The notes under the pieces are model-generated. The model had not been told where the DNA came from, did not search any database, and saw only the letters and a list, made by a program, of their open reading frames with translations. A stretch of 64,000 bases of DNA from Candidatus Abyssobacteria bacterium SURF_5. GTDB lineage: Bacteria; Abyssobacteria; SURF-5. Location: assembly GCA_003598085.1 (NCBI GenBank), contig QZKU01000042.1:50194-114193 (forward strand), written 5' to 3'. Every line of letters begins with the position of its first letter. Position 1 is the first letter of the stretch. Of this stretch, positions 1-64,000 are shown one piece after another. The position numbers and the translations under genes are program-made.

Positions 1-676
1 CGGTGTCCTTGCCAAGGACGACGGGCGGAATATCGATCTCGTCGGTCGGCGGATAGAACTGCGGGCCCGGATGCGCTTTTCTCTCGGCGAAACGAAGCCC
101 CATCGCCTGCTTTTCCTCGTCGGTCTCAGGGATGCTGAGGTCTTCCCAGCCGTCGGTGATAAGCTGGTCGGCGAGAACGGTGACGGGGGTCCGGAAGCGT
201 TCTGAGAGATAGAAGGCTTCAATAGTCAGGAAAAAAGCTTCCTGCGCGCTGTTCGGCGCGAGCACGATTGTCTCGAAGTTGCCGCCCTGCGTCACATAGC
301 GGCTGAGGTAGAATTCTCCCTGGCCGGGAGCGCCGGTAATTCCGCTGACGGGCCCAACCCTTTGCGAGTTGAGGACGACGAGCGGGATCTCGCATCCAAT
401 CGCCCAGCCGTAGGGGTCGGCGTACAGGATGAAGCCGGGACCTGAGGTGGCGGTCATGGCTTTCATACCGCCGAGGGCCGCTCCAATCGCCATATGCATT
501 GCGGCAGTCTCATCCTCCGTCTGCACATAGAATCCGCCGACGCGGGGCAGCAGTCCGGACATGGCTTCGGCTATCTCGGTTGCCGGAGTGATCGGGTATC
601 CGCAGAAAACGCGGCATCCTGCCATAACTGCCGCCTGCGCCACGCCGAAGTTTCCCGTTTCCAAATAGCGTTTCAT
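1..676 (-). CDS. 2-oxoacid:ferredoxin oxidoreductase, alpha subunit (partial, 3' end outside window)
   Basis: The gene reads leftward from ATG at 676 and runs off the window, so about 225 N-terminal residues are visible. They carry the pyrimidine-domain signature of the KorA/VorB/PorA family: GYPITPATEI near residue 24, then QTEDETAAMHMAIGAALGG and TATSGPGF. The family oxidatively decarboxylates 2-oxoacids to acyl-CoA with ferredoxin as acceptor, or runs in reverse, in the cytoplasm; it needs beta (TPP) and usually gamma/delta subunits, presumably encoded further left. The upstream flavoprotein gene ends 66 bp before this start on the same strand, so the two look co-transcribed. Which 2-oxoacid is used (2-oxoglutarate, branched-chain, pyruvate) cannot be told from this fragment. 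Confidence 0.88.
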   Translation of the reverse strand, partial: MKRYLETGNFGVAQAAVMAGCRVFCGYPITPATEIAEAMSGLLPRVGGFYVQTEDETAAMHMAIGAALGGMKAMTATSGPGFILYADPYGWAIGCEIPLVVLNSQRVGPVSGITGAPGQGEFYLSRYVTQGGNFETIVLAPNSAQEAFFLTIEAFYLSERFRTPVTVLADQLITDGWEDLSIPETDEEKQAMGLRFAERKAHPGPQFYPPTDEIDIPPVVLGKDT

Positions 677-742
677 CCGCTCGTTCCTTCTACCTTCCGC
701 ATTATCTTGGTATTGCAGCGAGCCGTGGAATCAACAACGGCC

Positions 743-2380
743 TCATTTTTTCTCGACCACTTCGATTGAAAAATCGGGGCAGGCGTAAAAGCACGCCATG
801 CACCCGACGCACTGTTTGCTGCGCGAGGCAAACACCGGCCTGTATCCGCGGTTATTGAATTTTTGTCCTGCTTCAAACACATTCAGGCCGCAGACTTCGA
901 TGCAGTAGCCGCATTCTTTGCATCCTTCCGTATGCACTTCAACTTCATAAAGGCGGGCATCGCAGTTTCTGCAACGGGCCGCCTCTTTCATTGCCATTTG
1001 TTTTGTCAGCCCGATTTCGATTGGGCGGAAACTGCTGGGGTGGTCGCTCAAGGGAATGCAGGGAATCGAAATGCGTTCTTGCTGTGCTGCGCCATCTTCC
1101 AGAACGACGCTCTCCTCGACCGGCGCGAGCGGCTGATCAATCTGGCCGGGTCCCCCGAGGAATTTATCAATTGATGATGCCGCTTTTCTTCCGTGGGCGA
1201 TCGCCTCGATAATGGATGCCGGCCCGCTCACCAGATCGCCTCCGGCGAATAGTCCGTTCGTACCGGTGGACAAGGTATCCGGATCGACTGCAATTCGTTT
1301 CGTGTCGCGCCCGGCTTTTACTCCGATAGATTCGGCGAGATCGGGGGTTTGACCGACCGCTGCGATCACGGTGTCAACGGTCATCCTGAATTCGCTGTTA
1401 GGGACAGGAATGGGAGCAGGCCGCCCGCCGGCGTCCTTCTTTCCCAATTCCATTCGGAGCATGGACAACTCCAGCCGCGAGCTTTTTGGTTCGACGCGAA
1501 CGGGGGCGGCAAGAAAGAGAAAAGTGACACCCTCGAAGACTGCGCTTGTAACTTCTTCCTGGTATGCAGTCATTTCGGCTTGCGATCTGCGGTAAACGAC
1601 AAAAATTTCGCGGGCGCCGAGGCGGACTGCGCAACGGGCGGCGTCTACAGCGGTATTTCCACCTCCGATCACCGCAACCGTGCCATTCAGCGCAAGCTTC
1701 TGTGCCCGATTCACTTTTCTGAGGAAGGAGATGCCGTCGATGACGCCTGGCAAGTCATCTCCCGGGATACCGAGCGCGGCTCCTTTTTGTGCTCCGCAAG
1801 CCAGATAGACTGCATCAAATCCCTGTTGAAAGAGTTGATCGACCGACTCGACCGGCCGGCGCGTCTCTATCACAACGCCTATCTGCCTGATCTGCTCGAT
1901 TTCGGCGTCCAGAACTTCGCGGGGAAGCCGGTATTTCGGAATGCCGAAGCGCAGCATTCCACCGGGTTCCTCGAGCGCTTCGAGAACGGTCACGGCGTGG
2001 CCGAGCGTCGCGAGATAATATGCCGCCGTCAGTCCGCTCGGGCCAGATCCGACGACCGCCACTCGTTTTCCGGTTTTGGGTGCCAGTTTGAGGTTCCTGC
2101 GCCAAAGGTCTCCGCCTTTTTCGGCGGCTGCCCGCTTGAGCGCCCGGATGGCGATCGGGTCGCCGAACTGCCGGTTCGCGCATCCGGCTTCGCAGGGGCT
2201 GAAGCATGCATGGCCGCACACGGATGGAAAGGGGATGCGCTCGCGGATTACCGCCAGCGCTTCGTCGAACTTGCCCTCGCGGATGCGGCGGATATACCGC
2301 GGCACATCGATTCCGGCTGGACACGCCTCGCGGCAGCGGGTCAAGCGCAACTGCTCACGGGGCACTTCTTTTGGCTTCAT
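743..2380 (-). CDS. GltD-like FAD/NAD(P)-binding oxidoreductase with C-terminal ferredoxin domain
   Basis: 545 residues. The N-terminus has the Cys-rich Fe-S domain typical of GltD and dihydropyrimidine dehydrogenase (CREACPAG, then CGHACFSPCEAGC). It is followed by an FAD fold (VAVVGSGPSGLTAAYYLATL near residue 110) and an NAD(P) fold (VAVIGGGNTAVDAARCA near 240). The last about 60 residues form a 2[4Fe-4S] ferredoxin (CKECGYCIEVC, CVGCMACFYACP). Such proteins shuttle electrons between NAD(P)H and ferredoxin or a partner enzyme. Its place just upstream of a 2-oxoacid:ferredoxin oxidoreductase gene suggests it serves that enzyme. A GGAGG about 11 bp before ATG 2380 supports the start. The physiological partner is inferred from position only. 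Confidence 0.88.
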   Translation of the reverse strand: MKPKEVPREQLRLTRCREACPAGIDVPRYIRRIREGKFDEALAVIRERIPFPSVCGHACFSPCEAGCANRQFGDPIAIRALKRAAAEKGGDLWRRNLKLAPKTGKRVAVVGSGPSGLTAAYYLATLGHAVTVLEALEEPGGMLRFGIPKYRLPREVLDAEIEQIRQIGVVIETRRPVESVDQLFQQGFDAVYLACGAQKGAALGIPGDDLPGVIDGISFLRKVNRAQKLALNGTVAVIGGGNTAVDAARCAVRLGAREIFVVYRRSQAEMTAYQEEVTSAVFEGVTFLFLAAPVRVEPKSSRLELSMLRMELGKKDAGGRPAPIPVPNSEFRMTVDTVIAAVGQTPDLAESIGVKAGRDTKRIAVDPDTLSTGTNGLFAGGDLVSGPASIIEAIAHGRKAASSIDKFLGGPGQIDQPLAPVEESVVLEDGAAQQERISIPCIPLSDHPSSFRPIEIGLTKQMAMKEAARCRNCDARLYEVEVHTEGCKECGYCIEVCGLNVFEAGQKFNNRGYRPVFASRSKQCVGCMACFYACPDFSIEVVEKK

Positions 2381-2416
2381 TGAGATTCTTTCCTCCAGCG
2401 GGATTAGTTCCTATGG

Positions 2417-2446
2417 AGTATATAGGAAAAGAGGCCGAATTATCAA
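2417..2446 (-). promoter_or_regulatory. Sigma-70-type promoter for the flavoprotein/2-oxoacid oxidoreductase genes
   Basis: On the minus strand TTGATA (2446-2441) and TATACT (2422-2417) are separated by 18 bp. The -10 box ends 36 bp upstream of the ATG at 2380. Assigned by eye from the consensus. Confidence 0.5.
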
Positions 2447-2609
2447 GTAATTCAGGGCATTTTGAAATATTTACATGAACGGAAAAAGAGGGGGTGAGAA
2501 ATCCGGCGAGTTTCGGGGACCACGCGAGGCGCGTGGCTGTCGCTGCGCTCCAGCAACGCGAATTCCGTGATTGGAGCCAGCCCCCTTCGCCCGGACAGGC
2601 CTTGCCGGC

Positions 2610-2638
2610 TTGCATACCTAAGGGGGGTATGGTATAAT
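2610..2638 (+). promoter_or_regulatory. Promoter of the copper operon
   Basis: TTGCAT (2610-2615) and a perfect TATAAT (2633-2638) are 17 bp apart, and the -10 ends 45 bp before the csoR ATG. The spacer is occupied almost entirely by a CsoR-type operator, so a bound repressor would block RNA polymerase directly. Confidence 0.75.
2614..2630 (+). promoter_or_regulatory. CsoR-type operator
   Basis: ATACCTAAGGGGGGTAT is an imperfect inverted repeat (ATACC / GGTAT) with a G-run centre. CsoR/RcnR-family repressors are known to bind such AT-flanked G-tract palindromes. It lies between the -35 and -10 boxes of the promoter driving a csoR-like gene, as expected for autoregulation relieved by Cu(I). 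No second copy was noticed nearby. Confidence 0.65.
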
Positions 2639-2683
2639 TAAAGCAATGGGAGTATTCGGAAAACGAAATTCAGGAGAACGTAA

Positions 2684-2965
2684 ATGGCTGAGGTGGCCAC
2701 CACTCACAGAGAACAAGTTGCGCGCCTGAAGAGAATCGAGGGGCAGATACGGGGGATACAGCGGATGATCGAAGAGGAGCGTTACTGCATTGATATACTG
2801 TATCAGCTCCAGGCAATTGAAGCGGCCGTAAAGGTTGTCGAGGCGAACATCCTCAAGAAGCATCTTCAGCACTGTGTTGGGGATGCCGTCCGCTCGGGTT
2901 CAGAGCGCGAGCAGGACGCCAAACTTGAGGAGATAATCAAGCTGCTGTTTCGTCTTAAGATGTAG
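2684..2965 (+). CDS. csoR: Copper-sensing transcriptional repressor, CsoR family
   Basis: 93 residues, all-helical DUF156/CsoR fold. The Cu(I)-binding triad is present as C35, H60 and C64 (RYCIDI and KKHLQHC), matching the Cys-His-x3-Cys spacing of copper CsoR proteins rather than the RcnR (Ni/Co) or FrmR (formaldehyde) pattern. Apo-CsoR represses; Cu(I) binding releases DNA. It is the first gene of a csoR-rseC-copA operon, 18 bp before the next gene, with an operator inside its own promoter. The start at 2684 has AGGAG about 8 bp upstream. Cu specificity is inferred from the ligand triad and the downstream copA. Confidence 0.9.
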   Translation: MAEVATTHREQVARLKRIEGQIRGIQRMIEEERYCIDILYQLQAIEAAVKVVEANILKKHLQHCVGDAVRSGSEREQDAKLEEIIKLLFRLKM

Positions 2966-2983
2966 ATTGCAGAAAGGTAAGCT

Positions 2984-3427
2984 ATGGAAGCCGAAGTTGG
3001 GAAAGTCATTGATACGCGCCCCGGCCACGCGCACGTGGAGGTCCAGCAAAGCTGCATTTGCTCGAGCTGTAAAGTTGCCTCAAGTTGTGTGCACGGAACA
3101 GGCGGCGCCAGGATCATTGAGGCCCGGGATCCGCTCGGGGTATCGGTTGATCAGCGGGTTCGCATCGAGTTGTCGAGCGGCGGGTTGATCGGCGCCTCTT
3201 TTCTCGCGTACATAGTGCCCATTATCGCCATGTTTATTGGCGTTGTGCTTGGGTACTATCTGCCGGGGGAGGAGCGCAGCGACACGTGGGCCGGTCTTGG
3301 AGCGGTAGCCGGATTGGGAGTCGGCGTGCTGGTTTCTCGCGTTTCGGCGGACTGGCTCGCCAGGCGGGGCAAGATAACGCCAACGATAACGGCCATAGTT
3401 GCAGAGGGCGACATGGAGGAGAGATAG
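2984..3427 (+). CDS. RseC/MucC-like membrane protein (SoxR-reducing system family)
   Basis: 147 residues. A short N-terminal domain carries the family's Cys cluster (C24, C26, C29 and C35 within [12 protein letters not shown]). Two membrane helices follow at about 68-92 and 102-120, then a basic cytoplasmic tail. RseC-family proteins occur with Rnf-type electron transfer and the SoxR-reducing system and with sigma-E control; no biochemical activity is established. Here the gene sits between csoR and copA, ending 2 bp before the copA ATG, so it is almost certainly co-regulated by copper. A role in metal or thiol handling by the Cys cluster is speculation. Confidence 0.8.
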
Positions 3428-3429
3428 AG

Positions 3430-6099
3430 ATGCGAGCGAAGACATTTGCAGTCAATGGCATGACGTGCAACCACTGTGTTCAGACAGTCACGAAAGCTTT
3501 GAAGAATGTTGCGGGTGTGGAGAGTGCGGACGTTTCGCTCGAGCGGCGATCGGCGGATGTTCGATACGACGAGAAGAAAACCGATCCGGGCGCCATTCGT
3601 CGGGCGATCATCGAGGCCGGTTATGAAACAGACGAGGATTCAGGGGAGTCGGACGAGACCGGGTCTGGAGGCGATTCGATTGCTTCACGAGATTCGCCTG
3701 CGCGAAGGAGCCGATTCAAGATATCGGGCATGACGTGCGCCAATTGCGCGCGCACGATAGAACGAGGAGTGCAGGCGGTCGAAGGCGTTGTTTCCGCTTC
3801 GGTCAATCTGGTAGCGGAGACGCTGACGGTAGAATATGCCGATGGCGCCGTCGATGCCGAAGCCGTTAAGAAGAAAGTGGAATCGCTCGGCTACGGGGCG
3901 GCGCTGAGGGACGGCGAGGCGGAGACGCTCATATTCCGCCCGTCCGGGATGCACTGTTCGAGCTGCGCGGGCACGATCGAGAGCAGGCTCCGCCAGACTG
4001 CCGGCATCAGATCGGTGTCGGTGAATTTTGCGGCCGAGCGGGCGACGGTGGAATTTGACTCATCTCAGATCGATAAATCGCAAATTTTCAGGGTCGTTCG
4101 CGATCTTGGCTATACGCCTGAAGAGGAGCTCGAGGAGGAGCCGGAAGACAAGCGCGATCTGTACTGGCTGTTGTACAGCATTATCCTATCGATTCCAATA
4201 GTTTCCTCGATGTACGTGAATGTTTTCGGGACGGCTGAGCCGTATGTATTATTTGTTTTCACGACGCTGCTCCAATTCACTGCCGGATTGACTTTCTATT
4301 CGGGCGCCTATCATTCATTGAAGAACAGATTCGCCAATATGGACGTACTTGTCGCCCTCGGAATCAGCGCGGCGTACCTCTACAGTGCGGCGGTAACCTT
4401 TTTCCCCTCGTATATGCCTTCGGCGCATCTATTTTATGAGACATCCGCCTTACTGATCGTTTTCATCCGGTTCGGCAAAATGCTTGAGGCTCGCGCCAAG
4501 GGGCGGGCGAGCCGGGCGCTGAGGAAACTGCTCGAGCTTCAGGCGGAGCGTGCTCGTCTTCTGGTGAACGGGACGGAGCGCGAAGTCTCAGCGTCCGAGG
4601 TTACGATCGATGACGTCGTTGTGGTGCGGGCGGGCGAGAAAATTCCGGTGGACGGCGTGATTGTGGAGGGAAGTTCCAGCATTGATGAATCCATGATCAG
4701 CGGCGAGTCGGTTCCGGTGGACAAGGAACCGGGCAACGAAGTGATCGGAGCGACGATCAATCGGACAGGTCTTCTCACGATTCGGGCGACGCGCGTCGGC
4801 AGGGATTCGGTTCTTTCGCAGATCGTACGGATGGTGGAGGAGGCCCAGAGCGACAAGGCGCCGATCCAGCGGTTCGCGGACGTTGTTTCGAACTATTTTG
4901 TGCCGGCAGTCGTGGTGACGGCGGCTGCGACGTTCATTTTGTGGCTTAGCTTCGGCTCGCCGGCGGCAATCGGGGGAGGCAGCGTTTTCATTTTCGCGCT
5001 ATCGGCGGCAATAGCCGTTCTGGTTATCGCGTGTCCGTGTGCGCTTGGCCTCGCTACACCGACGGCCATCATGGTCGGAAGCGGAATCGGGCTCAATCGC
5101 GGCATCCTCTTCAAGCGGGCGTCGGTGCTGGAAAACATCTCGCGGCTGCAGACGATCGTTTTCGATAAGACCGGCACGCTCACCGAAGGCGCGCCTCGTG
5201 TGACTGATGTCGTTGCGCTCGATGGATCGCTCGATGAGAAGGGGTTGCTGGAGCTGGCGGCGGTGGCGGAGAGCAAGTCGTCGCATCCGCTGGCCCGCGC
5301 CGTAGCCGAAGAGGCAAAGAGACTTGGCCTGCATATCGAGGAGCCGTCGGCGTGTGAAGAAGCCGGCGGGAAAGGGATTATTTGCAGGCTGAATAATGGA
5401 GCCGATGCCGAGTTAATTGTAGGAAACCTGAAGCTGCTGCGCCAATATTCCGTTGAGATGGGCCGGGGAGAGGAGGCGGCGGCCGATCTGATGGCGGACG
5501 GCAAGACGATAGTATATGTGGCTTCGGGAAGCAAGCTCAGGGGCCTTGTGGCTCTCGCCGATGCGCCGAAACAAAATGCCGCCCGCGCGCTTGACGAACT
5601 GCGCCGGCTCGGCTTGAAGACGTGCATGATCACCGGTGACAACAGAAGGGCGGCCGACGCTATTGCGCGCGATCTCGGAATAGGAGAGGTTGAGGCGGAA
5701 GTGATGCCGGGGGAAAAAATAGAGGCGATCAGGAAGTTCCAATCGAATAATCAGCGGGTCGGCATGGTTGGTGACGGCATCAATGATGCTCCGGCGCTTG
5801 CGCAAGCGGACATCGGAATCGCGATTGGATCGGGCACGGACATCGCCAAGGAGACGGGCGACGTCGTGCTGGTGAAGAGCGACCTGATGGATGTGGTTCG
5901 AGCAATCAGGTTGGGCCGGCTCACGTTGCGAAAGGTGAAGCAGAATCTGTTCTGGGCGATGATTTACAATACGATAGGCATTCCGATTGCGGCTCTTGGT
6001 TTTCTGGAGCCGCGCTGGGCGGGTTTGGCGATGGCGCTCTCATCGGTATCGGTGGTGACAAATTCGCTACTGCTCAAGCGGTCCGGCAGGAAATTATGA
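3430..6099 (+). CDS. copA: Copper-exporting P1B-type ATPase with three heavy-metal-associated domains
   Basis: 889 residues from ATG 3430; the reading frame is open further upstream, but that part overlaps rseC. Three HMA domains come first, with metal-binding Cys pairs C13/C16, C103/C106 and C176/C179 (GMTCNHC, GMTCANC, GMHCSSC). The ATPase core follows: SGES actuator motif at 424-427, CPC at 535-537 in the transmembrane ion site, DKTGT with phosphorylated D579, and GDGIND at 781-786. The enzyme pumps Cu(I) from the cytoplasm at the cost of ATP. Three HMA repeats is more than the one or two usual in bacteria, and the third has MHCSSC instead of MTCxxC. Third gene of the csoR operon. Confidence 0.95.
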
Positions 6100-6118
6100 C
6101 GGTGATGTCGATAAGTGT

Positions 6119-6838
6119 CTATTCAGATTTCTCCTCATCCGTTGATTTGCCCAGATCAAGCATTCCCATTTGTCCGACATACGGAGCTGAGCGCACGCGC
6201 TTCAGGCGGGTAATGCGCTGGAGCACTTCCTGAATCCTGCTGCAGCTCTTGAGAATGATCTCGATATCTTCCCCGGATAATGGAACACCCTCCTGGAGGT
6301 CGCTTTGCATATTTTCGGCGGAAAGGACGACGGCCTGAAGCGGGTTGTTGATTTCGTGGTGAAGCATGATAGCCATCTCGCCGAGCGCGGCGAGTTTTTC
6401 GGCTTCAGTGAGTTTCTCGCGGGTGGCGCTGAGCTCATCATACAGCGTCTTGGTTCGCATGGCGGAGCGGACGCGAGCCAGAAGCTCCTGTGAATCGAAG
6501 GGCTTGGTCACGTAATCGTAGGCGCCGCTTTCGAGTCCCTTCACTTTACTCCTGAGATCGTCCATTGAGGTGACCAGGATGATGGGCACGTATTTGTTCT
6601 CGTGGATTTTCATGATCTGTCTGCACAATTCGAACCCGCTCATCTCCGGCATCACCACGTCCAGCAGGATCAGGTGAGGCTGGAATCGCCTGTCTTCGCT
6701 AAAGGCTTTTTCGGCGGTATGGGCGACTGCGACATCATATCCGCTGGCGGCAAGCTTGGTTTGCAAGAGCTCGGCGTTAATCAGGTCGTCGTCCACGACC
6801 AGGATTCTGCCTCGCTCTTTGCTTGTTCTTGCTGTCAT
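6119..6838 (-). CDS. Response regulator receiver fused to an HisKA-type dimerisation domain lacking an ATPase domain
   Basis: 239 residues. Residues 1-130 are a receiver domain with acidic pocket VVDDD, phosphoacceptor D60 (LILLDVVMPE) and the TKPF lysine. A linker coiled coil (about 131-150) leads into a DHp/HisKA H-box (LHHEINNPL, H161) that runs to about 215. The protein then ends in a short acidic tail: there are no N, G1 or G2 boxes, so no catalytic ATPase domain. It could act as a phosphotransfer relay or as a partner of another kinase. Its ATG overlaps the stop of the upstream propeller gene by 4 bp, so the two are translationally coupled. It converges on copA 19 bp away. Confidence 0.85.
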   Translation of the reverse strand: MTARTSKERGRILVVDDDLINAELLQTKLAASGYDVAVAHTAEKAFSEDRRFQPHLILLDVVMPEMSGFELCRQIMKIHENKYVPIILVTSMDDLRSKVKGLESGAYDYVTKPFDSQELLARVRSAMRTKTLYDELSATREKLTEAEKLAALGEMAIMLHHEINNPLQAVVLSAENMQSDLQEGVPLSGEDIEIILKSCSRIQEVLQRITRLKRVRSAPYVGQMGMLDLGKSTDEEKSE

Positions 6839-9069
6839 TGTGCGATGAAAGTGATTTTGCCTGCGCCGATATTGCCGTAGTAATCGACAGCTTTCAAGAC
6901 CACCGTGTGCTCTCCCTCTTCGAGTTCATCCGTTTGAAAGACAACCGTTTCTTCCGAGGAATCGAAAATTCCGTCTTCGGGGAAGACCGGCCGCCATTCA
7001 CCCGCATCGATGCTGTAATGGACAGCATTGAGGGGGCTGATACGATCTGAGATACTGGCGGAGACGCGGTAGCGTCTTGTAGCCTTCACTTTGCCGGCGG
7101 TCAATCCTTCAACTTGAGGGGAGGTATTATCGATGGTGAAAAAGTCACTCATTCGTTCGTCCTCCAAGGCGAGAGTTTCCGGATTGGCCGGTTGATCTGA
7201 GGCGACAACTTTCACCTGATACTCGCCATCGGGAACGGTTTCAGTATCCCAATCGTACAAGCTCTCGTTGATGTCTTTTTTCAGCGGCTTCCATTTCTGC
7301 TCGCCGTCCCCTCTGAAGAACAGGCCATATCTCAGTTTGTCATTATTCTGATCTTGAGCTTGCCATTGAATGCGGATTTTCGCATTTTTCGCGCTCGGAC
7401 CGTTAACGATCTCTTCATTGTTTGATGCGGGCTTATTTTCGGCCTGGCCGGCAGATGGCGGCATTGCCGGGGGCATTGCCTTCATGGCGGCGGCCAGATC
7501 ATTCGGGGCGGCGTCATTGTTATTTGGGGCTTTGCCGCCCACAGAAATCGAGTGGATTTTGGGCGGGAGGTTATTCTGGATATATGCCACTGTCACCTTG
7601 CGCAGCTCCGGTGATTCGTTTGGGTCCGACGTTTGCAGAATTGCGCGCCACTGGATGTAGCGTGCGGCCGGCGACGGAGATACGAAACTCTCTCTCGTTC
7701 CTCCATCGGGCCCCCATGCGCTCCAGGTGTCATCCGGGACCTGGCTATTTCCGCTCCGGGTTGAGAAAAGGATTCCGGTCCCGCGGGGGGTATCGGCTTC
7801 CCAGAATACTCGTCCCCATGTCGATACCGCTGTTGCGTCATGGACTTTTGAGAAAAAAGTTCCTTTCGCGGCATAAACCCCGCTGAATTGAATTACCGCC
7901 GCATCATTTCCCAGACCGGCCGCTATCGAGCCGTCCTTTTTTTGACGCAGCGCCAATACCTGTTTTTGGTCGGCCTTAAAAAAAGTTCCGGCCTCTCCGC
8001 CGGGTGAGACTATATATATTGTACCTTCGTCGCCCGAACCTGCCAGCAGATGTTCTCCCGCGAACGCCAGTGAAAAAATCAGCCGGTCGGGCGAAACCCA
8101 AAATTTTGAGGCGGCGCCGTTTTCGTCTATCTTATAGATTATGCAGCTTCTTTTTTTCGGAGTCGGAACTGCCGGGATTCCGGGAAGCGGGGCGGTCGGC
8201 TGGCCGTTATTGCCACCGTGCCCATTCCCGGACAAATCGATTTGGCCAAGGGCTTGTGCGGAAGACATATCGGCTGGCGCATTTTGGGGAGGTGAGACCT
8301 TTACGAAAAGGTCGCCCGGCGATGAAACCGCATAGAGGTTTCCCTGGGCATCCAGTGTCATTGCGGTGACTTCTTCAAGTTCCGTATCATGGAAGACCGC
8401 CGGTTTCCCCTTTCTATCGAATCGATAAATGATCCCATTCTGATCGGTTCCCGCAAAGACATTTCCGCGATCGTCGCCTATGAGCGAGAGCAGACGGCGC
8501 TCACGGGAGTCGTACAGGATGCGGCCCTTTCTGTCGGGACTGATTGCGAATAATTTCCCGTCATCGCCGGTTCCGGCCATCAAAGTTCCATCTTGTGTTT
8601 CCCAGAGCGCCCAGACAGCGGCCTGGCCGGTGTCGTAGTGTTCAGCGACTTCTCCTTTGGGATTAATCGTATAGATTTTCCCACCGGGGAATCCACCGGC
8701 GTACAGGGTCCCGTTTTTTCCCGCAAGCAGGGCAAATATTTGCTGCAATTTCAGTTGTGCGAAGGGCTCTGGCGTTCCATTGGGACTGATAAAAAAGATT
8801 CTGCCATCGCTGCCACTTCCTGCATAGAGGCGCCCTGCGGAATCTTCGGCGAGCGTCCACGCATAGCGCGCGTTCAGGTGAGCCGTTTGTGCTTTTGGGG
8901 CAAGCAGGATTCTGCCCGGCGCGATGATGGAAACGCCATCCGGCTCACCGGCGTCGAATGAGTTTTTTGTATTCTGCTCCCAAAGGGAACTGGTGACGGC
9001 CGACGCGCTGACGGCTGAGGTGATCATGAGAAAAAAGACAACTGCTCCAAGAACGGTTCGCCCTCTCAA
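6835..9069 (-). CDS. Exported beta-propeller repeat protein
   Basis: 744 residues with an N-terminal signal peptide (hydrophobic about 8-24, then SAVSASA). Residues about 60-400 contain repeated units of the form GxLYAGSGxDGRIFxISPxG, as in WD40/NHL/SMP-30-like propellers. The C-terminal half has immunoglobulin-like beta modules (YQVKVVASDQP; DGEYQV; EEGEHTVVLKAVDYYGN). A low-complexity Asn/Ala/Pro-rich linker lies at about 500-550. It is probably periplasmic or surface-exposed and binds a ligand or protein. It sits between an S55-type protein gene (32 bp upstream) and a response regulator gene (4-bp overlap). No catalytic motif was recognised. Confidence 0.75.
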   Translation of the reverse strand: MRGRTVLGAVVFFLMITSAVSASAVTSSLWEQNTKNSFDAGEPDGVSIIAPGRILLAPKAQTAHLNARYAWTLAEDSAGRLYAGSGSDGRIFFISPNGTPEPFAQLKLQQIFALLAGKNGTLYAGGFPGGKIYTINPKGEVAEHYDTGQAAVWALWETQDGTLMAGTGDDGKLFAISPDRKGRILYDSRERRLLSLIGDDRGNVFAGTDQNGIIYRFDRKGKPAVFHDTELEEVTAMTLDAQGNLYAVSSPGDLFVKVSPPQNAPADMSSAQALGQIDLSGNGHGGNNGQPTAPLPGIPAVPTPKKRSCIIYKIDENGAASKFWVSPDRLIFSLAFAGEHLLAGSGDEGTIYIVSPGGEAGTFFKADQKQVLALRQKKDGSIAAGLGNDAAVIQFSGVYAAKGTFFSKVHDATAVSTWGRVFWEADTPRGTGILFSTRSGNSQVPDDTWSAWGPDGGTRESFVSPSPAARYIQWRAILQTSDPNESPELRKVTVAYIQNNLPPKIHSISVGGKAPNNNDAAPNDLAAAMKAMPPAMPPSAGQAENKPASNNEEIVNGPSAKNAKIRIQWQAQDQNNDKLRYGLFFRGDGEQKWKPLKKDINESLYDWDTETVPDGEYQVKVVASDQPANPETLALEDERMSDFFTIDNTSPQVEGLTAGKVKATRRYRVSASISDRISPLNAVHYSIDAGEWRPVFPEDGIFDSSEETVVFQTDELEEGEHTVVLKAVDYYGNIGAGKITFIAQ

Positions 9070-9101
9070 TTGCTTCCTCCTTACCTGAAACGGTCAGTCA
9101 T

Positions 9102-10931
9102 TTATGAGGCTTTTCGAGTGACGGTGATTGGCACAGTCACAAAGCCGGAGATTTCATAATCGGTGGTCACATGCTCTTCGAGAAGGATGCTCGAGCGGGT
9201 TATCCCGATCGGTTCCTTCCCGATGGTTTGGGAAAGCACGGAGAAGATGGATGAAGGCAGCGCCGCCATTTCTTCTCCGTTGATGACCACTCCCGGATCG
9301 GTAATGAGCAGGCGGATATCGATCCGATTGCCGGGATAGGGCTCATTGATGAGCTCAAGAAGATGCTCGATACTGGTTGGCCTGAGCGAGTATGGATTGC
9401 GCATGCTTTCAAAAGCAGCCGTTTGAGAGGCGGCCGATATCTGCAAGAACGCCTGTCCCTCGGGGAAGTTGTCCGGTATCTTCAGACTGACATCCTGCTC
9501 CAAGTTCGCTTTCATGTATGGCTGCATGATGATCTTGAGGTCGATTGTTTCACCCGGCTCCAGCGTGTTCTTCCAAATACGAACGCCGGTGATCTGAGCG
9601 GTATCGACCGCTTCCTTCACGTCGACGTTAATGGACACCTTCTTGAGGGTCAGTTCCTCGAACTCGTTATTGAGCAGACTGCTCAGGTCCCGGAAAAGTC
9701 CCAGCGAGGCCAGCATAGGCAGGCCGCCGAGGCCGGAGACGAAGTCGTCATTGCTGACGGTAGGATACTTATCCATCTCGATATCGTAATGGATGGAGGC
9801 GGCGAATTTGCCGAAATTGTTGTAGGCGCTCGTGAACGAGCCGCTCAAGGCCATTCCCACCAGCGGCGCGAGCAGTTGCCGATTGCGCGCCACCTCAAAA
9901 TGATATTCTTGCGGCGGCTCGCCTTGCACATGAACCCGCAACTCGACGGGCACCATGCTTGGGGATCCGCCGAGAATGCCGGCAATGCCGGTGCTGCGAT
10001 CCTGGACCAGTGCGCCGACTGACTTAAGGGCAGTGCTCATCTTGGAGGATACAACCATGCTGGACAGCACCGTGTGCACGTATGCGGTTGTCATTGGCAG
10101 ATCTATCGGTCCCGACAGCATGAAAGGATGCCCGAAGGCGAGTATTTTCCCGTTATCGTTGAGCGTGACGGTTCCGATAGCCGAGGCGGACAAATCGCCG
10201 CGCACGAGTTGAACGCCGATAGCCGATCCTTCTTCGAAGGGGACTTCGAGACCTGAAAGATGCTCGGCGAACGAACCTCCGATCACGGGGACGACGCCAT
10301 AGCCTTCAAGTTGGGGTTTGAAGAATTCAATAGCTTCCGGCGAGAAGCCGGAAAAAACCATCGGGGTCATGATGGGTTTCATGGTCGCATATTCGCTATT
10401 GATTACCGGAAGTGCGACTTTATAATTGGCTGTCTCGGCCCATCCTTTTTGGCCGGAAGCGCCGGTCCTTGTTATTGTTTTCTGTTCGCCGGCACGTTCG
10501 AACTTGAAAATGTCGAGCATCTCTCGAATCGGCGTGATGCCGGCGATTGCCTCTTTTGAGAAGGGCCAGGAATATGCAAGCGCTCCGATGATGCGGCCGT
10601 CGATATAGACGGGGCTGCCGCTCATTCCCGCGATTACGCCGGAGACCGCGATCGGTCCGCCGGAGATGCGCGCAAGGATGAGGTCGCTGCGCGGGGAAAC
10701 GTTGTAGACGACGCTGAGTATTTCCACATCGAACCGTTCGATGGTGGTGCCGGAGAAGACGGTCAGGCCGTATCCTTTCATGCCGGGCTTGACCTCGTCG
10801 ACGAACATAAACCGATCCTCAGCGGATACGGCTTCCGGCTCCGACATTTCCGCAAAAACGGAAGCGCCAAGTGGAAAAATAACGGTCAGCGCCAGGAGAA
10901 CCACATTAAATTTTCTCAGATGCTTCATCAT
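9102..10931 (-). CDS. Exported SpoIVB/peptidase S55-domain protein
   Basis: 609 residues from the ATG at 10931 (MMKHLRK), where an AGGAAGAAGCAGG leader supports initiation; an in-frame start 54 bp upstream would only lengthen the signal region. A signal peptide (about 8-27) precedes a domain with GMSGSPVYIDG (S104/S106) and ILAFGHPF (H268), the two hallmarks of the S55 serine peptidase family named after Bacillus SpoIVB. Here the Ser motif precedes the His motif, whereas in SpoIVB the His comes first. About 300 further residues are beta-rich, perhaps substrate-binding. It is the first gene of a three-gene operon. Whether it is proteolytically active is open. Confidence 0.78.
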   Translation of the reverse strand: MMKHLRKFNVVLLALTVIFPLGASVFAEMSEPEAVSAEDRFMFVDEVKPGMKGYGLTVFSGTTIERFDVEILSVVYNVSPRSDLILARISGGPIAVSGVIAGMSGSPVYIDGRIIGALAYSWPFSKEAIAGITPIREMLDIFKFERAGEQKTITRTGASGQKGWAETANYKVALPVINSEYATMKPIMTPMVFSGFSPEAIEFFKPQLEGYGVVPVIGGSFAEHLSGLEVPFEEGSAIGVQLVRGDLSASAIGTVTLNDNGKILAFGHPFMLSGPIDLPMTTAYVHTVLSSMVVSSKMSTALKSVGALVQDRSTGIAGILGGSPSMVPVELRVHVQGEPPQEYHFEVARNRQLLAPLVGMALSGSFTSAYNNFGKFAASIHYDIEMDKYPTVSNDDFVSGLGGLPMLASLGLFRDLSSLLNNEFEELTLKKVSINVDVKEAVDTAQITGVRIWKNTLEPGETIDLKIIMQPYMKANLEQDVSLKIPDNFPEGQAFLQISAASQTAAFESMRNPYSLRPTSIEHLLELINEPYPGNRIDIRLLITDPGVVINGEEMAALPSSIFSVLSQTIGKEPIGITRSSILLEEHVTTDYEISGFVTVPITVTRKAS

Positions 10932-11004
10932 CCTGCTTCTTCCTTCATGCCGCCTTCGGCTGCTTCCGCACATGAGTGAAGTCATTTATCAATATTCACT
11001 TAAA

Positions 11005-11033
11005 ATTGTAACGATTTTCAGCGTTTTCGTCAA
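11005..11033 (-). promoter_or_regulatory. Promoter of the S55/propeller/response-regulator operon
   Basis: Minus-strand TTGACG (11033-11028) and TACAAT (11010-11005) are separated by 17 bp; the predicted transcript would have a leader of about 65 nt before ATG 10931. It lies back to back with the ABC-transporter promoter. Confidence 0.6.
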
Positions 11034-11078
11034 ATTTCGCGTTTATGACATATCTAATTGCAAGGAAAAAAATTCCCA

Positions 11079-11107
11079 TTGTTCGGCTTTAGAGGAAATG
11101 CTACAAT
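11079..11107 (+). promoter_or_regulatory. Candidate promoter of the ABC ATPase gene
   Basis: TTGTTC (11079-11084) and TACAAT (11102-11107) are 17 bp apart and point into the ABC gene, with predicted initiation near 11114. The -35 box is weak, so this is less certain than its divergent partner. Confidence 0.4.
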
Positions 11108-11129
11108 AGGCGCCGCAAGCAAAGAACCC

Positions 11130-12068
11130 ATGAAAACGAGACGTTCTATGTCCGAATACGCACTTACCGTCGAAAACCTTCGCAAGTTTTATGGCAATAT
11201 TTGTGCCGTAGACGGCATCTCTTTTTCGATCCAACGCGGAACCATCTTTTGTCTGGTTGGCCCGAACGGCGCCGGTAAAACGACAACGATGGAAATGATC
11301 GAGGGCCTGAAAGAACCGGATTCGGGCGAAATCCGCTTGTTGGGGATGCAGATTCCGCAGGAGATCGACCGGGTCAAGCAGTTGATCGGGGTCCAACTGC
11401 AGACCACCGGCCTTTTTGAACGTTTGAAGGTAAAGGAAATTGTTGATCTATTCCGTTCTTTTTATGCGCATCCGGTTCCGGCTGAACAAGTGCTCGAGGC
11501 TGTCTCGCTCAGGACGAAAGAGGACCAGTTCGTAACGGCGCTTTCGGGGGGGCAGCAGCAGCGCTTGGCGCTTGCGCTCGCACTGGTTAATGATCCCGAA
11601 ATTGTTTTTCTTGATGAGCCCACGGCCGGGTTGGATCCGCAGGCGCGGCATGAGGTATGGCGCCTGATCGAGTCCATCAAGGATCGGGGTAAGACCATTT
11701 TCTTTACTACGCATTATATGGATGAAGCCGAAAAACTCAGTGACGAAGTTGCAATCATCGATAACGGGAAAATAATTGCAATCGATGCGCCGCGAGAACT
11801 TGTGGCCGGGTTGAATAAGGAGCATGTCATCCAGTTCACTGTGGAACCAGGTGTGAGCGGGGAAATTTTTTCCCAGTTGCACAAAGTTGGGGCCGTAAGT
11901 ATGGCCAACGGCAATGTGGTGCTTTATACGGCTGATGTCAAGGAGTGCCTCATCGAACTGCTGAATCTCTCTCAACAGAAGGGGTTGGATATCAGGGACA
12001 TGCAGTTTCGCAGCCCTTCTCTCGAAGATGTTTTTCTGGAGCTTACAGGTAAAATGCTGCGGGAGTAA
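11130..12068 (+). CDS. ABC transporter ATP-binding protein
   Basis: About 312 residues from ATG 11130; a second ATG at 11148 (MSEYALTVENL) is equally possible, and neither has a clear Shine-Dalgarno. Walker A is GPNGAGKTT, the signature LSGGQQQRL, Walker B IVFLDEPTAGLDP, and the switch His is in FFTTHYMDEAEKL. A C-terminal DUF4162-like extension follows. This is the architecture of ATPases of DrrA/NatA/CcmA-like exporters. No permease gene follows: the next gene lies on the other strand. The ATPase must therefore pair with a membrane partner encoded elsewhere. Substrate unknown. Confidence 0.88.
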   Translation: MKTRRSMSEYALTVENLRKFYGNICAVDGISFSIQRGTIFCLVGPNGAGKTTTMEMIEGLKEPDSGEIRLLGMQIPQEIDRVKQLIGVQLQTTGLFERLKVKEIVDLFRSFYAHPVPAEQVLEAVSLRTKEDQFVTALSGGQQQRLALALALVNDPEIVFLDEPTAGLDPQARHEVWRLIESIKDRGKTIFFTTHYMDEAEKLSDEVAIIDNGKIIAIDAPRELVAGLNKEHVIQFTVEPGVSGEIFSQLHKVGAVSMANGNVVLYTADVKECLIELLNLSQQKGLDIRDMQFRSPSLEDVFLELTGKMLRE

Positions 12069-12112
12069 AAGTTGGGATAAGGATAGCCGGGAAAACGCGA
12101 CGGAAAACAGGA

Positions 12113-12421
12113 TCAGCCGAACAAGTCCAGGCGCCGCCCCAAGGCTCTTTGGCCCGTTTGCTGCTGAAGATCAGCGTTAAGCAGAGGAGTTCGCTCGCCG
12201 TCTATCTTGGTGTCTTCTGTTTGCAGACCGCCGACGGCTGAATCCAAGGTGTTTACCTGCGCCTGATCGCCGCGCGAGCCGCGAACAGTATCTTCCGCCC
12301 CTAGCCCGGCAGTCGAGTTATTCACTCCGGTTTTTGCCGGGCGCACCGGATTCAGCGCCGGATCTAGTTGATTCGGCAATGCGGTGGTAAAAGCGAGAGG
12401 ATTTAGGCTTCGTTGACCCAT
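12113..12421 (-). CDS. Hypothetical protein, predicted leaderless transcript
   Basis: 102 residues, Gln/Asn/Leu/Gly-rich, no Cys, no signal peptide or membrane segment, ending RRLDLFG. I recognise no family. Support for a real gene comes from the promoter: TTGACT-17-TATAAT lies immediately upstream and ends 7 bp before ATG 12421, so the start codon falls at the predicted +1. An in-frame upstream start at 12457 would lie inside the -35 box and is rejected. Codon choice resembles neighbouring genes. It converges with the ABC gene (44 bp between stops) and diverges from the lipoprotein gene. Confidence 0.55.
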   Translation of the reverse strand: MGQRSLNPLAFTTALPNQLDPALNPVRPAKTGVNNSTAGLGAEDTVRGSRGDQAQVNTLDSAVGGLQTEDTKIDGERTPLLNADLQQQTGQRALGRRLDLFG

Positions 12422-12428
12422 TGGTGAA

Positions 12429-12457
12429 ATTATACCATCCAAATAGGGTTTAGTCAA
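12429..12457 (-). promoter_or_regulatory. Near-consensus promoter for a leaderless mRNA
   Basis: Minus-strand TTGACT (12457-12452) and TATAAT (12434-12429) are exactly 17 bp apart. Only 7 bp separate the -10 box from ATG 12421, leaving no room for a ribosome binding site. Confidence 0.7.
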
Positions 12458-12531
12458 TCTTTGACAACTCTCCTTTCCTCTTGACGACAGCCGGTCGCGG
12501 CAGCATCATTTTGCAGATAACTTGAAGGAAA

Positions 12532-13215
12532 ATGATGGGAACACGAAGAATGACATATGCGACCTGGTTGGGGGCGGTAATTTGCTTATTTTTTTTGCAG
12601 TCGTGCGCCCTAGTCGGACTGGTTCCGCTTTATCAGGAATCGGTGAAAGATGGCCAAGATATTTATACCATTCCTGCCGAAGACACGTGGCCGGCGGGGC
12701 CTCTTCCGGTAGCGATCGGAGCGATGGCGGCAAATCGAGCGGCGCTGGCTTATCTCGAGGAGGGCCCGCAGAGACTGTCTGCCCCCACGCAAGAGATGGA
12801 AACCATTTCAGGTGACGGTGCTGGAAGCTCTGATTTATTTTCCCTGGAGGAGCTAGGAACGGAGCTTCAGACAATTGTCTCGACTGTGATTTCCGATGAC
12901 GAACTTTTCGAGGCGTTTATTCTTGACGAGGAATCGGGACGCCCTCGGATCGTGTGGGAGGCGGCGCACATTTCTGGTAGAGACGTACGATACCATGTCG
13001 GCGGGACGCTCAGCCTTGACCAAAGATCAAATAGACTTCGCATGCACTTGCGCCTGACGGACAGCCAGACCGGCCAATTGATTGGAACAGCATCGCGGGC
13101 GGGGCTTACAGTTGATGAAGCCGCCGAACATGCTGCTGAAGGGATTCTGACGTGGTTGAAAAACGACGTCAGACTTTATTTGATCAAAGCCGAGCAGGCG
13201 CGGCAGCAGGATTGA
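12532..13215 (+). CDS. Lipoprotein of unknown function
   Basis: 227 residues. A lipoprotein signal (WLGAVICLFFLQSC, lipobox LQSC about residue 26) predicts lipid anchoring. The mature part has a possible alpha/beta domain (DRRSN-like strand region LSLDQRSNRLRMHLRLTDS, then a helix EAAEHAAEGILTWLKND) resembling the small periplasmic domains often linked to secretion or curli-type lipoproteins, but no family is certain. Two ATGs occur in tandem (12532 and 12535); AAGGA at 12525-12529 fits the second slightly better. A CACGGAC repeat array begins 16 bp after the stop. Confidence 0.65.
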   Translation: MMGTRRMTYATWLGAVICLFFLQSCALVGLVPLYQESVKDGQDIYTIPAEDTWPAGPLPVAIGAMAANRAALAYLEEGPQRLSAPTQEMETISGDGAGSSDLFSLEELGTELQTIVSTVISDDELFEAFILDEESGRPRIVWEAAHISGRDVRYHVGGTLSLDQRSNRLRMHLRLTDSQTGQLIGTASRAGLTVDEAAEHAAEGILTWLKNDVRLYLIKAEQARQQD

Positions 13216-13230
13216 GACGGGGTAGTTGGT

Positions 13231-13439
13231 GTGGACACGGACACACGGACACACGGACGAGCACGGACTGACACGGACGGCACGGACACAAAAACGGGAA
13301 GCGACCGAAGACAGGGCAGACGGAGAGAAAGAGGCGGGCGAGGGGGGGACAGGCGACACAGACACAGGGACGAACACGGACACACGGACGGGCACGGACG
13401 CAAAAGAGGGAAGCGACCGAAGACAGGGATACACGGCGG
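13231..13439. repeat. CACGGAC-type low-complexity repeat array with internal duplication
   Basis: The stretch consists of degenerate units around CACGGAC (ACACGGAC, GCACGGACTG, GAACACGGAC). A segment of about 36 bp is present twice, at 13281-13316 and 13393-13428, sharing the identical core GGAAGCGACCGAAGACAGGG; this indicates a duplication of about 112 bp. Open frames through it encode only Arg/Thr/Asp/Gly runs and are not genes. Related arrays occur at 27537-27649 and 59545-59600, each directly after a plus-strand gene. Confidence 0.8.
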
Positions 13440-13490
13440 GAGAAAAGCAGCGCGAGATTTGGCCAGATATATAAGAGCTTGGATACAGGA

Positions 13491-14690
13491 TCACTTCTCG
13501 CAGAGGCAGTCCTGATCGAGAATGGCTGGTTCGATCGGCATCGCCGAAAGCAGCTCATTCCCGTTCTGCGTGATCAGAAGCGGTCTCTCCAATCTGAATC
13601 CGGCGACACCCGGCCGGTTCGCGACGATTGCAATCATCTGGATGTAATTGGGTTTCAGTTCGAACTCCGGCTCCGTGTTGCCCTCCTGCGGGTATTCGAC
13701 GACGCACGGGTACCATTCGTGTCCGAAGTGGCCGATGCCGTGGCCGTAGCCGGGCAGCACGATGTCGTCCCAGTTGTTCTTCGCCACGAACGAAGTGACC
13801 TTTTGTGCGACCTCGCCGAGCGTGATGCCGGGCTGCATGGCGTCGATCAGCGTGTGGCACGTCTCGACGTAAGCGGCGGCTATTTCCTTCTGTTTTGTGG
13901 TGGGCCTGCCGACGAAGACATTGTGTGAGACGTCGCCGAGCATCAGCCCGTACATGGCATGAATATCGAGAAGGACAGCGTCGCCGCATTGAATGATCTT
14001 GTCGGTCGCAGGAGTGCACCCTCCCATCGCGTAGGCGGTGCGGTAGCCGGAGGCGATCTCCATTCCGCCGGTGAACGTCCAGGCGAATTCGCTGCCTGCA
14101 TCGCGCGCCGCTTTCTCGGCGATGCCGGCGACCTGTTTTTCGGTCATGCCGGCGCGCAGTTCACGCAGCACGGCCTCATGGGCGGTGTCGCAGATGGCGC
14201 TTGCCTGGCGCATCAGCTTGACTTCTTCGTCTTCCTTAATGAGCGTGAGCTGATCGAAGACGTCGGCCGCATTCACCAGTTTTGCATTGGGCAGCCGGTA
14301 GCGGAGTTCCTCGTATTCGGCAAGGGTGATGTAGCCTTCGGGAAGATACGAACTCGAGCCGCTCTCGATGCCGATTGTGCCGCGCTCGAGGCCAAGGTCG
14401 GATATCTGCGTGACGATTGATTCGACGAAACCGGCCCCCTGTGACGGTCCATATGGGATAACTACATTAAGCCATGAATCGTCTTTGACGCGCTCCGCAT
14501 CGAGCATCAGCGTGATCAGGCGCGGCTCGCTGTCAGCGGGAATAATGGCGACGCTGCGCCAGGGAACGAACGCGCCGGAGACATGCGTGATGGTTTTCAG
14601 CCGCGTCCCCACGAGGCAGTCGATTTTCTTTTGTTTCAGCGCCTCGCGAATTCGTTCGAGGCGTTCGGCGTATTTGATATAGGTGAACAT
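13491..14690 (-). CDS. M24-family metallopeptidase (Xaa-Pro aminopeptidase/creatinase-like)
   Basis: 399 residues from ATG 14690, with GGAG 8-11 bp upstream. The N-terminal creatinase-type domain (about 1-150) is followed by a pita-bread catalytic domain with metal ligands visible in LLDIHAMYG and LGDVSHNVF (two Asp), GHGIGHFGHEW (His) and downstream Glu residues. Family members cleave Xaa-Pro bonds or act as creatinase-type or dimethylsulfoniopropionate lyases, so substrate should not be assumed. It is divergently arranged with the VOC/aconitase-X operon; a functional link is possible but unproven. The reading frame extends 93 bp further upstream without a ribosome binding site. Confidence 0.85.
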   Translation of the reverse strand: MFTYIKYAERLERIREALKQKKIDCLVGTRLKTITHVSGAFVPWRSVAIIPADSEPRLITLMLDAERVKDDSWLNVVIPYGPSQGAGFVESIVTQISDLGLERGTIGIESGSSSYLPEGYITLAEYEELRYRLPNAKLVNAADVFDQLTLIKEDEEVKLMRQASAICDTAHEAVLRELRAGMTEKQVAGIAEKAARDAGSEFAWTFTGGMEIASGYRTAYAMGGCTPATDKIIQCGDAVLLDIHAMYGLMLGDVSHNVFVGRPTTKQKEIAAAYVETCHTLIDAMQPGITLGEVAQKVTSFVAKNNWDDIVLPGYGHGIGHFGHEWYPCVVEYPQEGNTEPEFELKPNYIQMIAIVANRPGVAGFRLERPLLITQNGNELLSAMPIEPAILDQDCLCEK

Positions 14691-14883
14691 GATCGGTCTC
14701 CTTCGAATGTGGTGGTATTCCCCATTCCTGGATGCTGCGACTGTGACAGATGTAATTTTGGGGAGAGGAATGGGGGGCTGCATGTTTGCAATGACAGGGG
14801 AATTCTATCTGGCGGGATGCCGGTTGTCAATCCTTTTGTGGCGAGGGGCGCGACTGGAGGCGCGACGCCCGCTTATGTGATGC

Positions 14884-14912
14884 TTGACAATTGGTTCCGC
14901 ACGTTTTATGAT
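14884..14912 (+). promoter_or_regulatory. Promoter of the VOC/aconitase-X/acyl-CoA synthetase operon
   Basis: TTGACA (14884-14889), 17 bp spacer, TATGAT (14907-14912). Predicted leader of about 45 nt before ATG 14965, with GGAG at 14953-14956 as ribosome binding site. Confidence 0.7.
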
Positions 14913-14964
14913 GCCCGTGCCAGAGAGCCAATTTCATGTACGTGGAAAGGACCGGAGAATCAAC

Positions 14965-15414
14965 ATGTTAAAAGAAGTCCATCATACCGGCTTGAGCGTG
15001 ACCGACATTGACCGGTCGCTCGAGTTGTACCGCGACATTTTAGGATTTGAGATCCAGTGGGATGCCACGATCGAAAACATTCCGGAGTTCGGCACCGTGA
15101 TCAGTCTGCCGGGCGTGAAGGAGCGCATCTGCATGATGCGGCTGAACAACTGTCGGATCGAGTTGTTCCAGTTCTACGAGCCGAAGGGCAAGAAAATTGA
15201 GCGGCGCCAGTGCGACCTCGGGTACATGCATGTTGCGTTCGTAGTTGATGAACTCGAAGAAATCTGCCGAAAGCTGAGGGAGAAGGGGATCGAGTTTTAT
15301 TCGAAGCCGCAGGACCTGGGGATTTATGAGGTCGTTTTCTTCAAGGGCTTCGACGGCGAGACGATCGAGTTGATGAGGCCGAAAATAGGAGAGTTTTCGA
15401 AGCCCAAATCTTAA
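14965..15414 (+). CDS. VOC-superfamily protein (glyoxalase / methylmalonyl-CoA epimerase-like)
   Basis: 149 residues with two beta-alpha-beta-beta-beta modules. The four metal-ligand positions of the superfamily are visible: His in EVHHTGLSV, Glu in CRIELFQFY, His in GYMHVAFVV and Glu in ETIELMRPK. A methylmalonyl-CoA-epimerase-like or lactoylglutathione-lyase-like isomerisation is possible; sequence alone does not decide. The start at 14965 is chosen because it follows the promoter and a GGAG; the open frame begins 81 bp earlier, inside the promoter. First gene of the operon, 41 bp before the aconitase-X large subunit. Confidence 0.85.
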   Translation: MLKEVHHTGLSVTDIDRSLELYRDILGFEIQWDATIENIPEFGTVISLPGVKERICMMRLNNCRIELFQFYEPKGKKIERRQCDLGYMHVAFVVDELEEICRKLREKGIEFYSKPQDLGIYEVVFFKGFDGETIELMRPKIGEFSKPKS

Positions 15415-15455
15415 AGCCGTGGGGCCAGCCCATTCACAGATCACAGGAGACGCCG

Positions 15456-16679
15456 ATGAAATTGACCAAACAACAGCGGGCGATGCTCGAGGGCGAGCAG
15501 GGGCCGATCATCGCGATGGCGATGAATTACTTGGTGAAATACGGTGAGGCAATGAGCGCGGAGAAGCTGATTCCCGTTCAGAACGTGCACACCGTATTCA
15601 CAATACCGATGGGCGGAGACGCCGAGCAGGTGGTAGGCCTGCTGAAGATGTTCGGCCAGCACCGCGTAAAGGTGCCGACGACGACCCACGTCGGCTTCCT
15701 CGATTTCAGGAAATGGCGCGAGTTCGGCATCGAGGAATCACGCTATGAGCTGCAGGCTTCGCTCGTTCCGATCGCCGCGCAGGCGGGCATCCAGCTTACC
15801 TGGACGTGCGCGCCGGAGATCATGGGCAACGCTCCGCTGAAGGGGCAGACCTGCGCGTGGATGGAATCGGCCGCGATCAGCTATGCGAACGGCATCCTCG
15901 GCGCGAGAACTAATCGCGAGGGCGCGGAATCGACGATGCCGGCGGCTGTCACCGGCTTCATCCCGTATTTCGGCAACCACATCACCAAGAACCGTCGCGG
16001 CACGATTCTGATTGAGGTCGAAGCCGACCTGGAAAATCTGTCCGACTGGGGCACGCTCGGCTACTTTGGAGGAGAACAGGCGGGGCTCGGAGTTCCCGTC
16101 TTCAAAAACTGCCGTGTGCCCGCGCTCGAGGAAGCGAAGGAACTGTGCGCCGCGCTTGCGACCGAAGGCGGCGTCGGCATGTTTCATATAGCCGGAATCA
16201 CTCCCGAAGCGCCGACGGTCGAGGCCGCTTTTCAGGGCCGCAAGCCGAAGAGCCGGCACAAATTCACCAACAAAGAGAAGAAGCGAATTTACAAGCGGCT
16301 GAATAATTGTCCCTCGCCCGAGGTGGACATCGTGATGCTCGGGTGCCCGCATGCTACGTTGACGGAGATCGTCGAGGCGGCTCACCTGCTTGATGGGCGG
16401 AAAGTTTCTCCGAACACGCAGTTCTGGGTCTGTACGACCGAATCGATCCGCGCATACGCCGAGAAGCTTGGGTATGACAAAATGATTTCCGATGCCGGCG
16501 GCAAGATCATGGCCGATACCTGCCCGTGCATCAGTCAGATCGAGATGGCGCGCAACAAGAGGTACATGACGAATTCGGTAAAGCAGGCATATTATGCGCC
16601 GGGGCAGATCGGGGCGCAGGTGCATTTCGCGAATACGCGCGATTGTGTCGAGGCGGCGATAAAAGGAAGAAGGAGCTGA
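15456..16679 (+). CDS. Aconitase X, large (catalytic) subunit
   Basis: 407 residues, full-length DUF521/AcnX. Family members are Fe-S dehydratases: cis-3-hydroxy-L-proline dehydratase in proteobacteria and phosphomevalonate dehydratase in archaea. Candidate cluster ligands are C118 (TWTCAPEI), C297 (LGCPHATL) and C356 or C358 (ADTCPCI). The protein lacks an N-terminal small-subunit domain, which is supplied by the next gene. Its neighbours (VOC protein, acyl-CoA synthetase alpha) do not match the hydroxyproline or mevalonate pathways I know, so the substrate may be different. A GGAGACGCCG leader supports ATG 15456. Confidence 0.9.
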   Translation: MKLTKQQRAMLEGEQGPIIAMAMNYLVKYGEAMSAEKLIPVQNVHTVFTIPMGGDAEQVVGLLKMFGQHRVKVPTTTHVGFLDFRKWREFGIEESRYELQASLVPIAAQAGIQLTWTCAPEIMGNAPLKGQTCAWMESAAISYANGILGARTNREGAESTMPAAVTGFIPYFGNHITKNRRGTILIEVEADLENLSDWGTLGYFGGEQAGLGVPVFKNCRVPALEEAKELCAALATEGGVGMFHIAGITPEAPTVEAAFQGRKPKSRHKFTNKEKKRIYKRLNNCPSPEVDIVMLGCPHATLTEIVEAAHLLDGRKVSPNTQFWVCTTESIRAYAEKLGYDKMISDAGGKIMADTCPCISQIEMARNKRYMTNSVKQAYYAPGQIGAQVHFANTRDCVEAAIKGRRS

Positions 16680-16714
16680 TCTTCAGCAAGCCGGAAAGAA
16701 GGGGATAAAGCGCA

Positions 16715-17131
16715 ATGGCGAAAACATTGACAATAAAAGGCAGGAAGGTGGTCGGCGGGCAGGCGGAGGGCGAGGCTCTGATCGCGGATGAGCGTGTCTC
16801 GTTCTGGGGCGGAACGGACCCCACGCGCGGCGTCGTTCATGAAGTCGGCAGCAAGTTCGAGGGCAAAAGCTTTGCCGGAAAAGTCTTCATTTTCCGATTC
16901 ACGAAAGGCTCTTCAGGCACGTCGGCCTACATCAATATCGCAGCCCGGCTCGGAGTCGCACCCGCGGCCATCATCAATACGGAACTCGATTCGCTCTGTG
17001 TGCTCGGATGCGCGATTGCCGACATCCCGATGATGACCGATCTCGATAAAGACCCGTTCAAGGTCATCAAGAACGGCGACTGGATCAAGCTTGATGCGGA
17101 CGCAGGCACGATCGAAGTGACAAAGAAATAG
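16715..17131 (+). CDS. Aconitase X, small subunit (DUF126)
   Basis: 138 residues, swivelling-domain subunit of AcnX. The conserved GSSGTS loop at 65-70, expected to contribute the catalytic Ser at the active-site interface, and the ADIPMM segment are intact. Located 35 bp after the large-subunit gene on the same strand; together they should form a heterodimeric cytoplasmic dehydratase. Single-chain AcnX also exists; this is the split form. Confidence 0.9.
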   Translation: MAKTLTIKGRKVVGGQAEGEALIADERVSFWGGTDPTRGVVHEVGSKFEGKSFAGKVFIFRFTKGSSGTSAYINIAARLGVAPAAIINTELDSLCVLGCAIADIPMMTDLDKDPFKVIKNGDWIKLDADAGTIEVTKK

Positions 17132-17279
17132 CCCCAAGATTTATTTGCCGAACTCCGAAGAAAGATTGCATCGGCAAGCGCAGTTCCAAGCGGTCCCGCC
17201 GAATGATGTGGATTATAGCATCTCGAACACACCCCATACAGGATAGCGTTAAAGTGATATTCGAAACTGAAAGGCAATA

Positions 17280-19157
17280 ATGGATATTTTCCTCACCCCA
17301 AAAAGCGTTGCTATCATCGGCGCTTCGACGAATCCGATGAAGTTCGGCAGCATCATCATGGCGAACCTGTTCAATATCGGATATGAAGGCAAGATTTTTC
17401 CGGTCAATCAGAAAGCCGAGCCGATCGCAGGGCTTACCACGTATCGCTCGGTGATAGAGATACCCGAACCGGTCGATCTCGCCATTTTTGCGATACCGGC
17501 GTCGGGCGCGCTGGAAGCAATGCGCGACTGCGCAGCCAAAGGCGTCAAAGGAGTTGTAATAATTTCCTCCGGATTTACCGAAGCCGGCGAGGAGGGCGAG
17601 CGCCGCCAGCAGGAGTTGCTCGATGTTGCGCAGGTGGCGGGCATTCGCGTCATCGGTCCCAACACCACCGGGATTCTGAACCCGATCGATCGCTTCACCA
17701 CCACGTTCGTTCCGCTGCAGGAGGTAAAGGCGGGACCGGTTGCCTTCATCGCGCAGACGGGCATGTTTGCTGGAATGCTACTGGAATGGATTCTGTCATC
17801 CGAATGTTTCGGAATCAGCCGCGTGATCGGACTGGGCAACAAATGCGACGTCGACGACGCCGACGCTCTCGAATATCTCGCGGACGATGAGCACACCAAG
17901 GCGATAATGATGTACATCGAGGCGATCAAGGACGGCAGGCGCTTCATGGATGCCGCACGCGCGGCGGCATTGAAGAAGCCAGTATTCGCGCTGAAATCAG
18001 GCGAGACCGGCGAGGGCGCTCGCGCTGCGATGTCGCATACAGGTTCGATGGCCGGAAACGACGCGATCACATCGGCTGCTTTCAAGCAGGCCGGCATTAT
18101 CCGCGTCGATTGCTTTCAGAAACTCATCGACTACGCCAAGATGCTTGCGTATCAGCCGGTGGCGAAGGGAAACCGGCTGGCAATCGTTTCGTTGTCGGGT
18201 GGAGCGGCGGTCATGTCGACGGACGCCGCCATGAAGGCGGGATTCCAGCTCGCGCATTTCTCCAATGAGATACTGGCCGAAATCCAGAAAGAATATCCTT
18301 TGTGGGCGACCGTTCGGCATCCATTTGATATCGAGCCGCTGACGGAAACGGTCGGCTTCATGCCCGCGTTCAAAAAGACCGTTCGCTGTGCGCTCTCGAA
18401 CCCGGACACGCAGGTATGCCTCATCGTCACATGGACTCCGTTTGCCGGAATGGGCTACTCGTTCGAGTTCATCAAAGAGATGCAGGAAGAGTACCCGGGC
18501 AAGCCGGTGGCTTTCTGCTCGATCGGTTATAAGAACAATCATGAAGCCCTTTTCCAACAACTTGAAGCAAAGCAGATTCCTGTTTATTCCAGTTTTACGC
18601 GCGCGATCGATGCGCTTGCGGCTTCAGTCGAGTACGGCAAATTCCTCGCTTCGATCCGGCAGGCAAAGCTGGAAGAGAGAAGGTTTCTGAGGTCGGAGCG
18701 GCCAAAAACAAAGCCAGCCGCCGGACCGAAGAAGCCGGATTCGCGTGAACGTCACGAGAAAGTGACGGTCTTTTTCGATGGCGCCTCGCGCGGCAACCCC
18801 GGCCCGGCCGCGATCGGAATTGTCGTTAAAAATCAAAACGGCGAAACGCTCAGCGAGGTCAGCGAGGCCATTGGGAAGGCCACCAACAATTACGCTGAAT
18901 ATACCGCCCTTATCCGCGCGCTCGAAGAGGCGAGGCGGCTCGGGGCGACCGAGGTCAAGTGCCTGTCCGATAGCGAACTCGTGGTCCGGCAAATGAAGGG
19001 CGAATATGGCATCAAGAGCAAGTCGCTCCTTCCCCTCGTCAGCGAGGCACAAGCGCTCCGGCGCACATTCCACAGATTCGGCATCCGCCACATTCCCCGC
19101 GAGCAGAACAAGCGGGCCGACCAGCTTGCGGGATTGGCGCTGAAGAAGCAAAATTGA
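17280..19157 (+). CDS. NDP-forming acyl-CoA synthetase alpha chain fused to an RNase HI-like domain
   Basis: 625 residues. Residues 1-460 are the alpha part of an NDP-forming acyl-CoA synthetase: CoA-binding Rossmann domain (SVAIIGASTNP near residue 8), then succinyl-CoA-ligase-like domains with phosphohistidine H253 (AMSHTGSMAG). The ATP-grasp beta part is absent here and next door. After a basic Lys/Pro/Arg linker (about 460-493), residues 494-625 form an RNase HI-type domain with all four catalytic acids: D500 (FFDGASRGNPG), E540 (NNYAEYTAL), D564 (SDSELVV), D614 (KRADQLAG). The reading frame is continuous with no internal stop. Start and upstream gap (148 bp) allow a separate promoter. 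Why these activities are joined is unknown. Confidence 0.85.
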   Translation: MDIFLTPKSVAIIGASTNPMKFGSIIMANLFNIGYEGKIFPVNQKAEPIAGLTTYRSVIEIPEPVDLAIFAIPASGALEAMRDCAAKGVKGVVIISSGFTEAGEEGERRQQELLDVAQVAGIRVIGPNTTGILNPIDRFTTTFVPLQEVKAGPVAFIAQTGMFAGMLLEWILSSECFGISRVIGLGNKCDVDDADALEYLADDEHTKAIMMYIEAIKDGRRFMDAARAAALKKPVFALKSGETGEGARAAMSHTGSMAGNDAITSAAFKQAGIIRVDCFQKLIDYAKMLAYQPVAKGNRLAIVSLSGGAAVMSTDAAMKAGFQLAHFSNEILAEIQKEYPLWATVRHPFDIEPLTETVGFMPAFKKTVRCALSNPDTQVCLIVTWTPFAGMGYSFEFIKEMQEEYPGKPVAFCSIGYKNNHEALFQQLEAKQIPVYSSFTRAIDALAASVEYGKFLASIRQAKLEERRFLRSERPKTKPAAGPKKPDSRERHEKVTVFFDGASRGNPGPAAIGIVVKNQNGETLSEVSEAIGKATNNYAEYTALIRALEEARRLGATEVKCLSDSELVVRQMKGEYGIKSKSLLPLVSEAQALRRTFHRFGIRHIPREQNKRADQLAGLALKKQN

Positions 19158-19242
19158 TTTACTGACGTTCCGGAACGAGTGCGTCTGCCGCCTCCCTCAG
19201 ATCAGGCGAGAGCGCCGCATAATCAAAATCAAGAAGACCCTC

Positions 19243-20193
19243 ATGGCCCAAATCATCACCGACAGAATCAAGATTGGCATCAGTGCGTGCAATTTCGGGG
19301 CGACTGTTCGCTGGAATCACCGGGGCTGGGATCGCCCGCTCCTGCTGGGCAGGGAGAAGAGCGATTTCATCTGGACGCCGGTGTGCCCCGAGGTCAACGC
19401 CGGTCTCGGCGTTCCGCGGCCGCCCGTGCGCCTTTCGGGCGGCAATGGGCACGAGTTCTGGTCGGGCGCCGCCAAAATGAAGAATCGAGCGGGTGAAGAT
19501 GTGACCACGCTCGTAAAGGAGGGCTATCTGAAGTCGCTCGATACTCTCAGGCAGGCTCAGGTCGCGGCCTTTGTCTTCATGGAAGGCAGCCCCTCGTGCG
19601 GCGTGTATCGGACGACGCTCAGGGATCGCCGGCTTGGCCAACCGCCCGGCGCCTTCGGTTCGCTGCTCCTGAAAGATGGATATTTTCTGATACCGGCGAT
19701 CGACCTTGAGAGTCCGGTGAAATGGTGGGATTGGCGGCGGCGCCTTCATTCATTCGTGTGGTTGAAACATCAGGAGATCGACTCGAAGAAACACATTTAC
19801 GACATCTGGCATCTTTTAAAATTCATGTGCCAGGAGGTCGCCCCGAAGGAGTCGGCGGAAATCGGGCGGCGCCTTGCCGCGATGCCTTCAAAGTTCTCTC
19901 AGCCGTTTGCGGATCAGTGGAAGAGCGAGGTCCTGATGCTGCTGCGCAAACCGTCTACCCACGCCCGAATCGGCTCGATCATGCTCAAGCATTATGCGCA
20001 TTACCGCAAGCACTTTAATCCGGCGGCAGGAGATATCAAGTCGCCACGCAGCGATATCGCAAAGCATGCATTCGTCCGGGAACTGCGGGAAATGGAGAAA
20101 CGGGCGTACCTGGAAGGCTATGATTTTGCGGGGACTCCGGTGCTCTACAGGGCTTGTTCTCAGAGCCATCACTCTCTTCCTCCCACTTCTTGA
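19243..20193 (+). CDS. DUF523-DUF1722 protein
   Basis: 316 residues. The N-terminal half matches DUF523 (KIGISACNFG, PVCPEVNAGLG, EGSPSCGVYR), with conserved Cys residues that could bind metal or a cluster. The C-terminal half matches DUF1722/YbgA (RIGSIMLKHYAHYRKHF). Domain function is unknown; some homologues are linked to 2-thiouracil desulfidase-type chemistry and DNA repair neighbourhoods. The DUF523 motif Cys is followed by FG rather than the common LLG. It follows the acyl-CoA synthetase fusion by 85 bp and may be the last gene of the operon; its ribosome binding site is weak. Confidence 0.8.
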   Translation: MAQIITDRIKIGISACNFGATVRWNHRGWDRPLLLGREKSDFIWTPVCPEVNAGLGVPRPPVRLSGGNGHEFWSGAAKMKNRAGEDVTTLVKEGYLKSLDTLRQAQVAAFVFMEGSPSCGVYRTTLRDRRLGQPPGAFGSLLLKDGYFLIPAIDLESPVKWWDWRRRLHSFVWLKHQEIDSKKHIYDIWHLLKFMCQEVAPKESAEIGRRLAAMPSKFSQPFADQWKSEVLMLLRKPSTHARIGSIMLKHYAHYRKHFNPAAGDIKSPRSDIAKHAFVRELREMEKRAYLEGYDFAGTPVLYRACSQSHHSLPPTS

Positions 20194-20238
20194 AAGAGGG
20201 GAGGGGGGATTCACGTGTGATGGATATCTCCAAAGCCG

Positions 20239-20276
20239 AAATCCCCCTTAGTCCCCCTTACCCAAAGGGGGAAATT
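20239..20276. repeat. C-tract/G-tract intergenic inverted repeat
   Basis: AAATCCCCCTTAGTCCCCCT is followed by an AAAGGGGGAAATTT arm, giving a hairpin of about 10 bp, with a related G-run at 20195-20208. Sequences of this type are widespread dispersed intergenic repeats. It may also end transcription of the upstream operon. Confidence 0.5.
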
Positions 20277-20354
20277 TGATCATGCTCTAATCCAGTTGAC
20301 AACGATCCTACGAGCTTTCTTGCGAAAGACGTTGAGGGAAGGAGTGGAGAAGAC

Positions 20355-20795
20355 ATGGATGAGAAGCAGATGAGGCGGCTTCTAAAAAATCTCTTTCAGA
20401 CCCAGCGCCTGGCCGTTCTGGCGACGCAGGGCGAAAACGGGCCGTATACGAGCCTGATGGCTTTCGCAGCAACGGAAGACCTCAGGCGCCTTCTATTTGC
20501 CACCGACCGCGACACGCGCAAATATCGCAACATGTCGCATAATCCTTCTGTCGCCTTGCTTATCGATAATCGAAATCCGGAGAGATCCCGCACCCATTTT
20601 GCGGTGACCGCTGTTGGGAAGGCCGTACCCGTCACCGGGACGGAAGATGAGGTTCTGCGGTCGGCTTTTCTCCGGAAACATCCCGATCTGCGTGAATTCC
20701 TTGATAAGGAAGGATGTACTTTGTTCAAGTGCTCGGTGGAGGAGTATGTCCTCGTTCAGAATTTCCAGGACGTCAGCGTGTACCGGCTGGGATAA
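20355..20795 (+). CDS. Pyridoxamine 5'-phosphate oxidase-like FMN-binding protein
   Basis: 146 residues, split-barrel flavoprotein fold: LAVLATQGENGPYTSLMAF, then LLFATDRDTRKYRNM and VALLIDN strands typical of small PNPOx-like proteins. Members bind FMN, F420 or heme; a true PdxH role is unlikely because the family is broad and the protein is short. It stands alone, with a GAAGGAGTGGAGAAG leader providing the ribosome binding site. Confidence 0.8.
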   Translation: MDEKQMRRLLKNLFQTQRLAVLATQGENGPYTSLMAFAATEDLRRLLFATDRDTRKYRNMSHNPSVALLIDNRNPERSRTHFAVTAVGKAVPVTGTEDEVLRSAFLRKHPDLREFLDKEGCTLFKCSVEEYVLVQNFQDVSVYRLG

Positions 20796-20906
20796 AGGAT
20801 GAGCCCATTTTGTAGGCGGGAGTCTCATCGATCTCCCGGAGGTGATATGACACTTCCTCTCTTGCTCTGAAGGAATGATAACACTGCGCGAGCGAAGGGA
20901 AATCCC

Positions 20907-21455
20907 TCAATAGCTCGGGGGGATAGTAATACAGACGCCGCATGCAAATTCGGTTCCGAAGTTCACGTATTTGTGGGGAACGGCTGAATTAAAAAAGAGG
21001 GAGTCGCCTTCCTTGAGGACGTATTTTCTATCGCCGACTGTCACTTCGACTTTCCCGCTCAGCACGAAAGCCCATTCCTGGCCGATGTGTTCGCCCATTC
21101 GCGCCGTCGAGTGCGCCATAGGGTCGCCGCTGTAAAAGACAGGCAGCATCGTCACGTTGCGCGGGTTGGGAACGAGAAACTCGAGGTCGAACTCTCCTTC
21201 ACTCACGTGAAACTTCTGGCGCTCGTTCTTGCGCAGAACGACCGGTTCCTCGTAGGGTATTGACGCAAAAATGTCGTAGAGCGGAAAGTCAAGGACGCCG
21301 GCTATCTTCGACAGCGACTCGATTGAGGGAAACACGTTATCGTTCTCGATCCGTGATATCAAGGCTTTGGAGTATCCGCATCGCGAGGCCACGTCGTCAA
21401 GCGTGAAGCCTTTCTTCATTCGAGCCTTCCTGATAACCCCGCCAAGTTTCACCAT
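20907..21455 (-). CDS. XRE-family transcriptional regulator with C-terminal cupin domain
   Basis: 182 residues. A helix-turn-helix (about 5-60, with TLDDVASRCGYSKALISRIE) is joined to a cupin sensor (about 105-180, with GQEWAFVLSGKVEVTVGDRK and NSAVPHKYVNFG). This layout is typical of regulators of small-molecule metabolism in the PuuR/SutR group. The ATG at 21455 is preferred over the one at 21461 because the GAGGAGA sits 7 bp before the former and almost abuts the latter. It is convergent with the PNPOx-like gene. Ligand and targets unknown. Confidence 0.85.
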   Translation of the reverse strand: MVKLGGVIRKARMKKGFTLDDVASRCGYSKALISRIENDNVFPSIESLSKIAGVLDFPLYDIFASIPYEEPVVLRKNERQKFHVSEGEFDLEFLVPNPRNVTMLPVFYSGDPMAHSTARMGEHIGQEWAFVLSGKVEVTVGDRKYVLKEGDSLFFNSAVPHKYVNFGTEFACGVCITIPPSY

Positions 21456-21906
21456 GAACATTCTCCTCTATGCATTCTGATCGGATTGGAGCAACTGGGG
21501 TTGAATGGATAATTATAAATCATCCATTGTAAAAAAATCAACCAACGTGGGAAGTATTCAAATGGTGAAAGGAATTGAAAGTATTTTCTGGCGAAAATCC
21601 TTGCAGGCGCGGAGACCAACCGAATGAATTCGGCCCGATAATAAAGGGCAGCGGCGATATCCGGCGTAGCGCAGGCATCCTGCCTGCAGAGAGATAAGTT
21701 GCAGATATCCACTAATTGAACACAGGGCCATATAGTTTCTTAAGGTCTTCAGTGGCACAGGCTTCCAAGTCCGTGAGACTCAGAAACCATGGGAACGACA
21801 GTGAGACAGATCTGACACAGAAGCGAGACATGAAGCATGTTTGGTCTCGCTCAAGGGTGAGCGGTTGCACGCTTCGGCGGCAGGCAAGTGGAAACGGGCC
21901 GCGAGC
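21456..21906. other. Intergenic stretch without a recognisable gene
   Basis: 450 bp upstream of the XRE-cupin gene and downstream of the holin-like gene. It contains an inverted repeat GCAGGCATCCTGCCTGC (21671-21687) of a type seen dispersed in many genomes, and a degenerate motif GGCACAGGCTTCCAAG near 21751. Open frames here have no ribosome binding sites or family matches. Nothing else is evident. Confidence 0.5.
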
Positions 21907-22281
21907 TTATTTTCTGAACTGGATGATTTCGATCCGCCCGGTATCGCTCAGGAACAGGCTCACGACCAGACTGGAGATGCTGTAGATGAAGGCTCCTCCA
22001 ATCGCCGTCCAGATGCTGGAGACGGAGAATCCGATCACCACTCGTGCCGTCAGCCAGAACAGGAAGCCGTTAATGACGAAGACGAACAATCCGATCGTCA
22101 CAATGGAAATGGGAAGGGTAATGAGGATGAGGAGCGGCCTGACGAACGAATTGAGCAATCCGAAGACGATTCCTGCGAACAGGAGGGCCAGGATACCGGC
22201 GATTTCGATGCCGGGAAACAGCCAGGCGACGAATGCGAGAAGCAGGAGATTGATCAGAAAGCGTCCCACGAAACCGAGCAT
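21907..22281 (-). CDS. Phage holin family 4-type membrane protein (YvlD-like)
   Basis: 124 residues with four predicted membrane helices (about 5-23, 28-48, 55-78, 86-112) and the family signature GLLNSFVRPLLILITLPI. Despite the name, chromosomal members are usually not phage genes; function is unknown, possibly envelope stress. A short terminal tail follows the last helix. An AGGAATAGC leader precedes ATG 22281. It may be co-transcribed with the cyclic-nucleotide-binding gene 70 bp upstream. Confidence 0.85.
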   Translation of the reverse strand: MLGFVGRFLINLLLLAFVAWLFPGIEIAGILALLFAGIVFGLLNSFVRPLLILITLPISIVTIGLFVFVINGFLFWLTARVVIGFSVSSIWTAIGGAFIYSISSLVVSLFLSDTGRIEIIQFRK

Positions 22282-22351
22282 TTGCTATTCCTCCACATGA
22301 GCTTTTCTCTTGTCGCGTTGAACAGCCGCCCGTGCAGCAGCCGCTTCCATA

Positions 22352-22831
22352 CTAGTGTTCCTTCGCGCGGGCAAGCAAAAGATTGGTGTCGCGCAGGCGC
22401 CGCGACAGCATGCGCGAGAGGTTGAACAAAAGGCGGACGGCCACCGATTTGGTGAGCAGCCGCTGAATGCGGTCTTCATCGAGCGCCAGCAAGATGCAGT
22501 TATCCATGGCCACGGCTTTAGCGGACCGCTCTTTTCTTTCGAAGAACGCCATTTCTCCGAATGTCTCACCCTCGCCGAGCACAGCCAGAGTGCGATCTCC
22601 TCGTACGTCCTCATCGACGATCTGAACCCGGCCCTTCAGAACGACGTACATTTCGCGGCCGGCGTCGCCTTTGCGGAAGATCACATCGCCGGTCATGATC
22701 TTCGATTGCAGGGCCATCGCCATGATTTTGATACAGTTCTTGAATTCGATGCCGTCGAACAGCTCTATCGATTCGACCAACGGGCGATACTTCTCGTATT
22801 TTGCATACTTGTCGTCGGCCAATTCAACCAT
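22352..22831 (-). CDS. Cyclic nucleotide-binding (cNMP) domain protein
   Basis: 159 residues, almost entirely one CRP-type cNMP sensor domain: ELFDGIEF, GDVIFRKGDAGREMYVVLKG, and the phosphate-cassette region GEGETFGEMAFFERKERSAKAVA. There is no DNA-binding helix-turn-helix and no kinase domain, so it may act through protein contacts. The RSAKAVA segment replaces the canonical RxAS/TxxA pattern closely enough that nucleotide binding is possible. Start at 22831 has GGAGGG about 8 bp upstream. Confidence 0.85.
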   Translation of the reverse strand: MVELADDKYAKYEKYRPLVESIELFDGIEFKNCIKIMAMALQSKIMTGDVIFRKGDAGREMYVVLKGRVQIVDEDVRGDRTLAVLGEGETFGEMAFFERKERSAKAVAMDNCILLALDEDRIQRLLTKSVAVRLLFNLSRMLSRRLRDTNLLLARAKEH

Positions 22832-22877
22832 GCGGCCCTCCTCTCAATCGGTGGAAGAAGACTGGCGGATCAGACTC

Positions 22878-23276
22878 TCATTTATTCAGTTCAATAAGCC
22901 CTTTGTACTTTGAGTACAATTCCCCAACGGCTCCGCCGCCGATTTTAACATCAGGCGCCTGTCTGACGTGCTCAAACTCCTTCAGGAATTCTTCCGGGAC
23001 CACGGGTTCCGGCTCGGTTTTCTTCATGTCCAGCTTTTGCACGACGATCCGCCCCTGTTGTTTCGAGGCCTCAAAATCGAAGTAGTAGGTGGCTCCAGTA
23101 TCGGAAGGGACGTTGACAAAAATGCCCGATTCGAAGCCGGGAGGGCGCCCGTCACTCGGTTCAAAAATGATGCCTTCAACCGCCTGCCCTTTGCCGGCAG
23201 CATCGAACCTGATGAGCGAGCCGTGCCCGGCCTTGCGCATCTTTTCAAATATCTTTTCAATGTCCGAAATATTCAT
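22878..23276 (-). CDS. Hypothetical protein
   Basis: 132 residues from ATG 23276; a TTG 30 bp upstream is possible and neither start has a strong ribosome binding site. Predicted alpha plus beta: an amphipathic N-terminal helix (ISDIEKIFEKMRKAG), beta strands in the middle (SGIFVNVPSD, ATYYFDFEAS, GRIVVQKLDM) and a C-terminal helix (LYSKYKGLIEL). No Cys, signal peptide or membrane segment. No family recognised. It lies 46 bp upstream of the cNMP-domain gene on the same strand, so co-transcription is likely. Confidence 0.6.
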   Translation of the reverse strand: MNISDIEKIFEKMRKAGHGSLIRFDAAGKGQAVEGIIFEPSDGRPPGFESGIFVNVPSDTGATYYFDFEASKQQGRIVVQKLDMKKTEPEPVVPEEFLKEFEHVRQAPDVKIGGGAVGELYSKYKGLIELNK

Positions 23277-23466
23277 CGGGTCCGTCTTATTGTTGGAGAG
23301 GCGCAATTAAAAAACCGACAGGTGAAAAATGGAGACGGTTTCGCCCCTTTTCCCCAGTCGGTGTTTCCATCCGTCCCACAAATGCATGCGGGGACATCGT
23401 TCGGCATATGAACTGTATAAAATCTTCCCGCAGTTGTCAAATGAAACCGTTTTCGTCGCCATTTGG

Positions 23467-24354
23467 CTATTTCGGAGATGGATCGGGTGCAATCGGACTG
23501 CGTTCCCTTCTGGCGGCAAGATGGAAAACGACCCACGCGCCGCAGAGCTCGCAGTCGACGTCGTTGCCGTAACAGCAAAACGGGTTTATGAATTTGTCAC
23601 CTTCGAGCCAGAGGGGCAGAACGAAGCGTTTCGAGAGGCATTGCTTCACAACTGCCCGAGCGTTTTGGGAAAGAGTCAGCTCGAGGCTGCGGCTGTTGTT
23701 CCAGATGAAATCCGGGTGTTTCTTCTTCAGGCGAATGACTTCGAGCACGGCTTTATCGCGGCGATCGAGCGATCCCCAGGTGAAGTCGGAGTCGTCTATC
23801 CGGCGCGGCACGTAAAATGAGAAGGTCATTCCTTCGACGCGCGTGGGGAGCAAGCGTTCGACCAGTTCCTCGAGGTGGTCTTCGTTCAGTTTCGTAACCA
23901 CGCACTGCACCATAACGGTAGGGCCGAAAACGTCGGGCACGCGGGCCAGTGTCCGCATGACGCGCTCGAAAGCGCCGTTGCCCCGTATCGAGTCGTTGAT
24001 CTGCGGCGGGCCATCGACGGAGACGACATAGATGCAGTTGGGCAGATCGATCAGGTCGAGCGTGCCATTGGTCGTTACGTTATTCTGCTGGAAAATCTTC
24101 GAGCCCTCACGAAGCACGTCCGGCCTCAGCAGAGGTTCGCCGCCCATCCACAGCATCGTGTGGATATTGTGGCGCTGCTGCAACTCCGTCAGCGAGCGGA
24201 GCATCAGGTCTGTCTCCATCTCATGCTCGGGCTGGTTGGGGTTTCCATCGCGATAAATGAAGCAGTGCTTGCAGCGCAGGGTGCACCGATTGGTGATGTT
24301 GACCATGGCGGCCGGATACCAGCGGAACTGGCTGTCGTTTTCCGGCTCCGTCAT
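23467..24354 (-). CDS. Radical SAM/SPASM-like protein
   Basis: 295 residues. The radical SAM cluster motif is C24-x3-C28-x2-C31 (NRCTLRCKHCF), followed by the SAM-binding MGGEPLL segment. A group of Cys near the C-terminus (CCYGNDVDCELCG) could bind an auxiliary cluster as in SPASM/Twitch proteins, although the spacing is short. Substrate unknown. Its ATG overlaps the stop of the SIS-isomerase gene by 4 bp, so the two are coupled, hinting at a sugar-related or peptide-modification role. The final 15 residues are Arg/Pro/Ser-rich and look unstructured. Confidence 0.85.
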   Translation of the reverse strand: MTEPENDSQFRWYPAAMVNITNRCTLRCKHCFIYRDGNPNQPEHEMETDLMLRSLTELQQRHNIHTMLWMGGEPLLRPDVLREGSKIFQQNNVTTNGTLDLIDLPNCIYVVSVDGPPQINDSIRGNGAFERVMRTLARVPDVFGPTVMVQCVVTKLNEDHLEELVERLLPTRVEGMTFSFYVPRRIDDSDFTWGSLDRRDKAVLEVIRLKKKHPDFIWNNSRSLELTLSQNARAVVKQCLSKRFVLPLWLEGDKFINPFCCYGNDVDCELCGAWVVFHLAARRERSPIAPDPSPK

Positions 24355-24935
24355 TGTTTCTCCTCCTCGATGGCACGCTCCACTAATTCGCAGATGATGT
24401 GACCGATGAGAATGTGGGATTCCTGGATTCTCGGTGTTTCGCCGGAGGGCACATTCAGGAGGATATCGGCCGCTCCCTTCAATAAACCGCCCGAGAGACC
24501 GGTCATGCCGATCGTTGTGCTGCCGATCCGATGGGCCGCCTCGATGGCTCGAATGATGTTTGGGGAATTCCCGCTCGTGCTGATGCCGATGACAACATCC
24601 TCCGGTTTTGCAGAGGCCTCCACCTGCCGCTCAAAGATGCGGTCGTAGCCGTAATCATTTCCGATTGATGTGAGAACGGAGGAGTTGGTATTGAGCGCGA
24701 CGGCGAACAGCGGCCGGCGTTCTTTGAGAAAACGGCCGACCAGTTCGCAGGCGATATGTTGGGCATCTGCCGCACTGCCGCCGTTGCCGAACAGAATCAA
24801 TTTTCCGCCGTTGCGGTAGCAGTCTACGATTTTTTCGGCGGTTAGTTCAATGTTGGAAAGCAGTTCATCGGAAAACCGTTGTTTCACGCGTACGCTGTCC
24901 TCGATCTTCTGCTGAATCAACTCGCGGTTCTTCAA
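24351..24935 (-). CDS. gmhA: SIS-domain phosphosugar isomerase, GmhA-like (sedoheptulose 7-phosphate isomerase)
   Basis: 194 residues if started at TTG 24935 (LKNRELIQQK). The SIS-fold signature FGNGGSAADAQHIACELVGR near residue 50 and GISTSGNSPNIIRAIEAA are those of GmhA, which converts sedoheptulose 7-phosphate to D-glycero-D-manno-heptose 7-phosphate for LPS heptose or related glycans. The frame is open to TTG 25031, but a promoter lies inside that extension, the downstream start matches GmhA length, and AGGAAAGGG precedes it. No other heptose genes are nearby; DiaA-like roles are an alternative. Coupled to the radical SAM gene. Confidence 0.8.
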   Translation of the reverse strand: MKNRELIQQKIEDSVRVKQRFSDELLSNIELTAEKIVDCYRNGGKLILFGNGGSAADAQHIACELVGRFLKERRPLFAVALNTNSSVLTSIGNDYGYDRIFERQVEASAKPEDVVIGISTSGNSPNIIRAIEAAHRIGSTTIGMTGLSGGLLKGAADILLNVPSGETPRIQESHILIGHIICELVERAIEEEKQ

Positions 24936-25002
24936 TCTGACGCGCCCTTTCCTGTTCGAAGCCGCCGGCGTTTGCGCCGGGGGCACGATTTTTTGAATTA
25001 GA

Positions 25003-25031
25003 ATTCTATCACAAACCGGCTGCGTGGGCAA
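25003..25031 (-). promoter_or_regulatory. Promoter of the SIS isomerase/radical SAM pair
   Basis: Minus-strand TTGCCC (25031-25026), 17 bp spacer, TAGAAT (25008-25003). Its position argues for the short form of the isomerase starting at 24935. Confidence 0.45.
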
Positions 25032-25045
25032 AAATGCATGTCAGG

Positions 25046-25831
25046 CTACAGTTCCCTCTCGGGTAGGGGACCGATGGTTAATGATTCCCCCGGCTCCAGC
25101 ACGCGGATGGTCTCTTTCATGCCGGCCCGCTCGGCCGCCTGCAACAGTCGAGGTATGGGCTCGGTGAACGGCTCGAGCGAGAGCTTAAAGGCTCCCCAAT
25201 GGATGGGTATGAGCGCCCGTGCTCGAAGGATATGCGCGGCCTCGACGGCATCCTCGGGCGCCATGTGGTTTTCTCTGAAAGGCGGCGGCTCATATGCGCC
25301 GACCGGCAGCAGGGCGGCGTCAATTTTCCACCGATTGGCGATATCGCTTATTCCGTCAAAGAGACCGGTATCGCCGGCGAAGTAGATGACGGCGCTTCCT
25401 TCTATGATGTATCCCTGGTAGCCGGTGCAGAAGTAAAGCGGCGGCCTCCCCCCAAAATGTTTTGCGGGGACCGCGGTTATGTTCACCTGTTGGAGCTTGA
25501 TCTGTTCCCATGGAGCGAGCGTTATGACTTGTCGTGAAGCACGCTTGAGGACTCGCTCGAGGCCGGGAGGCGCCACAACCGGCACATCCTTCCCCAATTT
25601 CTTCAGTGTCGGCACATCGAGATGGTCGTAATGTCCATGCGAGACAAGCGCCAGATCGATTCGGGGAAGCGCGGCGGCGGTAAAGGGAAGCGCGCTTCGT
25701 CTTCGAATGAAAAGGGAAATCCGCCGGCTGAGGTTCGGATCGGTGATAATATTCTTATCAGCAATCGAAATGAGGGCCGACGAGTGCCCGAGGAACGTGA
25801 TGCGCGCACCTCTTTTTGATTGCGGATTCAT
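25046..25831 (-). CDS. Metallo-beta-lactamase-fold hydrolase (UlaG/NAPE-PLD-like)
   Basis: 261 residues. The metal motif SHGHYDHLD near residue 64 gives the HxHxDH signature, further ligands are expected at KHFGG and FAGDTGLFDG, and the terminal His in PIHWGAF. The closest layout is the NAPE-PLD/YtkL-type MBL family acting on phosphodiester or lactone substrates; substrate not assignable. No signal peptide. It ends 15 bp beyond the SIS gene promoter, so the transcripts are probably separate. Divergent from the amidohydrolase gene. Confidence 0.85.
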   Translation of the reverse strand: MNPQSKRGARITFLGHSSALISIADKNIITDPNLSRRISLFIRRRSALPFTAAALPRIDLALVSHGHYDHLDVPTLKKLGKDVPVVAPPGLERVLKRASRQVITLAPWEQIKLQQVNITAVPAKHFGGRPPLYFCTGYQGYIIEGSAVIYFAGDTGLFDGISDIANRWKIDAALLPVGAYEPPPFRENHMAPEDAVEAAHILRARALIPIHWGAFKLSLEPFTEPIPRLLQAAERAGMKETIRVLEPGESLTIGPLPEREL

Positions 25832-25946
25832 TGATATATCATAACATTTCCATTCGATGCGGGCATGTCCGGCTGATTTTCAATTGAAGAGGAGATTTGA
25901 TAGAATGCAAAAAGGTAAAGCACTGTGGGATTGAGGAGGAGCGGCG

Positions 25947-26807
25947 ATGATTGTAGATTTCCATATTCATCCGTTCTGCAAGGAGGCGACCGTTGTGCCG
26001 AGTCCGGAAGAGGCGCTGAAGCGGATGTACGGGGAGGAGGAAGAAAGATTTGGGCCGCTGATGGCGGGCTTCCGCTGGATTTTTACAGAGAAGTCGCTTG
26101 ATGCCATTATCCATGAGATGGATGGAGCGGGCATTGATAAGGCCGTCATTGTTGCCGCGGATTATTCGACCGCGTATGGGACGGTGGTCGTAACGAATGA
26201 GGACGTTGAGCGGATGAGCCGGCAGCACCCGGACAGATTCGTCCCTTTTTGCAGCGTTGATCCCGGCATGGGGCGTCTCGCAGTCGACAGGCTCGAGCAT
26301 GCAGTGAGGGAACAGGGAGCGCGCGGGCTGAAACTTGTGCCGCCAATGCAGGGTTTCAGGTTTGATGATCCTCGCCACGACACGCTCTGGAAAATGGCGG
26401 CCGAACTCGGGATCATTGTGTGGACCCATGCCTCCCATCAGCGGAGCACGCCGGGGACCGATGCGCGGTTGGGCCAGCCGATGCTGATCGAGGGCGTGGC
26501 GCTGAAATTCCCGAAATTGAAGATTGTGCTCGGGCACTGCGGTTTCCCCTGGGTTTGGGAATCGTGGTCGCTGGCGGCGCGCCATGAGAACGTGTACGTT
26601 GATATTTCCTCTTTCAAGGATTTGTATAGCCTGTTTCCGTGGGACGCGTACAGCGCGAGCGGCATCGAGCACAAGCTGCTCTTTGCTACTGATAATCCGC
26701 TGAATAATTTCGGCGACTGTGTGAATGCGGTCAAAGGGCTTTCGATCAGTGATAGTTTCAAAGAGGCGATTTTTGGAGGGAACGCGCAAAAGCTGCTCGG
26801 GCTGTAG
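25947..26807 (+). CDS. Amidohydrolase-2 family metal-dependent hydrolase (ACMSD-like)
   Basis: 286 residues, TIM-barrel amidohydrolase: IVDFHIHPF (metal HxH at the N-terminus), WTHAS (third His), VLGHCGFPW (fourth His) and FATDNPLNN (metal Asp). These are the ligands expected for the ACMSD/gamma-resorcylate decarboxylase group, which do decarboxylations or hydrolyses of small aromatic or cyclic compounds. GGAGGAGCGGCG provides the ribosome binding site. No pathway partner is adjacent. Confidence 0.85.
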   Translation: MIVDFHIHPFCKEATVVPSPEEALKRMYGEEEERFGPLMAGFRWIFTEKSLDAIIHEMDGAGIDKAVIVAADYSTAYGTVVVTNEDVERMSRQHPDRFVPFCSVDPGMGRLAVDRLEHAVREQGARGLKLVPPMQGFRFDDPRHDTLWKMAAELGIIVWTHASHQRSTPGTDARLGQPMLIEGVALKFPKLKIVLGHCGFPWVWESWSLAARHENVYVDISSFKDLYSLFPWDAYSASGIEHKLLFATDNPLNNFGDCVNAVKGLSISDSFKEAIFGGNAQKLLGL

Positions 26808-26855
26808 CGGGCTTTGTTGCGGATTGTCTTTTTTGTGTTTTGAGGAGGGATTCAT

Positions 26856-27578
26856 ATGATTCGCAGCCTCGCAGTTGTTTTCGTGGTGGTCTTGTTCATG
26901 CCGGCGATTGCTGTTGCCGATGAGGCCAAAAAGGCTCGCAGTGAATTGGAGCAAATGAATGTTGCGTGTTCGGAAGAGGAGTTGGTGAACCGCGTAAAGC
27001 AAGGGGATCAGCCAATAGTCACGTTGCTGCTCGATGCGGGCATCAGCCCTGATACACGGGAGGCGGGGGGACAACCGGCTCTAGTGATCGCCGTACAGAA
27101 AGGTCATCTTGATGTGGTGAAGCTTCTGCTGAACAGAGGCTGCAATGCTAATGAAAGAAAAGGCGATACATGGTGTCCATTGACGTGGGCTGCAAGCGAG
27201 GGCCATACGGAGATAGCGAAGGCGCTTATCGAGCATGGCGCGGATGTGAATATGCAGGACAAAAACGGCGCGACGGCCTTGATGCACGCGGCCTCGTGGG
27301 GCCGGGCGGAGATCGTCGACGCCTTGCTCGAAGGCGGCGCCGACGTGAACGCACAGGATAAGGAAGGCTGGACTGCGCTGATGTTTGCCGCGTTCAGGCG
27401 ATATCCGGAAACGGTTTCCATGCTGCTCGAGCGAGGAGCCGATCCAACTCTGAAAAATAAAGACGGCGAGACGGCGCTTAACGCTGCGGCCTCTGGCGGA
27501 AACACTGAGATACTGCAGATGCTCCGGGAGTGGAAGAACACGGACGAACGCGGACGAACACGGACTGACACGGACTGA
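26856..27578 (+). CDS. Exported ankyrin-repeat protein
   Basis: 240 residues. Signal peptide (about 1-21, ending AIAVADEA) followed by five or six ankyrin repeats (for example GATALMHAASWGRAEIVDALL, GWTALMFAAFRRYPETVSMLL, GETALNAAASGGNTEILQMLR). Probably a periplasmic protein-protein interaction scaffold. The last about 13 residues (NTDERGRTRTDTD) and the stop codon are encoded by the start of a CACGGAC repeat array, so the natural C-terminus may have been replaced by repeat sequence. Strong GAGGAGGG before ATG. Confidence 0.88.
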   Translation: MIRSLAVVFVVVLFMPAIAVADEAKKARSELEQMNVACSEEELVNRVKQGDQPIVTLLLDAGISPDTREAGGQPALVIAVQKGHLDVVKLLLNRGCNANERKGDTWCPLTWAASEGHTEIAKALIEHGADVNMQDKNGATALMHAASWGRAEIVDALLEGGADVNAQDKEGWTALMFAAFRRYPETVSMLLERGADPTLKNKDGETALNAAASGGNTEILQMLREWKNTDERGRTRTDTD

Positions 27579-27649
27579 CACGGACTGAAGGGACGGGCAC
27601 GGGCAGAGCGGCACACGGACTAACATGGACGAACACGGACCGGCACGGA
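27537..27649. repeat. CACGGAC-type repeat array overlapping the 3' end of the ankyrin gene
   Basis: Units such as AACACGGACGAACGCGGACG and ACACGGACTG repeat for about 113 bp. The first 42 bp lie inside the ankyrin reading frame and provide its stop codon. Same unit type as at 13231-13439. Confidence 0.8.
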
Positions 27650-27784
27650 TATGTTTGATAGGGGTGGTCACTAGGTGAACGAGCGTGGGCGGGCGGGCCG
27701 GTGACTGCAGCAAGATGCCGTCAGGCCCGGTTGCGGCGGGAGCCGCAAATTTCCTTTTAGAGTGAAAGGAAGGTATATTCAGCG

Positions 27785-28558
27785 ATGTCTCGAGAAGAAT
27801 GCAAGAGGCTTGATCAAGCCGATGTGTTGAGAATTCTATTTCATCCGCGGCGCGACAATACGCCGGATGACGAGCAAACGGTTCGGTTTTCCGTTGCTGA
27901 TGATATTGAGATAGGCGGGCGGTTTCATCCCGCGGACAAAGATGCGCCGGTAATCCTGCTGTTTCACGGCAACGGAGAGATTGCATCCGATTACGACATG
28001 ATTGCGCCGTTCTATCTGGAGAACGGGATTTCGCTGCTGGTGGTGGATTATCGCGGCTACGGCAAGAGCGGCGGAAGGCCAACAGTCTCGACGCTGCTGG
28101 ATGACGCGCTCGCCGTGTATCGGCAGACGGGGAAGGGGCTGGCGGATCACGGTTATCAATATTCGCGGCTGTTCGTTATGGGGCGCTCGTTGGGCAGTGC
28201 GGCGGCGCTCGAGATTGCCGCAGAAGCTGGCAAGAGCATAAGCGGCCTGATTATCGAGAGCGGTTTTTCAAACCCGCTTGCCCTGATAAACCGTCTTGGC
28301 GGGCCATCGCTTAAGGAACTGGAAGAGACGTGCGGATTTGACAATCTGAAGAAAATCGAGCGAGTAGAGGCGCCCACTCTCATTATTCACGGCGAGGAGG
28401 ATTTCATTATTCCCCTCGAGGAAGGCGAGGCGCTTTTCAAAGGGTGCAAAGCGAAGAGGAAGGAATTCCTCTCGGTTCCCGGTGCGGGTCATAACGATCT
28501 GATTGTGCGAGGGCTGCGCCAGTATTTCAAAGCGATACGGAAGCTGGTGTCTGGGTGA
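27785..28558 (+). CDS. Alpha/beta hydrolase (BAAT/YfhR-type)
   Basis: 257 residues. Nucleophile elbow GRSLGS, acid in HGEEDFIIP, and His in PGAGHNDL make a complete Ser-Asp-His triad; LLFHGNGEIASDY is the oxyanion segment. It resembles ABHD13/YfhR-type serine hydrolases, here without a membrane helix or signal peptide. AAAGGAAGGTATATTCAGCG lies upstream of ATG 27785, with the GG about 10 bp away. It converges with the sulfite-reductase-like gene (5 bp between stops). Confidence 0.87.
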   Translation: MSREECKRLDQADVLRILFHPRRDNTPDDEQTVRFSVADDIEIGGRFHPADKDAPVILLFHGNGEIASDYDMIAPFYLENGISLLVVDYRGYGKSGGRPTVSTLLDDALAVYRQTGKGLADHGYQYSRLFVMGRSLGSAAALEIAAEAGKSISGLIIESGFSNPLALINRLGGPSLKELEETCGFDNLKKIERVEAPTLIIHGEEDFIIPLEEGEALFKGCKAKRKEFLSVPGAGHNDLIVRGLRQYFKAIRKLVSG

Positions 28559-28563
28559 TCGCC

Positions 28564-29577
28564 TCAATCCTGGCGCTGCGGGAAATGGATTTCATTTGGC
28601 TGCGGCGGCGGAGGATTCTTTGCGGCCCAATCGCCTAATTCATGCCGAATATGGCGGAGGAAATCCCGCCACGTTTCCTTGTCTTTCAGAAAATCGCCGA
28701 GCCGGACGCGGCCGCGGTTCTCTCCGAATTGTTCGTACCATTTCAGGGCGGCGCCGATCAGAGGGGCGACGCGTTCATCCGGCAGAAACCGTGCGATAAT
28801 CTGGCCGTTGACCGGGTGTCGCCCGTGTTTGCCGCCGCAGCGAACGATCCAGCCGACTCGTTTGGCATGCCATGCGTCGAACGGGCATGTGCGGATGCAA
28901 TCACCGCAGTAGAGGCATCCTTCGGGTATGTAGCGGGGATGGCCGGATTGTTCATCGCACACGAGGGCTTGTTCGCGACATGCCTCAATGCAGACACCGC
29001 ACGCCTGGCAGGCGCTCTCTTCCCACCTCGGCTCGACGGCTCCCTGGAAGCCGAGTTCCATCTCATTCGTGCGCGCGCAGTCGATCGGACAGCCGGAGAA
29101 GGATATCTTGAATTTGTGGGCGAGGCTTCCTTTACCGAAGAAGCGATCGGAAATCTCACGGGCCATCGCCTGGGTATCGGTGAGTCCATTCGGATTGTAT
29201 TCACAGCCGGAGCAGGCGGTCGGCACGCGCACGCGCGCGCCGCATGAAGCGATGTGCTGGCCGGCCTTCGCCAGCTCATCGCGCACGTTGCCGAGATCGC
29301 GGTAGTTGACGTAGGGGATTTCGAGTGATTGCCGGAATGAGAGGTGCACGTAGTCGCCGCCGTAGCGGCGGGCCACCTCGAACGCTTTTTCCAATCGGTC
29401 AAGCGGTACTCGTCCGCCCGGGCACTGCAGGCGTACGGTGAACAGGTCTTTCTGGCGCTGCTTGATGATTCCGCCGCTCTTGAGCGTATTGAAATCCAGA
29501 CTGCCTTTCTTGCCTTCGACCTCGATTTCGACCGGCACGCGCGCGGTTTGATCTTCGATGTGTTTGTCTGTACTCAT
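28564..29577 (-). CDS. Siroheme sulfite-reductase-like protein with 2[4Fe-4S] ferredoxin domain (AsrC/Dsr-LP type)
   Basis: 337 residues from ATG 29577 (GGAAAC leader); ATG 29604, with GAGGAAC upstream, is a credible alternative. An N-terminal ferredoxin-like half domain (LFTVRLQCPGG) leads to the siroheme/4Fe-4S region with Cys 112, 122, 125, 163 and 167 (ACSGCEYNPNG, SGCPIDCARTNEMELG). A 2[4Fe-4S] insert follows (C190-C200 and C221-C231). This is the small single-chain anaerobic sulfite reductase type, which reduces sulfite to sulfide in the cytoplasm; some relatives act on nitrite. It is the last gene of the Mo-enzyme cluster but separated from tusA by an inverted repeat. Confidence 0.87.
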   Translation of the reverse strand: MSTDKHIEDQTARVPVEIEVEGKKGSLDFNTLKSGGIIKQRQKDLFTVRLQCPGGRVPLDRLEKAFEVARRYGGDYVHLSFRQSLEIPYVNYRDLGNVRDELAKAGQHIASCGARVRVPTACSGCEYNPNGLTDTQAMAREISDRFFGKGSLAHKFKISFSGCPIDCARTNEMELGFQGAVEPRWEESACQACGVCIEACREQALVCDEQSGHPRYIPEGCLYCGDCIRTCPFDAWHAKRVGWIVRCGGKHGRHPVNGQIIARFLPDERVAPLIGAALKWYEQFGENRGRVRLGDFLKDKETWRDFLRHIRHELGDWAAKNPPPPQPNEIHFPQRQD

Positions 29578-29656
29578 CTTGTTTCCTTTTTCAAAATAAG
29601 ACATGAAGTTCCTCAATTGCTTGGTTAGCTTTGATAAACATTTTGCATAAAGGGCA

Positions 29657-29739
29657 AAATATGGGGACAGAGACTATATTTTTATTCTTTATATACTTCT
29701 ATTCTTAACGATAAAAATATGGTCTCTGTCCCCATATTT
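29657..29739. repeat. Large inverted repeat of REP/TnpA-REP type
   Basis: Arms of 29 bp at 29657-29685 and 29711-29739 match with a single mismatch and are separated by a 25-bp AT-rich loop. The arm starts AAATATGGGGACAGAGAC. Such sequences are dispersed in bacterial genomes and tied to REP-associated transposases; here they may also end or stabilise the transcript. A third, degraded copy is at 29769-29793. Confidence 0.75.
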
Positions 29740-29768
29740 CTAGCGTTTATATATTTGTGTGCGTATTG

Positions 29769-29793
29769 ATAAAAACATGGTCTCTGTTTCCAT
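29769..29793 (+). repeat. Degraded third copy of the REP-type arm
   Basis: ATAAAAACATGGTCTCTGTT continues with TCCAT and aligns with the right arm at 29711-29735 with a few substitutions. It abuts the tusA stop codon. Confidence 0.6.
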
Positions 29794-30023
29794 CATTCCT
29801 GTTTCCGGACGGTGACGCGGAAATGGGTCTGTTCGCGGACGACGCGCTCGATCCGGTGGCCCTCCTCTTTCAGGCTGCGGGGAACGTCGCGCATAGAGGT
29901 TCCGGGGTTGACAAGGAGTTCAATCAACTGTCCGGCCTCGAGTTCCTCGATTGCCAGTTTGGCCTTGATGAAGGTCATCGGGCATTGCGTATCTGTCAGG
30001 TCCAAGATCGACATTTTGCTCAT
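29793..30023 (-). CDS. TusA-family sulfur-carrier protein
   Basis: 76 residues. The signature DLTDTQCPMTFIKAKLAIEE carries the persulfide-accepting C14 in the CPM motif; GTSMRDVPRSLKEEGHRI is the typical second half. TusA-like proteins carry persulfide sulfur between rhodaneses, desulfurases, Dsr proteins or heterodisulfide-reductase-like complexes. It lies 16 bp after the TorD-like gene and upstream of a sulfite-reductase-like gene, which is the strongest local hint of sulfur metabolism. GAGGTG precedes ATG 30023. Confidence 0.88.
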   Translation of the reverse strand: MSKMSILDLTDTQCPMTFIKAKLAIEELEAGQLIELLVNPGTSMRDVPRSLKEEGHRIERVVREQTHFRVTVRKQE

Positions 30024-30039
30024 TTGATGCAGTTACACC

Positions 30040-30657
30040 TCAGTACACGCGGTCCTTCTCGCAGCGGAATTCGATAAAGGCGAAGAGTTTATGGGCGAGT
30101 TGCGCAGCCTCGCGGTAATAGGGATGCGTCGCGGCCCGAGCGATATCGGTGAGGAAATTCGGCAGCCAGCCGAGCAGGTGATCCTGGAGGAAGGCGTCTT
30201 CCGCGTCCCGGCAAACCTCGATGGCTTCGTCGTCTTGGTGGAGGAACGCAAATGCCTGCTTTAACTTGAGATATCCCATGAAAGCGAGTTCGACAGCCAC
30301 GTGATCGGGCGCCTCCGGCAGTTCCTTCGAGTAATTGAAACCGAAGGCTTTGTAGAAAGCGGCGACATCGGCGAGAATGATACCCTTGTCGGCCACACCG
30401 GTTTCGCCGTTGATGCGGCACTGTGATTCATATGGAGAAACACAGCCGCCGCTGCCGATGAGGTGATGATACGCGGATTGGAGGGAAGGATCGGACGTAT
30501 ACGCGACGACCTCCGCGGCCTCGACGCGCAGCTGAGGCGGCAGTTCCGGAACGAGAGAAGCCGCCGCAAGCATTGTCTCTTTTGTGGGCCAGCGAAACAA
30601 GTGCGAGCAGAAATTCCACGAGGTTCCATCGCGAAGCAGTCTTGCCATCATTTTCAT
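30040..30657 (-). CDS. TorD/NarJ-type molybdoenzyme assembly chaperone
   Basis: 205 residues, all-helical. Contains the family hallmark AFMGYLKLKQAFAFLHQDDEA and the acidic-to-hydrophobic helix pattern HLLGWLPNFLTDI. Such chaperones bind the Tat signal and apo-form of a DMSO-reductase-family catalytic subunit before cofactor insertion. The ATG at 30657 overlaps the gamma-subunit stop by 4 bp; the open frame extends further but only inside the gamma gene. It would serve the Mo enzyme alpha chain encoded two genes upstream. Confidence 0.85.
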   Translation of the reverse strand: MKMMARLLRDGTSWNFCSHLFRWPTKETMLAAASLVPELPPQLRVEAAEVVAYTSDPSLQSAYHHLIGSGGCVSPYESQCRINGETGVADKGIILADVAAFYKAFGFNYSKELPEAPDHVAVELAFMGYLKLKQAFAFLHQDDEAIEVCRDAEDAFLQDHLLGWLPNFLTDIARAATHPYYREAAQLAHKLFAFIEFRCEKDRVY

Positions 30658-31538
30658 GCGCCTACCCCCAATCTCAGCGGCACCCATGCGCTGCGCATCT
30701 TGCGAGAGCCTGCATGTCCCTGACTTCCGTCCCATACAGCGAAGGCGATGAAGGCCTTGTCCCCCTTTTTGAATCCTCCCTGGCCGCTCCATTCAGGGAC
30801 GGCGAGCGGACGAGAGAGAACGACATGCCATCGCCCCTTCTCCCACAGGCCTGCTCCTTGCGAGGCTTGAGCCGGCAGATAGGCGAGAGTCCCAAAGCTT
30901 TCGGCGGTCAAGTCGTCGACGCTCGACGTGCGTTTCCCGGCGAGCGGATTTTGAGCGGCAAGCCCGGCAGTGAACAGTCTGTTCAATTCCTCTTTCTGCT
31001 CATCGGGCGCTGCATCGGAAGGATAATGGTCCACCGTCGCATTCGGGAAAATCGATTTCAGGCTCCATTCTCCGTCTTGCAGCGCCCGCTGATAGGACGC
31101 CTTCCATAGGTGGATATGGACAGGCCTGCCCATTGCGCCCATTGTCGAGTCCGGCGCTTCCGCCCCCGCCGCGACGGGTAGTTGGACGGCGACCGCATCG
31201 GAGAATCTTTGGGCTTCATCAACTTCGTCATTGGTTGCATCTTCCCAATCGATTCGGAACGCCACTTGGTCGTTATTACACAGAGCTTTAACCGAGATGC
31301 GGGGAAGGCCATTCATGAGTTTCGGTTCCGTCAGGTCCTGCGGCAGCAAATCGACGATTGCCTCTGGCGCCTGTTGCCACAGCGGGCTGTTGGGAGAGAG
31401 GTCCTGCAACTGCCCGTCTACGAAGAAGGCATTAACCCCCGCGACCGGCGGCTGTTTTCCTTTTGCGCCTTGCGGGCACCCGAAAAAAGAAAGAGGCACG
31501 AAGAACAAGAGCAGGGCGATGATCAGCTTTTGATTCAT
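30654..31538 (-). CDS. Gamma subunit of a class II DMSO-reductase-family enzyme (EbdC-like, heme b), lipoprotein
   Basis: 294 residues. Lipoprotein signal with lipobox SFFGC (C21), unlike the plain signal peptides of ethylbenzene or selenate dehydrogenase gamma subunits that I recall. The mature part is the ethylbenzene-dehydrogenase-related heme-binding fold (FRIDWEDATNDE, VHIHLWKASYQRAL, GRWHVVLSRPL, IAFAVWDGSQGHAGSRK). The family passes electrons from the beta subunit through one heme b, bound by Met and Lys, to a periplasmic carrier. Lipid anchoring would tether the complex to a membrane. It follows beta by 33 bp. Confidence 0.85.
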   Translation of the reverse strand: MNQKLIIALLLFFVPLSFFGCPQGAKGKQPPVAGVNAFFVDGQLQDLSPNSPLWQQAPEAIVDLLPQDLTEPKLMNGLPRISVKALCNNDQVAFRIDWEDATNDEVDEAQRFSDAVAVQLPVAAGAEAPDSTMGAMGRPVHIHLWKASYQRALQDGEWSLKSIFPNATVDHYPSDAAPDEQKEELNRLFTAGLAAQNPLAGKRTSSVDDLTAESFGTLAYLPAQASQGAGLWEKGRWHVVLSRPLAVPEWSGQGGFKKGDKAFIAFAVWDGSQGHAGSRKMRSAWVPLRLGVGA

Positions 31539-31571
31539 TTATATATTCCTCCAGTGTCTTCGCGAAGATAC

Positions 31572-32705
31572 TCAAGTGACGTTCATTCGAGGAACGCCGC
31601 GCTGCGTATCGAAAGCCGGGCGCACCGCGACCGGCTCGCGAACGGGGACAGCGACCAAAGTATCTCCATTATCGTTCAGCGCGCTTACGATATTGCCCTT
31701 TGTTTTAAAGGCCGCGACGGTTTTCGGCGTACACCCGAACAGATTGATGAGCGCCGCCAGTTTCGGTTCGTTCTTATGGGCATTGCGATAGGTTTGAACC
31801 GCCTGCTCCGAGAGCGGCCCGAACAATTGGTTCAGGAACGGGTTCGGCACGTGGATCGGGGGAATGTAATAGACATTCGGCTCGAGCCCCAGTTGCGGGA
31901 ACAAGGGGAGCGCCACTTTTTTCACATGAACCAGATAGTCGATCGGGTTATTCTCATTCGCCTTTTCGGGCACGGAAATCCATCCCCGCAGCCTGATCTT
32001 TCCGATGCATTGAGTGAAGCACCTTGGCTGTTCGTCCTGTTCGCCGAGCGGGAAACAAGCGATACATTTTTCAGAAACGCCGGTGCGCGAGTTAAAGAAA
32101 GTCTTCTTATAAGGGCATGCGCGCACGCATTCGCGGTAACCGCGACAGCGTTTCTGGTCGATCAGGACGATCCCATCCTCGGGTCTCTTGTAGATGGAGC
32201 CGCGCGGGCAGGCCGCCAAACAAGCCGGATACGTGCAGTGGTTGCAGATGCGCGGGAGATAAAACATCCAGACGGGATGCGGCATTTCGACGGACATCCC
32301 GCCGTCGACCGTTCCGAAAATCTCATCCTCGCCGATATTCGGATAGGAGTAATCGCCGCTTTCCGGCCGGTAGCCGAGGAGGCGCTCGCCTGCGGGGGCG
32401 GCCTCAAAGACGGTGCGACCCTCATAGCGTTCGCCGACCCATTCCTGCGGGCCGAGCATCTCGAGGATTTTCGAGTCGTACGCCAGCGGATACGAGCCGT
32501 AGGGCTTGCTTTCGACGTTGTTCCAGAGCATATACTCCTGCCCGCGGCCGGAGGTCCACGTGGTTTTGCAGGCGAGCGTGCATGTCTGGCAGGCGATGCA
32601 CTTGTTCAGATCGAAAACGGCGGCGAATTGTTTAGCGGGCCTGGTCTCGCCATACCAGTAGCTCATGATTCGTCCGATTTGCCAGTTGAATACGCGTGCC
32701 ATCAT
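31572..32705 (-). CDS. Iron-sulfur beta subunit of a class II DMSO-reductase-family enzyme (NarH-like)
   Basis: 377 residues. Four cluster motifs are present: [38 protein letters not shown] and [16 protein letters not shown] followed by CIGKIR. In the third motif the position that is Trp in NarH is Tyr (CRGYREC), compatible with the [3Fe-4S] cluster of this family. It relays electrons between alpha and the heme b of gamma. The ATG overlaps the alpha stop (ATGA). No own signal peptide: it would be co-exported with alpha through Tat. Confidence 0.9.
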
Positions 32706-35700
32706 TGACTCCTTTTCACGATATACGCGCCGGAGAGGTATCTTTTGAAGGATTCGCTTTCATACGTCGGCCGGATGCCGAGGGCCGCGGGCTGCCACAA
32801 AGCGGAGCCGTTGATGCCGCCGGGTTCGGCCTTCTCGATTTTCACAAACGATTCGCGCGGGGCGCCCGTGGGGCAATGGACATCGGGCAAGAAACCCTTT
32901 CCGATGTTTTGGCCGGCGACGTCCTTCCGCACGAGCGAGTCGGTCATGTGCGTCGGCTTGAGCCAACCGCGCGTGGCGCTTTGGTGGCTGCCGGTGCGGA
33001 ACATTGCCTGATAGTTTGTTTCGGGATTCTTCGCCAATCCGTCCTCGCGTGTCTCCTGTCCCTTGACGGAGCCGGGCGTCGCGGCATACATGTTGAACCA
33101 CATCCGCGTAACGCCGAGCGGAGTGCCGGGATAATAGCGCGCGCGGCAGAGCAGGCGCGACACTTTGTAATCGGGGTCATCCGGTTTCCATCCGCGATAG
33201 GGGCGGTCGGCCGGATCGGCATCGATCCAGACGTAATCGCCGTCCTCGATTCCAAGTTTTCGGGCGTCCTGCGGGTTGATATCGACGTAGCCTTCGGAGA
33301 CGAACGGCATTCGTTTGTCGCGGCGATAGATGTCGCCGAAGGGTCCGAACAGAATGGCGACCATATCGGTATCGATGGGCGTGGTGTGAGCGCCGTGGCG
33401 GTACTTGGGCGTATGAAAAATGAAGCGGTAGCCCTGGCTCATGAGCGGATGCTGAGTTTGTGACAGTTCGCTCCAGGGTTTGACGACGTTGCGCACCTGG
33501 CGGACTTCTCCGGATTGATCGCCCGGATCGAGGCCGTAGTCTTGCGGCGTGAGCGGCCGGATAAGCGGATGAGCTGCGGCCAGAATCGCATTCGGCTCAT
33601 AAAAGGTGGAATCTATGGGCTCGCGATGCACCGGCAGGTTTTCACCGTGCTCGATGAACTCGGGTTCGTCTCGATAAAATTCAAGCCTTCCCGTTTTCGT
33701 GTACCATGGCACGCTCTCCTCGGTCTGCTCGAAGCCGACGCATTTCGGCATTGTGCGCGACATCATGAGCGCAGGCACCCCTTTTTTCGCTTTTTCATGC
33801 AAATCGGCAAAAGAGTAGCCGGCGGTATTGCTGCTGTGGTCGAGGATGCGCTGGAGATAGACTCCGCTTTTCTGTTCGTCCGCGAATTTCCAATACAGCG
33901 AGAAGCGCGGGTCATCGATCAGCTCGCCGATCCGTTTACCGACCATTGCGATGATCTCGATGTCGCCGCGACTGTCATGAATGCGGGCTATCGGCGTCTC
34001 GGGGTAAAGGGTAAGGAATGGGTTGGTGACGGACGCGCACATATCGGGGTTTTTCGTTTCGGCCCACGAGTCGGCGGCGAAAACGATATCGGCATGTTCG
34101 CAGGAGGTGGACCACCACCACTCGTTCACGGCTATCATTTCGAATTTCGGCAGCACGTTATGCACGACATTGTAGTGCCATTTCACATTTCCGAGGATCG
34201 AGTTGGCGTTTGCGAACCACAGCGTTTTGGTGGGCGCGGGCATGTGCGTTTTGCCGGTGAACAGTTTGCCGCCGACCTTCAGCGGATGGTCCTCGTGGTT
34301 GTAATAATGAGCCGATTCCGCCCGCCAATACACCTTTGGTCTGGCCGGCTTTGCGGGATCGAGTTCGATATCGAACGGGTTTTCATTGACGTACTGCGCG
34401 AGTCCATTGAACAGAGCGACCCGGTAATTGCCGGCATATGATCCCACGTTGCCGGCGATGCGGCCGACGTTGCCGGTCAAAGCGGCCAGCAAGAAGACGG
34501 CGCGATCCTTGAGGTCGTTGTTGAAGAACTGGTTGGGTCCCATTCCGATCGCCATAAGGGTCTTGCCGGGATGGGCCGCTATCTCACGTGCGAGCGAGAC
34601 GATCGCATCTTTCGGCGCCCAGGTAATCTGCTCACCGTTTTCGGGCGAATAGTTATCGGCGAGGTAGTTTTTGATTACGGTGAAGATGGTGGCCGCTCGC
34701 ACTGTCTCGTCGTTCGTCAGGGTTACCTCGAATTCCCCTTCGAGGGCGGGAGAAAGTCCTGAGTCATCGAAATGATTGCCGACCTGATCGCGGGTGATGG
34801 CGGCGGGCGCTTTTTTCTTAGTGTCCCAGACGACGAAATCGCCCCACTCGTCGCGCATCTCGGCCGGAATAAGCTGCTCCACCTGCTTATGGGGAGGGAT
34901 TTTCTTGTCATCTGGTCGGACGACACGCGCCATGTTCTTGAGATCGGCGTTCTGATAATCTTTGAAGATGTCGGAGGCATGCAGGAGCTTCATGTTGTCG
35001 TAGCGAACGAGCAGAGGCAGGTCGGTGAACCGTTTGACGTACTTTTCATCGAACAGCTTTTCCTGGACGATAACATTGGATAAGGCGAGCGCGAGAGCGG
35101 GCGTTGTTCCCGGGCGAACCATGATTCCGACGTCGGCCTTGTTCACGGTTGCGCTATATTCGCAGGCGATGACGACGACGCGCGTGCCTTTCACGCGCGC
35201 CTCGGTGAGCCAGTGGGCGTCGGGCATTTTGGTGGTAATCCAATTCATCCCCCACACGATTACGAGGTCCGCCTGTTCGGTTGAGTCCAGATCGAACTCG
35301 ACGGTCTGCTGTCCGGTGACCATTGGATGTCCGGGCGGGAGATCGGTATGCCAGGAGTAGTTGTCCCATCCCCGCCCGCCGAGCGCATCGTCTTCCGAGA
35401 CGCCGCGGATATGGCGATCGAGCAGCGCGAGCGAGTTTGCGAAGCGGTACATGCCAAACACGCGCGTCATGCCAAGGAGCGGCATCCCGCCACGGAACTT
35501 GAGGCATTGCGTGCCGGCGCCCCGCGTGACCTCGATCATCTCCTCGTCATATCCCTGTGCGCGCAGGCGCTTGGCGCCAGCTTCGCCGGAATAGGTCTGT
35601 GCGACATTGATCAACGTTCTTGCGGCCAGATCGGCCGCTTTCTCCCACGGTATTTTCTCCCAGGTATCGCGCGCGCGGTTGAAATACTCGACGGGCGGCT

Positions 35701-36178
35701 TTCCGGTGACCGGGTCACGCGGGAATCCTTTTTCGACCCATTCGCGGAAGCCGGTGCGCACCATGGGCGCCTTCACGCGGCGGTCTCCGTAGAAGCGTCG
35801 TGTGAGGGCGAGCCCTTTCTGGCAGCAGCGGGGGTCCCATCGGGCGGAGGCCTTGTTTCCGTAAAGGTCTTCGGCCTTTCCATAGCCGTAGGTGGCGCCG
35901 ATGCGCACGATGACATCGTTTTTGACGTGCGCGGTGAGCAGGCAATTATGCGTGTCGTTGGGCGCGCACAGAAACGTGAAGGTGCTGTCGGGTTTGAAGA
36001 GATCCCGATAGACTTTTTCCCAATCGCGATTCGGGTAAGCCTCGAGAGGGCTTTGCGCCGCCTCGACGAAGAGCCAGGGGAACTGTGCCAGGTATCCGGC
36101 AAAACCGAGCGCCGACGCTTTCTTAATGAACTCGCGGCGCCCAAATCCGTTGCCGGCTTCCGATCCTTTGGTTGTCAT
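32702..36178 (-). CDS. Molybdopterin catalytic (alpha) subunit, class II DMSO-reductase family, Tat-exported
   Basis: 1158 residues. Tat signal RREFIKK (R14, R15), so periplasmic. By eye against NarG, the FS0 ligand positions are C71, D75, C79 and C118 or C119, so the second ligand is Asp rather than Cys. The NarG-like motif [19 protein letters not shown] contains D279, the expected Asp ligand to Mo, and marks class II (nitrate reductase, nitrite oxidoreductase, ethylbenzene dehydrogenase, selenate, chlorate and perchlorate reductases). [20 protein letters not shown] is also NarG-like. GGAGGTGTC precedes ATG 36178. Substrate not assignable; Nxr/pNar-like or another oxyanion enzyme are the leading options. 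Confidence 0.9.
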
Positions 36179-36202
36179 GACACCTCCTGAGAAGGCAAAT
36201 GA

Positions 36203-38527
36203 TTATTGCTTTGACTGTAGCGCACGAACAAAGGCGACAGTATCGTTAACGTCCTCTGCCGTCAATCTCGGGTAATTCAGATTGTCGGTTGCAAAGGCGG
36301 GCATGCCGAACATCGGGCGGCCGCGAATGATGGATGCCTGCAGGTATCCGTCGGTGGCGGCAGCCAGGAACGCGGAATTTGCAAGCTCCGGCGCCCATCC
36401 GTTGATGCCTCCCTGTCCATGGCACCCGGTACAGTTCTGATTGAAGAGGGTTTGGCCGTTTTGAGCGTCCCCCTGAACGAGCCGGCCCGGCGCTTGCGCC
36501 GGCAACTTCGCCAGTCGCCGGCGGATATATGTGATTGCATTGGACAGTTGTTGATCGGTCACCTCCGGCGCAGAAAGTTGCCCGGGCGCATCTTTGGGCT
36601 GAATACAGCGGCCCAACCGAACGGCGGCCCCCAGATAGTCGTCGGATGCAGCTTCAAGAAGGGAAGGATTGACGATGTTTACCGCGTATTTCCCCTCTCC
36701 TCTTTCGGCGTGACATGGAGCGCACGATTCTGCGAAAACCGCCTGGCCATCCATAATTGAATCTGCCGGCGGAAGAACGGGCAGTTTCGCTTTCTTTCCC
36801 GACCGGAGGCTTTCGATGTAATCGATGAGGGAGGCCAATTCCTGAGCATTCAGCTCCGGCCGGCTTCCCATCGCGGTGTCTTCGCGCCCCTGTGTCAACA
36901 TGTGGTAGAGGAACTTTGTGTCTGCCGTTTGAAGGAAGACCTCATTGGAAAGATCGGGTCCGATGGCGGTGTTGGAGTCGTGGCAGACTGCGCAACTCTC
37001 GCGATAGATGGCTTTGCCGAGTTCGAGTTCATGCTGTGCGGAGGAGACATCCTGCCACGAGGGCGCCGCGGGTTGCTGCGAGCGCAGATATTCGACCAGC
37101 GATTGAATTTCGGCGGCACGAAGGCCGCCCTCTTTTGTTCCCCACGGCGGCATCTTGCGGCCGGGACGCCCATTGACCAGATTTTCTCGAATGAACCGAT
37201 CTGAAGCAACGGCCAAGAACTCCTGGCTCGTCACTGCCGGGAATTTTTGGGTGAAAATACCGAAGCCGGCTCCCTGTCCGCTGACACCGTGACAGGAATT
37301 GCAGAATGCGCTGTAGAGTGATTTTCCGTCGGCAGAGAATTCGCGCTTGCCGAGCCGCTCGGACTCGAACCGGCCGGCAGGCCATCTGTTCATGGGGACA
37401 TCGGCTCCACGCAGGGAGAGCATGTAGAGCGTAACTGCCTCGAGTTCCTCCGGCCTCAGCTCGGCGTGCGGCATTAGGCTGCCGGCGACAATGAGCGCGG
37501 GATCGAGCAGATGCGCCTTATGCCAGTTCGCCAGGTTATGTTCGCCTTCGACATACGAGAAATCGAGACGGTTTGGATTCTTCTTTCCGGTTGCCGACAA
37601 ATCAGGGCCTTCGTCGCCGCCTGTCCCATTGATCCGGTGACAGCCGAGGCATCCTTTCCGATAAACAAGTGCTTTGGCGTCGACGAAGGCGGGCGCTTGC
37701 ATGAGAGTATTGAGAAACGCATTTATCGCTGTGACTTCTTCCGGATCGATCGGGCCGTAGCTCTCCAGCCACGCCGGCTCGATCGACTGTTGCTGCAACT
37801 CGAGGTGGTTCTGATGCCAATCGGCAAGAAATCCTCTGATGCCGACCGTGGAGAGATCGGGCCCTGTGCCGCGCCCGCGCGCATCAACTTTATGGCACGC
37901 AAGACAATCGTATTGTTCGAACAGGCGCTTTCCACGGTCGGCCAACTCTTGCGGCGGCACTTTCACGTGAGTGTGGCAACTGCCGCAGCCGGCCTGAAAG
38001 TAGCCGGCGGGAATGAGCGGGTCTTCCCAATGGGGGACGGTTCCATGCGCGTCCTCGGTTGTTGTTGCAAGACCCTGTCCGCCATGACACAACGTGCAGC
38101 CGAACTGCTCGGGCGGATGTATATCGAATACCCACTGCGGATGAGCGCCGTAGGGCTGCTTCTGGTCCGCCAGATTGGGATTGTCAAAACCCGCGTGACA
38201 TGTTGTGCAGCGATCGGAGACACCATATGCCGCCGACGTTATCTGCTTGATTTCCTGGGGGAACGGCGGCGGGCTTTTCCCCTCGGCGACGGCGACCGCG
38301 GCGAGCACGCTCTTGAAATTTCTCTGATGCTTCAGCCAGGGTTTCAGATAATGCTCGGTTATTATGGCGGCCAGCAGGCAGAGCAAAACGACTCCTGAAG
38401 TGATCAGCAAGGCCCAGCGTGCTCGCCTGCCTGCGGGAGTAACTGGATCGAACGTCGGGACGGTCAACCCTGAGAAGACCTCCGGGCGATGATTCTGTCC
38501 TGAGTTTCCGTTCAATGAATCGGCCAT
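36203..38527 (-). CDS. Membrane-anchored nonaheme cytochrome c
   Basis: 774 residues from ATG 38527, overlapping the cytochrome b stop by 16 bp. One membrane helix (about 38-58, WALLITSGVVLLC region) anchors a large periplasmic part with nine CXXCH heme motifs at 107, 144, 181, 208, 293, 409, 512, 602 and 699. The first part (3 motifs closely spaced) resembles the cytochrome subunits attached to cytochrome b complexes; the later ones look like four to six monoheme cytochrome c domains in series, each with GPDLS- or MPPW-type distal-ligand segments. It should link the Rieske/b quinol module with the Mo enzyme. Most Rieske/b complexes carry one to six hemes, so nine is high. Confidence 0.88.
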   Translation of the reverse strand: MADSLNGNSGQNHRPEVFSGLTVPTFDPVTPAGRRARWALLITSGVVLLCLLAAIITEHYLKPWLKHQRNFKSVLAAVAVAEGKSPPPFPQEIKQITSAAYGVSDRCTTCHAGFDNPNLADQKQPYGAHPQWVFDIHPPEQFGCTLCHGGQGLATTTEDAHGTVPHWEDPLIPAGYFQAGCGSCHTHVKVPPQELADRGKRLFEQYDCLACHKVDARGRGTGPDLSTVGIRGFLADWHQNHLELQQQSIEPAWLESYGPIDPEEVTAINAFLNTLMQAPAFVDAKALVYRKGCLGCHRINGTGGDEGPDLSATGKKNPNRLDFSYVEGEHNLANWHKAHLLDPALIVAGSLMPHAELRPEELEAVTLYMLSLRGADVPMNRWPAGRFESERLGKREFSADGKSLYSAFCNSCHGVSGQGAGFGIFTQKFPAVTSQEFLAVASDRFIRENLVNGRPGRKMPPWGTKEGGLRAAEIQSLVEYLRSQQPAAPSWQDVSSAQHELELGKAIYRESCAVCHDSNTAIGPDLSNEVFLQTADTKFLYHMLTQGREDTAMGSRPELNAQELASLIDYIESLRSGKKAKLPVLPPADSIMDGQAVFAESCAPCHAERGEGKYAVNIVNPSLLEAASDDYLGAAVRLGRCIQPKDAPGQLSAPEVTDQQLSNAITYIRRRLAKLPAQAPGRLVQGDAQNGQTLFNQNCTGCHGQGGINGWAPELANSAFLAAATDGYLQASIIRGRPMFGMPAFATDNLNYPRLTAEDVNDTVAFVRALQSKQ

Positions 38528-40068
38528 TGGCTGTGGCTCCAATAAAAGTTCCAGTTTGGGCCGCGATGGACAGTCGCAACGTATGTCAGGATTATGAAAG
38601 CGACAAAGAAACAGGTGAACAACGCGATTGCGCCGGCGCGGGTGGAATTGTGCCGCCTGATGACATACAGCGACCAGCCCGCGAAAACCGCAACCAGGAG
38701 CGTCCCCGGGTTGAGCAGGATGATGACCAGTTGGGGGATGCCGGGGAACCAATTGCGCAGCCACCCAAACCGTATGGTGAAGGCGAGCAGCGCCACAACG
38801 ACAATTGTCCCGAACAGCGCGCTCTGCAAGGCGAGCTTTCTTCTGCCGTCGCCGGCGCACCAGAGTCCACCCGGCTCTCTCTCACGATCGAGAAACGGGA
38901 TAAGCCCTAATCCGATGAGAACGAGCGTTGGAATGCCGATGCCGCCCATGAAGGCGGAATAGGAGACCAGTTCCTGCAGTCCGAGGAAATACCACGGCGC
39001 CTTGGCCGGGTTTTCGGGGACGGCCGGATTCGCCAGTTCTTTTAAGGGAGCGTCGGCAATGAGCGCGAGCACAAGGCAGATCGCGCAGGTGGCCATGAAA
39101 ACGGCCACTTCGGCATAGAACGCGTTTGGCCAGGAGGTGATCGTGTTTCCCTGGCCCAGATCGACATGCGGCGTTTTCCCCCGGACGAGCGCCATCAAGC
39201 CGTATGTCTTCTGCGGGCTCGGGTGGAAGGCGACATGCTGGCCCGTCAGCAGGCGCACCGGCGCCTCAGGCTCATCGAGGGGCCGGGCGAGGCCGCCGTC
39301 CTTGCGCACGCGCCAGAAGTGGACGCCGAGGAATATCGCCAGAACCAGCGGCAGGAGGATTACGTGCAAAAGATAGAAGCGGGTGAGCGCCTCCTGTCCG
39401 ACGGTATCCGCCCCAAGCAGGACGCGTTTTTGGATTCCGCCCGGGTCGAAGAATCTGGTAATACCGAGGGCGTCGGTCAGCTCACGCGGAGATTGAGCGA
39501 TGTTGGAGCCGATCGTTATCGCCCAGTAGGCCAACTGGTCCCAGGGCAGCAGATATCCGGTGAAGCTGAGGCCGAGCGTCAGGACGAGCAGGGCGAGTCC
39601 AACAAGCCAATTAAATTCACGCGGGCTCTTGTACGAAGATGTATAGAAGACGCGGGCCATGTGGAGAAACACGAGCAGTACCATGAGGTGGGCGCTCCAG
39701 CGATGGATATTGCGGATGAACTGGCCGGTCGGAACAATGAAGTGGATATCTTTGATCGATTCGTATGCCTGCAAAGTGGACGGTTTGTAATAGACCATCA
39801 GCAGGACGCCGGTGATGGTTAAAATGATGAAGGCGGCGAGGGCGCCGACTCCCAGGCCGCAGGTGCTCCAGAACTTGAGTGTTCGCTCCTGCACACGCGT
39901 CGAATGGATATGCAGGAAAAAGTTGGAGAATACGGCTTCCGAGCGGGTGCGGTCGGTATCGGGTCGGCCATGCCGGATTGCGGCGTCGCGAAGGTTTGCG
40001 GGCGTCTGCTGAAGATTCTCAGTGAACGTTTCGAGCGCGGTTCCAAATTGTTTCTTGTCCTGAGCCAT
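38512..40068 (-). CDS. Cytochrome b of a Rieske/cytochrome b complex (b6 plus subunit IV fused)
   Basis: 518 residues with about eight to ten membrane helices. Heme b ligands are H122 and H136 (HRWSAHLMVLLVFLHMARV) and H235 and H250 (LLHVILLPLVLAIFLGVH), the second pair 15 apart as in b6-type proteins. The subunit-IV part follows in the same chain. The Qo-site PEWY motif reads APWY at 357-360, so the usual Glu is missing. Quinol oxidation or quinone reduction coupled to proton translocation is expected. AGGAGGCGAT leader; 8 bp after the Rieske gene. Confidence 0.9.
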   Translation of the reverse strand: MAQDKKQFGTALETFTENLQQTPANLRDAAIRHGRPDTDRTRSEAVFSNFFLHIHSTRVQERTLKFWSTCGLGVGALAAFIILTITGVLLMVYYKPSTLQAYESIKDIHFIVPTGQFIRNIHRWSAHLMVLLVFLHMARVFYTSSYKSPREFNWLVGLALLVLTLGLSFTGYLLPWDQLAYWAITIGSNIAQSPRELTDALGITRFFDPGGIQKRVLLGADTVGQEALTRFYLLHVILLPLVLAIFLGVHFWRVRKDGGLARPLDEPEAPVRLLTGQHVAFHPSPQKTYGLMALVRGKTPHVDLGQGNTITSWPNAFYAEVAVFMATCAICLVLALIADAPLKELANPAVPENPAKAPWYFLGLQELVSYSAFMGGIGIPTLVLIGLGLIPFLDREREPGGLWCAGDGRRKLALQSALFGTIVVVALLAFTIRFGWLRNWFPGIPQLVIILLNPGTLLVAVFAGWSLYVIRRHNSTRAGAIALFTCFFVAFIILTYVATVHRGPNWNFYWSHSQWPIH

Positions 40069-40076
40069 ATCGCCTC

Positions 40077-40544
40077 CTAGACGTGAAATTTGGTTCCGGC
40101 GGATACTTGCTTCTGCACGTCGACAACCAGTTGTCCGTCGGGCGCCATCGCGACTTCGAGCCAGGGCAGTGGAGAGGGCGCAGGTCCTTTTTTCACCTCG
40201 CCCTGAAGCCCAAATTTTGAGCCGTGGCAGGGGCAGTCGAAACCTGTGGGGCTCTGCGAGACTATGCAGCCGAGGTGAGTGCAGACGCCGGAGATGGCGA
40301 AGAAACCTTCCCCATCACGGAAGAGGAATGCGCGGGCTGCAGGCATCCAGCGGACAGTCTCCGGCGCAAAATCATCCGGCCGGCCTATTTTGATTTTGCC
40401 CGCCTCACCGGTGATAACGGCAGGAAACGGGAGCCGGGCGATCCCGCCGGCGGTAACGACGAGTGCGGCTCCGCAGGTCCACGTGGCGGCTTTCCCCAAA
40501 AAATCACGCCGCGGGACTGGTTGTGGTTTTCGCAGTTCGCTCAT
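40077..40544 (-). CDS. Rieske [2Fe-2S] protein
   Basis: 155 residues from ATG 40544. Twin-arginine RRDFLGK (R12, R13) with one hydrophobic helix (about 22-40) for membrane anchoring. Cluster motifs CTHLGC (C88, H90) and CPCHGS (C104, H107) are complete, including the disulfide cysteines C93 and C106. The start overlaps the end of the flavoprotein gene by 4 bp; the longer open frame upstream lies inside that gene. Partner of the cytochrome b encoded 8 bp downstream. Confidence 0.92.
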   Translation of the reverse strand: MSELRKPQPVPRRDFLGKAATWTCGAALVVTAGGIARLPFPAVITGEAGKIKIGRPDDFAPETVRWMPAARAFLFRDGEGFFAISGVCTHLGCIVSQSPTGFDCPCHGSKFGLQGEVKKGPAPSPLPWLEVAMAPDGQLVVDVQKQVSAGTKFHV

Positions 40545-42409
40545 TCGAGTTTCTCCTGGAAACAAAAGCGTTCCATGGTGATAGCGCCGGTTGGACACCT
40601 CATGGCGCAACAGGCGCACCGTATGCATTTTTCTTCGTCTTTAATGATTGCGGAGAGCGGCTTGCCGGGGTCAAGGAGCGAGATGCTGCGGGCGAGCGCG
40701 CCGATCTCGTCATTCGACTCGAGGTTGTCGAGAGACACGAGCCGCAGGCATAGGGTCGGGCAGACATCGGCGCAGCCGCCGCAGAGAACGCATTTTTCCG
40801 AGTCGAAAATCGTATTGATTCCGCAGTCGAGACAGCGTGAGGCTTCCACCCGCGCTCGCGCTTCATTGTATCCTTTCTCGACGCTCAGGGATTTGTCCTT
40901 GAGGCGCAGCGAGGGATCCGTGACCGGAATCTTCACTCGCGCCAATCGCTCGTAGCCCTTCTCGCGCCGATAGGCCGGCGGTTCGAAATGGAGCTCGAGC
41001 GCGCGTGGGTCGAGAGAATTTCCTGTCAGGAATTCGAAGACGGAGCGCGCGGCTTTTTTTCCGCTCGCAATCGCGTCGATCATCAGCCGGGGGCCGTGAG
41101 CGACGTCACCGGCAAAAAAGACGGATGCGGCCGTGCTTTGCATGGTTTGCGGGTTGATCGAAGGGATTCCGCGGTCGCTGATCTCGATGCCGGTTTGAGC
41201 GGGATCGATAAACGAGAGGTCCGATGCCTGGCCGACGGCAAGGAGGACGGTATCGCACTCGATCGTTGTTAATTCGGCGGGATCGAATTCAGGCGCGAAC
41301 CGTTTATTTTCGTCATACACGCGCAGCACCTTCTGGAAGACTGCGCCGGTGACGCGGCCCTGATCGTCCCGGATGATTTCTTTCGGGCCGAGGCTGGTTC
41401 TGAGGGTTATTCCTTCCTCGGCGCCTTCCACGATTTCGACATCGTCGGCAGGCATCTCGATCAGCGATTCGAGACAACACAGAGTCACCTCGCGTACTCC
41501 GGGCACGCGAACGGCGGTGCGGGCCGAATCAAAAAATTCCTGCCGCAGGACGGTTCGGCTGACGTCGTACGCCACGTTTCCGCCGCCGATTACGACCACC
41601 CGCTTCCCGATATCGACCGGGTTTCTCAGCGCTACATCCCTGAGGAAATCGACGCCGCCAAGGACGCCTGGGCCGTCGATTCCCGGCAGGCGCAGCCCGC
41701 GCGATCTCTTTGCGCCCACGGCCACAACGACGGCATCGTGTTCCCTTGTAAGCGACTCAAACGCGATGTCTTTGCCGATCTGGATTCCGCAACGAATTTC
41801 GGCACCCAAAGACTCAATCAGGGCAACCTCGGCTCTTATTACGTCGCGCGGCAGGCGGTATTCCGGCACGCCCAGGTAGAGCATGCCGGCGGCGACCGGC
41901 TCCATCTCATAGATGATCGGTTGCAGGCCGAGTAAAGCCAGGTCATGCGCGCATGCCAGCCCTGCCGGTCCCGAACCGATGATTGCCACTTTTTTTTGTT
42001 TAAGCGAGAGCGGAGATTGGCGCCTCAGCAACCAGAGGAGCTCATCACGTCCCTGACACAATTGCGGGAGTAAGTTTCTTTGTAGCCATTCCTTGAATGA
42101 TTCTATCCCTTTAGTGCCGGCCTCGGGGCCGAAGCTGTCAGCTACAAACCGTTTGAGCGCACGGATTGCAATCGGTTGATCGATTTTCCCGCGCCGGCAG
42201 TTAACTTCACACGGCGCTCCGCAGATGCGCCCGCAAATGGAAGCAAGGGGATTCGGTCCGCGGGCAATAAGATAAGCGAGTTCGTCCTTGCCTTCGCTGA
42301 TTGCGCGCACGTACCCGCGCGCATCGGTATGGACGGGGCAGGCGTCCTGGCAGTTGATTTGTCTGCGCCAGTACCTATAATCGGGGACTTCCACCTTGTA
42401 CTGAAGCAT
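40541..42409 (-). CDS. GltD-like FAD/NAD(P) oxidoreductase with ferredoxin domains, first gene of the Rieske/b/Mo operon
   Basis: 622 residues from ATG 42409 (MLQYKVEVPDYRYWR). N-terminal Fe-S domain (NCQDACPVHTDARGY, CGRICGAPCEVNC), FAD fold (VAIIGSGPAGLACAHDLALL), NAD(P) fold (VVVIGGGNVAYDVSRTV), then a C-terminal 2[4Fe-4S] module (CVLCGGCADVCP, CIRCACCAMRCP). No membrane helix, so cytoplasmic, probably docking on the Rieske/b complex to exchange electrons between NAD(P)H or ferredoxin and the quinone pool. An NAD(P)-type subunit next to Rieske/b genes has been reported in anammox bacteria, as far as I recall. The frame extends 81 bp upstream without a start that fits. Confidence 0.85.
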   Translation of the reverse strand: MLQYKVEVPDYRYWRRQINCQDACPVHTDARGYVRAISEGKDELAYLIARGPNPLASICGRICGAPCEVNCRRGKIDQPIAIRALKRFVADSFGPEAGTKGIESFKEWLQRNLLPQLCQGRDELLWLLRRQSPLSLKQKKVAIIGSGPAGLACAHDLALLGLQPIIYEMEPVAAGMLYLGVPEYRLPRDVIRAEVALIESLGAEIRCGIQIGKDIAFESLTREHDAVVVAVGAKRSRGLRLPGIDGPGVLGGVDFLRDVALRNPVDIGKRVVVIGGGNVAYDVSRTVLRQEFFDSARTAVRVPGVREVTLCCLESLIEMPADDVEIVEGAEEGITLRTSLGPKEIIRDDQGRVTGAVFQKVLRVYDENKRFAPEFDPAELTTIECDTVLLAVGQASDLSFIDPAQTGIEISDRGIPSINPQTMQSTAASVFFAGDVAHGPRLMIDAIASGKKAARSVFEFLTGNSLDPRALELHFEPPAYRREKGYERLARVKIPVTDPSLRLKDKSLSVEKGYNEARARVEASRCLDCGINTIFDSEKCVLCGGCADVCPTLCLRLVSLDNLESNDEIGALARSISLLDPGKPLSAIIKDEEKCIRCACCAMRCPTGAITMERFCFQEKLE

Positions 42410-42496
42410 AATTAGCTCTTTTGTGAAGAGGCTGTCACGTGTGTGCGGACTATTCGTGTTAAATTTTGCCTCTATTTGCCGATATCGCAAGGCCAG

Positions 42497-42532
42497 TAAT
42501 AAGCTATTTACGTCATTAAAACGCCTAAATAA
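42497..42532 (-). promoter_or_regulatory. Candidate Rrf2 regulator sites upstream of the respiratory operon
   Basis: TAATAAGCTATTTA (42497-42510) resembles the palindrome AAATAAGTTATTT near the regulator's own promoter, with 11 of 13 positions alike, and CCTAAATAA (42524-42532) occurs in both regions. They lie in the 141-bp gap between the regulator stop and the flavoprotein ATG. A matching -35/-10 pair is not clear. Confidence 0.4.
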
Positions 42533-42550
42533 TGCCTTTTAAAAAACCCC

Positions 42551-42967
42551 TTAGATGTTAGCGAACTGATGATCGAACATGTCGAGGGTAATATTCTGGT
42601 ACAATTCGCGCGTACTTTCTTTCAGTGAGTCGAGGCGAGTGCGGATCGAGCATTGCTGGAATAACTGGCAATGGTCGTTCGGTCCGAGTTCGCAGTGTCC
42701 GGTAAGAATCGGACCGTCAATTGCTTCAATTATGCTCAACAGGCTGATTTTAGATGGTTCCCGGGAGAGGACGTATCCTCCCTGGGGGCCGCGCCGGGAA
42801 TAAACGAGGTGAGTTCTCGCCAGGCGCTGGAAGATTCTCGCGAGATATCCGTGTGGGATCCCGAGTTTTTGTGCGATTATTTTTACATCCGTTGGCGAAT
42901 TTTCGGCGGCGTTAGCGAGGAAAACCATTCCATGTATTGCCGTGACAGATGCTTTTGAGAGGTGCAT
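42551..42967 (-). CDS. Rrf2-family Fe-S transcriptional regulator
   Basis: 138 residues from ATG 42967. N-terminal winged helix (KIIAQKLGIPHGYLARIFQRLA, wing RRGPQGGYVLSRE) and three Cys, C92, C100 and C106, in the cluster-binding loop of IscR/NsrR-type proteins (C-x7-C-x5-C). Such proteins sense cluster status, NO or redox state. It is encoded directly upstream of, and on the same strand as, the flavoprotein/Rieske/Mo operon, so it probably controls that operon and itself. A TTG start 12 bp upstream is possible. Confidence 0.85.
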   Translation of the reverse strand: MHLSKASVTAIHGMVFLANAAENSPTDVKIIAQKLGIPHGYLARIFQRLARTHLVYSRRGPQGGYVLSREPSKISLLSIIEAIDGPILTGHCELGPNDHCQLFQQCSIRTRLDSLKESTRELYQNITLDMFDHQFANI

Positions 42968-42977
42968 AGGACTCGCC

Positions 42978-42990
42978 AAATAAGTTATTT
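42978..42990. promoter_or_regulatory. Palindromic operator AAATAAGTTATTT
   Basis: Perfect 13-bp inverted repeat (AAATAA-G-TTATTT) located about +12 to +24 relative to the predicted transcription start of the Rrf2 gene, where binding would block elongation or initiation. A near-copy lies upstream of the respiratory operon. Confidence 0.5.
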
Positions 42991-43008
42991 AGGAACTCAT
43001 TTAACGTA

Positions 43009-43037
43009 ATTATAACTTCGTCTTTTTGTTTTGTCAA
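43009..43037 (-). promoter_or_regulatory. Consensus promoter of the Rrf2 regulator
   Basis: Minus-strand TTGACA (43037-43032), 17 bp, TATAAT (43014-43009): a perfect match to the sigma-70 consensus. Confidence 0.8.
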
Positions 43038-43510
43038 GTCAGTTTTTCCATTTCAAAAGAACTGTCGGCGGATACGGGGAAATTCTTTGAACCGCAAAGG
43101 CGCTGAGGCCGCAGCGCGGCAGAGCCGCAACCAAATTTGGATTTTCGATTTTGGATTTTGGTTGGATTGAAAGGGAAGAAGGCATCTATCTGAAAGGTCA
43201 TAATGGACTTAGACAACAAATCATGACAGAAATTCAAGATTTTGACTGTTAGCAATGCACAGACAGAATGAAAGGAGGAATTGTGTTTTTCTCTGCGCTC
43301 TTCGCGTCTCCGCGTTTTTAAGAGTCTCATGTAAAGACAGCCTCAGATAAGTTACCCCAATAAGCCTTGTATGGGATTTTGAGAATCAAAATGCCATATT
43401 GAAATTATCTTGGACAGCAGTGTTGTCAAGAAGAAATTATCTTTTCGTCTCCTCAGATTTTGTATGGCTCTTATCTGCGAATTGGGGTCTTGACGGTGTT
43501 CGTTTCTTAA
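43038..43510. other. Gene-free intergenic region with dispersed-repeat fragments
   Basis: Between two outward-facing promoters. It holds GAACCGCAAAGGCGCTGAGG (43089-43108) and, about 180 bp further, CTCTGCGCTCTTCGCGTCTC with CGCG following (43291-43314), which are the two orientations of a common dispersed noncoding repeat. A T/G-rich run lies at about 43135-43172. No open frame has a ribosome binding site. Confidence 0.45.
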
Positions 43511-43540
43511 TTGACAATCTTTAGGGGGCGGGAATATAAT
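43511..43540 (+). promoter_or_regulatory. Promoter of the IscU-like gene
   Basis: TTGACA (43511-43516), 18 bp, TATAAT (43535-43540). Predicted leader of about 150 nt, long enough for regulation, but no riboswitch fold was recognised. Confidence 0.65.
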
Positions 43541-43696
43541 GAAGCGGGATTGAGCTTTTTTGACTGAAGTTATTCTGTCACTTCAATTGTCCCGCAGGCG
43601 AATTTTTGCGATTGCTCATTTCATTCGCCGGTTGCATACTGAAAGAGAGTCGTTATTTGTATAGAAGTGTCACAAGCAATAGTAAGGGGTACGTGC

Positions 43697-44074
43697 ATGT
43701 ACAGCGAGAAAGTCATGGATCACTTCTCCAACCCTCGCAACGTCGGCGAGATACCCGATGCCGACGGCATCGGGACGGTGGGTAATCCTGTATGCGGCGA
43801 TGTGATGAAGATTTTCATTAAAGTTGAAGGCGACCATCTGAAGGAGATCAAATTCAAGACATTCGGCTGCGGCGCCGCGATTGCTACCAGCAGCATGGTG
43901 ACCGAGATGGCAAAAGGGAAGTCTCTTGATGCGGCGCTTCAGATAACGAACAAGAATGTGGCCGAGGAACTTGAAGGATTGCCGCCGCAGAAAATGCATT
44001 GTTCGAATCTTGCCGCCGACGCTTTGCATGCAGCCATCAAGGATTACCGGGAGAAGCACAAGGCGACCGCATAG
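43697..44074 (+). CDS. Fe-S cluster scaffold protein, IscU/NifU N-terminal type
   Basis: 125 residues from ATG 43697 with AAGGGG 8 bp upstream; an in-frame start 30 bp earlier lacks a ribosome binding site. The three cluster-assembling cysteines are C33 (PVCGD, with D35), C58 (FGCGAA) and C102 (MHCSN). It assembles [2Fe-2S]/[4Fe-4S] clusters from a cysteine desulfurase not encoded in this window. This matches the many Fe-S proteins around it. A terminator-like hairpin follows. Confidence 0.92.
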   Translation: MYSEKVMDHFSNPRNVGEIPDADGIGTVGNPVCGDVMKIFIKVEGDHLKEIKFKTFGCGAAIATSSMVTEMAKGKSLDAALQITNKNVAEELEGLPPQKMHCSNLAADALHAAIKDYREKHKATA

Positions 44075-44092
44075 GGATTTAAGATTGGGGGA

Positions 44093-44157
44093 GGCGGCTC
44101 AACTGGGAGAAAGCTCTTCCAATGCACCCTCGTTCAAGTCATAGAGCCGCTCTTTTT
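44093..44157 (+). terminator. Candidate terminator after the IscU-like gene
   Basis: GCGGCTC (44094-44100) pairs with GAGCCGC (44144-44150) across a 43-nt loop that can fold further, followed by a T-run (44153-44157). The loop is long, so confidence is moderate. Confidence 0.45.
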
Positions 44158-44194
44158 CTGATTCTGATTCACTCTCTCGGCAGGGGCTGATGCA

Positions 44195-45052
44195 ATGCAA
44201 TTGATCGACCAGATAAGGGATTTGTATCGCCGCATGGCGACGGAGATGTCGGATGATGTTTATCAAGCACTAAAGAGAGCGCAGTCATTGGAGCAGAAAG
44301 ATTCGCCCGGATACGCCGCTCTTTCGACGATACTTGAAAATATCGATCTTGCAAAATCCGAATCGAAGCCGATCTGTCAGGATACCGGTTATCCCGTGTT
44401 TTTTGTCACCATGCCCGAAAATGCATCCATTTCGAAGATTCGAGATGCGATTACAGAGGCCACGAAGCTGGCGACGGCCGAAATCCCGCTTCGTCCGAAC
44501 GCTGTAGATTCGGTCAGCGGCCGGAACTCGGGTGATAACACCGGAATTCTTTGGCCGATGGTCCATTTCGACAGTTGGGAACGCGATAGCATTTTGATCG
44601 AAGGCATGCTCAAAGGCGGCGGCAGCGAGAATTGCGGGACGTTGTACAAGCTTCCCGACTCCCGTTTGAGGGCGGGCCGCGACCTGGACGGCGTGCGCAA
44701 GGTGGTGCTGGATGCCGTTCATTCCGCACAGGGAAGGGCATGTCCTCCTTACGTGATAGGGGTGGGCATCGGCGGGAGCAAAGATGCCACCTCTTTGCTT
44801 TCGAAGAGACAGTTGCTCAGGAAATTGGACGACTCGAGTCCGGTTCCGGAACTTGCGGCGCTCGAGAGCCGGCTCATGAAAGAAAGCAACAGTCTCGGGA
44901 TCGGCCCCATCGGAGTCGGTGGCGAAACCTGTGTAATGGGAGTGAAGGTAGCTGCCGCTCATAGACATGCGGCCTCATACTTTGTGGATGTCGTTTTCTG
45001 CTGCTGGGCCGATCGGAAGGGGAGGCTCGAGTATCATGGAACCATATCATGA
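44195..45052 (+). CDS. Class I fumarate hydratase (or tartrate dehydratase-type), alpha subunit
   Basis: 285 residues, the Fe-S domain of two-subunit class I fumarases. Likely cluster ligands are C61 (PICQDTG), C183 (RACPPYV) and one of the CC pair at 269-270. It hydrates fumarate to malate; family relatives act on tartrate or mesaconate. The stop overlaps the beta-subunit start by 4 bp, so the subunits are made together. Oxygen-sensitive class I enzymes fit an anaerobic lifestyle. Confidence 0.88.
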   Translation: MQLIDQIRDLYRRMATEMSDDVYQALKRAQSLEQKDSPGYAALSTILENIDLAKSESKPICQDTGYPVFFVTMPENASISKIRDAITEATKLATAEIPLRPNAVDSVSGRNSGDNTGILWPMVHFDSWERDSILIEGMLKGGGSENCGTLYKLPDSRLRAGRDLDGVRKVVLDAVHSAQGRACPPYVIGVGIGGSKDATSLLSKRQLLRKLDDSSPVPELAALESRLMKESNSLGIGPIGVGGETCVMGVKVAAAHRHAASYFVDVVFCCWADRKGRLEYHGTIS

Positions 45053-45630
45053 CTGAATATCGCCTGGAGACGCCGCTCAAAGAAGATGAGGTTCGCGGCC
45101 TGCGGATCGGCGATACGGTAAGACTGAGCGGCCTCATCTATACGGCGCGCGACCGGGCGCACAAGTATCTCATAGAGGAAGCCACACCAGACTCCTTGGA
45201 ATTCGATTTGCGCGGCGGCGTTATATATCATTGCGGTCCATTGATCCGCCAGGATGGGAGCGGGTATGAGATGGTGGTTGCAGGTCCGACGACCAGTAAC
45301 CGGATGAACCCGTACCAGGCGGGGGTGATCGCCCGCTATGGCGTGCGCGCGATAATCGGGAAGGGCGGCATGGACGATCTGACGCTCGAGGCGCTGAAGC
45401 GGTGCGGCTGTGTCTATTTGTCTGCTGTCAGCGGAGCGGCGGTGGTTTTGGCGCGGTACGTGAAGCGGGTATTGAATGCGTATATGCTGCGGGAATTCGG
45501 GATGCCGGAATGTTTTTGGCAACTTGAAGTGGAGCAATTTCCCGCGATTGTCACGATGGACACGCGGAGCGAAAGCATACACAAGCAGGTGGAACAGCGG
45601 TCAAGCGAGCGGTTGAGGCAGCTTCAGTGA
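45049..45630 (+). CDS. Class I fumarate hydratase-type, beta subunit
   Basis: 193 residues. The swivelling domain of class I fumarases: DTVRLSGLIYTARDRAHK, GGVIYHCGPL, AGPTTSNRMNPY and IIGKGGMDD are conserved. It completes the active site with the alpha subunit encoded directly upstream. No unusual features apart from a slightly extended C-terminus rich in Gln/Arg/Ser. Confidence 0.9.
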   Translation: MTEYRLETPLKEDEVRGLRIGDTVRLSGLIYTARDRAHKYLIEEATPDSLEFDLRGGVIYHCGPLIRQDGSGYEMVVAGPTTSNRMNPYQAGVIARYGVRAIIGKGGMDDLTLEALKRCGCVYLSAVSGAAVVLARYVKRVLNAYMLREFGMPECFWQLEVEQFPAIVTMDTRSESIHKQVEQRSSERLRQLQ

Positions 45631-45670
45631 AATCACGGGTGGCCTGGTCGAAGAACGAGGTGACAAGATC

Positions 45671-46138
45671 ATGATCAAAATCGAGAGGATCCTTTTTCCG
45701 ACGGATTTTTCGGAATACAGCAAATATGCTTTCCCGTACGCGCTTTCATTTGCGAAGGAATACAACGCAAAGCTATATATCCTGCACGTCATCGAGGATA
45801 TTCAGTATCTGGCGAATGCGTACATGTTCGACGTTCCGATCATGCCTTCGTTCGCCGACGTCGAGCAGAACCGGCTGAACGAGATGCAGGAATTCATTGA
45901 CAGCGGAGTAAGGGACAAGGATCTGGTTATTGAGAAAGCGATTCGGCGGGGACGTCCGTTCATCGAGATCATCCAGATGGCGAAAGAGGAGAACATCGAT
46001 CTGATTGTGACCGCCACACATGGGCGCGGCGGTCTGGAGCATGTGGTGTTCGGTAGCGTGGCGGAGCGTGTGGTGCGCAAGGCGCCGTGTCCGGTTCTGA
46101 GCATCAGGATGCCGAGAGAAGAAGAGAGCCCGTCATAA
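45671..46138 (+). CDS. Universal stress protein (UspA family)
   Basis: 155 residues. The ATP-binding motif G-x2-G-x9-G-S is present as THGRGG to FGSVAERVVRKAPCPVL. Single-domain Usp proteins are stress-induced and act by ATP binding or protein contacts. It lies 40 bp after the fumarase beta gene on the same strand, with a GAGGTGACAAG leader. Confidence 0.9.
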   Translation: MIKIERILFPTDFSEYSKYAFPYALSFAKEYNAKLYILHVIEDIQYLANAYMFDVPIMPSFADVEQNRLNEMQEFIDSGVRDKDLVIEKAIRRGRPFIEIIQMAKEENIDLIVTATHGRGGLEHVVFGSVAERVVRKAPCPVLSIRMPREEESPS

Positions 46139-46201
46139 GCAAGGAAGACTTGTCCCGCGGTTTGGTTTCTGCCATAATAGAAGGTGAAAGGAGGAAGATC
46201 A

Positions 46202-46423
46202 GTGAAGGAAAAAGTTCAAAAAGCTCTTAATGAGATTCGTCCGCAAATGCAAGCCGACGGTGGAGACATCGAGTTGATAGACGTGACTGACGAGGGCGTG
46301 GTGAAAGTGCGGCTGGTGGGCGCATGTTCGGGCTGCCCGGGCGCTCAGATGACGCTGCAGATGGGCGTGGAGCGTGTCCTGAAGGCGCGCGTCCCGGAAG
46401 TCAAGGCTGTCGAGGCGGTATAA
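46202..46423 (+). CDS. NFU-type Fe-S carrier protein (NifU C-terminal domain)
   Basis: 73 residues beginning at GTG 46202, preceded by a perfect AAAGGAGG at 7 bp; an upstream in-frame GTG at 46184 would contain that ribosome binding site in its coding part. The CxxC motif is C42/C45 (ACSGCPGA). NFU proteins transfer [4Fe-4S] clusters to target apoproteins. Together with the IscU-like gene nearby it forms the local Fe-S assembly set. A strong terminator follows. Confidence 0.9.
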   Translation: MKEKVQKALNEIRPQMQADGGDIELIDVTDEGVVKVRLVGACSGCPGAQMTLQMGVERVLKARVPEVKAVEAV

Positions 46424-46456
46424 ACTTCGCCTGAAAATCTTATTGAGTGGGAATGG

Positions 46457-46484
46457 GCGCGCCCAAACGCGGGTGCGCTTTTTT
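46457..46484 (+). terminator. Intrinsic terminator after the NFU gene
   Basis: An 8-bp stem GCGCGCCC/GGGTGCGC (one G-T pair) with a 6-nt loop is followed directly by TTTTTT. Confidence 0.85.
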
Positions 46485-46587
46485 CTTGTATGATGAATCT
46501 TTTCGCAGGTTCTGGGGCGTTACTTCATCTTCTCTTTGTTTCGCTTAAAAGAACTCGAGACGATCATGCCGACCGAAGGAGAGATCC

Positions 46588-47877
46588 ATGAAGAAGATAC
46601 TGTACATCGTTCTTGATGGTTTGGGCGATAGGCCGACGCCTTCGCTAGGCGATCGCACTCCGCTCGAGGCTGCAGAGACGCCGGAGATGGATCGATTGGC
46701 CAGGCGCGGAGAGAACGGTGTGATGTACACGGTTGCGCCCGGAATAGCGCCTGAATCGGACATTGCGGTGATTTCCATCCTTGGCTACGATGCACACAAG
46801 TATTATACGGGCAGGGGTCCTTTGGAATCGCACGCCGTCGGGTTAAAGGTGAATACGGGAGATCTAGCCTACCGCGTAAACTTCGCCACGATGGGCGAGG
46901 CCCGCAAGATCCGTGATCGGCGGGTGGGCAGAAATCTTTCCACTGTCGAGGCCGACGAGTTGTGCCGGGAAGTAAATGCAAAAGTCAAGCTGACATCCGT
47001 CCCGGGCGCCGAATTCGAGTTTAAGAACACGATTGAGCACCGGGGCGTTTTGGTGATCCGATACGAGCAGAAGCTGTCGGCGATGGTTACGAATACGGAC
47101 CCCGCGTATGGCCGCGAAGGCCTGCTCGGAGTGGCTCTGGAGAAGTTTGAAGACGTGGTGCAGGTCTGCAGGCCGATGGACGAGGCAAAGGATCGAGAAG
47201 CCGCCGAACGATCCGCAAGGCTGACCAATGAATTCGTGGAAAAGAGCCGCCAGGTGCTCGAGGAGGCCGCAGTCAACAAAGAGAGGCGGGCGAAAGGAAA
47301 GCTGCCCGCCAACCTCATTCTGACCCGCGACGCCGGCGACCGCCTCCCCGAAATGCCGCCGATCAGCGAGCGATTCGGGGTGCAATTCGGGTGTTTTCAG
47401 GAAATGCCGGTCGAGAAGGGGATAGCGATGCTGACGGGAATGGATATTGTCGCTCTTCCCCAGCCCTCTGGAGACCCGCGGAAGGATTATCCTTTCATCG
47501 CGCGAAAAGCGATAGAGGAATTGCCGAAATATGGGGGGCTGTACATTCACATAAAGGGACCGGATCTTCCCGGCCATGACGGCGATGCGCAGGCGAAAAA
47601 GGAGATTATAGAGGCCATTGACAAATACTTTTTGGCGAATCTGATACCTTCTCTCGATCTCTCCGCGGTCGTCATTACGCTGACCGCCGATCATTCGACG
47701 CCGACGATTTTGAAGGCGCATTCGGCCGATCCCGTTCCGCTGCTGATCGTTGATGCATCGCTCACGTCCGACGGCATCAAAGCATACACGGAAGCCGAGT
47801 GTGCGAAGGGGCGTCTCGGCGCGATTAAAGGGATTGAACTGCTTCCGAAACTGGTTGCCCTGGCCCGCCGCGGCTGA
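46588..47877 (+). CDS. apgM: Cofactor-independent phosphoglycerate mutase, archaeal type (ApgM)
   Basis: 429 residues, alkaline-phosphatase superfamily: LYIVLDGLGDRP at the N-terminus (metal Asp), ESDIAVISILGYD with the expected nucleophile Ser, and LTADHSTP near the C-terminus (metal Asp-His). This is the aPGM branch interconverting 3- and 2-phosphoglycerate in glycolysis/gluconeogenesis. It is common in archaea and in anaerobic or deep-branching bacteria. GAAGGAGAG precedes ATG 46588. Some members act in phosphonate or homoserine kinase-like reactions, but this full-length form fits aPGM. Confidence 0.9.
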   Translation: MKKILYIVLDGLGDRPTPSLGDRTPLEAAETPEMDRLARRGENGVMYTVAPGIAPESDIAVISILGYDAHKYYTGRGPLESHAVGLKVNTGDLAYRVNFATMGEARKIRDRRVGRNLSTVEADELCREVNAKVKLTSVPGAEFEFKNTIEHRGVLVIRYEQKLSAMVTNTDPAYGREGLLGVALEKFEDVVQVCRPMDEAKDREAAERSARLTNEFVEKSRQVLEEAAVNKERRAKGKLPANLILTRDAGDRLPEMPPISERFGVQFGCFQEMPVEKGIAMLTGMDIVALPQPSGDPRKDYPFIARKAIEELPKYGGLYIHIKGPDLPGHDGDAQAKKEIIEAIDKYFLANLIPSLDLSAVVITLTADHSTPTILKAHSADPVPLLIVDASLTSDGIKAYTEAECAKGRLGAIKGIELLPKLVALARRG

Positions 47878-47889
47878 AAGGAGAAAGAA

Positions 47890-48096
47890 GTGCCGGAGGA
47901 ATTTGAAACCGAGAATTATACGACCAGCGAATGGACCCATGAAGAATGGGAGCGCGAATGGCATATTTCTGTTGGGAGCGCGTACGCCTGCAAGAAATGC
48001 GGGAACATGATCATGATCACGAAAGGCGGCGTCGGAACGCTCGAACCGTATTGTTGTGATGAGCTGATGCAACCCGTGGGAAAGAGGAAGCAATGA
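47890..48096 (+). CDS. Single-domain desulforedoxin-like protein
   Basis: 68 residues from GTG 47890 (AAGGAGAAAGAA upstream). After an acidic N-terminus rich in Glu and Trp, the domain ACKKCGNMIMITKGG and PYCCDELM gives the CxxC-x-CC pattern of the FeS4 desulforedoxin domain found in desulfoferrodoxin and desulforedoxin. It lacks the superoxide reductase catalytic domain. The next gene, encoding two more such domains, overlaps by 4 bp. Electron transfer or metal binding is likely. Confidence 0.7.
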   Translation: MPEEFETENYTTSEWTHEEWEREWHISVGSAYACKKCGNMIMITKGGVGTLEPYCCDELMQPVGKRKQ

Positions 48097-48380
48097 AAAA
48101 CCAGCGTTCACGCCAACAGTACAGACCGCGTCCGGGGCAAAGGTTCAGGTGTCTGGTCTGCGGCGCGGAGGTAACTGTGATACGAGGCGGCAGTGGTCAT
48201 TTTTCGCCCGTATGCTGCAATCAGCCAATGGTTTTTCTCCGGCAGCCTGTTCCGATGTACCGGTGCTCGGTGTGTGGCTCCGAGATTGCTTTAATCAGGC
48301 GGAAGAGCGATAATTTAGATCCTATTTGTTGCAACATTTCGATGGATCTCATTCGGGCAACGGAACCCGGAGCCGCTTGA
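48093..48380 (+). CDS. Tandem desulforedoxin-like two-domain protein
   Basis: 95 residues made of two repeats: CLVCGAEVTVIRGG to VCCNQPM (about 21-48) and CSVCGSEIALIRRK to ICCNISM (about 58-86). Each has the CxxC and CC ligand pairs of an FeS4 desulforedoxin site. Unlike desulforedoxin, which is a homodimer of single domains, here the domains are joined in one chain. ATG overlaps the upstream stop (ATGA). Function is unknown; oxidative-stress or electron-carrier roles are plausible. A promoter for the next gene overlaps its stop. Confidence 0.7.
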   Translation: MKNQRSRQQYRPRPGQRFRCLVCGAEVTVIRGGSGHFSPVCCNQPMVFLRQPVPMYRCSVCGSEIALIRRKSDNLDPICCNISMDLIRATEPGAA

Positions 48381-48405
48381 TCTTTCCGGAATCTGTGGTT
48401 ATAAT
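48377..48405 (+). promoter_or_regulatory. Promoter of the hsp20-lon genes
   Basis: TTGATC (48377-48382), 17 bp, TATAAT (48400-48405). Overlaps the preceding stop codon. No CIRCE or other heat-shock operator was found. Confidence 0.6.
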
Positions 48406-48497
48406 TAAGTTAACGTAAGGGCTTTATTTCTGGAAGCTTAATAAAAGGCTGGGGTTACGCGATCGTGGCGGCTCGAGCAGAAAAGGATAAGCTGATA

Positions 48498-48938
48498 ATG
48501 GACCGCTCAAACATGCTAGGAGACCTTAAACATATGCGGGAAGACATGGAGCACCTTATGCAACATGTTTTCGGGCAAACCCTTCCGCTGCTGCGGCCTC
48601 TCCACGGCAAATGGCGTCCGAACGTGGACGTCTTCGAATGCGAAAACAGCGTTGTTGTGGTGGCGGAGTTGGCGGGCGTGAGTAAAGAGGACGTATCGGT
48701 CACTTTTGATGAAGGCAAAATCCGCATCACCGGCGTCCGCAGAGACGTAATGCCGTACAAAACAAGAAAATATTGTCAGATGGAAATCAGCTATAACGAT
48801 TTTGAGCGGATCGTCCATCTTCCCGAGGATGTGGACTCGGAGAAAATATCGGCCAAACTCAATAACGGCCTTCTGGTCATTGAAGCACCTAAAAAGGCCC
48901 TGGATGATTTTAAAAGCCAGGAAATAAAAATAGGATAA
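48498..48938 (+). CDS. Small heat shock protein, Hsp20/alpha-crystallin family
   Basis: 146 residues from ATG 48498 (AAGGAT upstream); a GTG at 48465 is possible but has no ribosome binding site. The alpha-crystallin domain spans about 45-130: PNVDVFECENSVVVVAELAGV, KIRITGVRRD and NGLLVIEAPK, where GLLVI is the A-x-x-x-n-GVL-like motif. It acts as an ATP-independent chaperone holding unfolded proteins. The gene sits 30 bp before lon, a common heat-shock pairing. Confidence 0.9.
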   Translation: MDRSNMLGDLKHMREDMEHLMQHVFGQTLPLLRPLHGKWRPNVDVFECENSVVVVAELAGVSKEDVSVTFDEGKIRITGVRRDVMPYKTRKYCQMEISYNDFERIVHLPEDVDSEKISAKLNNGLLVIEAPKKALDDFKSQEIKIG

Positions 48939-48968
48939 CATTTAATTAGGATAAAACAGGTGATCTAA

Positions 48969-51389
48969 ATGACATCTTTCAATGACGATAACGTTCCGGG
49001 AGGCAGTGCAACGACGGAAGCCCCCCGGGAAATAAACCAAATCCCCGACGTCTTAGGGATTCTGCCGCTGAAAAATACCGTCATGTTTCCTTTTACCGTC
49101 GTTCCGCTTTCAGTCGGCGAAAAAAGCTCGATCGCGCTGGTTGATGAAGCCGTATCAGGCGCCAAAATTGTCGGCTGCGTCGCCATGAAAGATCCCGGGG
49201 CGGAACGGAAACCGGAGAACCTCTACGAGTACGGCACTGCGGTAACGATTCTGAGGATGATGAAATTGCCGGACGGGACCGAGGCACTGCTGGTTCAGGG
49301 CATGAGCAAGATTCGAATTCAACGGTATGTCTCGCTCGACCCGTTTCTGCGGGCGCGGATCGAGGTGATCGAGGAACACGACGAGATCAGCACCCGCGGC
49401 GAGGCGCTGTTCCGCAACGTCCTGGCGCAGTGCCAGAAAATCATCTCGCTGACGCCGTACCTGCCCGATGAACTGCAGGCGACTCTCATGAACATAGACT
49501 CGCCCTTGCGCCTCGTGTACCTGGTCTGCTCGGTGCTCAAGCTCGACGTGAAGGAAAAGCAAGGCATTCTTGAACTGGAGTCAGTCGAAGAGAAGCTCGA
49601 AAAAATTACGCAGCTGTTGAGCAGAGAGATCGAGATTCTCGAGTTAGGCGGGAAGATCAAGTCGCAGGTCGAAACGGAAATGACCAAAACGCAGCGCGAG
49701 TACTTTCTGCGCGAACAACTGAAGGCGATCCAGGAGGAGTTGGGCGAGGGCGACGAGCGCCAGGTCGAGATGAAGGAGATCAGGGAGAAGCTGGATGCGA
49801 AAAAACTTCCGGAAGAAGCACGGAGAGAGGCTGAGCGCGAATTGGGCCGTCTTGCCAAGTTACCCCCCGCCGCGGCTGAGTATCATGTTATTCGGACTTA
49901 TCTTGATTGGATCATTGATTTGCCGTGGGGAGAATATACTGAAGATCATCTCGATCTGAATCGAGCCCAGCAGGTTCTGGATGAGGACCATTACGATCTG
50001 AAAGAGGTAAAAGAGCGTATCGTTGAATATCTGGCGGTTCGCCAGCGCAAGCCCGACATGAAGGGGCCGATTCTTTGCTTTGTCGGCCCGCCGGGAACGG
50101 GGAAGACCTCTTTAGGGCAATCGATTGCGCGCGCGCTCGGCCGAAAGTTTGTCCGGATGAGCCTCGGCGGGATTCGCGATGAAGCTGAAATCCGGGGTCA
50201 TCGCCGCACGTATATCGGCGCGTTGCCCGGACGCATCATCCAGAGCATACGGCGCGCCGGCACCGCCAATCCGGTATTCATGATGGACGAGGTCGACAAG
50301 GTGGGTGCGGACTTTCGGGGGGATCCCTCTTCGGCGCTGCTTGAGGTGCTTGATCCGGAGCAGAACACGTCGTTCCGCGATCATTACCTGGATCTGCCGT
50401 TTGACCTCTCTCAGGTGATGTTCATTACCACCGCAAACGTCCTGCAGACGATCCACCCCGCACTCCAGGACCGCATGGAGATTCTGCGGCTTGCCGGCTA
50501 TACGGAAGACGAGAAGGTGTGGATCGCCAAGAAATATCTCGTGCCGCGCCAGCTTGAAGCGAATGGGCTCAAGCCGGAAAACCTCGAGTTTGAAGACGAG
50601 GCGATCAGGAAAATGGCCAATGCCTATACCCGCGAAGCCGGCGTGAGGAATCTGGAGCGCACGATCGGGAAGGTTTGCCGGAAAGTGGCCCTGGATATCT
50701 CGACGCAGCGGAAAGAGAAGGAAAGAGTGACGGCGGACAACCTGATTGAATATCTCGGACCGGAAAAGTTTTTCCCGGAAGTCGGTTTGCGCACGTCTCA
50801 TCCGGGCGTGGCCACGGGGCTAGCGTGGACGGAGGCGGGCGGGCAAGTCCTGTTCGTCGAAGCATTGGCAATGCCCGGGGGCAAGAGCTTGACGCTGACA
50901 GGCCAACTGGGGGACGTCATGCAGGAGTCGGCCAAGGCCGCCTTGAGCTATATTCGCTCGAAGACGAAGGATCTTGGAGTTCCGAATGACTTTTTTTCCA
51001 AGGAAGATATTCATCTTCATGTTCCTGCAGGCGCTATACCGAAAGACGGTCCTTCCGCCGGGATCACTATGGCGGTCGCGATCGCATCTCTTCTAACAGG
51101 TCGCCCTGTCAGACAAGATGTGGCGATGACCGGCGAAATCACCTTGAGCGGCCTGGTTCTGCCGATTGGCGGGGTCAAGGAGAAAATATTGGCGGCCAAA
51201 CGAGCCGGAATCAACACGATAATTTTGCCGAAGCGAAACGAAAAAGACCTGATTGAAATCGAGGACGAATCGAAGGCTGGACTTAATTTTGTATTCGTTG
51301 AAACGATCGATGAAGGTCTGGGCGTTGCCCTGACAGATGCACAGGAACAGCAGGCTGCAGGTCAGCCTTCTCAGCAAGCGGGGGCCTGA
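48969..51389 (+). CDS. lon: ATP-dependent protease Lon
   Basis: 806 residues, standard Lon length. N-terminal substrate-binding domain (about 25-220), AAA+ module with Walker [13 protein letters not shown] and Walker [10 protein letters not shown], and proteolytic domain with catalytic dyad S696 (GPSAG) and K739 (GGVKEK), 43 residues apart as in E. coli Lon. It degrades misfolded and regulatory proteins in the cytoplasm. Co-located with Hsp20. The C-terminus is Gln/Ala-rich and probably disordered. Confidence 0.97.
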
Positions 51390-51408
51390 TTGACAGCAGA
51401 GACAGGTT

Positions 51409-52623
51409 GTGGATAAGAAACGATTAGCAGCAAGGCTGAACCTGGCCCGGCACTTCCTCCAACATACGGGTCGCCGCTTGTTTGCTTCCGAGCAAGTCGA
51501 CGGCGCCGGCGTGACCGAATTTCTCTCGAAGTACGCCGAAGATAATACCTTTCAGATAGACAGCCGCGACAGGGCCAATTATTCCTCCTTTGCTCAATGC
51601 ATTCAATGCAGTATCTGCCAGCCGTACTGCGTCATGTTCAGGGTGCTGAATTATCTGGAGTTTCCGGGGCCGATGGCGGTGGCTAGCACGCTTTCCCGCG
51701 CTCCCGACAGGTTCGGCGGCATGAACAGCGTCATCTACAACTGCACAATGTGCCGCCTGTGCGAAATCACGTGTCCCGAGAGCGCGCCGATTGCCGCCGT
51801 CGTCGGTTTTGTGCGCAAATACCTCTACCGTCATTTTCCTGACCTTGTGCCGACCACCCTCAAGGACGCATGTGAAATGACGCGAAGGAGCGGAACATTT
51901 TTCCCGCAGGTGGCCGCCATGGACCGGCATCGCGAGAAGGAATCGGCCGAATACGTGCTGTTCCTTGGGTGTCATAGCCGATTCGATCAACAGGAGCGGG
52001 TGGATGCCGCGGTCGCGATGCTCAATCAGATGTCTGTTGATTTCACCATGATCGACGAGGTGTGCTGTGGGGCGCCGCTGATTGCCGCAGGCTGTGATCC
52101 GGGCGATCAGCTCGCGAAGCTGAACATCGAGCGTATTCGTGAAAAAAAGACGGCGAAAGTGATCACGCTTTGCCCGCACTGCCTGATCCAGTTTTGTGAA
52201 GGAGAGGAATATGCGGGCAAGATCGAGGCGATACACATAGCCGAATTGCTCCCTCACATGCACCCGATCAAGAGGGGGAGCGAGATCATCGCGTATCACG
52301 ATCCCTGCATGCTTGGAAGGGTGGCCGGCATAGTGAATGAACCGAGGCAGGCGCTGGAATGGGCGGGAGCGACCCTTGTCGAGATGAGCACCAACCGGGA
52401 GTCGTCGTTCTGTTGCGGGGGGTGGGGCGGTCTGACGGTTACGGCGCCCGTCACTGCCGAGGCGATCGCGGCCAAACGACTGGAAGACGCCCGCGCAGTC
52501 GGGGCCGACGTTCTCGTTACCGAATGTCCATGGTGTTTGAGCACGTTGAAGTCCGCCGGCCTTTCCCGGAAGACGCCTCGCGTCAGGTCGGTCATCGAGT
52601 ACCTGTACAACCCCGAATTTTAA
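51409..52623 (+). CDS. HdrD/GlpC-like Fe-S protein with two CCG domains
   Basis: 404 residues. A 2[4Fe-4S] ferredoxin part (CIQCSICQPYC, CTMCRLCEITCP at about 64-120) is followed by two cysteine-rich CCG domains (EVCCGAPL; SFCCGGWGG), the layout of HdrD, GlpC, LutA/LldE and GlcF. CCG domains can hold the noncubane cluster or bind heterodisulfide or quinone-linked partners. GTG start 51409; ribosome binding site ACAGG is weak. It follows lon by 19 bp. Partner flavoproteins are encoded just downstream. Confidence 0.85.
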   Translation: MDKKRLAARLNLARHFLQHTGRRLFASEQVDGAGVTEFLSKYAEDNTFQIDSRDRANYSSFAQCIQCSICQPYCVMFRVLNYLEFPGPMAVASTLSRAPDRFGGMNSVIYNCTMCRLCEITCPESAPIAAVVGFVRKYLYRHFPDLVPTTLKDACEMTRRSGTFFPQVAAMDRHREKESAEYVLFLGCHSRFDQQERVDAAVAMLNQMSVDFTMIDEVCCGAPLIAAGCDPGDQLAKLNIERIREKKTAKVITLCPHCLIQFCEGEEYAGKIEAIHIAELLPHMHPIKRGSEIIAYHDPCMLGRVAGIVNEPRQALEWAGATLVEMSTNRESSFCCGGWGGLTVTAPVTAEAIAAKRLEDARAVGADVLVTECPWCLSTLKSAGLSRKTPRVRSVIEYLYNPEF

Positions 52624-52880
52624 TCTCTCTTACCGCTGCCGAAGCTTTTCTGATTGCACAGTTGGTTATCGGGTGCTATTGTATAAAAGGGATTCTATTG
52701 TAACACCGTTCTTTGCCGACATGAGAAGGCGAATCAGGGCATGCGCCTATTGCGCTCATTTCGTCTGAAATGTCGAAGAGCGAAGAAAGCGGGTCTTGCC
52801 TCAAACAAAAAGGGTTTTGGGCGACATACCGGGAGAAGGATGCGTACTTGCTTCCTTACAGATGCGCAAGGGTCCAGCCA
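52624..52880. other. Intergenic region with a short direct repeat
   Basis: 257 bp. CTATTGTA occurs at 52676-52683 and 52695-52702, 19 bp apart and close to TTGCAC, a possible -35. In-frame codons 5' of the flavoprotein start are open but lack conserved residues. Nothing else is visible. Confidence 0.35.
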
Positions 52881-53888
52881 ATGTCCGCTTTAAAGCATGT
52901 TATAATTGGGAACGGTCCTGCCGGCATGACGGCGGCCGAGACGATTCGGAGTCTGAAGCATGATGATCGGATTGTCCTGATCAGCGAGGAACCGCACCTT
53001 CCTTATTCGAGGACGCTGCTTCCCGATTTTATTGCCGGGAGGGTTGCGCTCGACAAGTTATGGCTCAGGAGCGACTCCCATTACAAAGAGGTACGCATTG
53101 AGACACAACTTGAGACGCGGGTCGTTTCGGTTGTCCCCGAGCAGCAAAAGGTCTGCACCGAAAAAGGCGAGGATATTTATTTCGACAGGCTTCTGATTGC
53201 ATGTGGAGGCGAGCCGAAATTGCCGGAAATCGCCGGCATTGAGCGGGTGCCCATTCTCACGTTGAAGACCCTGAATGATGCGCGCCATATTCTGTCAGTA
53301 TTGCAGAAGCGCTCACGCATGCTGGTGCTAGCGCGCGATCTTGTCGGGATCGAGATCACGCGGGCCTTCTGTCAGATGGGTTTAAAGGTGACGTATGTCG
53401 AGTGGGGTGACGAACTCCTTCCGCATATCCTCGATCCCGCCACTGCGGAGGAGTTGGCGGAGCGGATGAAACAAGCGGGTGTGAATCTGGTGCTGGGGGA
53501 GACGGTGCGCGAGGTTGAATCCGATGGTGACGCAATTTTGCTTCGGACGGATGCGAGAGCGGTATCGGGTGACTTTTTCTCCGTTGCCATTGGGAAAATG
53601 CCGCGTCTCGATTGGCTGCGATCGAGCGGAATCATGATGGACTCCGGCATCATAGCCGATGAGCGTCTGCGAACGAACTTTCCAGGCATTTATGCGGCAG
53701 GCGACACTGCCGAAATTTACGATCCGAAGACTCAAAAAAGAAAATTGCTCTTCGGATGGAAGAACGCCGTTGAGCAAGGACGCGTTGCGGGCGCGAATAT
53801 GGTCGGCGAAATGAAAGAGTTTGAAGTCACGTATGCGCCCGGCCTGAAGCAGATATTCGGCGTGGACGTGCGTCACAGGTGGAAATAA
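52881..53888 (+). CDS. NAD(P)/FAD-dependent oxidoreductase (rubredoxin/ferredoxin reductase-like)
   Basis: 335 residues from ATG 52881; the open frame starts 111 bp earlier, but homologous sequence begins here (LKHVIIGNGPAGMTAAETI). The FAD fold with GxGxxA, a central NAD(P) fold (MLVLARDLVGIEITRAF) and the FAD-binding GIYAAGDTAEIYDP are present. In the NAD fold the usual GxGxxG is replaced by ARDLVG, so NAD(P) binding is uncertain. Followed 15 bp later by a ferredoxin gene, a probable partner. Confidence 0.85.
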   Translation: MSALKHVIIGNGPAGMTAAETIRSLKHDDRIVLISEEPHLPYSRTLLPDFIAGRVALDKLWLRSDSHYKEVRIETQLETRVVSVVPEQQKVCTEKGEDIYFDRLLIACGGEPKLPEIAGIERVPILTLKTLNDARHILSVLQKRSRMLVLARDLVGIEITRAFCQMGLKVTYVEWGDELLPHILDPATAEELAERMKQAGVNLVLGETVREVESDGDAILLRTDARAVSGDFFSVAIGKMPRLDWLRSSGIMMDSGIIADERLRTNFPGIYAAGDTAEIYDPKTQKRKLLFGWKNAVEQGRVAGANMVGEMKEFEVTYAPGLKQIFGVDVRHRWK

Positions 53889-53903
53889 GGAAGCGCGTTG
53901 GGC

Positions 53904-54134
53904 ATGCCCGTCTCGCATCAATATCCCCTCGTTGACAAGGAACTTTGCATCGGATGCGGCAACTGCCAGCTCTGCTGTCCTGCCGAACCGAACGTGTTCG
54001 AAATCCGCATTGACGAAGGATGGAGAGAAGACAAATCTTTCGTGATAAATCCGGATTCTTGCATCGAATGCGCGTTGTGTGTCAACCAATGTCCCGTTCA
54101 GGCTATTACTCTCGTGGGGCCGGACACTGAATAA
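53904..54134 (+). CDS. 2[4Fe-4S] ferredoxin
   Basis: 76 residues from ATG 53904 (AAGGAAG upstream; a TTG at 53898 is possible). Cluster motifs CIGCGNCQLCCP and CIECALCVNQCP are complete. The insertion between them (about 20 residues) is typical of ferredoxins acting with oxidoreductase complexes. Adjacent to an FAD oxidoreductase gene and an HdrD-like gene, so an electron carrier between these is likely. Confidence 0.9.
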   Translation: MPVSHQYPLVDKELCIGCGNCQLCCPAEPNVFEIRIDEGWREDKSFVINPDSCIECALCVNQCPVQAITLVGPDTE

Positions 54135-54146
54135 AGGAAAAGGAAC

Positions 54147-54314
54147 ATGCCAACGAAACACAATCTGATGGTAAAAGTTATCGATGCCCGTGCGGGCGAA
54201 ATTCAGAAGATTCTGAAGCAGGCTGGCGTTCAGGTGCTCAGCGTTGTTGAAGTGCACAAGGAAGAAGTTCCGGAGCAGAACGCTGAAGAGTCTGCTTCCG
54301 CCGCAAAAGAGTAG
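54147..54314 (+). CDS. Small hypothetical protein, 55 residues
   Basis: ATG at 54147 with AAAGGAAAAGGAAC directly upstream; stop TAG 54312-54314. The protein has a short beta-alpha-beta start (HNLMVKVIDARAGEIQKILK, then VQVLSVVEVHKEE) and a disordered Glu/Ala/Ser-rich tail. It could be half of an ACT-like or ferredoxin-like fold; no family is certain. It lies 12 bp after the ferredoxin and upstream of the aminotransferase on the same strand, so it is probably translated. Confidence 0.55.
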   Translation: MPTKHNLMVKVIDARAGEIQKILKQAGVQVLSVVEVHKEEVPEQNAEESASAAKE

Positions 54315-54393
54315 CTTTTTCCTTGAACTTGTTTTCCACGTCATTCTTGAATTGTTGTCGGTAACCGCGGATTCCGAGGAGGAGAGCAGCACC

Positions 54394-55602
54394 GTGAACG
54401 TGATAGAGAAGAGCGGCTACAGCGAGTTGAATCCGTCACTGAGAATTCTTATGGGGCCCGGACCGAGCAATGTACACCCGCGCGTGTTGCGCGCGATGAG
54501 CACTCCCCTGGTCGGTCACCTCGATCCCGATTTCATCTCGATTATGAACGACGTGCAGGCTCTCCTGCGCGAGCTTTTCAAGACCGCCAACGAGATGACG
54601 CTTGCCATGTCCGGCACCGGCAGTTCCGGCATGGAGACATGTTTCTGCAATGTGCTCGAGCCGGGTGACACCGCGGTTGTTTGTGTCAACGGATTATTCG
54701 GCGAGCGCATCAGCGATATCGTCGGCCGTCTCGACGCCAAACTAGTGCGCGTTGAGGCGGAATGGGGGAAGATAATCGAGCCGGAGGCCATCGAGCGGAC
54801 TCTGAAGAAAAATCGGGCAAAGGTTGTCGCGATCGTGCATGCCGAAACCTCAACGGGCGTGCGCCAGCCGATCGAGGAGATCAGCCGCATAGTACACGAA
54901 CATGGAGCACTCTTTCTGGTTGATACGGTCACCTCTTTGGGAGGGTGCGATGTGCGGGTCGACGATTGGAAGATTGACGCCTGCTATAGCGGCACGCAGA
55001 AGTGCCTCAGTTGCCCGCCTGGTCTTTCGCCAGTCAGCTTCAATCAGGCGGCCATGGATGCGCTGCATTCCCGGAAGCGGAAGGTGAGCAGTTGGTATAT
55101 GGATTTGAGCATGATCGAGAAATACTGGGGCGAGGAGCGCTTTTATCATCATACGGCTCCCATCTCGATGATTTACGCGCTGCGCGAAGCGCTCCGCATC
55201 ATCAGGGAGGAGGGGCTCGAGAATCGATTCCGGCGGCACCGGCTCAATCATTTGGCTCTCGCGGCCGGCCTGGAGGGGCTCGAGGTTGAATTTCTCGTTG
55301 AGGAGCAATACCGGCTGCCCATGCTGAATGCGGTGAAGATACCGGACGGCATCAATGACGTGAACGTCCGGAAATATCTATTGAACAAGTACGGGATTGA
55401 GCTGGGCGGAGGATTGGGGGTTTTGAAGGGCAAGACCTGGCGTATTGGGTTGATGGGGCACTCCTCGACGAAACAGAACGTCCTCCTTTTCCTTGCGGCT
55501 TTGGAAGACGCGCTCATGGCGGAAGGAATAAAGACTGCACCTGGCGCCGCCGTCGCCGCAGCCACAGAGATATATGTCAAAGAGCATTCCGGTCGGGCTT
55601 AA
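54394..55602 (+). CDS. Class V aminotransferase (alanine/serine-glyoxylate aminotransferase type)
   Basis: 402 residues from GTG 54394 (GAGGAGAG upstream). LMGPGPSNVHPRVLRAM, SGTGSSGMETC, HAETSTGVRQP and the PLP-lysine region CYSGTQKCLSCPPGLSP mark the alanine/serine-glyoxylate aminotransferase (AGT/SPT) family. It would convert glyoxylate to glycine using alanine or serine, in the cytoplasm. The following GlcDE fusion starts 29 bp before its stop, and those genes can produce glyoxylate from glycolate. The open frame extends 150 bp upstream but overlaps the small ORF. Confidence 0.9.
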   Translation: MNVIEKSGYSELNPSLRILMGPGPSNVHPRVLRAMSTPLVGHLDPDFISIMNDVQALLRELFKTANEMTLAMSGTGSSGMETCFCNVLEPGDTAVVCVNGLFGERISDIVGRLDAKLVRVEAEWGKIIEPEAIERTLKKNRAKVVAIVHAETSTGVRQPIEEISRIVHEHGALFLVDTVTSLGGCDVRVDDWKIDACYSGTQKCLSCPPGLSPVSFNQAAMDALHSRKRKVSSWYMDLSMIEKYWGEERFYHHTAPISMIYALREALRIIREEGLENRFRRHRLNHLALAAGLEGLEVEFLVEEQYRLPMLNAVKIPDGINDVNVRKYLLNKYGIELGGGLGVLKGKTWRIGLMGHSSTKQNVLLFLAALEDALMAEGIKTAPGAAVAAATEIYVKEHSGRA

Positions 55603-58237
55603 ACGCACGCTCTCGTGCATAATCGGAAGCGAATCTCTTATTGATCATCCCGCCGGCCTCATGTTGTATTCTTATGACTCGTCCCTCCAGACCGGTATCC
55701 CGCAGCTCGTGCTGCTTCCGGATACGACCGAGCAGATAGCAGAAATCGTTGCACTCCTCTATCGAGAAGGCGTGCCATATTCGGCGCGGGGAGCCGGCAC
55801 CAATCTAAGCGGCGGCTCAGTGCCTGCGCGCGGGGGAGTAGTCATCTGCCTTTCCAAGATGCGGAGGATCCTTCAGATTGACCCGGTCAATCAAACCGCC
55901 CGCGTTCAGCCCGGAGTAACCAACCTGACCCTTCAGCAAGCCCTTCAGAAACAGGGGTTCTTTTTTGCGCCCGATCCCGCCAGTCAGCGCGTTTCCACTA
56001 TCGGCGGCAATATTGCCGAGAATTCCGGGGGACCGCATTGTCTCAAGTACGGCGTGACCACTAACCATGTTCTGGGGATGCGGGTGGTTACTCCCGCCGG
56101 CGAAATCCTGGAGTTTGGCTCGGATCGGTTGTATACGCCGGGACTCGACCTGCCGGGTCTGTTCATCGGGTCGGAGGGGACTCTCGGGATCGCAACGGAA
56201 ATCATCTGTCGGATTCTCCCGCTGCCGCGTGCGACCCGGACGATGCTGGCTGTCTATGATGCCACCGAAGACGCCGGTCAAACGGTATCCGATATCATCG
56301 CCGCCGGAATTCTTCCCGCCACGCTGGAAATGATGGATAACTTGGTGATCCGGGCGGTGGAAGAGTCTCTGCATGCAGGATATCCTACCGATGCCGGCGC
56401 CGTTCTCATCATTGAAGTGGACGGCGTGGAGGAGGCGCTTGGATGGGTGGTCGACCGGATCGAGAGCATCTGCCGCCGCAACAGGGTTCGGGACATTCGG
56501 ATCGCGCAGAGCGAGAGGGAACGCGATTTCCTGTGGGCGGGACGACGGGGCGCATTCGGAGCGGTCGCCCGGCTGTTTCCGAATTATTCTGTTTCGGACG
56601 GCACGGTCCCGCGCGCGAAACTGCCGGAAGTCCTGCGGCGGGTGGCGCAGATAGGGAAAACATATAAACTTCCAATTGGGAATGTGTTTCATGCGGGCGA
56701 TGGCAACCTGCATCCCCTGATTTTTTTTGACGCGCGCGACCGGGGCCAGCTTGATCACGTGCATCAGGCGGGAAGGGAGATATTGATAGCGTGCGCCGAG
56801 GCCGGCGGCACGATCAGCGGCGAGCACGGCATCGGCACCGAGAAGATCGAGGCGATGCCGCTGGTTTTCGGCGAGCGCGAGATCGAGCTGATGCGCAGCA
56901 TCAAGCGGAAGATTGATCCGGCCGATCTGTGCAATCCGGGAAAAATACTGCCTCCGCCCGATTCGGGCCGAGGCGAACAAGTCGAAGAAGAACCCGGTCC
57001 GGGAATCAAATCAACGAGCGCGATGGGCGGCGTCCCATTGTATGAGCCGAAAGACGTCTCAGAGCTTTGCGCTCTCATGAAAAGCCTCGGCTCGAAAGGA
57101 AGGACTTTTGCGGCTGTCGGGGGCGTCGCTTTGTTTCCGGGATTGCCTCATCTTTGCATGCCCGATGCGATCATTCGCACGAAGAAACTTCGGACAATCG
57201 TTGAGCATGACGCCGCGAACCTGACCGCCACCGCTGCGGCAGGTCTTTCTCTCGGAGAGCTGCAAAAGGTCCTGCGGAAGGAGAACCAGTTTCTTCCGCT
57301 GGATGCGCCGCCGCAATCGACGCTGGGAGGCATAGTCGCGGCGGGTTTGCCGGGACCGCGCCGGTATGCGTACGGTTCCGCTCGGGACGCGGTGCTCGGA
57401 ATTAAATTTGCCGATTATACTGGCCGAATATTGAAAGCGGGTGGGAAGACGGTAAAAAATGTCGCCGGCTATGACTACGGGAAACTGCTCATCGGGTCGT
57501 GGGGGACCCTGGGAATACTTACGGAAATCACATTCCGATTGCTTCCCTTGCCGGAATGCTCAGCCTGTTTTGTCGCCGGCTTCGAGCGTCTCGCGGATGC
57601 TGGCAGGGCGGGCGCGCGGATATTGGAGGCTGGGCTTAGCCACTCGCTGCTGACTCTGCTGAATCTGAGGGGCTTGAGTGTTGCCGCAACAACCGCCGGC
57701 CATGCGCTTCCGGCCGGACAATATGCACTGATAGGAGGGGCGGAAGGTTTTGGCCCGGCCGTTAAGCGGCAGATGGCGGAGATGCAGGATATCTGCGCGG
57801 GTGTATCTGCGGAATCAGTCGCATTTGAGGGAAACAATTATGCCGAAATTCTCGGTTCAGTTGTGCAGGCGTGTTATCCGCACCGGCACGAAGACTCTTT
57901 TTTTGGCGGATGCATCTCCGTTCGACCTGAGGACTTGTGCGGCACGATCGAAGCAATTGAAAAGATGGAGAGAGATGCCGGTGTGGTATCTTCAGTGGTC
58001 ACCGATGTCTCCACCGGTACGATTTTCACTTACTTTTCAGCCGGCATAGAAGGCCCAGCCGCGCAGGATCTGGGAACGGTTCTGCGGGAGGCTATTGCTG
58101 GCATTCGCATGGTGACGCTTTTGGGCAAAGCCGCCGGATCATTTATCACGGGTGGCTCTCATTCGATGTGGCAAAGGCAGATGAAAGAAGGCTTCGACCC
58201 CCACAGCTTGTTGAATCCGGGTCTCGAATTATGGTAG
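55574..58237 (+). CDS. Glycolate oxidase GlcD-GlcE fusion (FAD-linked oxidase)
   Basis: 887 residues. Residues 1-470 are a GlcD unit: FAD-binding YSARGAGTNLSGGSV, NHVLGMRVV, HAGDGNLHPLIFF and GEHGIGTEKIEAMP. Residues about 490-887 form a second, GlcE-like FAD-binding unit (SLGELQKVLRKENQFLPLDA, GKTVKNVAGYDYGKLLIGSW). In E. coli these are separate chains of the glycolate oxidase complex GlcDEF. Substrate may be glycolate or D-lactate; the aminotransferase next door favours glycolate. It starts 29 bp inside the aminotransferase gene, so it is coupled to it. Confidence 0.88.
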   Translation: MSKSIPVGLKRTLSCIIGSESLIDHPAGLMLYSYDSSLQTGIPQLVLLPDTTEQIAEIVALLYREGVPYSARGAGTNLSGGSVPARGGVVICLSKMRRILQIDPVNQTARVQPGVTNLTLQQALQKQGFFFAPDPASQRVSTIGGNIAENSGGPHCLKYGVTTNHVLGMRVVTPAGEILEFGSDRLYTPGLDLPGLFIGSEGTLGIATEIICRILPLPRATRTMLAVYDATEDAGQTVSDIIAAGILPATLEMMDNLVIRAVEESLHAGYPTDAGAVLIIEVDGVEEALGWVVDRIESICRRNRVRDIRIAQSERERDFLWAGRRGAFGAVARLFPNYSVSDGTVPRAKLPEVLRRVAQIGKTYKLPIGNVFHAGDGNLHPLIFFDARDRGQLDHVHQAGREILIACAEAGGTISGEHGIGTEKIEAMPLVFGEREIELMRSIKRKIDPADLCNPGKILPPPDSGRGEQVEEEPGPGIKSTSAMGGVPLYEPKDVSELCALMKSLGSKGRTFAAVGGVALFPGLPHLCMPDAIIRTKKLRTIVEHDAANLTATAAAGLSLGELQKVLRKENQFLPLDAPPQSTLGGIVAAGLPGPRRYAYGSARDAVLGIKFADYTGRILKAGGKTVKNVAGYDYGKLLIGSWGTLGILTEITFRLLPLPECSACFVAGFERLADAGRAGARILEAGLSHSLLTLLNLRGLSVAATTAGHALPAGQYALIGGAEGFGPAVKRQMAEMQDICAGVSAESVAFEGNNYAEILGSVVQACYPHRHEDSFFGGCISVRPEDLCGTIEAIEKMERDAGVVSSVVTDVSTGTIFTYFSAGIEGPAAQDLGTVLREAIAGIRMVTLLGKAAGSFITGGSHSMWQRQMKEGFDPHSLLNPGLELW

Positions 58238-59535
58238 GCGAGCCGAAATATTCGGAACTTGACAAGCTATCCGGCGAGATCGCCCGCTGCGGCCGGTGCG
58301 GTTTCTGCCAGAGCGTCTGTCCGGTTTATCAGGTAACAGCGCATGAAGAGGGAGTCGCGCGCGGGCGGAACATGTTCGCAAAGGAGTTAATAGAGGGCCA
58401 TGTCGCCATCTCGGTAAAGAACGAGGGTTTTTTTAAGGAGTGCCTTCTCTGCCGGGCCTGCGTGGAGATATGTTTTTCCGCGGTAAAGACGGACGAGATT
58501 GTGTTGGCGGGGCGGCGGGCGAGCAACCGCATCCGCGGAGTTTCTTCTCTTCATCGGTATGTCCTGAATTATCTGCTGACGGACCACGGGCGGCTCGGTC
58601 GCGCAATCAGGCTGGCTTCTTTCGGGCGGACGGCGGGCGCCGTCAGGCTTGCGCAGGCGCTTGATATTTTCGGGTGGTACGGAGGGAAATTTCGGCGAGC
58701 GGACGAATTCCTGGGGCAGATGCCGCGCAGGTTTCTTCGCGAGCGCCTGAAAAAGCGGAGACGAAGCGCCATTGGGACAACGGCGAAGGCGACTTTGCGA
58801 GAAGCCTTCTTCTTCATTGGGTGCGGAACCAATTTCATGTTTCCCGAGGTGGGGGAGAGCACTATCAATTTCCTTCAGAAGATCGGCTACGAAGTCACGA
58901 TCCTCGCCAATAGCTGTTGCGGGTTACCCGCCCACGCTCATGGAGCAGCCGATACTGTCGAGCGACTTGCGGAGGCGAATATACGGTTGCTGTCGGAGAG
59001 CGAGGGCCCTATCGTGACCGATTGCTCGAGTTGCGCGTCATTCATGAAGAGATATCCCGAGATACTTTCCGCGGGCGGAGCGGGGGGATCGCTTATCGAG
59101 AGGGCGCAGGCCATGTCGGGTCGGGTGCGCGACGTGACGGAAATCCTATCTGCATCGTCGCTGGCTCCTACCATGGAACCAGCAGGCGAAGCATTGCGCG
59201 TGACGTTTCATGATCCATGTCATCTGAGCCGACATCAGAAGCTGAGCCAGGCTGCGCGCGAAGCGCTCAGGCTTCTTCCCGGCATCGAGTTCATCGAAAT
59301 GAAGGAAGCGGATTGGTGTTGCGGCGGCGCGGGCGCCTTCTCGGTCGAATACCCCGACCTCTCGCTTCAGATTCTCGAGCGTAAAGTGCGGAATATCGAG
59401 GAATCAGGCGCCCGAATTGTGGCGACGACCTGCCCGGCCTGCATGATGCAGTTGCAGAGCGGGCTGCGCCAATCAGGTGCGGCGGCACGACGGTTGGTGC
59501 AGGTGAAACATCTGGTGGAACTGGCGCGGGACTAA
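58231..59535 (+). CDS. glcF: Glycolate oxidase iron-sulfur subunit GlcF-like
   Basis: 434 residues from ATG 58231, overlapping the GlcDE stop by 7 bp. Two ferredoxin motifs (CGRCGFCQSVCP, CLLCRACVEICF) and two CCG domains (NSCCGLPAHAH; DWCCGGAGAF) are typical of GlcF, which passes electrons from the flavin subunits to quinone or another acceptor. The open frame begins 63 bp upstream within GlcDE and is not used. A CACGGAC-related repeat starts 10 bp after the stop. Confidence 0.9.
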   Translation: MVGEPKYSELDKLSGEIARCGRCGFCQSVCPVYQVTAHEEGVARGRNMFAKELIEGHVAISVKNEGFFKECLLCRACVEICFSAVKTDEIVLAGRRASNRIRGVSSLHRYVLNYLLTDHGRLGRAIRLASFGRTAGAVRLAQALDIFGWYGGKFRRADEFLGQMPRRFLRERLKKRRRSAIGTTAKATLREAFFFIGCGTNFMFPEVGESTINFLQKIGYEVTILANSCCGLPAHAHGAADTVERLAEANIRLLSESEGPIVTDCSSCASFMKRYPEILSAGGAGGSLIERAQAMSGRVRDVTEILSASSLAPTMEPAGEALRVTFHDPCHLSRHQKLSQAAREALRLLPGIEFIEMKEADWCCGGAGAFSVEYPDLSLQILERKVRNIEESGARIVATTCPACMMQLQSGLRQSGAAARRLVQVKHLVELARD

Positions 59536-59544
59536 TGTAAAGCG

Positions 59545-59600
59545 GTGTGGACGCACAGTCGGACGCTGTGGACGCAGTGGGCAAAGTGGACGCGGGAAGA
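59545..59600. repeat. GTGGACGC repeat stretch after glcF
   Basis: GTGGACGC occurs three times (59547, 59568 and 59589) with CGGACGCT between, within 56 bp. It is related in composition and position to the arrays at 13231 and 27537: directly behind the stop codon of a plus-strand gene. Confidence 0.6.
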
Positions 59601-59655
59601 AAAGGGGAATCTTAACGAGGGCCGGCTCCTGAAGTGCTATCGGTAAGACTGATGT

Positions 59656-60150
59656 CTATCTTCCTGCCGCTTCTGCTGCTTTTGTTTTGATTAGACCGAG
59701 CAGGTCTTCAGCAAGGAAGGTATCGACTTCTGCGGAAGGGTACCAGCCGGCTGGTCTCGTGAGGCCGCCCCATTCGTATCCCTCGGCCCTTGAATACATT
59801 GTGATCCTGGAACGGGCAGAATCGGCGGGCTGAAGGAAGAAGTCCAAGATAGTCCGCTCCTGCCAGAAAATGAAACCGCTGCTTATCTCGCGTACAACAA
59901 TTCTGCCGTCGGGGTCTATCGTATGTATCTCTACGCGCGGGTCCTCAAGCAGTATCTCGCGTGCGATTTGGAAGGCGACCCGGTTACTGACGGGCAGGGT
60001 TTCGGTTATAGGCGGCGGATAAATCGGATATTCAGGCGCGGACGCGCACGAAGCCAACGAGATGGAGATGAGAAGGACAGAGGCGATCATTGACGCCGCC
60101 ATCGCTCGATTTTTCAAACTCAACTTTGTGGGTGTCCTGAGTCCGTGCAT
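59656..60150 (-). CDS. Lipoprotein of unknown function, predicted leaderless transcript
   Basis: 164 residues from ATG 60150. A lipoprotein signal (MIASVLLISISLASC, lipobox LASC near residue 35) is followed by Pro-rich residues and an alpha/beta domain (FQIAREILLEDPRVEIHTI, SRITMYSRAEGYEWGG) with a C-terminal helix. A promoter TTGACT-17-TATTAT ends 6 bp before this ATG, so the transcript would start at the codon. A second ATG at 60102 near the signal peptide could be used instead. No family recognised. Confidence 0.65.
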   Translation of the reverse strand: MHGLRTPTKLSLKNRAMAASMIASVLLISISLASCASAPEYPIYPPPITETLPVSNRVAFQIAREILLEDPRVEIHTIDPDGRIVVREISSGFIFWQERTILDFFLQPADSARSRITMYSRAEGYEWGGLTRPAGWYPSAEVDTFLAEDLLGLIKTKAAEAAGR

Positions 60151-60156
60151 GCAATA

Positions 60157-60185
60157 ATAATACGCAACCCGGGTTTGATAGTCAA
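60157..60185 (-). promoter_or_regulatory. Promoter for a second leaderless mRNA
   Basis: Minus-strand TTGACT (60185-60180), 17 bp, TATTAT (60162-60157), with 6 bp to ATG 60150. Same geometry as at 12429-12457. Confidence 0.6.
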
Positions 60186-60252
60186 GCTTCGGCTGCAAAA
60201 ACGGACAGCACGATTCATACCTGTTTGCTGCCGGAGATGTTTATCAGGGAAT

Positions 60253-60558
60253 TTACGTTTTGCCTTCGGAGAGTCGTTTGGCATAATCCACGTAGTGCCG
60301 GAGCAGCCACATCTTTTCGAGGAATTGGGGCCAGCCACATTTTGGTTTGATTGGCTCTTCCGACTCGTCCCTGATGAGCACACCGTGCGTTACATTTCCC
60401 TGCAGTTCATCCCACATATCGCCCCACGTATCGAGCGCATCCTGCAGGACCGACTTGTTCACGTTTCTCATATGAACAAGCATTCGCTCAGCAGAAAGGC
60501 TCTCGTGCGGACGCTCGTGTTCGCGCCCGCCTGGCAACAATTGAAATGTTCCTGCCAT
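60253..60558 (-). CDS. Hypothetical protein
   Basis: 101 residues, starting at ATG 60558 with a strong AGGAGGTGG ribosome binding site. Rich in Trp, His and charged residues (DTWGDMWDELQGN; CGWPQFLEKMWLLRHYVDYA), predicted mainly helical, single Cys, no export signal. No family recognised. A 17-bp perfect palindrome lies 51 bp upstream and may be its operator. It is transcribed toward the leaderless lipoprotein gene. Confidence 0.6.
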   Translation of the reverse strand: MAGTFQLLPGGREHERPHESLSAERMLVHMRNVNKSVLQDALDTWGDMWDELQGNVTHGVLIRDESEEPIKPKCGWPQFLEKMWLLRHYVDYAKRLSEGKT

Positions 60559-60608
60559 TCTGTTTCCACCTCCTGTTCCTGATTGAGACCCAAACTGCAG
60601 GGATCAGT

Positions 60609-60625
60609 GCATGCAACTTGCATGC
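60609..60625. promoter_or_regulatory. 17-bp perfect palindrome, probable operator
   Basis: GCATGCAACTTGCATGC is a perfect inverted repeat with a single central base. It is upstream of the hypothetical gene ending at 60558. No regulator gene is adjacent and no second copy was seen in the window. Confidence 0.45.
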
Positions 60626-60823
60626 CGCTCCCGTTCAAGCTTAACAAGCTCATTCACAAGCCGGCGTCAGGGGCGGAGATGCGATGGATTATAGCGTGCT
60701 TTTCGAGAAGGCGTTTTTTTTACCTTGAACGAGGAGATGTTCGGAGTTGCCCATAAAATCGGCAGGCGTCGAGAAAATTGGCAGCGCATTAAGGCTGAGA
60801 AACGACAAGAGAGGAAGAAGAAG

Positions 60824-60854
60824 CAAGGGCTCGTCAAAAATTGGCGAGCCCTTG
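60824..60854 (-). terminator. Terminator of the PHP-domain gene
   Basis: A 10-bp perfect stem CAAGGGCTCG/CGAGCCCTTG with an 11-nt loop; on the minus strand a pyrimidine-rich CTTCTTCTTCCTC tail follows. It lies 20 bp beyond the stop at 60874. Confidence 0.65.
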
Positions 60855-60873
60855 GTCCAATTGCTTTTTGGAG

Positions 60874-62232
60874 TCATGGAATCGCAACGAAGACGGGATT
60901 CGACCATGCGAAAGAGTAGCCGCCGGCGCCGAGATCAAGCGCGGTGACCTCGACCCGATAATAGCCGTTTTCGGTAACTCCATCCGACAGAGTTGCGGAA
61001 TAGGCGGGCGCCATAGGGGCGATAGTCTTCCAGATTTGGCCGTTCTTGATGATGTCGATTTTTGCCAGGATTGCCGCCGGGTTTTCGGAATTCACGCTGA
61101 GATTGATTGTGGCGCAGCCATCGAAGATGTAAGCGGTATCTCCCATCAACTCGCCATTGACATCGAACGCCAGTGATGGCCCTGTTGTGGCAAAGCTTCT
61201 TCCCGCCTTGATGGCCTTGTACAGTTCGGCGGCGCTGAGCTCGCGCAAGTACACGCCGTTCTTTACCACGCCCACTTTGGAATCGGGATCGCCGGTATTG
61301 TGAGAATCAGTATTTGCCAGACCGAAAATCGGGGTATCGATGGAGCCGTTGACGTAGGCGAGGAGCAGTTGATCCCAGGAATTAAGCGGAACCGCGGGAG
61401 ATCCATCCGGGACCAGCGGAGTCCCGAGCCACTGGCCTACGCCGCTGAACATGTAGGTCGCCATGTAGAGGGCGTTTCTCATGGGGATGGGGTCCTCATA
61501 GCCGGGGAACATGACGGGCATATTGATGTCGCGTTCGCCGTAGATTGTCAGGTTGTTCAGGGTGATTCCGAATCCCCATGCGTCTTCATCGGAATACCCC
61601 ATGAGTTTGGCGTATCCTGCGACGTCGTCAACATGGCTCTGGTTATAGACCTCCATGCAGTTGACGCCGTACTCGGTCCGCACCATGCCCGAGGGATGAT
61701 TATAGACAGCTACTCCGCCTTTTGAATGGATGTAATCCACCCATTTCGTGAGGTTCTCCGGGTACATGGGACCTGTGCCATACGGGTTTTCGGGAGATGT
61801 CCATACCTCCTCCGGGCAAAGCTCCTCGGCGTCGTCGCCGACAAAAGGATCACTGACACCGAGAGCGAGCATGTGGTCGCGGTTGAACATGCCATCACTT
61901 CCGGTCACCTCGAAACCGGGCAGGGCAAGAAAAGCGCCGTCGGAGACCGCCGCAGTTTCCGCAACTAAGGAATCCCATTCAGCTTTCGTTAAACTCTTGC
62001 AATGATCGGTGATGATGACGGCACTGAGTCCGCGGGCTACGGCCGTTGCTTTAATATCGTCAACTGTGCCCGATCCGTCGGAGCGCGTCGTGTGCATGTG
62101 CCCGTCGAAATAGATCAAGATGTTCTGGTCCGCCAAAGCGTTTCCGGCGAAGCTCAGCACAAAGGCCAAGAAAGCGACCATTGCTGCTTCAATCAACACG
62201 CCAGACTTGAAAATCCTGCGAAGTGATTTCAT
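60874..62232 (-). CDS. Exported PHP-domain phosphoesterase-like protein
   Basis: 452 residues from ATG 62232 (GGAGG upstream); an in-frame start 24 bp earlier is less likely. Signal peptide about 15-35 (AFLAFVLSFAGNALA). PHP motifs: DGHMHTTRSDG (HxH), ITDHC (metal), LPGFEV (Glu), VYNHPSG (His) and LANTDSHN (final Asp-His). A beta-sandwich C-terminus (about 370-452, ending SFAWSNPVFVAIP) follows. Most bacterial PHP proteins are cytoplasmic phosphatases; export of a PHP protein suggests scavenging of a phosphorylated compound in the periplasm, an inference. Confidence 0.85.
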   Translation of the reverse strand: MKSLRRIFKSGVLIEAAMVAFLAFVLSFAGNALADQNILIYFDGHMHTTRSDGSGTVDDIKATAVARGLSAVIITDHCKSLTKAEWDSLVAETAAVSDGAFLALPGFEVTGSDGMFNRDHMLALGVSDPFVGDDAEELCPEEVWTSPENPYGTGPMYPENLTKWVDYIHSKGGVAVYNHPSGMVRTEYGVNCMEVYNQSHVDDVAGYAKLMGYSDEDAWGFGITLNNLTIYGERDINMPVMFPGYEDPIPMRNALYMATYMFSGVGQWLGTPLVPDGSPAVPLNSWDQLLLAYVNGSIDTPIFGLANTDSHNTGDPDSKVGVVKNGVYLRELSAAELYKAIKAGRSFATTGPSLAFDVNGELMGDTAYIFDGCATINLSVNSENPAAILAKIDIIKNGQIWKTIAPMAPAYSATLSDGVTENGYYRVEVTALDLGAGGYSFAWSNPVFVAIP

Positions 62233-62655
62233 GATGTCCTCCTTGAGTTGCCGCACTGATGTTACTGTTTTCTGCTGGAAGTCGCCGGCGAGGTCTTAAG
62301 AAATGCTCATCCCCCCTTTAACGATTTAAATACATTGCGTTCGATTGCAAAGCTGATATAAATCCGGCGGGACTATATCCTTAACGCGGAACCTCATAGA
62401 GCGTGATCTCATTTACTGAAGACGGGGCGTCTAAGCGCGTCCAAATTGGTTCCTGAGTGGATTGCTTATATCACAAGAAAATATTGTTGTCAAGATTTTC
62501 TCAGGCGGGCGATGCAATTCGGGTTAAAGAACGAAAAAGAAAGGGAAAACCACAAAGGCAGTAAGACAGCAAGAAAAGCTGCTTTGTGCCGTAGTGTCCT
62601 GGTGGTTGATTCAGTCTTTACGCGAAGCCATACATGCCTCTGGAGTCGGGCGGAC
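62233..62655. other. Gene-free intergenic region with degenerate inverted repeats
   Basis: 423 bp upstream of the PHP gene and downstream of the AI-2E gene. At 62548-62607 AACCACAAAGGCAGTAAGAC and CTTTGTGCCGTAGTGTCCTG are facing copies of a common dispersed noncoding repeat. No gene or clear promoter was found. Confidence 0.4.
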
Positions 62656-63720
62656 TCAGTCGAATACTCTGCTGAGCGGTTTCAATTGATCGACATTCTT
62701 GAAGATAATCCTCAGCACCGTCAGGATTGGAACTGCAAGCAGAATTCCCGGGATGCCCCAAATCCATCCCCAAAAGAGGATTCCGACGAATACGGCGATC
62801 GGGTTCATGGTTAACTGGCGTCCCATGATGGATGGCGTGATTACCTGCCCTTCCAGTGAGGTCAAAACGAAAAAGGCGAGCGGCGGAAGGAGTATTCGGA
62901 GCCAGTGATCGAATGTCAGCAGAGCAACGGCTCCGAGGACGACAAGAGTGACTGCCGGTCCGACATAAGGCACGAAGTTGACGATAGCCGCTAAAATTCC
63001 CCAGAGGACCGGGTTGGGCATGCCCAGAAGCGCCATTGCGATGCCGGTCATTATTCCAAGGCCGAGGTTGACAAGAGCGTACGTCCGCAGGTAAATACCG
63101 ATCTCGCGCTGGATTTGGCCTGAAATCTTTTCCCATCGTCCTCGTTTCTCGGCGCCGAGTCCTTTAATTACTCGCTCCAGCGTTTGTCGCCCGCAGGCCA
63201 GAAGGAAGTAGAGTAAGACGACGATAATGACCGAAGTTGCGAGGGTGGATTGCGTTACCGTGAGAACCTGCTTCGCCAGGCTTGGCCCCTTCACGACCAC
63301 TTCTTGCCGGTCGCCTTCCAGTTCAGCTATTTCCTCGATTTGCTCGGTTGTTTCTCGGGCGCCCCTGATGGTTTCCCTGACCGAACCCAACTTGCGGTCG
63401 ATCGCGGTGCGCAGAGTCGGCCCGCGCTCCAGCCATTTGGTTGCAGGCTCCGAAAGTTGATAAAAAGCGATTAAGACAGCGGAAACAAGCACAAGGGCCA
63501 CCAGGGCAGCGCCGACGAAATCCGGAATCTTCAGGCGGTTCAGCAGGTTTACCAGAGGACGGAACAAAATCGAAAGGAACAGGGCGAAAGCGATCGGAAG
63601 CAGCAGAGTTCTCGCAAAGTAGAGGGTGTAGAGGACAGCCAGAAATAAGAGCAAGAGGGGCACCTGTTCCGAGAAATGATATTGCCGGTGCGACCGATTT
63701 TCACCCGCTGACTTCGCCAT
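62656..63720 (-). CDS. AI-2E family transporter (PerM-type permease)
   Basis: 354 residues with about seven or eight membrane helices and the family hallmarks IFNFVPYVGP-like region (ILAAIVNFVPYVGPAVTLVV) and the C-terminal LEGQVITPSIMGRQLTMNP. A soluble stretch (about 95-150, Glu/Arg-rich) sits after the third helix. Members include TqsA (AI-2 export) and sodium/proton antiporters, so the substrate is open. It stands alone; AGGGGTTCC upstream is weak. Confidence 0.88.
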   Translation of the reverse strand: MAKSAGENRSHRQYHFSEQVPLLLLFLAVLYTLYFARTLLLPIAFALFLSILFRPLVNLLNRLKIPDFVGAALVALVLVSAVLIAFYQLSEPATKWLERGPTLRTAIDRKLGSVRETIRGARETTEQIEEIAELEGDRQEVVVKGPSLAKQVLTVTQSTLATSVIIVVLLYFLLACGRQTLERVIKGLGAEKRGRWEKISGQIQREIGIYLRTYALVNLGLGIMTGIAMALLGMPNPVLWGILAAIVNFVPYVGPAVTLVVLGAVALLTFDHWLRILLPPLAFFVLTSLEGQVITPSIMGRQLTMNPIAVFVGILFWGWIWGIPGILLAVPILTVLRIIFKNVDQLKPLSRVFD

Positions 63721-64000
63721 AGGGGTTCCTTTGCGATTATTTTAATATGTATTCGCGGGAGCGGAAAAGAAATATGGATCCGCCCTCCGACTATCAAGGC
63801 ACAACGGCAAAAGAAAAGAATGAACAAGAGCGATAGGAGAAAAAGAAAAGCAGAAGGCCTGACGCCTCGCGGTGAATCTTGAGGCGCCAGGCCGACTATC
63901 TAAGTAATGTCAAGAAATTTCTGTAAAATGCTCTTTTCTTTGGTCTTTGTCTTTAAAGGTGCGAAGCGAATCAGCAGTAGTAGGCGTTGTGGGAATGTGG
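63721..64000. other. Terminal intergenic region of the window
   Basis: 280 bp with one hairpin (63856-63893) and no convincing gene. The bases after 63970 may be the end of a minus-strand gene (see rejected items). Confidence 0.4.
63856..63893 (-). terminator. Terminator-like hairpin for a gene to the right
   Basis: GGCCTGACGCCTC pairs with GAGGCGCCAGGCC (12 of 13 positions) around a 12-nt loop. On the minus strand a T-rich stretch (CTGCTTTTCTTTTTC) follows, so it would end transcription entering from the right edge. Confidence 0.6.

What the first reader, a model, noticed from the sequence alone, without database searches (positions are those of the whole stretch)
28564..42967. Respiratory supercluster: Rrf2 regulator, GltD-like flavoprotein, Rieske/cytochrome b, nonaheme cytochrome c, class II Mo enzyme, TusA and sulfite reductase-like protein
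Ten genes on one strand, most overlapping by 4-16 bp or separated by under 35 bp, encode every step of one electron-transfer chain from a cytoplasmic NAD(P)/ferredoxin flavoprotein to a periplasmic molybdoenzyme. The families are known, and related Rieske/b complexes with an NAD(P)-type subunit exist in anammox bacteria as far as I recall. Their union with a class II Mo enzyme, TusA and AsrC in one locus is not a combination I know. It could run a nitrite-oxidoreductase-like or sulfur-oxyanion reaction in either direction.
Basis: partly seen in the sequence, partly recalled or inferred. Interest (0 to 1): 0.85.

Follow-up and report, generated by a model that had tools for sequence, protein, structure and literature searches.

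The report
Nitrate reductase wired to respiratory complex
The gene cluster most likely builds a nitrate-breathing enzyme wired to a membrane electron pump and an NAD(P)-handling protein; dozens of uncultured bacteria and one cultured one share it, which makes a disputed energy-saving mechanism from anammox bacteria easier to test.

Summary
In detail: 11 same-strand genes (28564-42979, minus) with a 12/12 promoter match upstream. Rrf2, GltD-like flavoprotein, Rieske, cytochrome b, nonaheme cytochrome c, alpha, beta, gamma and chaperone form a module. Its gltD-to-gamma order is conserved in 46 loci, mainly Acidobacteriota and Planctomycetota. TusA and the sulfite-reductase-like gene do not belong: in both other held phylum members they sit elsewhere, beside a PAPS-reductase-like gene and another Rrf2.

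Alpha's closest solved relative is Kuenenia NxrA (42%), whose catalytic signature it keeps, but it lies in a separate supported clade. That clade holds Thioploca/Thiomargarita and, with the full module, Thermogutta terrifontis, a cultured nitrate reducer whose only other molybdopterin protein is TtrA-like. The window genome has no haem-copper oxidase and no cytochrome bd above cut-off. So nitrate reduction, not nitrite oxidation or sulfur chemistry, is most likely.

The Rieske/b part resembles the NAD(P)-linked Kuenenia complexes but lacks their haem-cN cysteine. A testable reading: menaquinol bifurcation between nitrate and NAD(P)+. The layout resembles haloarchaeal nar; the Thermogutta cytochrome b/c1-Nar neighbourhood was already published. 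New variant of a known kind; this copy is one of many.

The parts
42551..42979 (-). Rrf2-family regulator; Cys96 and Cys110 conserved in 26 aligned homologues of R/b-containing loci
   Evidence: Pfam PF02082 1e-31; Cys conservation
43009..43037 (-). sigma-70-type promoter match TTGACA-N17-TATAAT, 12 of 12, upstream of rrf2
   Evidence: sequence (consensus match only)
40541..42409 (-). GltD/NfnB-like FAD/NAD(P) flavoprotein with N-terminal Fer4_20 cysteines and C-terminal Fe-S cysteines; related to Kuenenia Kustd1483/Kuste4570
40077..40544 (-). Rieske [2Fe-2S] protein, CTHLGC...CPCHGS, Phe at the Tyr position, one N-terminal TM helix
38512..40068 (-). cytochrome b: b6-like half fused to a subunit-IV-like half with five predicted TM helices; haem His 122/136/235/250; LHIH motif (His53/His55); no haem-cN Cys
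36203..38527 (-). membrane-anchored nonaheme cytochrome c (most relatives have seven haem motifs)
32702..36178 (-). NXR-type class II Mo-bisMGD catalytic subunit with twin-arginine motif; Mo-Asp279, Asn74, FS0 Cys71/Asp75/Cys79/Cys119
31572..32705 (-). NarH/NxrB-type four-cluster Fe-S beta subunit
30654..31538 (-). EB_dh/NxrC-type haem b gamma subunit; Met133 and Lys280 match the haem ligands of NXR-C
30040..30657 (-). TorD/NarJ-family chaperone
29793..30023 (-). TusA-like protein; adjacent, not part of the conserved module
28564..29577 (-). small siroheme sulfite-reductase-like protein with ferredoxin insert; adjacent, not part of the conserved module

Best explanation
A respiratory nitrate reductase facing the periplasm, with its own quinol-oxidising complex. 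Alpha-beta-gamma (NXR-type Mo subunit, Fe-S subunit, haem b subunit; exported by Tat with the chaperone's help) reduces nitrate to nitrite. Electrons come from menaquinol through the Rieske protein, the membrane-anchored nonaheme cytochrome c and the gamma haem. The fused b6/subunit-IV-type cytochrome b takes the second quinol electron across the membrane. There the GltD-like flavoprotein links it to NAD(P), either by receiving it (bifurcation that drives NAD(P)+ reduction, as proposed for the related Kuenenia complexes) or by feeding NAD(P)H electrons into the quinone site. Rrf2 probably regulates the operon. Shown here: gene content, order, conservation, catalytic and haem-ligand signatures, clade, and lack of haem-copper oxidase. 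Inferred: substrate direction, physical complex, and the direction of the flavoprotein arm. TusA and the SIR-like protein are neighbours, not parts.
For: Best solved relative of alpha is Kuenenia NxrA 7b04 (946 bits; 41.6% identity). FS0 Cys71/Asp75/Cys79/Cys119, Asn74 and Mo-Asp279 are invariant in 87 family members. Gamma Met133 is invariant in 70, Lys280 in 66 of 70 with four gaps, matching the NXR-C haem ligands (PMC8387239). The core order gltD-Rieske-cytb-cytc-alpha-beta-gamma is found in 46 loci. L124 lies on a single 4,810,751-bp contig, the published length of the T. terrifontis R1 chromosome (PMC5673643). That organism grows anaerobically with nitrate, and its only other PF00384 protein is TtrA-like. 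Thioploca, Thiomargarita and Parabeggiatoa, known nitrate users (own knowledge), share the clade. The window genome (98.5% complete) has no PF00115 match and no cytochrome bd over cut-off, so no oxygen-reducing partner for nitrite oxidation was found. Flavoprotein Fe-S cysteines are invariant or nearly so in 50 members, and nearly all are shared with both Kuenenia homologues. Haloferax larsenii has Rieske-cytb-x-NarG-NarH-gamma-TorD; a haloarchaeal Nar of this layout is antimycin-sensitive (PMC4683180, citing earlier work).
Against: No member of this alpha clade has been purified, as far as I found. NXR-type enzymes are bidirectional (PMC8387239), and PMC10732223 proposes nitrite oxidation for Planctomycetota sequences that lie in the same broad NXR/Thermogutta clade. 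The window genome also encodes a canonical NarGH, so a second nitrate reductase needs a reason. No NrfA over cut-off was found in it. The identity of G175 with T. terrifontis rests on contig length and gene neighbourhood. Some family members (L019, L059, L061) lack the Rieske/b module, so it is not obligatory.
Confidence: 0.72

Rival explanations
1. A nitrite oxidoreductase working in the oxidative direction: nitrite electrons enter cytochrome c and are pushed by reverse electron flow through the Rieske/b complex to NAD(P)+.
For: Alpha carries every tested NXR signature; NXR is bidirectional (PMC8387239); the flavoprotein could be the NAD(P)+-reducing exit; PMC10732223 suggests nitrite oxidation for related Planctomycetota sequences.
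Against: The window genome has no haem-copper oxidase and no cytochrome bd above cut-off, leaving no evident acceptor above the nitrate/nitrite couple. Alpha lies outside the Kuenenia NXR clade and inside one with nitrate reducers. T. terrifontis has the full module and no other nitrate-reductase candidate.
Confidence: 0.12
2. A sulfur-oxyanion system: TusA and the SIR-like protein act with the Mo enzyme (for example thiosulfate, tetrathionate or sulfite conversion).
For: TusA follows the chaperone by 16 bp on the same strand. In Kuenenia a 54% identical SIR and a TusA also sit beside an NAD(P)-linked Rieske/b cluster.
Against: None of the other loci with the module has TusA or SIR nearby. In the two other phylum members the pair lies on another contig next to a PAPS-reductase-like gene and its own Rrf2; in Kuenenia next to a PALP enzyme (probable cysteine synthase), a JAB and a DsrE-like protein. 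Alpha signatures are of nitrate/nitrite type.
Confidence: 0.05
3. Nitrate reductase as in the best explanation, but the Rieske/b complex runs an ordinary Q cycle and the flavoprotein is an NAD(P)H (or ferredoxin) entry point, so the unit is an NAD(P)H-to-nitrate respirasome without bifurcation. (Nested in the best explanation; it concerns only the flavoprotein arm.)
For: All four haem b histidines and the APWYF motif at the PEWY position are invariant, fitting a working quinol site; the haem-cN Cys found in Kuenenia complexes is missing, a real difference from the system for which bifurcation was proposed.
Against: Flavoprotein and haem-b-site conservation with the Kuenenia complexes fits the bifurcation proposal at least as well; no direct evidence for either direction.
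Confidence: 0.4

Closest known systems
Thermogutta terrifontis nar locus (THTE_1506-1512, PMC5673643)
   Same: Module in the same order: Rrf2, GltD-like, Rieske, cytochrome b, cytochrome c, alpha (66% identity), beta, gamma, with a TorD gene next (PMC5673643). The paper links complex III genes to nitrate growth.
   Different: Seven haem motifs in the cytochrome c instead of nine; the GltD-like gene is not discussed in the passages I read; labelled there as a cytoplasmic Nar, whereas the window alpha carries a twin-arginine motif.
Kuenenia stuttgartiensis NXR (Kustd1700/1703/1704, PDB 7b04)
   Same: Alpha, beta, gamma architecture; FS0 3Cys/1Asp; Mo-Asp; gamma Met/Lys haem ligands.
   Different: About 42% identity in alpha; separate supported clade; no Rieske/b genes found in the 19-kb Kuenenia nxr region.
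Kuenenia NAD(P)-linked Rieske/cytochrome b complexes Kuste4569-4574 and Kustd1480-1485 (PMC12954380)
   Same: GltD-like subunit with shared Fe-S cysteines, b6-like half, five-helix subunit-IV-like half, LHxH histidine proposed as a new haem b ligand, multihaem cytochrome c.
   Different: Cytochrome b and subunit IV fused in the window family; haem-cN Cys absent; partner is a nitrate-reductase-type Mo enzyme instead of an HAO-like protein (or an unknown one).
Haloarchaeal pNar operon (Haloferax mediterranei narBC-GH-orf7-J, PMC2483277; H. larsenii)
   Same: Rieske, cytochrome b, small gene, alpha, beta, EB_dh gamma, TorD chaperone in the same order; active site outside; Q-cycle coupling proposed.
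   Different: Alpha only about 26% identical, 982 aa, on another branch; no GltD-like gene or multihaem cytochrome c annotated there; no LHxH motif.

Membership tests
NXR/pNar-type class II Mo enzymes (broad clade) | FS0 cluster 3Cys/1Asp and active-site Asn | tested here: met
   Cys71, Asn74, Asp75, Cys79, Cys119 invariant in 87 rows and matching Kuenenia
NXR/pNar-type class II Mo enzymes (broad clade) | Mo-coordinating Asp | tested here: met
   Asp279 invariant; Kuenenia Asp275 region aligned
NXR/pNar-type class II Mo enzymes (broad clade) | Periplasmic export by Tat | tested here: met
   GRREFIK motif at residue 13 of alpha; motif only, export not assayed
NXR/pNar-type class II Mo enzymes (broad clade) | Haem b gamma subunit with Met/Lys ligands | tested here: met
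   Met133 and Lys280
Nitrite oxidoreductase sensu stricto (Nitrospira/anammox NXR) | Alpha inside the NXR clade | tested here: not met
   Outside the 12-row clade that holds Kuenenia NxrA, in a separate clade with supports 100/100; Nitrospira sequences could not be fetched
Nitrite oxidoreductase sensu stricto (Nitrospira/anammox NXR) | Nitrite-oxidising physiology | not testable with these tools
   No oxygen reductase above cut-off in the genome argues against it
Kuenenia-type NAD(P)-linked Rieske/b complex | GltD-like NAD(P) oxidoreductase subunit with conserved Fe-S cysteines in the same cluster | tested here: met
   Cysteines conserved in 50 family members
Kuenenia-type NAD(P)-linked Rieske/b complex | b6-like half plus five-helix subunit-IV-like half | tested here: met
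   Hydropathy peaks at 319, 367, 412, 447, 480; hydropathy only
Kuenenia-type NAD(P)-linked Rieske/b complex | His proposed as new haem b ligand (His43 Kuste4571, His62 Kustd1481) | tested here: met
   His53 in 49 of 49; also present in relatives with no gltD nearby, so not diagnostic
Kuenenia-type NAD(P)-linked Rieske/b complex | Haem cN (Cys as in cytochrome b6) | tested here: not met
   Gly71 in 49 of 49 at the Kuenenia Cys column
Kuenenia-type NAD(P)-linked Rieske/b complex | Rieske potential above +300 mV | not testable with these tools
   Ser present, Phe instead of Tyr in all 54 Rieske sequences; sequence alone does not decide
Haloarchaeal pNar operon | Rieske-cytb-x-alpha-beta-gamma-chaperone order | tested here: met
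Haloarchaeal pNar operon | Orthologous alpha | tested here: not met
   26% identity, different branch
TusA-AsrC respiratory sulfur system | Linkage of TusA/SIR with the Mo enzyme in relatives | tested here: not met

The most novel reading that the evidence does not exclude
The locus encodes a quinol-bifurcating complex in which menaquinol oxidation is split: one electron goes through Rieske, multihaem cytochrome c and the Mo enzyme to nitrate, the other through the b haems, a haem b at the dimer interface and the flavoprotein to NAD(P)+. Nitrate respiration would then directly pay for NAD(P)H, and the family would show the kind of dedicated high-potential partner that is missing for Kuenenia Kustd1480-1485.
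Probability: 0.3. Interest if true: 0.8.

Novelty: new variant of a known kind. Interest (0 to 1): 0.5.

Why it matters
NAD(P)-linked Rieske/b complexes are an open question in anammox bioenergetics and are hard to study there. This family links the same kind of complex to a nitrate-reductase-type enzyme in one operon, across Acidobacteriota, Planctomycetota, Verrucomicrobiota and a small candidate phylum, and includes a cultured thermophile. It also bears on how NXR-type genes in metagenomes should be read: many of them may be nitrate reductases, not signs of nitrite oxidation.

Tried and rejected
Rejected: TusA/SIR as part of the unit (absent from all other module loci, separate cassette in relatives). 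Rejected: haem cN in the window cytochrome b. Cys70 looked like the b6 Cys35 at first, but it is one residue off and is not conserved. Rejected: the LHxH histidine as a mark of the NAD(P) subunit, since R/b clusters with no gltD in the DNA fetched around them also have it. Not run: structure prediction, since single chains would not test the complex or the direction.

Full report
Observation. From the GltD-like gene to TusA they overlap by 4-16 bp or lie under 35 bp apart; the TusA to SIR gap is about 215 bp. A perfect sigma-70-type promoter match stands just upstream of rrf2. The cytochrome c has nine CxxCH motifs and one predicted membrane anchor.

Where it comes from. The window lies in a 5.1-Mb draft genome, 98.5% complete. 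Only two other genomes of its phylum are held, both of the same family, and both have alpha at 81% identity. One of them matches the record titled Candidatus Abyssobacteria SURF_17 and the other one titled Candidatus Poribacteria.

The conserved unit. A scan of public genomes gave 80 loci with alpha at about 60-82% identity. In 46 loci the order gltD, Rieske, cytochrome b, cytochrome c, alpha, beta, gamma is kept on one strand, and 52 have the Rieske, flavoprotein and cytochrome c genes; others are cut by contig ends. Most come from Acidobacteriota and Planctomycetota. Most relatives have seven haem motifs in the cytochrome c; the window and its nearest kin have nine or ten. Alpha relatives at E <= 1e-100 occur in 85 of 392 Planctomycetota genomes, most of them in the 40-45% identity range that includes Kuenenia NxrA. 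At E <= 1e-200 they occur in 47 of 396 Acidobacteriota genomes.

What does not belong. No other module locus has TusA or the SIR-like gene nearby. In the two phylum relatives the tusA-sir pair is on a different contig, behind a PAPS-reductase-like gene and another Rrf2. In Kuenenia the SIR homologue (54%) and TusA sit with a PALP enzyme (probable cysteine synthase), a JAB protein and a DsrE-like protein. This looks like sulfur assimilation. In Kuenenia that cassette also happens to lie next to a Rieske/b cluster, so a functional tie is not excluded, only unsupported.

Alpha, beta, gamma. The best solved relative of alpha is Kuenenia NxrA, 41.6% identical. The FS0 cysteines and aspartate, the active-site asparagine and the molybdenum aspartate are invariant in 87 members, as described for NXR (PMC8387239). 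Gamma keeps the Met and Lys haem ligands. Trees place alpha outside the clade of Kuenenia NXR, in a separate clade with supports of 100/100. That clade contains Thioploca, Thiomargarita and Parabeggiatoa. Long branches make the haloarchaeal placements unsure.

Direction. One Planctomycetota contig with the module is 4,810,751 bp long, exactly the published chromosome of Thermogutta terrifontis R1, whose paper describes nar genes next to cytochrome b/c1 genes and growth with nitrate (PMC5673643). That genome has two PF00384 proteins: this alpha and a TtrA-like one. By elimination this alpha is its likely nitrate reductase. The window genome has no haem-copper oxidase match and no cytochrome bd above cut-off. 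It does have a canonical NarGH as well and no NrfA over cut-off. Earlier authors could not assign the direction for Planctomycetota sequences in the broad NXR/Thermogutta clade and leaned to nitrite oxidation (PMC10732223). For the module-bearing lineages I favour nitrate reduction.

The Rieske/b part. Kuenenia has two clusters with a GltD-like subunit, matching the complexes for which menaquinol bifurcation towards NAD(P)+ was proposed (PMC12954380). The window family shares the flavoprotein Fe-S cysteines, the five-helix C-terminal half, and the histidine proposed to bind a new haem b. It lacks the haem-cN cysteine in all 49 sequences compared. The histidine also occurs in related complexes with no gltD in the DNA fetched around them, so it does not by itself prove NAD(P) coupling. 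Nitrate (about +0.43 V, own knowledge) would be an adequate high-potential acceptor for such bifurcation. Whether bifurcation or NAD(P)H entry takes place is open.

Known layouts. Haloferax larsenii has Rieske, cytochrome b, a small gene, alpha, beta, gamma and chaperone in the same order, as described for H. mediterranei (PMC2483277), with a quite different alpha and no flavoprotein annotated. So the arrangement is a known kind; the flavoprotein, multihaem cytochrome and NXR-type alpha make it a variant. I found no paper in the searched open-access library that describes this exact combination; subscription papers were not searched.

Noticed in passing
window genome G000:C4:30000-47000 (locus L128): A second class II Mo enzyme (EbdA-like, 995 aa) with its own Rieske, cytochrome b and eight-haem cytochrome c genes. 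Its cytochrome b keeps both the LHxH motif and the cN-type Cys; no gltD was found in the fetched DNA. Three more EbdA-like enzymes lie in L127 and L129.
   Followed up: partly
window genome G000:C7 (locus L126): Canonical NarG and NarH above the NCBIfam cut-offs, near a contig end.
   Followed up: partly
locus L161 (Kuenenia), 6000-14000: SIR-like and TusA genes lie directly beside an NAD(P)-linked Rieske/b cluster, as tusA-sir lie beside the module in the window; cause unknown.
   Followed up: partly
window 17280-19157 (+): CoA-binding and succinyl-CoA-ligase-like domains followed by an RNase H-like C-terminal domain in one reading frame.
   Followed up: no
window 743-2380 (-): A second GltD-like flavoprotein, next to a frame that reads like a 2-oxoacid oxidoreductase subunit.
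   Followed up: no
window 38515-38517: The last residue of cytochrome b, His518, is invariant in 49 sequences; no role known to me.
   Followed up: no
G000:C113:2544-3800 and relatives in G005, G006: PF00384 frames of about 1400 aa with one in-frame TGA in all three genomes, possibly selenocysteine formate dehydrogenases.
   Followed up: no
alignment, NXR-side rows: Two of 14 rows on the NXR side have Cys in place of the FS0 Asp.
   Followed up: no
window 43511-43540 (+): A second 12/12 promoter match pointing the other way, towards a NifU-like gene at 43667.
   Followed up: no
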